DNA of 34,797 nt from an uncultured bacterium (GTDB lineage: Bacteria; Zixibacteria; MSB-5A5; CAIYYT01), in contig CAIYYT010000265.1 of the NCBI GenBank assembly GCA_903930455.1, positions 1 to 34,797 on the forward strand, in the 5' to 3' direction. Of the stretch, positions 1-34,797 are shown in pieces. A program made the position numbers and the translations under genes. The notes under the pieces were generated by a model. That model was not told where the DNA came from. It saw nothing but the letters and a program-made list of their open reading frames with translations, and did no database searches. Position 1 is the first letter of the stretch. Each line of letters starts with the position of its first letter.

Positions 1-972
1 ATCAGGATCGGCGGTCGTCACCACTTCTCCGCCAAGTTCTTTTACGAGTGTCAGATTGCGTGTAAGGGTTGTTTGATCTTGTTTGTTTAGCAATTTGCCG
101 GTATCGACGTTAACGGCTATCCAAGGCGCCTCAAGGTTGAATGCGAGTCGCCTTGTGGCCCGTATCAGACCTTCCGAATAAGGACTGTGGCTCACCGCTA
201 CCATCAATCGCTCGGAGGTTTTCCATGAGCCGGTTGTTTCTCGCGAGGCGGTTAGCCCCTGAAGTTCGTTGTCAACGGTCTCAGCCGTCAACCTAAGTGC
301 GATCTCGCGAAGCGCAGTCAATCGATCTTCTTGGAAAAAATTACGGGCGGCCGCGTCAGCCCTCTCGCCGAGATAGACTTTCCCGTCCTTGAGTCGCTGC
401 AGCAATTCGGCCGGAGTGATGTCGACCAGAATAATTTGGCAGGCTCGCTGAAGAAGCGTATCCGGTACAGTCTCTCGAACTGTAATACCGGTGACCTGCT
501 CCACATATTCTTTTCGGCTCTCTACATGTTGAACATTCAGCGTTGTGTAGACGTCGATACCGGCGTCGAGGAGCTCTAAAACGTCATGCCACCGTTTCGG
601 ATGTCGGGCGCCCGGGACATTCGTATGCGCCAATTCGTCCACCAGGACAAGTTGGGGTTTGCGCGACAGTATGGCATCAAGGTCCATTTCCTGAAGGACG
701 ATGTCGCGATAGGTCAATTTCTTCCGTGGAATGATATCAAGTCCAACAAGCAACGACTCGGTCTCGACACGACTATGAGTGTCGACTGTGCCTACCACGA
801 CGTCGACCCCCTCTCGTTGCCGTTCCTGTGCAGCCTTTAGCATCGCATAGGTTTTGCCGACACCGGCAGCCATGCCAAAGAAGATGCGGAGCCGCCCGTT
901 GTGAGCGTCCACTTCCTCTTTCTTGATTGCCGCTAGAAGGGCGTCTGGATCGGGACGGAACGGCTCAACCAT
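1..972 (-). CDS. kdpD: Sensor histidine kinase KdpD, N-terminal part (cut by window edge)
   Basis: Membrane sensor kinase that controls kdpFABC in response to potassium limitation or osmotic stress by phosphorylating KdpE. The 324 visible codons start at an ATG preceded by AAGGAGGTGACGCTG, an excellent ribosome binding site. I translated this stretch directly. Residues 33-41 form the Walker A motif (GMAAGVGKT) typical of KdpD, and a Walker B-like LVLVDELAHTN follows near residue 108. The universal-stress-protein-like domain begins near residue 250 and is still open at base 1. The transmembrane, HisKA and ATPase parts, and any kdpE, would lie to the left of the window. It starts 5 bases after the kdpC stop, so it is the last visible gene of the kdp operon. 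Function is known from the family and nothing unusual is visible in this half. Confidence 0.95.
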   Translation of the reverse strand, partial: MVEPFRPDPDALLAAIKKEEVDAHNGRLRIFFGMAAGVGKTYAMLKAAQERQREGVDVVVGTVDTHSRVETESLLVGLDIIPRKKLTYRDIVLQEMDLDAILSRKPQLVLVDELAHTNVPGARHPKRWHDVLELLDAGIDVYTTLNVQHVESRKEYVEQVTGITVRETVPDTLLQRACQIILVDITPAELLQRLKDGKVYLGERADAAARNFFQEDRLTALREIALRLTAETVDNELQGLTASRETTGSWKTSERLMVAVSHSPYSEGLIRATRRLAFNLEAPWIAVNVDTGKLLNKQDQTTLTRNLTLVKELGGEVVTTADPD

Positions 973-977
973 CAGCG

Positions 978-1544
978 TCACCTCCTTCCGAGAGAATCCA
1001 GGGCCAAATTCAACCAAAGCACATTGACCCTTGATTGGCCGAGGATACCAATTGTCGGAGCCTCGGTATACTTATCAATCAACGAAAGAAGAGCAGTTCT
1101 TTGCGCTTTGTCAAGCTGTCTGGCAGATGCGACCCGATCAAGCTGGTAGCGAGCAGCTTCTGGAGAGATGTGCGGGTCTAAGCCGCTTCCCGAAGCGCAG
1201 AGAAGATCGGCTGGAACTGGAGCACCATCGGCGGCTGCGAATCGGGAGCGCCGAACCATAATACTGTCTTTCAGACTAGCGCTTGTCGGACCCAGATTGC
1301 TTCCGCCCGAAGGCTGCGGATTGTAGTCGACTGCAGATGGCCTCGGCCAGAAATATCGAGGATCAGTGAATTTCTGGGCGATTAGTTCGGAACCGAGTAT
1401 TTTTCCCCCATCAATGATGAGACTGCCTTCCGCCTGACGGACAAAGAACAGCCTGCCGACCCCTGTGATCAGGAGAGGATAGGCAATGCCTGTTAGCACT
1501 GTCATCAGCATGATAAATTTGAGTGCCGTGAGAAGCGTCTTCAT
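978..1544 (-). CDS. kdpC: Potassium-transporting ATPase subunit KdpC
   Basis: Small accessory subunit of the KdpFABC potassium pump in the inner membrane. It stabilises the complex and influences ATP affinity of KdpB. The 188-residue protein has one N-terminal transmembrane helix (about residues 8-30) followed by a soluble domain. The domain contains the family signature ASGSGLDPHISPEAA near residues 117-131 and the conserved YFWPRPS segment near residues 64-70. Length is normal for the family. It starts 10 bases after kdpB and ends 5 bases before kdpD, so it is in the same operon. Confidence 0.96.
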   Translation of the reverse strand: MKTLLTALKFIMLMTVLTGIAYPLLITGVGRLFFVRQAEGSLIIDGGKILGSELIAQKFTDPRYFWPRPSAVDYNPQPSGGSNLGPTSASLKDSIMVRRSRFAAADGAPVPADLLCASGSGLDPHISPEAARYQLDRVASARQLDKAQRTALLSLIDKYTEAPTIGILGQSRVNVLWLNLALDSLGRR

Positions 1545-1554
1545 TTTTCTTCAC

Positions 1555-3651
1555 TCACTTTACTAGTTTTGCCGCAACGATCATGACATCAATGGCTTTG
1601 ATACCTACAAAAGGCGCTATTACACCGCCGAGTCCGTAGATGAACAAATTTCGCCGAAGTAGTTTCGCGGCTGACTCGGCTCGATAACTCACCCCGCGGA
1701 GCGCTAAGGGTATCAGTGTGATAATTATAAGGGCATTAAATATCACCGCACTTAGTATTGCGCTCTCAGGCGAATGCAAGTGCATGATGTTCATTGCCAA
1801 CAGCGGACCACCGGTCGATCCGGATGTCGCGTACAGGGTACCGAACATGGCCGGAAGGATGGCGAAATACTTGGCGACATCGTTAGCAATACTGAAAGTA
1901 GTCAGAGCACCCCGGGTCATGAGAAGCTGTTTGCCGATCTCTACAATTTGTATCAACTTGGTCGGGTTACTGTCGAGATCAACCATGTTGCCTGCCTCAC
2001 GTGCCGCCTGCGTCCCAGTGTTCATTGCGACACCCACATCAGCTTGAGCCAGTGCCGGTGCATCGTTGGTCCCATCGCCTGTCATTGCTACAAGATGGCC
2101 GGCACGTTGCTCCTCTCGGATGCGCTCCAATTTTGCTTCCGGAGTAGCTTGCGCAATAAAGTCATCGACCCCCGCCTCAGCGGCAATGGCTGCCGCTGTG
2201 AGAGGATTGTCGCCGGTAATCATGATAGTTTTGATACCCATCCGTCGCAATTCCGCGAAGCGTTCTTTGATACCCCCCTTGACCATATCTTTCAGATGAA
2301 TGACGCCAAACACATCTTTTCCATCGGCGACAACCAGCGGCGTACCACCATGCCTGGCAATGCGGTTCACTGTGCCAACAACTTCGATCGGAAATTCACC
2401 CCCCTCGTTTTCCACCATGATCTTGATCGCCTCGGCGTCCCCTTTGCGAACGGACATCATCACCTGCCCATCGTCCTCGAATATATCAACTCCACTCATC
2501 CGTGAGACTGCAGTAAACGGAATAAACTTCCCTTGACTCGGTGTCAGACTCTCGGCACGAAATCCATACTTCTCCTTGGCAAGGACAACAATGGAGCGTC
2601 CCTCAGGCGTCTCGTCCGAGAGCGACGCAAGCTGCGCCACTTCAGCCAGATGTTGCTCCGTGATCATCGGCGCTGGAATAAACTCCGATGCCATACGGTT
2701 ACCGAGAGTAATAGTACCGGTCTTGTCGAGAAGCAGCACATCGATATCGCCGGCCGCCTCGACCGAACGCCCGCTCTTGGCGATCACATTCTGTTTGACG
2801 AGCCTGTCAATTCCCGCAATGCCGATGGCGCTGAGCAACCCGCCGATTGTCGTCGGTATGAGACAAACAAGCAGAGCGATCAACACGGGCACAGTGACTA
2901 TTCCCGACAGGTCTTGATTGGCTGCTGTGCCGCTGTAATCCGCGAAGAATTTCAGTGTCGCAACTGCTAACAGGAAGATGATGGTCAATCCGGCGAGCAC
3001 GATACTGAGCGCTATCTCGTTGGGAGTCTTTTGCCTCTTGGCGCCTTCAATCAGGGCGATCATCTTATCTATAAAAGTGCTCCCGGGTTCGGCAGTGATC
3101 CTGATGATGATTCTGTCGCTGATAACTCGCGTACCGCCGGTCACCGCGCTCCGGTCGCCGCCGCTCTCACGAATAACCGGCGCTGACTCCCCCGTAATGG
3201 CAGACTCGTCGACACTTGCGATCCCTTCGATCACCTCTCCATCGGAAGGGATGATGTCGTTCGTCTCACAAATGACAATATCCCCCTTCTTCAAGGTGGT
3301 CGCAGATGCCAGTCGTTCCTTATTGTTTTCGAGTAACCGTGCCATCAACTGCGTACGACCCTTTTTCAGACTCTCAGCCTGTGCCTTGCCCCGACCTTCA
3401 GCGACTGCCTCCGCAAAATTGGCGAATAGAACTGTAAACCAGAGCCAGAGACTGATCTGAAACTCGAATTCCGGGAAGACACCCTTTATCAGGTCTATGC
3501 CGAATAGCACCGATGTAATCAACGCTCCGACCCAGCAGACGAACATAACCGGATTGCGCATTTCCGCCCGAGGGTGAAGCTTGCGAAATGAATCTTTGAC
3601 TGCCGCACCGAGCAACGCTCGATCAAATTGTCCTGTACTGGATTTCGCCAT
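1555..3651 (-). CDS. kdpB: Potassium-transporting P-type ATPase, subunit KdpB
   Basis: Catalytic P-type ATPase subunit that powers high-affinity potassium import through KdpA. The 698-residue length is typical. Visible motifs are TGES at residues 153-156 (actuator domain), the phosphorylation motif DKTGT beginning at Asp309, the KGDAEAIK nucleotide-binding segment, and the hinge motif [11 protein letters not shown]. Several hydrophobic helices flank them. It lies 8 bases downstream of kdpA and 10 bases upstream of kdpC. All catalytic residues expected for an active pump are present. Confidence 0.97.
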
Positions 3652-3659
3652 ATAACTCC

Positions 3660-5351
3660 TCAGAAAATCCGTCCGGCGATCATTAAGAAGTGCTCAATAA
3701 TCGGACCTAACCCAAGCGCAGGTAGGAACGTCAGCGCGCCGACAATAGTGATCACTCCAATCAACAGAACTGCGAACGTGCTATTATCGGTCGCAAAGGT
3801 GCCGGCGGATGGCGGAGATACCTTTTTCGACGCCAGACTTCCGGCAATGACGAGACACGGCAAGATGACTGCGAACCTGCCGATGAGCATCGCGATCCCG
3901 AGCACGATGTTATAGAAATCGGTGTTGGCGTTCAACCCGGCAAAGGCACTGCCGTTATTTCCGGCCGCAGATGAGAAGGCATATAGTATTTCGCTCAGGC
4001 CGTGCGGCCCTTGATTTGCCAAACTCGAAAGGGCGATTGGCAAAACACACGCCACCCCAGCCCCAAGCAAGATCACCGCATTCGGAATGAGAATTCCAAG
4101 TATAGTCATCTGTATTTCGCGTGCCTCGATCTTCTTTCCAAGATACTCAGGCGTTCGACCCACCATCAGACCGGCGAGAAAAACGGTTAACAGAACATGC
4201 AAAAGAATGCCGTACATACCGGCGCCGACTCCGCCGAAGATGATCTCGCCAAGCATGATGTTGAACATAGCAACTCCCCCAGCTATCGGCGAAAGACTCG
4301 AATGCATAGCATTGACCGAACCGTTGGATGCGGCAGTAGTGGATACGGACCAGAGGACGCTGTTCACTGTGCCAAAGCGAATTTCTTTGCCTTCGAGATT
4401 TGTATTCAACCCAACAGACGGGTTGGAGGAATACTCGCCATACAGTGACAAAGCCAGCCCTCCAAACCAGAGGGAAAACATCACGGCGAAAATAATCCAC
4501 CCGTGCTTGCGGTTCGACACCATCTTGCCGTATGTGAATGTCAGGGCGGCCGGAATGAGCAGAAGGGCCAGCATCTCCAGAAAGTTTGAAACGGGGGTCG
4601 GATTCTCTAGCGGATGTGCGCTGTTGGCATTGAAATAGCCGCCGCCGTTTGTCCCGAGTTGCTTTATGGCAACTTGTGAGGCTGCGGGCCCCAGAGGGAT
4701 GTCTTGCGATTGGCCTTCCACTGTTGTTACTGTGACAGCCGGAGAAAGCGTCTGCACAACGCCCTGACTAAGAAGTGCAACACCGAGAATCACTGAAAGT
4801 GGCAACAGCACATAGACTATCGAACGAGTCATATCGACCCAGAAGTTGCCGATCACACTGGTGGTTTTGCGCAAAATACCACGAGTCAGCGCGAGAAATA
4901 CCGCGATTCCAGTAGCGGCGCTGACAAAATTCTGGACCGTCAAACCGGCCATTTGAGTCAAATAGCTGAGGGTAGTCTCGCCCGCGTATGACTGCCAGTT
5001 GGTATTGGTCATGAAACTGACCGCTGTGTTGAAAGAGAGCACCCAGGGGACATTGGGCAAGTGTTGTGGATTCATCGGCAACCAATGTTGTGTGATCTGA
5101 AGAATAAATACGATCAAGAATCCAAGGCCATTAAACCACAAAAGAGACGCGGCGTATTGTCTCCATGACATTTCATGGTTGGCAGGTATGCCGCAGAGTC
5201 TATAAGTAATCCGCTCCAGCCATCCCAGCGGTCGCGACAGGAGGTGAGGTTTACCGGTAAATACTCTCGCCATGAACTGCCCCAGGATTGGAGCCAGCAC
5301 GATAAGAGCAATGACATAGGCAAGTATCTGCAGTATATCGTTAGTTGACAT
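3660..5351 (-). CDS. kdpA: Potassium-transporting ATPase subunit KdpA
   Basis: Channel-like membrane subunit that selects and passes potassium in the KdpFABC complex. The 563-residue protein consists mostly of transmembrane helices and is of normal length. Selectivity-filter-type loops are visible, including [15 protein letters not shown] in the first half and [10 protein letters not shown] in the second. The ATG start is supported by GAGGTGACGG just upstream. It begins 9 bases after the kdpF stop and is followed 8 bases later by kdpB. Confidence 0.97.
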
Positions 5352-5360
5352 CCGTCACCT

Positions 5361-5447
5361 CTACTGGAACTTCTCGGGATTGAACATAGCGTACCCGAGA
5401 TATGCAAGAATCAATACCGCAAGTATGCCGGCTATGATAAACGCCAT
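5361..5447 (-). CDS. kdpF: Potassium-transporting ATPase subunit KdpF (28 residues)
   Basis: Tiny single-helix subunit that stabilises the KdpFABC complex. I found it by reading the minus strand upstream of kdpA. An ATG at 5447 opens 28 codons ending in TAG. The peptide starts MAFIIAGILAVLILAY, one transmembrane helix, and ends in NPEKFQ, which matches the usual KdpF pattern of a helix followed by a YPEKF-like tail. A GGAAGAAG sequence precedes the start. Position directly before kdpA supports the call. It is the first gene of the kdp operon. Confidence 0.9.
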   Translation of the reverse strand: MAFIIAGILAVLILAYLGYAMFNPEKFQ

Positions 5448-5585
5448 AGATTCTTCTTCCGATCCGTTGCGTTGCCGCATCGTCGCCGCCTCGGAGTCAT
5501 TGTTGGTCAGTATTCGTCTCGCGAAGCGCACGACGAAGAAACGTCGGCGATTTTTGGAGTGTGAGTCAAAAAGAGCGGGGCTTGT

Positions 5586-5602
5586 GTAAAGACGGCGTAA
5601 AG
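5586..5602 (-). promoter_or_regulatory. Candidate KdpE operator: CTTTAC direct repeat, 11-base period
   Basis: On the minus strand the sequence reads CTTTACGCCGTCTTTAC, two identical hexamers whose starts are 11 bases apart. That is one helical turn, the spacing used by OmpR/PhoB-family dimers such as KdpE. It lies about 140-155 bases upstream of kdpF and 16 bases upstream of a possible -35 element (5564-5569). Assignment to KdpE is inference from position and spacing. Confidence 0.4.
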
Positions 5603-5636
5603 ATTCGTTCCGCTTGCCACACTTCTGGCGTTAAGT

Positions 5637-5657
5637 GCATGTGCAATTTTCACATGC
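5637..5657. repeat. Perfect inverted repeat GCATGTG-N7-CACATGC
   Basis: Seven-base arms with a seven-base A/T-rich spacer in the kdp leader. There is no T tract, so it is not a standard terminator. It could be an operator for a dimeric regulator. Confidence 0.4.
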
Positions 5658-5677
5658 CGTGTTCTGGCCCGGTCCTA

Positions 5678-5696
5678 CTTTACGGCAGTTGTAAAG
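5678..5696. promoter_or_regulatory. Inverted pair of the CTTTAC hexamer
   Basis: CTTTAC at 5678-5683 and GTAAAG at 5691-5696, separated by 7 bases. The hexamer is the same as in the direct repeat at 5586-5602, which makes four copies within 111 bases of the kdp leader. Confidence 0.35.
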
Positions 5697-5844
5697 GTAT
5701 TCTGCAAGGCGGTGACCGTCGGGGACAGGACACCAGCCAGGTAGGCATTCCGTCCAAGATCAGACCGTGAAGCGAAGGAAGTTTCGAAAGGCGAATGCGA
5801 ATCAGGTTAACAAAAATGAGAAAGCAATTCGGCTGTATTGCAGA

Positions 5845-6297
5845 TCAGTTTTCTCGAAGGAAGTTCTCTTCGTACTCGATTTCGAACCGTAACTTGTGCC
5901 TTGCTTCTTCCTTGGCGAGTGTCAGCAGAATGCCTTTCAAATTGGCATCATCGGTACTGGAAGCCAGACCCTGATACAATTGAAAGGCGGCTTTCTCGGC
6001 TTTCATGGCAACAATCAGAGCCTGTTTGTAGTCGAGATCGGGTGATAGAACGACTTCGACAAGATGATCACCTATCTTGAGATCTGTGACCCGTTGACTG
6101 TCAATCAGGGTCATGTTGCCTTGTCTGACGGCAAGGAGCTTCGCTTTGTGCTCCATTTCCTCGCGGGCGAAACTCTCGAAGACTTCCCCCACGTGCTGCT
6201 GTCCCATCTTAGCAGCCAGATTGCGATAGAACTGCGCCGCCTCCTCTTCTTTTTCGATGGCAAAGTCGAGAATTTGGCTGACCGAATTCAAATTCAT
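5845..6297 (-). CDS. Rubrerythrin-like ferritin-family di-iron protein
   Basis: A 150-residue four-helix-bundle protein. Two pairs of glutamate-rich helices carry the di-iron ligands. The first pair has IEKEEEAAQFY and FAREEMEHKA, and the second has MKAEKAAFQLY and LAKEEARHK, giving two ExxH motifs. This is the rubrerythrin/ferritin-like pattern. No C-terminal rubredoxin domain is present, so electrons would have to come from a separate partner. Related proteins reduce peroxide or store iron in anaerobes. GGAGGAAG lies just before the ATG. It sits 93 bases after nfnB on the same strand and may protect the oxygen-sensitive enzymes of that operon. The exact activity is not determined. Confidence 0.85.
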   Translation of the reverse strand: MNLNSVSQILDFAIEKEEEAAQFYRNLAAKMGQQHVGEVFESFAREEMEHKAKLLAVRQGNMTLIDSQRVTDLKIGDHLVEVVLSPDLDYKQALIVAMKAEKAAFQLYQGLASSTDDANLKGILLTLAKEEARHKLRFEIEYEENFLREN

Positions 6298-6390
6298 TTC
6301 TTCCTCCGAGACCTTTCAACCTACGAGTGGACACACAACTCCGACGGACGGAGTTTCGCAACCAAGACACGCACCGATCTGCCCGGCCGG

Positions 6391-7794
6391 TTAGAGCGAA
6401 GAGAGATACTCATGGATTGATCTGGCTGCAAATCGCCCGGCTCCCATTGCCAGGATGACAGTCGCCGCACCTGTTACCACATCACCTCCCGCCCAGATCT
6501 TCTCCCTCGAAGTGGCGCCGGTTTTCTCGTCGGCTTCGATGTTTCCCTTCTTTCCGATCTTAAGACCCGGAGTAGTTGCACCTATCAATGGATTGGGGCT
6601 GTTGCCAATGGCACAGACCACCGCATCCAATGGGTAGATAACTTCGGAACCTTCAATCGGTATCGGCTTCCTGCGGCCCGAGGCGTCGGGCTCACCCAGT
6701 TCCATTTTCTGACACTCGATGGCTTTTACCCAGCCGTTTTCGTCACCGATGTAGCGAAGCGGCAACGTCAGGAAATCAAAAATGACCCCCTCCTCCTCGG
6801 CATTTTCGACCTCTTCCAGACGAGCTGGCAGCTCCTCTCGTGAGCGCCGATAGATGATCCTTGATTCCGCACCCAGCCTGAGCGCGCTGCGAGCACAGTC
6901 CATGGCGACATTTCCACCGCCGACGACGGCGACTTTGCGATGACTCTTCACTGGTGTGTGATACTTGGGGAAGAGAAATCCCTTCATCAAGTTCAGTCGC
7001 GTCAAGTACTCATTGGCGGAATAGACGCCGTTCAGATTCTCGCCGGGGATTTCCATAAACCAAGGTAACCCGGCACCGGAGCCGACGAACACGGCATCGT
7101 ATTCTTCGAGGATGCTGTCGATCGTTCTGGTCTTGCCGACGACAAAATCGGTTACCAGCTCAACGCCAAGCTTCCTCAGGTATTCAACTTCGCGATTGAC
7201 GATGGCCTTGGGGAGTCGGAATTCGGGAATGCCGTAGACCAGCACGCCACCCATCTTGTGGAGCGCCTCAAAAACCGTCACTTCATGTCCGAATTTGATC
7301 AAATCTCCCGCAACGGTTAGTCCGGCCGGACCACCACCCACGATAGCGACCTTGCGTCCGCTGCGAGGAGGCATATCGGGCATCTCGGACTCGCTCTGTT
7401 GTGCTTCCCAATCAGCGAGGAAGCGTTCAATGCGGCCGATGGCAATCTGTCCCCCCTTTTTGTGGAAGACGCAGGTCTTTTCGCACTGTTCTTCCTGGGG
7501 GCAGACGCGTCCACAGACTGCTGGGAGACAGTTCTTGTCTTTGAGAACTCTGATGCCGCCGACGAAATCGCCCTCGGCAACTTTCTTGAGGAAGCCGGGG
7601 ATATTAATCTCGACTGGACAGTTTGCTATGCAGGAAGGTTTTTTACACTGGATGCAGCGCTTGGCCTCTTCGATAGCCAACTCAGGCGTGTATCCTAGGG
7701 CCACCTCGCTGAAATTGTACCGGCGTACCTCGGGCGGCTGTTTCGGCATCTCGCGCCGCTTCAGGTCGAGTTGTTTCTTTTCTCCTTCACTCAT
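6391..7794 (-). CDS. nfnB: NfnB/GltD-like FAD- and NADPH-binding Fe-S subunit
   Basis: 467-residue member of the GltD (glutamate synthase small subunit) / NfnB / SudA family. The N-terminal domain holds cysteines for two [4Fe-4S] clusters (CIQCKKPSCIANCP and CLPAVCGRVCPQEEQC). It is followed by an FAD-binding Rossmann motif (IVGGGPAGL) and an NADPH-binding Rossmann motif (VVGGGNVAMDCARSA) with the RRSREELPA signature. I chose the ATG at 7794 because MSEGEKKQLDLKRR is the normal family start. It overlaps the end of nfnA by 8 bases. No large glutamate synthase subunit is adjacent, and the partner is an NfnA-type protein, so an electron-bifurcating transhydrogenase role fits better than glutamate synthesis. 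Confidence 0.88.
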   Translation of the reverse strand: MSEGEKKQLDLKRREMPKQPPEVRRYNFSEVALGYTPELAIEEAKRCIQCKKPSCIANCPVEINIPGFLKKVAEGDFVGGIRVLKDKNCLPAVCGRVCPQEEQCEKTCVFHKKGGQIAIGRIERFLADWEAQQSESEMPDMPPRSGRKVAIVGGGPAGLTVAGDLIKFGHEVTVFEALHKMGGVLVYGIPEFRLPKAIVNREVEYLRKLGVELVTDFVVGKTRTIDSILEEYDAVFVGSGAGLPWFMEIPGENLNGVYSANEYLTRLNLMKGFLFPKYHTPVKSHRKVAVVGGGNVAMDCARSALRLGAESRIIYRRSREELPARLEEVENAEEEGVIFDFLTLPLRYIGDENGWVKAIECQKMELGEPDASGRRKPIPIEGSEVIYPLDAVVCAIGNSPNPLIGATTPGLKIGKKGNIEADEKTGATSREKIWAGGDVVTGAATVILAMGAGRFAARSIHEYLSSL

Positions 7795-8647
7795 GACTCT
7801 TCTCCTGGGATCTGAGATGACGTTCCTCGCACCGACTCGTCCGGAGCGGAACAACCTCTTCCTGCATGTAGGTTTTGCGTCTTTGCAGGAGTTCTTCCCA
7901 ATCGACTTGGTGTGCATCAAAGTCGGGACCATGCACACAGGCGAATCGAGTAACGGAACCAACGGTGACGCGGCACACTCCGCACATGCCAGTGCCGTCA
8001 ATCATGATTGGGTTAAGACTGACCATGGTTTTGATTCCCAAAGGTCTGGTCTCATCTGAGGTTCTCTTCATGAGGAAGGTGCAGCCGTTGGCAATGATCC
8101 GGTCAACGGGTTCTTCCAACCCGCGCAGAATCTCCGGCAGTCTGCCGGCATGTCCTCGGTGTCCTTTGGAGCCATCGCGGGTGATATGAATCATCTTGTC
8201 GGAAATCGCTTCCAACCGCTCGTCCCAGTAAAACAGATATGAACTCCGAGCTTCCATAATCGTGATGATCCGGTTTCCCTTTCGCTTCAAAGCCCTGGCA
8301 ATCGGAAAGATGCTTCCAATTCCGTAGCAGCCACAAACACATACAACGGTGCCATAGTTTTCAATCTCTGTCGCATTGCCGAGTGGTCCGACGACGGTCG
8401 GAATGCTCGCCCCGGGCGCAAGCAAAGCCAGCCGACCGGTGGTGCTGCCGATGCTCATGAAGACAACCGTTATGGTTCCACTCTGAGCGTCCCAGTCGGA
8501 GAGAGAAAGCGGTACTCTCTCGCCTTCCTCCTCGGCGCGTAAGATCACGAACTGCCCCGGTTTTGCTTCACGGGCAACGGCCGGCGCTGCCAGCGTAAGC
8601 AGGTGCATATTGGGCACAATCATCTTGCTGGCGATCACCCTGAACAT
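7787..8647 (-). CDS. nfnA: NfnA-like ferredoxin-NADP reductase-family flavoprotein subunit
   Basis: 286-residue ferredoxin-NADP reductase fold, as in NfnA (NfnS) or SudB. The N-terminal FAD-binding barrel carries the flavin signature RVPLSLSDWD. The nucleotide-binding half contains GCYGIGSIFPIARALK. A C-terminal [2Fe-2S] site shows the spacing C-x2-C-x11-C after an aspartate (MIDGTGMCGVC, then FACVHGPDFD). In NfnAB this subunit takes electrons from NADH while the partner handles NADPH and ferredoxin. The ATG at 8647 has GGAG 6 bases upstream and overlaps the end of the NuoG-like gene by 13 bases. The downstream nfnB overlaps by 8 bases. Translational coupling implies a fixed complex. Confidence 0.87.
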   Translation of the reverse strand: MFRVIASKMIVPNMHLLTLAAPAVAREAKPGQFVILRAEEEGERVPLSLSDWDAQSGTITVVFMSIGSTTGRLALLAPGASIPTVVGPLGNATEIENYGTVVCVCGCYGIGSIFPIARALKRKGNRIITIMEARSSYLFYWDERLEAISDKMIHITRDGSKGHRGHAGRLPEILRGLEEPVDRIIANGCTFLMKRTSDETRPLGIKTMVSLNPIMIDGTGMCGVCRVTVGSVTRFACVHGPDFDAHQVDWEELLQRRKTYMQEEVVPLRTSRCEERHLRSQEKSHE

Positions 8648-11160
8648 TGTTGTCTCCTTATCCTCACCGGTTGCGGGTTAGGATTGAAGTAGGTGTACTC
8701 ACGTAACGATGCATGCAAGGTCCCAGGGGATTGCTCGCGGACCAGTCTGGCAGGCAAAACCTTCTCGAAATGGACAGACGTTATGACTACTTCGTCGCCT
8801 CGAGCGATGCCTGCCTTTTTCGCATCTTCCGGATTGATCTCCAATACCCCTTCAGTCAGCAGCATCTTTGATCCCTCCACCCAGGTGGAGAGCGGAAAAC
8901 CACGGTGTGAATGCTCCACAGCCGAGATCGTCAGGAGGTAAGGATAGTCTTCGTTTCTCGGAGAGGGGACAGCCGACTTAGGTTTGGTCACAAAGAGTTC
9001 CCCGGCGGCGTGCAAGGGGATGGGATCACGCGTAATCTCCGTGAATCGACCGAGGCTTTCGGCCACTTGAGATATTTCCTCGCGTATGCTTTCAGTAGAG
9101 GAGAAATCGAAGCCGGGTACACCCATTTTCTGAGCTATCCGACAGAGTATTTGCCAGTCCGGCAATGCTCCTCCCGGAGCATCAACAGCTTTTCTCACCA
9201 ACTGGACTCGACCTTCACCGTTTATGAATGAACCGTCGATCTCCGCAAAGGCTGCAGCAGGCAGGACGAGATCTGCGTGGCAGAAACCGTCCGGCGGATA
9301 GATATTCTGGAAGATCAGAAAGTCGGCGTTTGGTTCCGAACTGAAGGGTATTTCGCCAATCAAGTAGAGCGCTTTCACCCTATCCTTGCCGGACAACGAT
9401 GCCGCGCTCCAGCACGAGTTGTCGGCGGGAGGCTCAACGCCCCACTGCAAAGGCAGTTGAGCGCCTTTGGCTCTCGCGTAACCTCCCGGCAGGAGTTCAC
9501 TATAAGCTCCCATGATTATCGAGCCGTGGAAATTGTTATGTGAAGGCAAAGGTAAAACCCCGGCCTTGATATTTTGCGCTATGCGCGCGATAGCTTCGAG
9601 AATGCTCGCGGAGGTATCATACTGGAGGAATTCGGAACCGACCAGAATCACGGGAGCTTCCGCACGTCTGAGCAGATCGGCAATCATTGCCAGGTCTTGG
9701 TCAAGGTTTGCGTCATTCAACCGAGAACGAGTTTCACTCGTTTCTCTTGCGTCTGCCGTCAGTTTCGCCAGTCTTTCGAGAAGGCCGGTCTCTTCTCCGG
9801 GCAGTGGTTGTAGCCACTTGTCAGCTATCATGGCCAAGTTGTGATGCCTCGGATGAATGGTGATGACTTTCGCTCCTCTCTTGGAGGCTCTCCGCAGCGC
9901 GACCCCTACCACTGATCTAGCGAATCGCGAGTCCAGTCCGACGCAAAGTATCGTCGAGGCCTTCTGCAGGGCTGACAATGGGACTGACATGGTCAGAAGG
10001 TTGGTGTAAGCGTTCAGGCCGGAGCCATAGAAGAACCGAGCGGAGGTGTCAATCCTGTGTGAATGCATTGCGACGCGAACGAACTTCTGAGCAACATAGA
10101 GATCTTCGTTACAGCAGTTGGGGGAAATCAGCATGCCGAATTCACCGGGAGCGCAGCTCGACAGCTTATCGGCTGCCAAGCTAATTGCCGTTTCCCAGGA
10201 GATTTCCGCTTTTGTTTCCCCTTCGACGCGACACGGATTCTTCAATCGGAGCGGACCATTTGCCAATTCCGTACCACAGAATCTCCCTTTGACACAGAGT
10301 TGCCCCTCGTTTACAAGAGGGTCACCGGCCGGCAAACTGCCGATGATTCTGTTACCCTTGATTAGCAGGCGCACTTGGCAACCTACGCCACAGAACGGGC
10401 AGGTAGTAACCTCTTCACGATCCGGTTTACCCTCCCAGGCTCGGGTTTTCTCGCGCAGAGTCCCGGTCGGACAAACAGAGACGCAGGCGCCGCAGAATTC
10501 GCAACCCGCCTCAAAATGAGTGCGGCCGTACGCGGGACCAACTATGGTTTTCCGCCCACGGTTCTTGAAGGCCAGAACATTGGCTATGCGTACCTCCTGG
10601 CACATGCGTACGCACCTGCCGCAGAGGATGCAGAGATTGTAGTCTCTGTCATAAAAGGGGTCGTCCGTCTCCACTCGCAAACCGCGATAGTAGATTGGGT
10701 ACTTAATTTCAGTGACGCCGAGCTTCTCGGCCACAGCCTGGAATTCGCACTGCCCGTCGTTGGAGCAATAACGGCACCCCGTGGTGACACTTGCCTTGCG
10801 GACTGTGACCATGAATCGCTTGCATTCTTCCTTCTCGTCGCAGATCAGACAACTGGACGTATGCTCGCTCATGAATAACTGCAAGATTTCCATTCTCATG
10901 GTCTGTAGTTGAGCGGTATGAGTCCTGATAATCATGCCGTTTTCTACAGGCGTTGTGCAGGCCGTGGGAAGATTGCGCATGCCCTCCACCTCCACAATAC
11001 ACATGCGACAGCCTCCGTGAGGGCTGAGATCACCGTGCGCGCAAAGAGTCGGGATGTAGATGTCGTTCAGTTCGGCGGCCTGTAGGATCGTAATACCCTT
11101 CTTCACTCGGAAGGGTTGGTTGTCGATAGTAACTGCTACTGTAAGGTCATTTTGATTCAT
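8635..11160 (-). CDS. NuoG-like multi-cluster Fe-S subunit with degenerate molybdopterin oxidoreductase domain
   Basis: 841-residue electron-transfer subunit. Domains in order: a [2Fe-2S] ferredoxin (Cys40, 51, 54, 68); a His-Cys [4Fe-4S] site (His100, Cys104, 107, 113); a second three-cysteine group (Cys129, 132, 138); two ferredoxin-type [4Fe-4S] sites (Cys177-187 and Cys220-230); and a molybdopterin oxidoreductase domain with its own cluster motif (CPFCGVGC at 254-261, plus Cys289). The C-terminal dinucleotide-binding barrel is present. Formate dehydrogenases have a Cys or Sec metal ligand about 120 residues after that motif. Here the matching stretch is DTSARFFYGSG, with neither, so formate oxidation is unlikely. 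The gene overlaps nuoF-like by 4 bases (ATGA) and nfnA by 13, so it probably wires NuoEF-like to NfnAB-like modules. Confidence 0.85.
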   Translation of the reverse strand: MNQNDLTVAVTIDNQPFRVKKGITILQAAELNDIYIPTLCAHGDLSPHGGCRMCIVEVEGMRNLPTACTTPVENGMIIRTHTAQLQTMRMEILQLFMSEHTSSCLICDEKEECKRFMVTVRKASVTTGCRYCSNDGQCEFQAVAEKLGVTEIKYPIYYRGLRVETDDPFYDRDYNLCILCGRCVRMCQEVRIANVLAFKNRGRKTIVGPAYGRTHFEAGCEFCGACVSVCPTGTLREKTRAWEGKPDREEVTTCPFCGVGCQVRLLIKGNRIIGSLPAGDPLVNEGQLCVKGRFCGTELANGPLRLKNPCRVEGETKAEISWETAISLAADKLSSCAPGEFGMLISPNCCNEDLYVAQKFVRVAMHSHRIDTSARFFYGSGLNAYTNLLTMSVPLSALQKASTILCVGLDSRFARSVVGVALRRASKRGAKVITIHPRHHNLAMIADKWLQPLPGEETGLLERLAKLTADARETSETRSRLNDANLDQDLAMIADLLRRAEAPVILVGSEFLQYDTSASILEAIARIAQNIKAGVLPLPSHNNFHGSIIMGAYSELLPGGYARAKGAQLPLQWGVEPPADNSCWSAASLSGKDRVKALYLIGEIPFSSEPNADFLIFQNIYPPDGFCHADLVLPAAAFAEIDGSFINGEGRVQLVRKAVDAPGGALPDWQILCRIAQKMGVPGFDFSSTESIREEISQVAESLGRFTEITRDPIPLHAAGELFVTKPKSAVPSPRNEDYPYLLTISAVEHSHRGFPLSTWVEGSKMLLTEGVLEINPEDAKKAGIARGDEVVITSVHFEKVLPARLVREQSPGTLHASLREYTYFNPNPQPVRIRRQQCSG

Positions 11161-13046
11161 GACGCGCTCCGTATTGACCGGAAAACAATGGCATCTGCGG
11201 CGAGAGGATCATAACGGCAGATCTCATAACACGCCTTGCATTTGATGCAGCGATACAGATCGATCTTGTGCAACTCGGACCTGGCACCGGTAATCGCCTG
11301 AGTGGGGCAGACGCTGACACAGCGCTGGCAGCCGTTGCACTTGGCTGGATCAATTTCGTATTCGACCAGTTCTCGGCAGACAGCCGCAGAACAATGCTTC
11401 TGCTTGATATGCTGAAGGTATTCTTCGCGGAAATGACGCAAGGTCGTCAACACCGGGTTGGGCGCCGTTTGTCCCAAGCCGCAGAGAGATGCTCTAGCCA
11501 CGGTCTCGGCGAGAACCTGAAGTTTGGACAAGTCTTCCATCTCCCCCTGTCCCTTGGCGATCCTTTCCAGAATGTCCACCATGTGGTGAGTTCCCACCCG
11601 ACAGGGGGAACACTTTCCGCAAGATTCATTTTGGGTGAAATGCAGGAAGTAGAGAGCCAGATCTACGGCACAGGTCTCTTCATCCATGACGATCATTCCC
11701 CCCGACCCCATGATTGATCCGGCTGCCGTCATTGATTCGTATTCAACGGGAATATCCAGATACTCCTCGGACAGACAGCCACCGGACGGCCCGCCAGTCT
11801 GGACCGCTTTGAAGCGCTTCTGTGAGCCACCGCCTATGTCAAAGATGATTTGCCGAAGCTTGATCCCCAGCGGTACTTCAATCAGACCGGGGCGGCGAAC
11901 CTTGCCGACAAGAGAGAAGGTCTTGGTTCCGTAGTTGCCCTTTACACCAAACTGTCGGTACCAGGCAGCTCCATTCCGGATGATGTTTGGCAGTGCTCCC
12001 AGCGTCTCCACGTTGTTGATAATTGTCGGTTCACCACGCAGACCGGCAATCGCCGGGAAAGGGGGACGGGATTTGGGCATGCCGCGTCGACCCTCGATAG
12101 AGCCGATCAGGGCTGTTTCCTCGCCGCAGACGAATGCTCCGGCACCTTCTTTGATGATGATATCGAAGCTGAAACCGGAATCGAGGATGTTATCCCCAAG
12201 CAGCCCGTATTCTCTCATCTGGCTCGTGGCCCTTTTCAGGCGCGCGATTGCGAGTAGGTACTCGGAGTTGATGTAGACGTAGCCGTGATTAGCGCCAATA
12301 GCATATGCCGCTATCAGTAGTCCTTCCAAAACGCAATGCGGGTCACTCTCGATCAGAGACCTGTTCATAAACGCCCCGGGATCGCCCTCGGAACAGTTGC
12401 AGATCATGTACTTGGTGGTACCGGGGACACTCCGGCAGATTTCCCATTTCCTGTATGTGGGAAATCCAGCTCCACCCCTGCCTCGCAGCCCGGCCTCCTT
12501 CACTTCGGCGATGACATCTTCCGGACGTTTTTCCAACGCGCCGGCAAGTCCGACATATCCGTCGTTGGCCAGATAGTGATCGATATCCTCGGGGTCTATA
12601 AATCCGCAGTTTCGCAACACGACTCGGACTTGAGGCTTTAGCATCGGCATCTCAAAGAATTTTGGCAGTCCATCAAAATGTCCGTTGCCGTTGCTGCCGA
12701 AGTGTCCTACCGCCAATTCAAGCGACGGATCGCCTTTGATCAAATAGCGTTCGATGATGCTTCTGGCCATCTGCGGTGTCACATTGGCATAGCTTACTCG
12801 GGGGGATCCCGGCATAGTGATATCCATCAGTGGTTCAAGGTAGCATGGACCGATGCAACCAACCTGAACCACGGTTGCTTCAAGCCGATTTTCACTTAGA
12901 GTTCTTTGCACCGATTCCAACACATCTAATGCACCGGCGGCAGTACCGCAGGTGGCGGTGCCGATGTGAATGACTGGAACCCGGCTTTCTTTCAGTGAAT
13001 CCCACTTGTCACGAGCCACTTGTCTTCTTGTCAATAGATCATTCAC
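11157..13046 (-). CDS. NuoF/HydB-like NADH-binding FMN Fe-S subunit
   Basis: 629-residue soluble NADH dehydrogenase subunit of the NuoF/HydB/HndC/StnB type. An N-terminal thioredoxin-like [2Fe-2S] domain (Cys33, Cys64, Cys68) is fused to the flavin/NADH domain, with the glycine-rich GRGGAGFPT at 189-197 and CNCSEGDPGAF near 216-226. An SLBB domain follows, then a [4Fe-4S] motif ESCGKCSPC (Cys476, 479, 482, with Cys522). A C-terminal double ferredoxin has Cys570-580 and Cys600-610. The N- and C-terminal extra domains are absent from complex I NuoF but typical of bifurcating HydB proteins. The start is GTG, overlapping nuoE-like by 8 bases. The family supports a role as the NADH-linked, possibly bifurcating, core. 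Confidence 0.9.
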   Translation of the reverse strand: MNDLLTRRQVARDKWDSLKESRVPVIHIGTATCGTAAGALDVLESVQRTLSENRLEATVVQVGCIGPCYLEPLMDITMPGSPRVSYANVTPQMARSIIERYLIKGDPSLELAVGHFGSNGNGHFDGLPKFFEMPMLKPQVRVVLRNCGFIDPEDIDHYLANDGYVGLAGALEKRPEDVIAEVKEAGLRGRGGAGFPTYRKWEICRSVPGTTKYMICNCSEGDPGAFMNRSLIESDPHCVLEGLLIAAYAIGANHGYVYINSEYLLAIARLKRATSQMREYGLLGDNILDSGFSFDIIIKEGAGAFVCGEETALIGSIEGRRGMPKSRPPFPAIAGLRGEPTIINNVETLGALPNIIRNGAAWYRQFGVKGNYGTKTFSLVGKVRRPGLIEVPLGIKLRQIIFDIGGGSQKRFKAVQTGGPSGGCLSEEYLDIPVEYESMTAAGSIMGSGGMIVMDEETCAVDLALYFLHFTQNESCGKCSPCRVGTHHMVDILERIAKGQGEMEDLSKLQVLAETVARASLCGLGQTAPNPVLTTLRHFREEYLQHIKQKHCSAAVCRELVEYEIDPAKCNGCQRCVSVCPTQAITGARSELHKIDLYRCIKCKACYEICRYDPLAADAIVFRSIRSAS

Positions 13047-13491
13047 GGCGACTGAGTATCTCCTCCAAACCGGTCACCATCATACGAGCATGAACGCGGT
13101 CATTGATTTTAACGACGGGGGCAAGGGCGCAGCAGCCCAAACAGTTCACTCTCTGGAAATCGAAACGACGATCTTCTGTTACCTGTCCTATGGATACGCC
13201 AAGCTTCCAACCGACGGCATCGGCCAAGAACTTGCCGCCATGCACGTGACAGGCGGTTCCCATGCAGACTTTGATGGACGTGGTGCCGGGCTCGGTGAAG
13301 CGATACTTGGAATAGAAGGATGCCACACCATAAATCTGATTCTCGGAAAGGCGCAAAAACTGGGCGGTGTGTTTGACAGCGTCCTCAGAAATGTAACCGA
13401 ATTTTTCCTGTATCCTCAGGAGAATCGCAATCAGATCACCCTCTTCACCTTTGAAGGCTGAGAATATGTCATTGTAAGGATTGTCACTCAT
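13039..13491 (-). CDS. NuoE/HydC-like [2Fe-2S] thioredoxin-fold subunit
   Basis: 150-residue NuoE/HydC/HndA-type subunit. The C-terminal thioredoxin-like domain carries the [2Fe-2S] ligands with canonical spacing: C-x4-C at Cys76 and Cys81, and C-x3-C at Cys117 and Cys121. The helical N-terminal half includes IYGVASFYSKYRF, a family hallmark. The ATG is preceded at some distance by GGGAG. It lies 47 bases downstream of the hydrogenase-like gene and overlaps the NuoF-like gene by 8 bases. Together they form the two-subunit NADH-oxidising module found in complex I, bifurcating hydrogenases and Stn-type transhydrogenases. Confidence 0.92.
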   Translation of the reverse strand: MSDNPYNDIFSAFKGEEGDLIAILLRIQEKFGYISEDAVKHTAQFLRLSENQIYGVASFYSKYRFTEPGTTSIKVCMGTACHVHGGKFLADAVGWKLGVSIGQVTEDRRFDFQRVNCLGCCALAPVVKINDRVHARMMVTGLEEILSRRE

Positions 13492-13538
13492 CTAAGCATT
13501 TTCTCCCATAGAATGGTTGGGGTCTGACTGACCGGTTG

Positions 13539-14807
13539 CTATTCGTCCTCACCGCGTTGAGAAAGGAAGATGCAATCGGTAAGTTTCACTTGTCCTCTGA
13601 CGAAATCCTCGGCGAAGACCTTGCAGGTGGGTGAGCCGCAGCAACCGCAGTCTATTTGATGAAGTCTTTGATACACTCTTTCTCTTTCTTTCATTCTCTT
13701 GATGGAGGTCTGCAAATCGGTATCGAAGTATTCCGTAGGACGAGGCAGAATCGGGTGCTCCAAAGAATAGTATCCCTCCTTGAGCTTTCGTTCCACATCC
13801 TCATGTTCCCTTTGGGTATGCCTCTCGTATTTGTGTCTCTGCTTGGTGCTGTTAGACTGCGCAACATAGGGGTTCTCAACATTTAATGGCCCGCCGATAC
13901 AACCAAACATGTGCGCCAGCGCTTCCACAAATGCGACATTCCGCAAGCGCGAATTCTCAATATCGTCAAGTATCTGCACGACGTGGTCCAACCCGGAGAC
14001 GGCCAACCAGTTTTCCGCTTTTACCGATCGGATAATGCTGCCTGTAGCGACCCAGCCACTGCTAAAAGCGAAGTCCTCGGGAACCATGCTCTCGTCAAAT
14101 TCTTCTTTGATAGTTATTACATGCGGGAGAAGAACGGAGTACGTGTCCTTGATAGAGAACGCATCGTCAAACCAGGATTCTTCCTTTTCGGCGGGCTGCC
14201 TGATGGAAACGATCTTTGCAGGACAGTTGGCAATGTAGAATATGCCAATATCGTCTGGCTGCAACCCCAGCTTGCCGGGGTAGCTCCGCCTGATCTCCCG
14301 CGCCGTCATTTCCCGTGGCACGTCCATCGGGACAATCAACTCGACTAAGTCCGGATATTTGACCTGAATGAGCCTGACTATAGAAGGGCAATAGGACGAG
14401 ATGAGCGGAAGACGGCCTCGATATCCCTTTATGTATTCGAATAGGGCGTTGCCGAGCGCCAACGACGAAGTCGCAACGTCGACGACTTCATCAAATCCGA
14501 GACTCCTTAGGGCCAGATGGATGACATAAGGGTGAATACTCGACTCGAATTGCGAGTAGAGCGCCGGCGCAGGAACCACGACTTTGTACTTAAATTGAGA
14601 TATTTTGGCGACCGGATCGACGATTAGTTGAATGGCGCCGGAAGGACAGACAGACAAGCATTTGCCGCAATCGACACATAGGTCCTCGAATATTGTTGCC
14701 TTACCGTTTCTCACGCGGATGGCCTGCGTAGGGCAATGTCGCATACAAGCCATGTGTCCTCGACACTTTTCCGGATCTACTCTGTGCGCGTGATAGTACG
14801 TTGCCAA
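13539..14807 (-). CDS. Sensory-type [FeFe]-hydrogenase-like Fe-S protein with altered cluster ligands
   Basis: 422-residue protein related to the putative sensory (HydS, group C/D) [FeFe] hydrogenases. The N terminus holds a double ferredoxin. In the first site the pattern is Cys15-His18-Cys21-Cys25, where Cys is normal at 18; the second (LCVDCGKCLSVCP) is intact. The H-cluster region keeps Cys140 (ISSYCPS), Cys195 (ANCPAK) and Cys303, but His299 replaces the first cysteine of the C-x3-C motif. Tyr139 replaces the proton-relay cysteine. A C-terminal FeS-domain motif has Cys387, 390, 395 and 412 (C-x2-C-x4-C-x16-C). The start is TTG with GGGAG about 10 bases upstream. Position between HsfB-like and NuoE-like genes suggests a redox or H2 sensor. 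Catalysis is doubtful. Confidence 0.82.
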   Translation of the reverse strand: MATYYHAHRVDPEKCRGHMACMRHCPTQAIRVRNGKATIFEDLCVDCGKCLSVCPSGAIQLIVDPVAKISQFKYKVVVPAPALYSQFESSIHPYVIHLALRSLGFDEVVDVATSSLALGNALFEYIKGYRGRLPLISSYCPSIVRLIQVKYPDLVELIVPMDVPREMTAREIRRSYPGKLGLQPDDIGIFYIANCPAKIVSIRQPAEKEESWFDDAFSIKDTYSVLLPHVITIKEEFDESMVPEDFAFSSGWVATGSIIRSVKAENWLAVSGLDHVVQILDDIENSRLRNVAFVEALAHMFGCIGGPLNVENPYVAQSNSTKQRHKYERHTQREHEDVERKLKEGYYSLEHPILPRPTEYFDTDLQTSIKRMKERERVYQRLHQIDCGCCGSPTCKVFAEDFVRGQVKLTDCIFLSQRGEDE

Positions 14808-14840
14808 GCGAATGTCTCTCCCGTCAGAGTGAGAAGTACG

Positions 14841-15674
14841 TTAGATAAGGAATCGCATTTGCAGAGTCGTCCCTTTCCCGACCACACTATTAACCTTAAG
14901 CTCGTCAGAGTTTCGCCGTATGTTTGGTAATCCCATTCCCGAGCCGAATCCCATCGCACGTTGCTCTTCCGTAGAGGTAGTAAATCCTTCCTGCATAGCC
15001 ATGTCGATGTCTGGGATTCCCTTTCCCTCATCATGAATCACGACTTCTATCAGTTGAGGAGTTACGGCGAGGAGAACCTTGGCCCGAATCGCATGCATCA
15101 CGACATTCATCTCCCCTTCGTAAGTGGAGATGGCGACTCGTCTGACGATCTTGGGATCAATTCCTATCTTCTTAAGAACAGATTTCACTTCGGTGGATAC
15201 CATTCCTGCTCTGGCAAAGTCACTGCCTTCGATCGAGAACTCGTTGTTCAGCAGTATTTCGTCCGCCTTTGGGGCCGGGGGAGCGGTTCCCCGATCGAGC
15301 TTAATCCCCCTCCTCTCTTCTTCAACCCTGATGCAGGCGTCGTACATGTCCAATTCTGTTGACAGCAACACAAGATGATGGTCTCTTGCAAACACGCCGG
15401 AACCGTCTCTTGGCTTCTTCCCACGCACGAGCACAATGGCTTTGAATTCCGCCATGTGAGCGGACACGATTGCCTGCTGAGATGCCAGGCCGGTCAACAG
15501 AATCGAATTGGGCTTGCCGAAAGCCAAAACGTCGCTCATGAGATCGGAGGCGTAAATGTGTTCAACTTCGGAATCAAGCCAACCGTCTCCTTCGATAACG
15601 GTAGCTTCCAAAGCTTCTTTGACCATTCCGATTCTCACTATTTGTGCTTCAGCTCCAAGTAAGTTGCAGGACAA
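14841..15674 (-). CDS. DRTGG domain plus HsfB-type anti-sigma/histidine-kinase-like ATPase
   Basis: 277-residue fusion. Residues 1-125 form a DRTGG domain, a ligand-binding module often found with CBS or phosphotransacetylase proteins. Residues 145-277 form a GHKL ATPase of the RsbW/HsfB kind, with N-box STYEGEMNVVMHA (183-195), G1 DEGKGIPDI (215-223) and G2 GSGMGLPNI (244-252). HsfB proteins are encoded next to HydS-type hydrogenases and are thought to relay redox signals. The proposed TTG start at 15674 has AGGAG 5 bases upstream. A GTG at 15635 would also be possible but has poorer spacing. It is 33 bases upstream of the hydrogenase-like gene. No His-phosphorylation (HisKA) domain is visible. 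Confidence 0.82.
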   Translation of the reverse strand: MSCNLLGAEAQIVRIGMVKEALEATVIEGDGWLDSEVEHIYASDLMSDVLAFGKPNSILLTGLASQQAIVSAHMAEFKAIVLVRGKKPRDGSGVFARDHHLVLLSTELDMYDACIRVEEERRGIKLDRGTAPPAPKADEILLNNEFSIEGSDFARAGMVSTEVKSVLKKIGIDPKIVRRVAISTYEGEMNVVMHAIRAKVLLAVTPQLIEVVIHDEGKGIPDIDMAMQEGFTTSTEEQRAMGFGSGMGLPNIRRNSDELKVNSVVGKGTTLQMRFLI

Positions 15675-15727
15675 GAAACTCCTGTCCGCGTTCTAATGCT
15701 CCGATACGGTCTGTCGGTCGTTATGCA

Positions 15728-16063
15728 CTACTTCGTCACCAGACCCAACACATAAAGTTTTCCCACAAGCTCGAACGATGAAAGTGCGGTCGACAGAATG
15801 GCTATGCTGTGTTGGTTCGCGAGATCCAACGTGTCCTGGGGTACCTTCTTGCCGCTAGTGATAACAATCGCCGAGGCGTCAACCAAATTAGCGGCAGGAA
15901 CGATGTTCTTGTGAGTTTGGACGGTTATCCACAAATTCCCCGACTTAGCGCTGGCCATTACGTCGCTGAGCATGTCCGAGACGATCACACCATCAACTTC
16001 CCGAGGTTCAAACTGGGTCAAGGGTGTGAGTCCAGCACTTTCAATCAAGTCTTTCGTAGTCAT
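15728..16063 (-). CDS. Small DRTGG-domain protein
   Basis: 111-residue protein made of one DRTGG domain, similar in layout to the N-terminal domain of the next gene. Shared elements are the VSDMLSDVMA segment (compare ASDLMSDVLA there) and a later VITSGKKVP block (compare VLVRGKKP). The ATG at 16063 was chosen because MTTKDLIESAG is a normal domain start and GGAG lies 8 bases before it; longer upstream frames lack support. It sits 53 bases before the DRTGG-ATPase gene. The two DRTGG proteins probably sense a common small ligand. The ligand is unknown. Confidence 0.8.
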   Translation of the reverse strand: MTTKDLIESAGLTPLTQFEPREVDGVIVSDMLSDVMASAKSGNLWITVQTHKNIVPAANLVDASAIVITSGKKVPQDTLDLANQHSIAILSTALSSFELVGKLYVLGLVTK

Positions 16064-16106
16064 GAAAAGTCTCCAACTTAGTTCCAAGGGATAAGCTCTA
16101 TCCCAA

Positions 16107-16652
16107 TCAAAATAGGGGTTTTCTCTCCTCTGGCGCCTCAAGCGAAAGCATTCCGACATCGTGAATGAATTCGCCCCGGCAAAGAGAGAGGTTCTTGATT
16201 TGATCAAACCAAACGATCTTTATCGTTGAACGGGAAGTATCTCTGCGCTGATTGAAATGGTCGGTAAGCATCTGGAGCTTGCGCTCGGGTATCGGCTGTG
16301 ACTTCGCCTCAGGCAGAAAACCGAATGCAACCAGGATCCAAGTTTTCTTGGCGGCACACTCTTTCCGTATCATCTCGATTTGGCAGTCGGGCAAGCATCC
16401 CGTACAGTATAATAGCCCGAGAAGATCTGCAAAACTCTCCACGTGATTGCAGGACGTACACTGTAGGTCGAATTTGAAAGTCTGAGCGTTCTCAACTATT
16501 CTCCATAAGCACGGGCCTTCACGATATTCATCCCAAGTGTCCTGGGTTGAAAAATAGGTCCTGACAGTTTGACAGTGAGAGCACTTCTCGAAGACGGTAA
16601 AGCCGAATTGAATATTGGTCATTTTCCATCGGTGCTGACATTCCGGCATCAC
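16107..16652 (-). CDS. Conserved-looking cysteine-rich (zinc-ribbon-like) protein of unknown function
   Basis: 181 residues, first gene of the redox operon. Not a family I can name. The N-terminal half has metal-site-like pairs: Cys5/His7 with Cys24-Cys27, Cys65-Cys68, and Cys83-Cys86 with Cys90. This suggests one or two zinc ribbons or an Fe-S site. The C-terminal half looks alpha/beta, with the hydrophobic strand TWILVAFGFLPEA and the stretch RSTIKIVWFDQ. It starts at GTG 16652 or ATG 16649, with GAGGAAG upstream favouring either. It ends 43 bases before the DRTGG gene. Context implies a regulatory or assembly role with the hydrogenase-like sensor. This is inference only. Confidence 0.7.
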   Translation of the reverse strand: MMPECQHRWKMTNIQFGFTVFEKCSHCQTVRTYFSTQDTWDEYREGPCLWRIVENAQTFKFDLQCTSCNHVESFADLLGLLYCTGCLPDCQIEMIRKECAAKKTWILVAFGFLPEAKSQPIPERKLQMLTDHFNQRRDTSRSTIKIVWFDQIKNLSLCRGEFIHDVGMLSLEAPEERKPLF

Positions 16653-17551
16653 TATTCACTTCCTCTTCTCAGATAGCCTAACGATTTGTGAGTCATGTTG
16701 TGGTTTTGAGCTGTAGTGACTAAGACATGAAGAAACATCATCAGTATCCTGCATATCATTGGTGTCGGCGCCAGTCAGTACCAAAACTGCCCGGCGGATA
16801 CCTCGTGTTCAGTTTCTTCGTGCCGGGGTATTCCGCCAGATGAACAAAGCCGGTGATTGCTCTCGGAATTCGCGGCTCGAAACCGGTTTGGGCACAAGAT
16901 ACCAAACTGGGGTTATGATAATGCTTCCCCGCGAAAAATGCCAAGACAATTTTGCTGCATCAATGCGAAAATCAAGATCAGAATCCTCAGATTGTTCAGC
17001 CCAGGCCTGACCTGCATCTGGAAACTCGCTCCTCCCCCGATTTGGCGGACAAGAGAAAAGATAGTATTGTGGTGCTCGGTGGCGCGGGAGTTGGGAATTG
17101 GCGCTGAAATTATCCCGTAGCATAGTCTTCCGGATCACAAGACAGGACTTGGTCTTGGCGGACGTGTAGACGTTCTTTGGGAACCGTTTACAGCCACCTT
17201 GGCGGATATCGGATGGCGACGTTGAGCTGTTGACGATGCCGCTCGAAAGTGACAACGCAGACTGGCCTGGAGTTCAAACGTATCGGTCTCATGCAAAGAG
17301 CGTCATTGATTCAACGCGGCTTCACTCCTTGCATCGGTATCGGGATGATGTGGCAGAAAGACAGAGAGAAAAGCTCCGTGTGGGTCACCCGATTTGATGT
17401 CGGATCCGATCCCTCGTTGCCACGAGTTTACGTAGCAAGGAGCACGATTCTCCAACTCTATGCCATTTACAGCTACCCCTGGATTTCCTGCTTCTTGCTA
17501 CTTGCCCAAAGGAGTTGCTAGGCATTCCTGTATAGGCATCTCAAATCCCTA
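16653..17551. other. Long gap without a supported gene
   Basis: About 900 bases between the redox operon start and the terminator of the giant surface protein gene. Open frames up to 148 codons exist on both strands, but none has a ribosome binding site plus recognisable protein features. The promoter of the redox operon must lie near 16660-16800 on the minus strand, but I see no clear -35/-10 pair. A plus-strand hairpin is present at 16883-16910. Confidence 0.5.
16883..16910 (+). repeat. Inverted repeat/hairpin in the intergenic gap
   Basis: CCGGTTTGG at 16883-16891 pairs with CCAAACTGG at 16902-16910 (nine pairs including one G-U) around a 10-base loop. No T tract follows, so it is not a standard terminator. 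Confidence 0.35.
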
Positions 17552-17553
17552 AC

Positions 17554-17582
17554 AAAAACGGGCGAGTCGATGACCCGCCCGT
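17554..17582 (-). terminator. Rho-independent terminator of the giant surface protein gene
   Basis: On the minus strand ACGGGCG pairs with CGCCCGT (7 perfect base pairs, 11-base loop) and is followed directly by TTTTTG. It lies about 26 bases after the stop codon of the 1899-residue gene. Confidence 0.85.
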
Positions 17583-17607
17583 AGGGAAGTACTAGATTCG
17601 CCCAATT

Positions 17608-20600
17608 CTACTTCAGGAGAATCATCTTCCTGGAAGTCGTGAACTCGTCAGAGACGATGCGATAGAAATAGACGCCAGACGCGACGGAATTTCCTCTTTC
17701 GTCCGTTCCATCCCATGTCACAAAGTGAGTTCCCGCCGTTTGCAGACCACTTGTGAGGGTCCTGACCGTCTGACCCAGCACGTTCAACACTTCAACGCGC
17801 ACTTCGCAGCTCTTCGGAAGCGCAAAGCGAATCTCCGTCGAGGGATTGAACGGATTCGGGTAGTTCTGACTGAGACCGTACTGCTTCGGTAGCGCTGATG
17901 CCTTTACTATCTGGTCGATCTTGACATTCAGCCGCTTTCCGTTGCGGTCGCAAACAACTCCGTTGACAAGGTCAAGGTTTTTCCGATCACCCTTGAAGTC
18001 GAAGTTGACAATCGGACCGTCACCGGCAGCGATAGCGTTCTTGCCGGTCAGGTCGACCAATCCGACTTTGAACGAGCCATCAACGACTCCTGAGAATAAC
18101 CGGAGATTCTTCGACCGCTCGGTGGTTTGCGCCACGATCTCATCTGCTTTGCTGATATCCGTCTTGAACTCAAGCTGCACACCCGCAACTTCGGCATCAG
18201 TGTGCATTTCGACAGCGCTGGTCTTGGTTGAAGAGTTCGTGGTTTCGTTCTCTGCCAGCTTCAGCGTGGCGCTGTAAACCGAGCGACTGTCTTGCAGGAG
18301 CTCGCCGTCGGGCGAGAGCTTGCCGTAACTGCCGCTGCATGGCGCATGTCCGCCGCTGAAGATGTATGCAATCAAGTACACCACATCGGAGATGTCATCC
18401 ATACCATCGCAGTTTGCGTCACCAGCGATCAATGGAATCGGCGCCGAACCACCTGAGAAGATGTAAGCGATGAGATAGACTGCGTCTGAGATGTCGATTC
18501 CACCATCGTGATTGGGGTCACCGGGGATGTAGGAGGTGTCCTGTTTGCACTTGCCGAGATTGTCAGCAGCCCAGAGGGTGTAGATTTCCAGAGAATCGAG
18601 GACACGGTTGAAAAGCTCGATCTCATCGAGCGCACCAGTAAACTTATGACTGGGAGTCAGAAGATTTCTCCCTATTACCAATGGTGCGGTGTTGGTCAGA
18701 CTCCCTTGAAAAGCTGTCGCACCGGCTATAGGACCTACGACATTACCATCCACATAATGGAGCCAACCCGAGGGATTATCTCTGTCAACAGTGACCGCGA
18801 TATGATGCCAATTCCCGTCAGCGACGAACCCTGTCGTGACCCAGTTATTATAACCAACCCCGTCACCAATCTCCGAACTCAGGCAACCGTTGTACAGAAA
18901 GAGTACAAAGCCTTTATAGGTACCAGAGATTACTCGCTTGTCCAGGATTGTCTTTGGCGACTCGGTAGCATCTGTGGTTTTGATCCACAAATCGACAGAG
19001 AAATCGCCAGTGCCGAAGTTCAATTCGGCTTGATCGGGCACATCAACAGAGTTTAACCCGTCAAAGCTTAATGCACCATCGACCATTCCAGTCACTGGAG
19101 CCGGGCTGTTCTTCCAGGTACCAGAATTGTTGACAGCACCGGCAATGTCTTTTGAAGTCGTGCCCGCCGTCTCATCCAGCGGCCACCAGGCGACCATACC
19201 CGAAGGGGGCGGGACACAGTGCTTGGTGTTGGTGTAGGTGCACGCGATAGACTCCCCGGGATCGAGATCAATGTTCGCCGTCTGACCATTCACGGTTGTT
19301 CCCCCGTCAGGGTCTTTACACGCCAAACTGGCGAAGGCCCAAGGCAAAGACTGCCCCAGTTCCGTCACCATGTAATTCCCAGCCGCAATGTTGGTGAACG
19401 TCTTACTCCCCGTCCCGTTTATCGTGGTGATGGTGAAGCTGCCAAAGCTCCCCGTGTAACTGAAGGTGCCATTCCCGCCGATGGTGTTCTTGGTGATGGT
19501 GATTGTGCCTACGCAGGTAGGGCAGTTATAGCCACTGCTCGCTGCGCCATCCTGGTCGGTATTGCCGCTACCCGAGCCGCCCCACATGTGGTCGTTATCG
19601 GGGCCGCCGTACATATTGTCGTTGCCTGCGTTGCCCCACATCCAGTCGTTGCCGTAGCCGCCGTACATCACGTCGTTGTCCCGGTTGCCGAACATCCAGT
19701 CATTGCCGTTACCACCGTCCATCTTATCGTCGCCACGGTCGCCGAACATCTTGTCGTCACCGTCGCGACCGAGGATGATGTCGTTACCATCATTCCCCCA
19801 CATCCGGTCGTTATCGGCACCACCATCCATGCAGTCATCCCCGGCGTTGCCGAACATGTAGTCAGTGCCGTTGACGCCAAGCAGATTATCGTTGTCTTCA
19901 TTCCCGAATATGAGGTCTCTGTCATCGCCGCCGTCAATGCAGTCATTCCCTTGGTTGCCGAATATAAGGTCGACGCCGGGGCTGCCAAACATGAAATCGC
20001 CGTCCTGATTCCCCCACATCCAATCATTATCGGTACCGCCATCCATGCAGTCAACCCCTTCGTTACCGCTCATCCAGTCAACGCCCGGGCTGCCATACAT
20101 GATATCGTTGTCCTCATTGCCCCACATGGCGTCGTTGCCATTGCCGCCGTCCATCCTGTCGGGACCCCGGTTGCCCCACATAGCATCGTTGCCGTTGTTG
20201 CCATCGATCCAGTCAGTGCCGTCGTTGCCAAACAAGGCGTCGTTGCCTTCGCCGCCGCTCAATTTGTCGTCGTTCTCGTTGCCACACAAGAGGTCGATGC
20301 CGGCGTCGCCGTAAATCTCGTCGTTGCCCTCGCCGCCCAACATGGCGTCGTTGCCATCGCCGCCGCTCATCCAGTCGTTGTCCTGACCGCCCGACATGGC
20401 ATCGTTGCCGGCGTCGCCGTACATCGTGTCAATGCCATGGTTGCCAAACATAATGTCGTTACCGATGCCGCCGTGCATCTCGTCGTTGTTATCGTTGCCC
20501 CACAAGAGGTCGTTGCCGTCGTCGCCGTAAATCTCGTCGTCGCCCTGGTTGCCGCATATGATGTCGTTGCCGGCGCCGCCCCTCAAGTAGTCGTCGTCCT

Positions 20601-23307
20601 GGTTGCCGCTTATGACGTCGTTGCCGTCGTAGCCGTTAATCAGGTCTTTGCCCTGGTTGCCCCATATTAAGTCGTTGCCATCGTCGCCGCTTATGATGTC
20701 GTCGTTCTCGTTGCCCCACAAGATATCGGAGCCGGCGTCGCCGTGCATCTCGTCGTTGCCCGTGTTGCCACACATGATGTCGGTGGCGTCACCGCCGTAC
20801 ATCTTGTCGCCGTCCTCGTTGCCCAACATGATGTCGGTGCCGGCGTCGCCGTGCATCTCGTCAATGCCTTGGTTGCCCAACATGATGTCGTTGCCGTCGC
20901 CGCCGTACATCTTGTCGCCGTCCTCGTTGCCCGACATGATGTCGGCGCCGGCGTCGCCGTGCATCTCGTCGTTGCCCGTGTTGCCACACATGATGTCGGT
21001 GGCGTCACCGCCATACATCTTGTCGCCGTCCTCGTTGCCCAACATGATGTCGGTGCCGGCGTCACCGTACATCTCGTCAATGCCCTGGTTGCCCAACATG
21101 ATGTCGGTGGCGTCACCGCCATACATCTTGTCGTTGTTCTCGTTGCCGAACAAGAGGTCGGAGCCGGCGTCGCCGTTCACATAGTCGTCACCGGTGTTCC
21201 CGCACACGAAATCTGTACCGTCGCCGCCGTACATGCAGTCGTTCCCCTCGTTGCCCCACATGAAGTCCATGCCGCCCTCGCCGTACATGTCGTCAATGCC
21301 TTCGTTGCCCCACATGAAGTCCATGCCATCCCGGCCATACATGCGGTCGCTGCCGCCGCGGCCCCACATGAAGTTGGTGCCGGGGCCACCAATCATCAGG
21401 TCGTTGTTGTTGGTGCCAAACATAAGGAAGGCGTTCTTAATGGTGTTGGTAGTCTCGAAGTTGCAGTCCAATGGCGGTGTCTTAGCTAGCGAAGCGTCAG
21501 TTTCCTCGAACATACCGCCGATCCTAGCGACGATGGCCTCAGAGAGCGAGTCGCATCTTCTTTCAAGCTCGATAGCCCTCTGGGCAATCGCGTCGACCCG
21601 TGTGAGCAAGGTGTCACCGCCGTCCACGAACTCCAAATCGGCCCGCGCGAGGAAGGAGTCGCCCGTGGACGAGAGCGTGTCAACCCGCGTAAGGAACGCG
21701 TCGCACGCCTGCTGAAACTGGAGCTGGAGGTCCGCGAAGGACGTCTCAGACGCGGTCAGCTGTTGCAGCCCATGGGCTTCGAGCGTGTCAGCATGGAAGT
21801 TGAAGCTGACGACTGTATCTTCCATGCGCTGTACCAACTGTTCGATCCTCACCTCGTTGAGAGAATCAGCAATGACCGAGTCGGTGAGCACATCAAGGTA
21901 CTCGATTATGTCGTTGCCCCCGCTGTCAGCAAAGATGCCGATAAAGCTGCTAAGTTCCGCCACAATCTGCAAGACGCTATCCGTCTTCGCGGGGAACCGG
22001 TTCCCGAAAGGTATGATCTCGCTGTCGGCATCTAAGTGCAGCGCCTCGGCCGCGCCAATGAGCTGCGTCTGGGCATCCGAGACAAAGCTCTCTGCGGTCT
22101 GCAGGAACGCCTCGCTGCCGTTCGCGGTGAATCTGACAGCGTCCCAAATAAGTGTTTCGACGCTGTCTCTGACGACACTAATGCCTATGAGAACCTCGTT
22201 GAGTTCACCGAAGACGCTGTCCAGATCTGCGATCTGGGCCGTTGTGTAACTGCCTGTGCCCCCGATGAACGTGTTGATGCCATCGCCCAAGTCAGCATTA
22301 ATCGGGAGGAGGTCGGCGAGGGGACCTTCGTCGTGCCCGAAAACAACCCAGTCGTCGCCGTCTCCGGTACAGATATGGATACCGTTGACCAGGGTGAGCT
22401 GAAAGGCGTAGTCGGGGTATACAGTGGTCTCTTGGTTGTCGACCTGGATAGTGTCGCCTGTCGAATTAAGGCGCAGGAGTATGGAGTCAGGACCTGACGT
22501 GCCGTTGATGGTGAGAATGCTGTCGTCGAGGATTGCACCAAAAGCCGTCTTACACTTGCCCGCGCTGCCAGCAGCCCAGATGCTCTGGATCTCAGCAGGA
22601 TCGAGGACACGGTTGAAAAGCTCAATCTCGTCAAGCGTGCCAGCAAACGTTTGACTGGGAGTTATGAGATTTCTTCCCATTACGAATGGGGCGGTGTTGG
22701 TCAGACTTCCTTGAAAAGCAGTCGCACCGGCTATGGGGCCTACAGCAACACCATCCACATAATGGAGCCAACCCGTGGCATTATCTCTGTCCACGGTGAC
22801 CGCGATATGATGCCAATTCCCATCAGCGACGAACCCTGTCGTGACCCAGTTATTATAACCAGCCCCGTCACCAATCTGCGAACCCAGGTAACCGTTCGAC
22901 AGAAAGAGTACATAGCCTTTGTAAGTGCCAGAGAATACTCGCTTGTCCAAGATTGTCCGCGTTCCGGAAGCATTTGTAGTTTTGATCCACAGATCGATAG
23001 AGAAATCGCCTGTGCCGAAACCCAATTCGGCTTGATTGGGCACATCAACAGAGTTCGACCCGTTAAAGGTCAATGCGCCCGCGACTTTTCCAGTCGCTGG
23101 AACCGGGCTGCTCATCCAAGTACCGGCATTATTAACGCTACCTGCAATGTCATTTGCAGTCGGGCCCACCGTCTCATCCAGCGACCACCAGGCGACCATG
23201 CCGGTTGGTGGCGTTGCACACTGAGCATACAGAGACTGCGGCGCCACAATGGTGGCCATCAGCATAAGGGCGAAGGCCAGAAACTGTCTAAAGTAGCGGG
23301 GTATCAT
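17608..23307 (-). CDS. Giant secreted LamG / RTX-like repeat / dockerin protein with T9SS-type C-terminal domain
   Basis: 1899-residue exported protein. Residues 1-29 are a signal peptide ending YAQ. Then come LamG-like domain 1 (30-252); a linker and a largely helical region rich in Asp, Ser and Leu (about 255-620); about 68 tandem nonapeptides of RTX type (629-1244); a small beta domain like pilin prealbumin folds (1266-1360); and LamG-like domain 2 (1363-1586). After these are two dockerin-like calcium loops (GDPNHDGGIDISDAVYLI and GDANCDGMDDISDVVYLI, 1596-1656), a cohesin-like beta domain (about 1675-1803), and a C-terminal sorting domain starting QNYPNPFNPSTEIRF (1814-1828). The start has AAGGAGGAGG upstream. 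The tail implies type IX-like secretion and surface attachment. The target is unknown; LamG and RTX suggest calcium-dependent adhesion or sugar binding. It is transcribed alone. Confidence 0.9.
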   Translation of the reverse strand: MIPRYFRQFLAFALMLMATIVAPQSLYAQCATPPTGMVAWWSLDETVGPTANDIAGSVNNAGTWMSSPVPATGKVAGALTFNGSNSVDVPNQAELGFGTGDFSIDLWIKTTNASGTRTILDKRVFSGTYKGYVLFLSNGYLGSQIGDGAGYNNWVTTGFVADGNWHHIAVTVDRDNATGWLHYVDGVAVGPIAGATAFQGSLTNTAPFVMGRNLITPSQTFAGTLDEIELFNRVLDPAEIQSIWAAGSAGKCKTAFGAILDDSILTINGTSGPDSILLRLNSTGDTIQVDNQETTVYPDYAFQLTLVNGIHICTGDGDDWVVFGHDEGPLADLLPINADLGDGINTFIGGTGSYTTAQIADLDSVFGELNEVLIGISVVRDSVETLIWDAVRFTANGSEAFLQTAESFVSDAQTQLIGAAEALHLDADSEIIPFGNRFPAKTDSVLQIVAELSSFIGIFADSGGNDIIEYLDVLTDSVIADSLNEVRIEQLVQRMEDTVVSFNFHADTLEAHGLQQLTASETSFADLQLQFQQACDAFLTRVDTLSSTGDSFLARADLEFVDGGDTLLTRVDAIAQRAIELERRCDSLSEAIVARIGGMFEETDASLAKTPPLDCNFETTNTIKNAFLMFGTNNNDLMIGGPGTNFMWGRGGSDRMYGRDGMDFMWGNEGIDDMYGEGGMDFMWGNEGNDCMYGGDGTDFVCGNTGDDYVNGDAGSDLLFGNENNDKMYGGDATDIMLGNQGIDEMYGDAGTDIMLGNEDGDKMYGGDATDIMCGNTGNDEMHGDAGADIMSGNEDGDKMYGGDGNDIMLGNQGIDEMHGDAGTDIMLGNEDGDKMYGGDATDIMCGNTGNDEMHGDAGSDILWGNENDDIISGDDGNDLIWGNQGKDLINGYDGNDVISGNQDDDYLRGGAGNDIICGNQGDDEIYGDDGNDLLWGNDNNDEMHGGIGNDIMFGNHGIDTMYGDAGNDAMSGGQDNDWMSGGDGNDAMLGGEGNDEIYGDAGIDLLCGNENDDKLSGGEGNDALFGNDGTDWIDGNNGNDAMWGNRGPDRMDGGNGNDAMWGNEDNDIMYGSPGVDWMSGNEGVDCMDGGTDNDWMWGNQDGDFMFGSPGVDLIFGNQGNDCIDGGDDRDLIFGNEDNDNLLGVNGTDYMFGNAGDDCMDGGADNDRMWGNDGNDIILGRDGDDKMFGDRGDDKMDGGNGNDWMFGNRDNDVMYGGYGNDWMWGNAGNDNMYGGPDNDHMWGGSGSGNTDQDGAASSGYNCPTCVGTITITKNTIGGNGTFSYTGSFGSFTITTINGTGSKTFTNIAAGNYMVTELGQSLPWAFASLACKDPDGGTTVNGQTANIDLDPGESIACTYTNTKHCVPPPSGMVAWWPLDETAGTTSKDIAGAVNNSGTWKNSPAPVTGMVDGALSFDGLNSVDVPDQAELNFGTGDFSVDLWIKTTDATESPKTILDKRVISGTYKGFVLFLYNGCLSSEIGDGVGYNNWVTTGFVADGNWHHIAVTVDRDNPSGWLHYVDGNVVGPIAGATAFQGSLTNTAPLVIGRNLLTPSHKFTGALDEIELFNRVLDSLEIYTLWAADNLGKCKQDTSYIPGDPNHDGGIDISDAVYLIAYIFSGGSAPIPLIAGDANCDGMDDISDVVYLIAYIFSGGHAPCSGSYGKLSPDGELLQDSRSVYSATLKLAENETTNSSTKTSAVEMHTDAEVAGVQLEFKTDISKADEIVAQTTERSKNLRLFSGVVDGSFKVGLVDLTGKNAIAAGDGPIVNFDFKGDRKNLDLVNGVVCDRNGKRLNVKIDQIVKASALPKQYGLSQNYPNPFNPSTEIRFALPKSCEVRVEVLNVLGQTVRTLTSGLQTAGTHFVTWDGTDERGNSVASGVYFYRIVSDEFTTSRKMILLK
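18550..19221 (-). repeat. LamG-encoding segment, copy 2 (internal duplication)
   Basis: Encodes residues 1363-1586. It is visibly near-identical at DNA level to 22552-23220 over long runs, for example the stretch around 18740-18840 against 22740-22840. This indicates a recent duplication or gene conversion within the gene. Confidence 0.8.
19576..21423 (-). repeat. Tandem 27-base repeats encoding RTX-like nonapeptides
   Basis: About 68 units of the form M-x-G-[N/G]-x-[G/D]-x-D-x. Two unit types alternate: M-W/L-G-N and M-Y-G-G/D. A higher-order period of 18 residues (54 bases) is therefore visible, rising locally to 72 residues (216 bases). The pattern fits calcium-binding parallel beta-roll repeats, but the hydrophobic position is mostly methionine. 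Confidence 0.88.
20674..21105 (-). repeat. Two adjacent 216-base higher-order repeats inside the RTX array
   Basis: Residues 735-806 and 807-878 are two copies of a block of eight nonapeptides. They are nearly identical for the first six units and diverge in the last two. The DNA is also close to identical, which points to recent expansion by unequal recombination or slippage. Confidence 0.75.
22552..23220 (-). repeat. LamG-encoding segment, copy 1 (internal duplication)
   Basis: Encodes residues 30-252. It is the partner of 18550-19221. Confidence 0.8.
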
Positions 23308-23395
23308 AAGTACCTCCTCCTTGTAAGATTATTTGGTTTGTGTGAATGATTGTTTGAGAAGCCGCTCTTTTCGTGCAGAGCCCCCGGCCTACCCG

Positions 23396-23423
23396 GACGC
23401 TACTGCTCGGATTATCTTTCCAA
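23396..23423 (-). promoter_or_regulatory. Candidate ECF promoter for the giant surface protein gene
   Basis: The minus strand reads TTGGAAA, then 17 bases, then CGTC, close to the common ECF pattern GGAAC-N16/17-CGTC. It lies about 90 bases upstream of the giant gene. The -35 box differs from GGAAC at its last base. Confidence 0.35.
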
Positions 23424-23429
23424 TACATC

Positions 23430-23454
23430 TTGGAACCTCTTAAAATGGATGTTC
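23430..23454 (+). promoter_or_regulatory. Candidate ECF promoter 1 for the sigma factor gene
   Basis: TTGGAAC at 23430-23436, then 14 bases, then GTTC at 23451-23454. The same arrangement is repeated 71 bases downstream. The box is directly back to back with the candidate minus-strand -35 box. Confidence 0.35.
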
Positions 23455-23500
23455 ATGGTTTGGTTTATTTGGTTTATTCCACATCATGCCCGCTATCCCA

Positions 23501-23525
23501 TTGGAACTAATCGCCTGTGGTGTTC
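23501..23525 (+). promoter_or_regulatory. Candidate ECF promoter 2 for the sigma factor gene
   Basis: TTGGAAC at 23501-23507, then 14 bases, then GTTC at 23522-23525, the same boxes and spacing as the copy at 23430. It would give a leader of roughly 170 bases. Confidence 0.35.
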
Positions 23526-23699
23526 TCCACTCTGCACCTCCTGAGTTTGAGTTAGGTTGTTTGCCTGACATTGGTAATTTTCCTCTTTTCATCTGAGTTT
23601 CTGTCGCTTTCGTTGACTTAGTCCTCGGATATTGTCCAAGGTTCGCTGCGGTGAGCATTTTCTTTGAAAAAGTGGAGTTGGACGTTATGTTAACTGAGT

Positions 23700-24239
23700 A
23701 TGGTAGAAACCGCAGCGTTCGATTGGCTGGCAGCGATAGAGAGGAATGACCGGCACTTTATTGCCGAGCTTCAAGCGGTTGTGAGCGCGATTGTACGCAA
23801 GTGGAACTGGGGTGGTTCGGAGAGCGTGGGCGATATCGTGCAGGACTGCCTGCTCAGACTGTTGCAGAGCATTCGCAGCGGCAGGTTCCGGGGAGAATCG
23901 TCTCTGAAGACCTACATCTATGCGATCGCTCGCAACACTTGTATCGACTACTACAAGGAGCGAAAGGCACTTGAGGCAGTGGACGTTGATTCGGTCGAGC
24001 TGGTGGATGAATGCTTGTCGGCTGAAGACCATCTCATACATAGAGATCAACGCCGAATCGCCTGCCAGGTATTGCTCAGTCTACCGGAAGAGTGCCGGCG
24101 CCTATGGCGAGCGATCTTTTTCGGGAAGCGTAATTACAGGCAGGCCGGCGAATTGCTGAAACTGTCGGAGGGAACTGTCAAGCGGCGGATGTGGGAGTGT
24201 CGGCAGATAGCCAGAGAAAGGCTGAAATCCTACGATTAG
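23700..24239 (+). CDS. ECF-family RNA polymerase sigma factor
   Basis: 179-residue extracytoplasmic-function sigma factor. Region 2 is visible at about residues 20-85, with the core-binding stretch SVGDIVQDCLLRLLQSI and the -10-recognition part SSLKTYIYAIARNTCIDYYKERK. Region 4 spans about 115-175, with a helix-turn-helix near YRQAGELLKLSEGTVKRRMWE. Length is typical. It is followed 68 bases later by a zinc-finger anti-sigma gene, the usual pairing. The start has no good Shine-Dalgarno of its own: the GGAG at 23674-23677 is correctly spaced for an out-of-frame ATG at 23687 instead. Likely targets are genes with the TTGGAAC-type promoters between this gene and the giant surface protein, including itself. 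Confidence 0.9.
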   Translation: MVETAAFDWLAAIERNDRHFIAELQAVVSAIVRKWNWGGSESVGDIVQDCLLRLLQSIRSGRFRGESSLKTYIYAIARNTCIDYYKERKALEAVDVDSVELVDECLSAEDHLIHRDQRRIACQVLLSLPEECRRLWRAIFFGKRNYRQAGELLKLSEGTVKRRMWECRQIARERLKSYD

Positions 24240-24307
24240 TCAGAACCTTTTGGCCGCTGGGGAGACTAAGTGAATGTGAAAGGTCAGGAGAAATATTCGG
24301 GCACACT

Positions 24308-25159
24308 ATGAGCGAGAAAATGACATGCGATACCTGCCGAGAGTTGCTGCCGCTTCTGTATGCGAAGTCGCTGTTGGACAAAGATGAAGCGCTGACTCGT
24401 GAGCATCTTAAAGGATGCCCGAAATGTCGCGCTCTCTTGACAGAGGAAAGACCTCTTTATGCCGCTGCGCGTGTCGAGGGTAATCTCTCGCCGCTTGCCG
24501 ATCATCCTGCCGGCGCGCAGCTTGATCGGTACGTCCATGCAAGAAGTAGCCTGTCCTCAGCAGAACTCGAGGAACTGGAGAGCCATCTATCCAAGTGCGG
24601 CCTGTGCAAGGAACTAATTTCGCACCTTGGTGAGTTGCCGGCAGAACTCGACGATCTAGTTGAAGGCGAGAGACTGCCGCTTCTGTCGAGATCGGAAGTG
24701 AAGCCCAGACCGAGAACTCGCATCATCGACATCGGTCGCCGTGTCTTCTGGCGACCTTTGGCGGGATATGCGGCTGCCGCCGCGGTTTTGTTGATTGCTC
24801 TGGTGATGCGCCAGGCTCCGATTCCCCAGGCCATCCCAACGATCTCTGGAACAATATCAACAACGAGCCGTGGAGACAAGCAGACCGCCGTCTTCTTCTC
24901 AACGGCGAGAGCGTGTTGCCTTGTCCTAAAATACTACGTCGGCCCCGAACCCGGGCATCGGTATGACATGGAGATCAGATCCGAGAAAGCAAGTTGGCCG
25001 TCACAGGTTATTCGTAATTACACAGACTTCGATCCCCAGGGTAACGCGACTCTGAAAACACTAATTGAAGTCGGCGAGTATCGGCTGATTGTCTGCGACA
25101 TTGAGGGGGAGGATACCATCAGAGTAGTGAAACCCTTTGAACTGAAAGCTCAGAACTAA
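24308..25159 (+). CDS. Membrane anti-sigma factor with two zinc-finger domains
   Basis: 283-residue single-pass membrane protein that should hold the ECF sigma factor inactive. The first zinc finger has Cys7, Cys10, His33, Cys37 and Cys40. A second anti-sigma-type finger has His93, Cys97 and Cys100 (HLSKCGLC). One transmembrane helix (about 141-157, GYAAAAAVLLIALVM) follows a basic segment. The remaining roughly 125 residues would be periplasmic and match no domain I recognise; they contain a Cys-Cys pair and beta-like segments. The ATG at 24308 was chosen because the upstream extension overlaps the sigma gene and looks non-coding. The ribosome binding site is weak (AGGAG, far upstream). It ends 9 bases before the stop of the convergent CHAT gene. 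Confidence 0.85.
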   Translation: MSEKMTCDTCRELLPLLYAKSLLDKDEALTREHLKGCPKCRALLTEERPLYAAARVEGNLSPLADHPAGAQLDRYVHARSSLSSAELEELESHLSKCGLCKELISHLGELPAELDDLVEGERLPLLSRSEVKPRPRTRIIDIGRRVFWRPLAGYAAAAAVLLIALVMRQAPIPQAIPTISGTISTTSRGDKQTAVFFSTARACCLVLKYYVGPEPGHRYDMEIRSEKASWPSQVIRNYTDFDPQGNATLKTLIEVGEYRLIVCDIEGEDTIRVVKPFELKAQN

Positions 25160-25168
25160 TCGGGAAGC

Positions 25169-27877
25169 TTACTCAGAGACTCGCCAGTCGCCAACTGCGA
25201 TGAATGCCCCCCAGAGACATGGATGATCGGGAAGGCCCTTGCTGCGCGTTTCGGCAATCTGATTTAGTGCGAGAGCGCGCATCGTCACTGCTAGATTGCT
25301 GCCGCGCGAAAGGTAAAGCTGCTTCATGACTTTGGCCGTCTCGTGATCATCAACTTGCCACAGCGCGCTGATCACCGTGCGGGCACCTGCAAGCAGAAAT
25401 GCGCGCCGCAGTCCATAGACTCCCTCCCCCGCCTTTATGTCGCCAAGGCCTGATTCGCAGGCAGATAACACGACCCAGTCGACGGAAGTAAGATCGAGAT
25501 CTGCAACCTCGTAGGCTGTGAGGATTCCGTCGTCGGCCACAAGTCCATCCGTCGGCTGACCCCGTACCCCGGCACCAGCAAGATACAGCCCGGAATTCAG
25601 AAGTGGATTTTGAAGACTGGGAGCGTCGTCCAAATAATCCTGGGAATCAGCGCCAGGTGCTGTGTTGGAGCTTTGGAAGAAGCCATGAGTGGCAAGGTGC
25701 AGCACTCTTTTGCCCGGGGCCTCTTGTTTGAATCGTCCTTCGCGCGCATCTGCACCGATGAGAAGAGTGTGGGGTTCTCCCCGACGCTGCTGCCAAGCAG
25801 CGACGACGTCGTTGATCTCTCTTCTGGTGTATGGGAGTGGAGACAGCCCTGTCATCTCTTCGCTGTCTACCGCTGATGAACCGGCATAGAAGTCCGGATC
25901 CCCCAGCGCCAGCAGTCCGCTTCCCAACTCACGTTGGCGATCAAGTCGCAGCAAATCTCGACCGGCGGACAAGTAGTGGATCGGATGCTCTTCAATCAAA
26001 TACCGGCCATTTTCGTTCTTGAGGCATGCAAATGACACCAAGTTGAGGGCCCCGTCCGGAGCGATGTAAATTGTCTCGGTCGTGGCGAGTTTTCCTACGA
26101 ACGGTTCCCATAGCACTTGATAGAGCTTTCTCAGGGTAGAATCAGATCCCTCGATCAGTCTCTGATCGAGATCAGGCCACCTATCAGCAGCGATGGTCAT
26201 GTCATTGCGGTACTGACTGATCAGAGAATCGATGGGGCCGCATGCTCCCAGGTCGGTGATCATCGAGGGACCCTTGCGTGTCAGCAACACTCCCAAATAC
26301 CGTGATTGAGGCTTCTCGTTGTGTAAGGGCACAAACCGATACTCAAGATATTCGATTAGCGCGCTGTTTTTGGGAAGCTGTCTGCCGACACGTACGGAGC
26401 CGACCTTTCGCGAATTCGTTGCCTCCCGATAACTAAGACTCCGCGCCGCCAATTCACTCTCCAATTTGTCGCACACGCGGCCAAGAGAATCCATTTGGGC
26501 TCTGAGCAGAGGAATTTCACTTTGCGCCGGCCTACTGCCACTATGTAAATGAGAAAGACTTCGCTTATTCTTCCACAGCTTCTCTGCGAGTTCCCTCGTT
26601 TCTCGATCGTCTTCTCTAATCAAGCCCCGGTTGCGCAGGAATATTTCGTCGGAGACTTCTCCCTTCGATGCAAAAATGACGTCGGCGGCCTGCTCAAGCG
26701 ACTTGGCGTCTCTGATTCCAGAAAGCCGAAAGTACGACAAGTATTTATTCCCCCTGACACGCATGGTCTCCGAGTTCCGCAGTGCCTCGATCTCGGTCAT
26801 CACCCAGCAGTTACTTACAAAGTTATCGTGGGTTATGTCGAAAGCACGTTTGCCGGATCTTAGGGCTTGTTGATAGTTGCCAATCGAGCACCAATACTTG
26901 GCATAGAGACTGAGAGACCCCGCCACGTCACGATGGTTTGAGCCATAGGCGCTCTCTTGAATTGCCAGAGTTTTTTCGCACAGAGAGCGAGCCCGATCAT
27001 AATTCCCGAAACGGAGGTCAAGTTCTGCCTGTTTAGAAAGCACGAGGGCTACGTCGGGACTCTCTTCTCCTCCTTGAGCCACCTCGATATCCAAGGCGCG
27101 TTGCAAGAGGGCTACCGCTTCAGGATAACGTTGAAGGCCTGAATAAGCTTCCGCGAGATTCTGTAGACAGGTGACGAGCGTGGAAGTATCCGGTGCTGGA
27201 TCACTCTCAAGCGTGCCAAGCTCCTTTTCGAAGCCTTCGGCTGCCTCGGAAAACCTGTCGAGGGAAAGGTATAAGTTGTTGAGGTTATTGTTCACGATGC
27301 TCAGGTATAGCTTAGCTAGATCCGGGCGGCTGTCACAGATGGCGAGGGCTCGCTGAAAACATCTCATCGCCGTCGAAAAGCGGTGCTGATCATTTGACAC
27401 TGATGCATAGTTGTTCAGAACTCTCAGCAGACCGAGTGAGTCGGGTTTGGGCGATTTTTCCCAAATGCCGAGGGCTTGCTCAAACAGCACACGGGCTCTA
27501 GCACATTCCCCGAACGCCCAGCAACAAACACCCTTGATCCTCAGTGCCCGAGCAAGCATGGGATCCAATGGATAGCTATGTTGTTGGCGAATGCTTATCA
27601 CGGCGCTGACTATTAACAGCGCTTTTCGGAGCTTCCCACTGTTGAGCGCGGCATCGGCTAGATCGTAAAGCGAAGTCGCAAATGCGGTATCAGTCTGAGT
27701 CCATTCGGAACCATGTTTCGTCAGCGCTAGTTCCATCAGCACGATCGCGGAGTCGATTCCACCCGCATTCCTGAGAGAATCGGACTCGTCGGCCAGAGTT
27801 TGCCATCCTTGCCCCGCCGCTATAGCGAAAAAGAAAGCAGAGAGCGCAAGGTAGTACCACAATATTCTTCCCAGCAT
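25169..27877 (-). CDS. Secreted TPR-CHAT caspase-like protease
   Basis: 902-residue protein. The N-terminal 20 or so residues (MLGRILWYYLALSAFFFAIA) form a signal peptide or anchor. A long tetratricopeptide region follows (about 25-390), with repeats such as YPEAVALLQRALDI and YDRARSLCEKTLAI. After a helical linker comes a C-terminal CHAT domain (about 555-900). The caspase-like dyad is intact: His731 in HLATHGFF and Cys807 in LSACESGLG, with the downstream GARTVISALWQVDD typical of CHAT. The ATG at 27877 has TTGAGG 6 bases before it and yields the signal peptide; the longer frame adds unconvincing residues. CHAT proteases cleave specific partner proteins after a trigger sensed by TPR. The substrate is unknown. 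The gene is convergent with the anti-sigma gene, so cleavage of that or of the surface protein is a testable guess. Confidence 0.88.
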   Translation of the reverse strand: MLGRILWYYLALSAFFFAIAAGQGWQTLADESDSLRNAGGIDSAIVLMELALTKHGSEWTQTDTAFATSLYDLADAALNSGKLRKALLIVSAVISIRQQHSYPLDPMLARALRIKGVCCWAFGECARARVLFEQALGIWEKSPKPDSLGLLRVLNNYASVSNDQHRFSTAMRCFQRALAICDSRPDLAKLYLSIVNNNLNNLYLSLDRFSEAAEGFEKELGTLESDPAPDTSTLVTCLQNLAEAYSGLQRYPEAVALLQRALDIEVAQGGEESPDVALVLSKQAELDLRFGNYDRARSLCEKTLAIQESAYGSNHRDVAGSLSLYAKYWCSIGNYQQALRSGKRAFDITHDNFVSNCWVMTEIEALRNSETMRVRGNKYLSYFRLSGIRDAKSLEQAADVIFASKGEVSDEIFLRNRGLIREDDRETRELAEKLWKNKRSLSHLHSGSRPAQSEIPLLRAQMDSLGRVCDKLESELAARSLSYREATNSRKVGSVRVGRQLPKNSALIEYLEYRFVPLHNEKPQSRYLGVLLTRKGPSMITDLGACGPIDSLISQYRNDMTIAADRWPDLDQRLIEGSDSTLRKLYQVLWEPFVGKLATTETIYIAPDGALNLVSFACLKNENGRYLIEEHPIHYLSAGRDLLRLDRQRELGSGLLALGDPDFYAGSSAVDSEEMTGLSPLPYTRREINDVVAAWQQRRGEPHTLLIGADAREGRFKQEAPGKRVLHLATHGFFQSSNTAPGADSQDYLDDAPSLQNPLLNSGLYLAGAGVRGQPTDGLVADDGILTAYEVADLDLTSVDWVVLSACESGLGDIKAGEGVYGLRRAFLLAGARTVISALWQVDDHETAKVMKQLYLSRGSNLAVTMRALALNQIAETRSKGLPDHPCLWGAFIAVGDWRVSE

Positions 27878-28142
27878 GGATACCTCAATCACCAGCAAGT
27901 CCCGGCAGTGTGGACATGCTGCCAAGTTTATCCCTGAGTTTAGAGCCATCGCAGGCCATGCACTCCCGCAGCTGGCTCTGGAAAACCGCCGAGGTCAACT
28001 GAGGGAATCCAATCAAGAGTAGCGACGGAATCCTCCCCATAATTCGTACTGGCAATATTCTTACCGCACCTGAGGAGAACGTAGCATCTGGGAAAGATCC
28101 CTGCAAATGCTTTTTTGATCTATTCTTGTGATTGTCCAGTTC

Positions 28143-28155
28143 TTTAACAAGAAGT
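28143..28155 (+). repeat. Direct repeat TTTAACAAGAAGT, copy 1
   Basis: Identical to 28563-28575, exactly 420 bases apart. It may be a target-site duplication or a regulatory repeat. Confidence 0.5.
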
Positions 28156-28182
28156 GCACCACGGCGACTCCCAATTCGTCAA

Positions 28183-28560
28183 TCAACTGAATTGATCCGT
28201 TGGTCCACTAACACTAACGTAAATTGGCGCTACTATTCTGTCCCGCCACCGACGGGCACGGATTTCAAGCGTGCCTGACAGTCCTTTCTTCATCATGCTG
28301 AGCTCAACTGAGATACTCGTACGGATCACGGTCGTCAGGCCGACTTCGTTGCTTCTTTCCTCTACAGAGAGTCTGGAACTCCGGGATAGCAGACCTGTTG
28401 TCTCAACCTCATATTCCTACTCACGATCGTAGATGACTTGCGAGAAGATCAGGGGTCTGGGCTGTTTGCTCACCTCCGTTTCCAATCTGATAGAAGCCGG
28501 CAAGGGGCAATGCAGAAAATCAAGCTGAGAGAACAACAGCGAACTCAATTCATAAATCAT
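28183..28560 (-). pseudogene. Possible degraded small gene (one in-frame TAG)
   Basis: Starting from an ATG at 28560, the minus strand reads 47 codons, a TAG at 28417-28419, then 77 more codons to TGA at 28183-28185. The second part has a beta-strand-like pattern (TTVIRTSISVELSM, then APIYVSVSGPTD) and codon use like neighbouring genes. No family is recognised and no strong ribosome binding site is seen. It may simply be chance. Confidence 0.2.
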
Positions 28561-28562
28561 TA

Positions 28563-28575
28563 TTTAACAAGAAGT
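28563..28575 (+). repeat. Direct repeat TTTAACAAGAAGT, copy 2
   Basis: Partner of 28143-28155. It lies 2 bases beyond the start of the possible degraded gene. Confidence 0.5.
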
Positions 28576-28848
28576 AAGCTGGGAGTAGTAGACTATTTTA
28601 GAACTAATGATTCCCGCGACATGCCTTCGGGATCAGTTCTCCGTGCCATACTGTGGAATAGGGCATCCCCGCTACCAACATCAAGATACCCTTGGAAGAG
28701 AGAAGACTGTGTGGCACGAGCATGATTGACGTCGGGTTCCTAAAGGTCAACGGAATGCGACAAGCCGCTCGTAGCGGGTTGCGATTCTCATTGACAATCT
28801 CGTCCCAACAGAATCTCTTATAGCAAGAACTAATGGGAGGAGGGTGAA

Positions 28849-31293
28849 ATGAAGATTCCGTGTTTGATTCCACTGCAGGCTGGCAGCCTGATCGGCTTGT
28901 TGAGTCGTAGACTGGTAGCGGTATTTGGAGCTCTTATGCTCGTTTCATGTCAAAGAATGGAAGCGCCCCGCTTCCTGACTCCTGTACCATTCACGGCCGT
29001 TCATATTGACGACGATTTTTGGGCTCCAAAGATTGAGATCAACCGCACCGTTTCGATCCCGTCGGCATTCAAGCAGTGCGAGAAAAATGGCCGTATCGAC
29101 AATTTTGCTCTGGCGGCGGGCAAAATCAAAGGTGAGCACAAGGGGGATTTTCCATTCGATGATACCGATGTTTACAAAATCATCGAGGGAGCCTCGTACG
29201 CCCTCGCCGTGAAATATGACGGGCGATTGGACGCATACCTCGATAGTGTGATCGCTCTCATCGCTGGGGCTCAGGAGGCCGACGGCTATCTTTACACGTG
29301 CCTTACCAATAAGTGCAAACGACTCGAACAGTGGTACGGCAAGGGGCGATGGGACAGGATTAACAGCCACGAGCTTTACAACTGCGGCCATCTGTATGAA
29401 GCGGCTGTCGCTCATTACCAGGCGACCGGTAAGAGAAGCCTCTTGAACGTTGCTATCAAGAACGCCGATCTAGTAGACAGAGTTTTTGGTCCGGCCGAAG
29501 GGCAGAAGAAGACACCCTCGGGGCATCCGATTATCGAAATGGCTCTTGTGAAGCTTTACCGGGTTACCGGCGAGGTGCGCTATCTAAAGTTGGCCCGATT
29601 CTTTATTGATGAAACCGGAAAAGGGACCGATGGCCACAAGTTGAGCGAATACAGTCAGGACCATAAGGCCGTTGTCGATCAAGATGAAGCGGTCGGTCAT
29701 GCCGTTCGTCTGGGCTACCTCTATTCGGGCGTGACCGATGTGGCATCGCTAATGAACGATTCAGCCCTGATGAACGCCTCGGAAAAGGTCTGGAACAATG
29801 TCGTTTCAAAAAAGCTGTACATTACCGGAGGAATAGGCTCGCGGGGGATGGGTGAAGGATTCGGACCCAATTACGAGTTGCCCAACATGACCGCCTACTG
29901 CGAGACGTGCGCCTCCATTGCCAATGTCTTCTGGAATTATCGGATGTTTCTCAACAAAGCAGATTCGCGCTATTATGATGTGCTCGAACGGGTACTTTAC
30001 AATGGCGTGATTTCGGGCGTGTCGCTTTCCGGCGACAAGTTCTTTTATGACAACCCGCTCGAGTCGAACCATACGCACGAGCGAGCCCCGTGGTTTGGAT
30101 GCGCCTGCTGTCCGGGGAACGTTACGCGATTTATGGCATCTGTTCCCGGGTATATCTACGCCACCACTCCTGACGCCATCATTGTGAACCTGTTTATCAA
30201 TAGCCATGCCGAAATCCCGGTAGGGAAAGACACTGTCGTAATGTCGCAGAATACCAATTATCCGTGGGATGGAACGGTAACGATTAGTATCGACAAGCCG
30301 AGCACAAAGCGTCTCGACCTGATGGTGCGCTTGCCGGGTTGGGCGGGCAATAAGGTTGGTCCATCCGATCTTTATCATTTTGCGGATTCAACCGGCGAAT
30401 CGGTTCTCTTCTATCTGAATGGGAAGAAGTTGCAGCCTGAGATCACGAACGGCTACGCGCATTTTCGGAAGCGCTGGAATAAGGACGACAAGATTCAGAT
30501 GTCCATGCCGATGCCGGTGCGAAAGATTCTGGCTAATCCGCAAGTGGAGTCCGACCGGGGCAAAATTGCCTATCAACGCGGACCGCTTGTTTACTGTTTT
30601 GAAGACAAAGACAACAATGATGGCTGGATGTTCGATCTATACGTTCCCAAGGAAGAAGAAACGCGTCATCAGTTCGAACCGGGTCTTTTGGGTGGAATTA
30701 CCACCTTGACTATGAACGGATATAAGGTTGCTGTGAACGGAGCAGATACAACCGTCGATAGAACCGTGTTGAAGGCCATTCCATACTATGCGTGGAATAA
30801 CCGGGGCACCGCAAATATGGTAGTATGGATGCCTGCGGCGAAGGAAAACGTATTCACCAAGATGGGCGGGAGCAAAGAGATGGAGGCGACCGCATCTTCA
30901 TCTTTGGAATGGGTATGGGGACTGAATACGGCCTTCGACCCCCAAAGCTCCGCCGATATCGACAAGAGTTATTTCTATTTCTGGGCGAGTGAACATCCGG
31001 AGGAGTGGGTGCAGTACGACTTCAAGAAACCGATCACTCTGTCTGAATCCAAAGTATATTGGCTGAATCTCGATCATTACGACGGCAACTATCGAGTACC
31101 TGAGTCCTGGGGTCTGATGGTCAAGGATTCGAAAGGGAACTGGGTGAATGTGGTCACGGCCGATCCCTACGGATTAGAACTCAATAAGTATAATGCAGTG
31201 ACCTTCAAACCGGTTAACACCTCGGCAATCCGAATGAAGGTGAAACCTCAGAAAGGGAGCTTCGCCGGAATACTGGCGTGGAGGGTCAGCTAA
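28849..31293 (+). CDS. GH127 (DUF1680) beta-L-arabinofuranosidase-like lipoprotein with discoidin-like C-terminus
   Basis: 814-residue glycoside hydrolase family 127 enzyme. It removes beta-L-arabinofuranose, in characterised members from hydroxyproline-linked arabinosides of plant glycoproteins. The cysteine-zinc active site of HypBA1 is recognisable: Glu336 as likely acid/base, Glu352 and Cys354 (CETC), and Cys420-Cys421 (GCACCPGN) as nucleophile and zinc ligands. The Glu336 to Glu352 spacing of 16 is the same as in HypBA1. A lipobox LVSC gives lipid-modified Cys34, so the protein is membrane anchored. The last 140 residues look like an F5/8 discoidin-type sugar-binding domain (EEWVQYDFKKPITLS). 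GGAGG sits 7 bases before the ATG. Some relatives act on other plant sugars, so the exact substrate is inferred. It is convergent with the glycyl radical operon. Confidence 0.88.
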   Translation: MKIPCLIPLQAGSLIGLLSRRLVAVFGALMLVSCQRMEAPRFLTPVPFTAVHIDDDFWAPKIEINRTVSIPSAFKQCEKNGRIDNFALAAGKIKGEHKGDFPFDDTDVYKIIEGASYALAVKYDGRLDAYLDSVIALIAGAQEADGYLYTCLTNKCKRLEQWYGKGRWDRINSHELYNCGHLYEAAVAHYQATGKRSLLNVAIKNADLVDRVFGPAEGQKKTPSGHPIIEMALVKLYRVTGEVRYLKLARFFIDETGKGTDGHKLSEYSQDHKAVVDQDEAVGHAVRLGYLYSGVTDVASLMNDSALMNASEKVWNNVVSKKLYITGGIGSRGMGEGFGPNYELPNMTAYCETCASIANVFWNYRMFLNKADSRYYDVLERVLYNGVISGVSLSGDKFFYDNPLESNHTHERAPWFGCACCPGNVTRFMASVPGYIYATTPDAIIVNLFINSHAEIPVGKDTVVMSQNTNYPWDGTVTISIDKPSTKRLDLMVRLPGWAGNKVGPSDLYHFADSTGESVLFYLNGKKLQPEITNGYAHFRKRWNKDDKIQMSMPMPVRKILANPQVESDRGKIAYQRGPLVYCFEDKDNNDGWMFDLYVPKEEETRHQFEPGLLGGITTLTMNGYKVAVNGADTTVDRTVLKAIPYYAWNNRGTANMVVWMPAAKENVFTKMGGSKEMEATASSSLEWVWGLNTAFDPQSSADIDKSYFYFWASEHPEEWVQYDFKKPITLSESKVYWLNLDHYDGNYRVPESWGLMVKDSKGNWVNVVTADPYGLELNKYNAVTFKPVNTSAIRMKVKPQKGSFAGILAWRVS

Positions 31294-31367
31294 AGATAAC
31301 TCTTGCCGGGGCTGTTTTCGAGGTGTCCGACTTCCTGCAAGCCGCAAGCCTTTATCGCGATTACGTG
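31294..31367. other. Short gap between convergent GH127 and glycyl radical genes
   Basis: 74 bases. It contains a tandem GCAAGCC repeat and a weak 5-base-pair hairpin (GATTA/TAATC). No convincing terminator was seen on either strand. Confidence 0.4.
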
Positions 31368-33731
31368 TTAATCCGAGCTGTGCTCTGTCCTCCGAATAAT
31401 CTCATTCTGAAGACTGATCCCGAGGTCGACGAAATAGTCGCTATATCCCGCAACGCGGACAATTAGATCGCGGTATTTCTCCGGAGACTGTTGCGCCTGT
31501 CGAAGCGTTTCGGCGCTAACGACGTTGAATTGGATATGATGACCATCCAACTTGAAGTAGGTGCGGACTAGTTGCGCCACCTTGAGCATACCTTCCTCAT
31601 CGGCCAGCAGCTGCGGAGTGAACTTCTGATTGAGAAGCGTACCGCCGGTCTTAAGGTGATCCATTTTGGCGGCCGACCTGAGAACGGCAGTTGGGCCTTT
31701 CCGGTCCGCGCCTTGCACCGGCGAGATCCCTTCAGATAATGGCTCGCCGCACTGGCGACCGTCGGGGGTCGCCCCCACGACGCTTCCGAAATAAATGTGA
31801 CACGTGGTAGGCAGAAGGTTGATGCGAAAATGTCCGCCCCGTGTATTTGGTCGACCATCGATAAGAGAAAAATACGTCTCGAATACGTGACGCATGATGT
31901 CGTCGGCGTAATCATCATCATTGCCATACTTCGGCGTATGATTCCACAATTGATTTTGCATCGATTCGCATCCCTGGAAATCATCTTTGAGCGCGAGCAA
32001 TAGCTCAGCCATAGTTATGTCTCGATTGTCATACACATGGTACTTGATGGCCGCAAGAGAATCGGTGATTGTGCCCAAACCAACCCCTTGGATATATGAC
32101 GTGTTATATCTGGTTCCACCATCGTTGTAGTCTTTACCGTTAGCAATACAGTCATCGATCAGAATTGACAGGAACGGCGCGGGCAGATACTCCGCCCAGA
32201 GACGCTCGATAATGACATTCCCCTTGATCTTGATACCGATGAAGTACTTGAGTTGGGCGACAAATGCTTCATACAGAGCAGCGAAATCGCGAAAAGCTAT
32301 CGGGTCGCCTGATTTGAGACCGATTGATTGTCCGGTGTGGGGATCAACACCATCATGCAGCGTGATTTCGAGTACCTTGACCAGATTGAAGTAACCGGTA
32401 AGGATGTATGCTTCTTTGCCGAACGCGCCTGTCTCCACGCAACCGCTGGCGCCGCCATTGCGGGCGTCCTGAAGCGACTTCCCTTGGCGTAGCATCTCGG
32501 CGACGATGGCGTCGGCGTTAAAAAGCGACGGTTGCCCGTACCCCGTCCGAATGATCTTAAGCGCGCGCATGAGAAGCCTGTCCGGACTCTTCTTGCTGAT
32601 TTGGACCATTGAACTGGGCTGAAGCAGGCGCATCTCTTCGATCACGTCTAGAATGAGATAGGATAATTCGTTGGTGGCGTCCTCACCGGTTTCGGTCACT
32701 CCGCCAAGGTTGATCAAACAAAAGTCGGTATAGGTGTTGCTCTCCTGCGCGGTCACGCCGATTTTAGGGGGCGCCGGCTGATTGTTGAATTTCACCCAGA
32801 ACGACTGAAGCAGCTCGGCAGCACGCTCGCGAGTCAAGAGCCCGTCTTCAATATCGCGACGATAGAACGGCAGCAGATGATGATCGAGTCGCCCGGGGTT
32901 GAATGAATCCCACGTGTTAAGCTCGATAATTACACCCAGATGAACGAACCAGTAGTACTGCAGGGCTTCCCAAAACGTGCGAGGCGCATGAGCCGGAACA
33001 TGCCGGCAGATACTCGTCATCTCCCTTAACTCTGCTGCTCGCACCGAGTCAGTTTCCGACCTCGCCATTTGATCGAGCCTGTCGGCGTAACGGCTCGCCA
33101 AATGGATCAGCGCATCGGCCGCGATCGCCATCGCATTCAATTCCTCGCGTTTGTCGAATGCGGCCGGATCGTTGTAGAAGTCCAGGCTATCAATACTTCG
33201 CTGGATATCCTGTTTGACATCGACAAGACCCTGACGGTAAATCTTATCTCCAAGAACGGTATGTCCCGGCGCCCGCTGCTCCTGAAATTCGGTGAAAACA
33301 CCTGCCTGATAGGCCGCGCGCCATTCAGAATCGACCGATTTGATGATTCGGTCCCTTATGGAACGGCCCGACCAGAACGGTATAATTTCTTCCTGTTGCG
33401 TGCGGCGCGCGAATTCGTCAACTCCAAACGAGACCTTTTCGCGGGAATGGATGATCTCAAAATCCTTCAGCGAGTGAGTGCAGATTTCCGGGTAAGTTGG
33501 AGCGGCTTTGGGGGATGGCCCACGCTCTCCGACGATCAACTCGCCCGGATTTGCGCAGATTGTCATTTTTTCAGTGATGTATTTGAATGCCAGCGCACGC
33601 GAGACCGGCACTGAGACTCGGCATGCAATATCGCTCTGATAGAAATCGGTGAGGAGTCTCGCCCGTTCCAGCGAAATCGTTGGAGCCGCATTAAGGCTCT
33701 GCTCCCGGAGCCGTTTTATCCGCTCGTTCAT
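31368..33731 (-). CDS. hypD: Glycyl radical enzyme, trans-4-hydroxy-L-proline dehydratase (HypD) type
   Basis: 787-residue oxygen-sensitive glycyl radical enzyme, full length. The radical site is Gly762 in RVAGYSDYF near the C terminus. The catalytic cysteine is Cys431, with Glu433 in SGCVETGAFGKEAY. As I recall them, the active-site residues of the Clostridioides HypD structure (His160, Asp278, Ser334, Phe340, Cys434, Glu436, Tyr450, Thr645, Gly765) all fall on identical residues here with a constant offset of minus 3. Dehydration of hydroxyproline to pyrroline-5-carboxylate is therefore the best call. GGAGG for this gene lies inside the last codons of the activase gene, 6 bases upstream, so the two are coupled. 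No proC is visible in the window to finish the usual pathway. Confidence 0.85.
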   Translation of the reverse strand: MNERIKRLREQSLNAAPTISLERARLLTDFYQSDIACRVSVPVSRALAFKYITEKMTICANPGELIVGERGPSPKAAPTYPEICTHSLKDFEIIHSREKVSFGVDEFARRTQQEEIIPFWSGRSIRDRIIKSVDSEWRAAYQAGVFTEFQEQRAPGHTVLGDKIYRQGLVDVKQDIQRSIDSLDFYNDPAAFDKREELNAMAIAADALIHLASRYADRLDQMARSETDSVRAAELREMTSICRHVPAHAPRTFWEALQYYWFVHLGVIIELNTWDSFNPGRLDHHLLPFYRRDIEDGLLTRERAAELLQSFWVKFNNQPAPPKIGVTAQESNTYTDFCLINLGGVTETGEDATNELSYLILDVIEEMRLLQPSSMVQISKKSPDRLLMRALKIIRTGYGQPSLFNADAIVAEMLRQGKSLQDARNGGASGCVETGAFGKEAYILTGYFNLVKVLEITLHDGVDPHTGQSIGLKSGDPIAFRDFAALYEAFVAQLKYFIGIKIKGNVIIERLWAEYLPAPFLSILIDDCIANGKDYNDGGTRYNTSYIQGVGLGTITDSLAAIKYHVYDNRDITMAELLLALKDDFQGCESMQNQLWNHTPKYGNDDDYADDIMRHVFETYFSLIDGRPNTRGGHFRINLLPTTCHIYFGSVVGATPDGRQCGEPLSEGISPVQGADRKGPTAVLRSAAKMDHLKTGGTLLNQKFTPQLLADEEGMLKVAQLVRTYFKLDGHHIQFNVVSAETLRQAQQSPEKYRDLIVRVAGYSDYFVDLGISLQNEIIRRTEHSSD

Positions 33732-33737
33732 ATGCTC

Positions 33738-34550
33738 TTATCCTCCAATCCTGACTTCATAACCATAGTCTCGAAAGATCGCTGCCAGACGCTCGAGCAT
33801 TTCAGGACTTTGTGGTTCAAGTCCCAATCGCCGGCGCAGCAGGTGAAGCCGCTCAACCTTGTCTTCGCCGAGCTTGTTGTACGGCAGAAGGCTGATCCGA
33901 CGGATCGAACAGAGCGGTCTTAGAAAGGCCGCTACCGCCTCCAAATTTTCCATTGTATCCGTGATATCGGGTATCAGCGGCAAACGCACATCGATATTAC
34001 ATCCCAGCTTGGCCAGAGCGGCAAGATTCGCCAGAATGATTTCGTTGGAAACGCCAGTGTAGTACTTATGTGCTGCCGGGTCAATCAGCTTAAGATCAAA
34101 AAGGAACAAATCAACCCGATCGCGGATGCGTTCAAAATCGACAAACGACGTGTAGCCACAGGTATCGATTGTGCAATGCAGGCCGACCCCGGTGCAGGCA
34201 TCAAGCAAGTCATCTAGGAACTCGATCTGAGCCATGGGTTCACCGCCTGAGAACGTTACGCCGCCTCGGGATTGATCATAGAAAGGCTCATCGCGCATTA
34301 CTTCGTGAATGATTTCGCTGACTGTTACCATTCGGCCAAAAGTCGATTGAGACAACTGATTGGAGGTTGTAGCGATGTCACCGGCGCGACCAAGAGGGAA
34401 TGTCTCTGCCGAGGTCGACCGGCCTTCCGGGTTGTGGCACCACCAGCAATCCAGTGGGCATCCCTGGAAGAAGACTGTCGTGCGGATTCCGGGGCCGTCA
34501 TGGATACAAAATCGCCTGAGGTCGAATATGGTGCCAGTGCATTCCATCAT
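33738..34550 (-). CDS. Radical SAM glycyl-radical-enzyme activase
   Basis: 270-residue activating enzyme that places the glycyl radical on the downstream enzyme. The radical SAM motif C-x3-C-x2-C is Cys31, Cys35 and Cys38 (GCPLDCWWCHNPE), followed by the SAM-binding GGEP at 102-105 and the family pattern DLKLIDPAAHKYYTG. Most activases other than PflA carry an inserted ferredoxin domain with cysteines just after CHNPE. Here residues 39-75 contain no cysteine, so the auxiliary clusters are absent. The start is ATG 34550 or ATG 34547; neither has a clear Shine-Dalgarno. It lies 6 bases before the enzyme gene. A sigma70-type promoter is visible upstream. Confidence 0.88.
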   Translation of the reverse strand: MMECTGTIFDLRRFCIHDGPGIRTTVFFQGCPLDCWWCHNPEGRSTSAETFPLGRAGDIATTSNQLSQSTFGRMVTVSEIIHEVMRDEPFYDQSRGGVTFSGGEPMAQIEFLDDLLDACTGVGLHCTIDTCGYTSFVDFERIRDRVDLFLFDLKLIDPAAHKYYTGVSNEIILANLAALAKLGCNIDVRLPLIPDITDTMENLEAVAAFLRPLCSIRRISLLPYNKLGEDKVERLHLLRRRLGLEPQSPEMLERLAAIFRDYGYEVRIGG

Positions 34551-34797
34551 AAATAGGTAAATCGCCGCCGACTGCCGACAACCGTTTCTACTAAATTATA
34601 CGCGCATTTTCCAATCTGAGCAATAGCGATGTTGAGCCTGAAATCATAGGGTAATATCAATAGTTGTGTGTAGAAAGAGCATCCTCACATATTTTGTTTA
34701 AACGGTTATGCAGCCGGCAGCAGGGCCTCCTTGATGGGTTTGAGGTGATATTATCGTAGTTCCCACTTGGCGTTGAGGTGAGCGAAGATAGCATAGA
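34551..34797. other. Upstream region of the glycyl radical operon, right window edge
   Basis: It contains the operon promoter (34595-34623). Beyond about 34700 the minus strand shows short frames open to the window edge, including one with an internal TAA. They are too short to identify. Confidence 0.4.
34595..34623 (-). promoter_or_regulatory. Sigma70-type promoter of the activase/glycyl radical operon
   Basis: A perfect TATAAT -10 box (minus strand, 34595-34600) lies 17 bases from TTGCTC (34618-34623), which matches three of six consensus -35 bases. The expected start of transcription is about 40 bases before the activase ATG. Confidence 0.55.

Follow-up and report, generated by a model that had tools for sequence, protein, structure and literature searches.

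An exported TPR-CHAT protein as candidate site-1 protease of a membrane anti-sigma factor

Few CHAT proteases of bacteria have, to our knowledge, a known physiological substrate and cut site. The window, i.e., the whole stretch of DNA analysed here (34,797 nucleotides, contig C265 of a genome of 3.77 Mb in 266 contigs), carries a gene for a predicted exported TPR-CHAT protein next to the genes for an ECF sigma factor and a putative membrane anti-sigma factor. The question raised by this locus is on what the CHAT protein acts. The neighbourhood offers a candidate substrate and a single residue to mutate, and the question is thereby directly testable. We consider it probable, at roughly 0.6, that the three genes form an envelope-signalling switch, in which the CHAT protein would serve as site-1 protease and cut its own anti-sigma factor after an invariant arginine.

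The three genes and their products

The locus is arranged as follows. Reading frame starts were set mechanically.

17608-23307, minus strand: surface protein of 1899 aa with LamG, RTX-type repeats and a FlgD-like C-terminal sorting domain, divergent from the sigma gene
23700-24239, plus strand: ECF sigma factor, 179 aa (Pfam/NCBIfam; a homologous sigma gene adjoins CHAT at 48 loci)
24191, plus strand: alternative GTG start of the anti-sigma gene, which would give 322 aa
24308-25159, plus strand: putative transmembrane anti-sigma factor, 283 aa, ATG at 24308 (zf-HC2, full-length homologue alignment, AF2)
24404-24427, plus strand: first zinc motif HLKGCPKC, aa 33-40, which many homologues lack or have lost (sequence)
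24584-24607, plus strand: second zinc motif HLSKCGLC, aa 93-100; 32 homologues all keep H93 and C97
24755-24814, plus strand: single transmembrane helix, aa 150-169 (hydropathy, AF2 helix)
24839-25150, plus strand: predicted periplasmic Ig-like beta domain, aa 178-281 (AF2 strands)
24869-24871, plus strand: codon of Arg188 in TTS-R-GD, the proposed CHAT cut site (arginine in 69/69 tails)
25160-25168: gap of 9 bases between convergent stop codons (sequence)
25169-27877, minus strand: TPR-CHAT protein, predicted exported, 902 aa (Pfam, homologue alignment, AF2, Foldseek); frame extendable to 27949
25187-26137, minus strand: CHAT protease domain (PF12770)
25457-25459, minus strand: codon of predicted catalytic Cys807, invariant column
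25685-25687, minus strand: codon of predicted catalytic His731, invariant column
27812-27877, minus strand: predicted signal peptide, about aa 1-22 (hydropathy, AF2 helix 2-22), kept in linked homologues

The order of sigma, anti-sigma and convergent CHAT gene, given already in the first-pass annotation, was confirmed by coordinates and by Pfam and NCBIfam matches. The intact His731/Cys807 pair and the signal peptide reported there were likewise recovered, and the residue numbers fit a start at 27877.

The sigma factor contains regions 2 and 4 only, as is usual for the ECF type. Sigma70_r2 was matched at 3.7e-11 and Sigma70_r4 at 6e-05, the latter below its cut-off, with the NCBIfam sigma70-ECF model above its own (86 bits, cut-off 42.9). 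In the adjoining gene product two H-x3-C-x2-C motifs precede one transmembrane helix. The zf-HC2 score was barely below the curated cut-off in one search and above it in another. The protein was assigned as a ZAS-type transmembrane anti-sigma factor, putatively inhibiting the adjacent sigma factor.

In the TPR-CHAT protein, Pfam matches were obtained for CHAT (3.3e-63, above the curated cut-off) and TPR_12 (9e-33). His731 and Cys807 were invariant in an alignment of 20 full-length CHAT homologues, and the protein is predicted to be an active protease. Its N-terminus, MLGRILWYYLALSAFFFAIAAG, resembles a signal peptide by hydropathy and forms a helix (residues 2-22) in the AF2 model, which has a pLDDT of 85.5 and a pTM of 0.86. 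Here and below, signal peptides and transmembrane segments were called with a simple hydropathy window. When this model was compared with the PDB by Foldseek, Csx29 of Craspase came first (1e-15), followed by human separase (1e-13) and DdvA (2e-13). No PADLOC defence model matched. Two further CHAT genes are present in the same genome, neither of them seen adjoining an ECF gene.

Linkage, compartment and co-occurrence

Relatives were searched with the CHAT protein and the phylum, which we take to be Zixibacteria, with a CHAT-domain alignment. The phylum name follows from a contig of one relative (G080, L205), which shared 24 of 24 probes with, and was taken as identical to, L063 (JAFGNW010000245.1, Candidatus Zixiibacteriota). 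The flanks of CHAT genes were read with HMMs built for the survey, and CHAT reading frames of at least 700 aa were counted. This type of CHAT was found in 48 of about 129 genomes of the phylum, and a sigma/anti-sigma pair adjoined 48 of the 68 full-length frames. The linked loci fell into three gene orders: 26 with sigma, anti-sigma and CHAT in succession, 20 convergent as in the window, and two with CHAT ahead of sigma and anti-sigma. One more locus (L222) is linked as well, but was missed in the count of 48 through a mis-called start. Among the unlinked frames, five stood in tandem with a linked copy and four lay at contig ends, while about 10 with usable flanks, including one in the genome of the window itself (L004), were truly unlinked and had no adjoining ECF gene. 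Near 40 control zf-HC2 anti-sigma loci from the same genomes no CHAT gene was found. The adjacency is thus far above chance. It was kept through repeated rearrangement, which argues for a functional tie. The first-pass annotation had named freely varying CHAT neighbours as a sign against its proposal, and such variation is not what the survey showed. That the genes are chance neighbours might be read from the four closest relatives (G001-G004), which have neither this CHAT type nor the anti-sigma tail described below; however, 48 linked loci in many families of the phylum and in different orders refute this reading, to which we give practically no weight. The absence from these four genomes instead marks the module as accessory. 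A plasmid search with the anti-sigma factor gave no match, and no fusion of CHAT and anti-sigma was found among 241 CHAT frames of the fetched loci. Acidobacterial CHAT genes that were sampled were mostly without ECF linkage.

An N-terminal hydrophobic segment was detected by the hydropathy test in 45 of the 48 linked CHAT proteins, and one of the three that failed (L187) appears signal peptide-like by eye. A cytoplasmic location of the CHAT domain, which would have spoken against the proposal of the first-pass annotation, is therefore not indicated for nearly all linked proteins. The linked anti-sigma factors had been pre-selected for a transmembrane helix, and for this reason a second CHAT family of the same phylum, related to L199:1929-4655, provided a fairer test of topology. 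All 21 of its members lacked both transmembrane segment and signal. Their operon partners, of which 17 were found, were soluble proteins of 172-257 aa with no transmembrane helix in any (0/17). Many of these partners carry a zinc motif, a sigma gene was detected beside most, and they appear to be anti-sigma-like. This cytosolic family has an invariant R-[GDSN] of its own. Signal-less CHAT proteins thus go with soluble partners and exported ones with transmembrane partners, so that the presumed protease and its presumed substrate share a compartment.

The anti-sigma tail and this CHAT type also occur in the same genomes. A tail model matched 44 of 129 genomes, 41 of which carry this type of CHAT (Fisher p ~1e-22, a value which overstates independence, since the genomes are related). 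At the chosen threshold, two genomes (G069 and G117) had the tail but lacked an exported CHAT of this type, and in a further exception, G092, a more distant CHAT adjoins the tail-bearing gene (L277). In G127 and G128 both were present but unlinked (L269/L224 and L270/L216, respectively).

An invariant arginine and what it may mean

The periplasmic tails are very divergent, with a median column identity of 0.29. The only invariant residue in this half of the protein is an arginine located 14-52 residues (median 24) beyond the transmembrane helix. It was found in 51/51 tails of a first set and in 69/69 non-identical tails of the final alignment, and in the full-length alignment H93, C97 and R188 were the only invariant residues. 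The residue that follows (n=69) was S in 39, A in 13, G in eight, T in five, N in three and E in one, i.e., small in 68/69, as expected of a protease site. The preceding pattern is close to [IV]-x-L-x-P-T-R, where P5 is mostly Leu and P3-P2 often Pro-Thr; in the window the site reads TTSR|GD. With an HMM trained on 26 tails and a limit of 1e-3, 24 of the 25 tails held out were recognized, as against 0/39 control anti-sigma tails. A bare R[SGA] dipeptide after the helix was also tried as a marker and discarded as not diagnostic, many controls having one by chance, and the comparison of the site with controls uses the alignment-based test only.

In the AF2 model of the anti-sigma factor (mean pLDDT 83.5, pTM 0.45), strands 178-183 and 194-198 of the Ig-like domain are joined by a loop (184-193) that contains R188; confidence within the periplasmic region is lowest around this residue. 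For this domain, Foldseek matches were confined to phage and generic Ig/FN3-like structures. The arginine is also kept in other settings. In six acidobacterial operons of sigma, a third gene and CHAT, the transmembrane proteins have no recognisable zinc finger and retain R-[GD] (LTPALRGSG, LLPQTRGIA, LRPPLRGAN, LAPQLRGAG, LTPGLRGAG and LPAPKRDGG), and three more zinc-less anti-sigma-like transmembrane proteins (L041, L054, L066) have it too. About nine loci have a motif-bearing anti-sigma factor with no adjoining CHAT, the arginine being kept in L267, L269-L273, L275 and L278.

Taken together, the invariant Arg-small site is probably a cut site for CHAT. In the mechanism that we propose, the ECF sigma factor would be held by the membrane-anchored anti-sigma factor, whose C-terminal Ig-like domain would lie outside the inner membrane, and the TPR-CHAT protein would be exported separately as site-1 protease. 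The TPR superhelix may sense or bind an envelope signal, upon which the CHAT dyad would become active and cut the anti-sigma factor after R188 in the juxtamembrane loop, with loss of the Ig-like domain. An RseP-type intramembrane protease could then finish the trimmed protein and release the sigma factor. S2P proteases prefer substrates without a periplasmic domain, as known from RseA and RseP, and an RseP-like protease with HELGH and PDZ is encoded in the genome. The position of the arginine 14-52 residues off the helix and the RseP homologue are consistent with two-step intramembrane proteolysis, and do not prove it. Substrate and site of the first step have good support from comparison across genomes, all catalysis being inferred. 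The idea of the first-pass annotation that the exported CHAT protein cleaves the periplasmic domain of the anti-sigma factor has thereby gained linkage, export, the arginine site, the compartment-matched cytosolic family, co-occurrence and the DdvA parallel (see below), with the cleavage itself still conjectural. Its further suggestion of a cell-death switch found no echo, as nothing pointed to cell death.

Several other readings of the same observations were weighed. The CHAT protein could be a sensor or co-inhibitor that binds the Ig-like domain and governs whether another site-1 protease can reach the arginine loop. A binding role is made plausible by DdvA, which joins TPR-CHAT to a transmembrane anti-sigma factor and for which the inactivating signal is stated as unknown (PMC4374960), and motif-bearing anti-sigma factors do exist where no CHAT adjoins. 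However, the His-Cys dyad is invariant in the linked homologues, needlessly so for a pure scaffold, and Csx29, which has the nearest fold among solved structures, cuts an ECF inhibitor as an active protease; we hold this reading to be unlikely. The arginine may, on the other hand, be structural or ligand-binding in the Ig-like domain, in which case the module would be switched on with no cut at this site, and CHAT may cut elsewhere or not at all. In the AF2 model it does adjoin the beta domain's first strand, and loci with no adjoining CHAT keep it. Against this stand its lower-confidence loop with variable surroundings, the small residue which follows in nearly all tails, and its persistence in zinc-less acidobacterial proteins, and we regard a purely structural role as improbable.

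Somewhere between these two in our estimate, and still rather unlikely, stands the reading in which CHAT belongs to the sigma regulon and has another envelope protein as its target, for instance the surface protein, adjacency reflecting co-regulation only. The most common gene order is an operon of sigma, anti-sigma and CHAT (26/48), and surface proteins with sorting domains occur near nine of the 48 linked loci and near one of the 40 control loci. Such proteins are nevertheless missing near most modules, and co-regulation alone leaves unexplained the Arg-small site, its absence in controls and the matching of compartments. No spaced pair of motifs clearly above shuffles was found as a common promoter upstream of the sigma and CHAT genes, and the search returned only sigma-70-like TTGAC words upstream of the sigma genes. 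The first-pass annotation had offered the surface protein as an alternative CHAT substrate. Because it is found near so few linked loci we rejected it as a general substrate or partner, and the 1899-aa protein is more likely a regulated product. Cleavage of the anti-sigma factor by its adjoining CHAT protein remains the reading that we prefer.

Comparison with known systems

Membrane anti-sigma factors of the RseA/DegS/RseP and RsiW types are cut outside the membrane and then inside it, and an RseP-like protease is present here as well. In the known systems the site-1 protease is the serine protease DegS, or PrsW, while a caspase-like CHAT cysteine protease is proposed here. If the proposal holds, a caspase-like protease would be added to the few enzymes known to make the first cut in membrane anti-sigma factors.

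Separase shares the caspase-like fold with CHAT and cuts after Arg (PMC9729208), but is eukaryotic and intracellular. Its Asp that binds the P1 Arg corresponds to Lys670 in Craspase (PMC9729208) and, by hand alignment, to Ala848 in the CHAT protein of the window. This Asp was dropped as support for a P1 Arg, and the S1 pocket must have another architecture.

The DdvA-DdvS system of Myxococcus xanthus has, as here, an ECF sigma factor and a transmembrane anti-sigma factor linked to CHAT; PDB entries 8rot and 8rw5 name DdvA a transmembrane anti-sigma factor, and DdvS is reported to be active once DdvA is inactivated (PMC4374960). In addition to the fold match, DdvA was related to the CHAT protein of the window by a CHAT profile match (1e-4). 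In DdvA, CHAT lies within the anti-sigma chain, while in the window it is a separate gene and a separate, predicted exported protein, and the anti-sigma factor has its own Ig-like domain; the window protein is hence not of the fused DdvA type. In DdvA one chain unites what the window has as two genes, which is independent evidence of a tie between CHAT and anti-sigma.

A related idea, in which an ECF sigma factor and a TPR protein accompany caspase domains, is described for other systems (PMC8195603). In the literature covered, largely outside subscription journals, the trio of sigma, anti-sigma and CHAT was found only for Craspase, and an earlier description may exist. Craspase, from type III-E CRISPR systems (Csx29, Csx30 and CASP-sigma/RpoE), likewise combines a TPR-CHAT protease with a substrate that inhibits an ECF sigma factor. 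Csx29 cleaves this substrate, Csx30, at a small loop in its C-terminal domain, and no essential residue was found at that site (PMC10028731), whereas one Arg is invariant in anti-sigma factors of the type described here. Moreover, Craspase responds to RNA and is tied to CRISPR, Csx30 does not belong to the membrane zinc-finger anti-sigma factors, and the protease of the window has a predicted signal peptide. The CHAT protein of the window scored 14.5 bits with the Csx29 family model NF041237 (cut-off 300), which places it outside that family, and no Cas7-11-like gene was noticed among the reading frames read within the window. If our reading is correct, control of sigma factors by TPR-CHAT proteins would extend beyond Craspase, probably independently of CRISPR, and have exported and cytosolic branches. 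The odds seem to us about even that the exported TPR-CHAT proteins make up a new class of arginine-specific site-1 proteases that turn on ECF sigma factors by cleaving the Arg-small site of a dedicated Ig-like anti-sigma factor, with a cytosolic sister family acting likewise on soluble anti-sigma factors and the sigma module of Craspase as their RNA-guided relative.

Large surface proteins and other genes of the window

In the closest relatives of the module (loci L036, L187, L188 and L197), the sigma gene is adjoined by large sorted proteins similar to the 1899-residue protein of the window. At locus L203 a gingipain-family protein is flanked by two sigma/anti-sigma/CHAT modules. These two surface proteins and the other window genes are as follows.

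Window 17608-23307, minus strand: surface protein of 1899 aa that contains a pair of LamG domains, a dockerin-like dyad, about 26 matches to RTX-type repeats and, at its C-terminus, a FlgD-like sorting domain
L203:5818-10620, plus strand: gingipain-family (Peptidase C25) surface protein
Window 6391-14807, minus strand: iron-sulfur gene cluster, hydrogenase-like and NuoEF/FDH-like, assigned by reading translations alone
Window 28849-31293, plus strand: GH127-family enzyme (beta-L-arabinofuranosidase/aceric acid hydrolase-like) carrying an F5/8-type domain at its C-terminus
Window 31368-34550, minus strand: trans-4-hydroxy-L-proline dehydratase (glycyl radical enzyme), exceeding the NCBIfam cut-off, and its radical SAM activase

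The arginine motif outside the main module

Sigma/anti-sigma pairs carrying the arginine motif of the anti-sigma tail were also found in two genomes, G069 (L273, L275) and G117 (L278), which at the threshold used were without an exported CHAT protein of the main-module type. The anti-sigma factor of L278 has Glu after the Arg, the sole case of a non-small residue at this position. In Acidobacteria, six operons (L084, L093, L104, L247, L248 and L261) encode a sigma factor, a transmembrane protein and a CHAT protein; the transmembrane protein is without a recognisable zinc finger and retains the motif, followed by a beta-rich tail.

A cytosolic TPR-CHAT family

Members of a second TPR-CHAT family, which is cytosolic, were located in operons with an ECF sigma factor and a soluble protein (L199:1929-5886 and L227-L246). 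A zinc motif is often present in the soluble partner, and a Pfam scan of one such partner gave no match. The soluble proteins share a conserved DSW motif and an invariant R-[GDSN] of their own.
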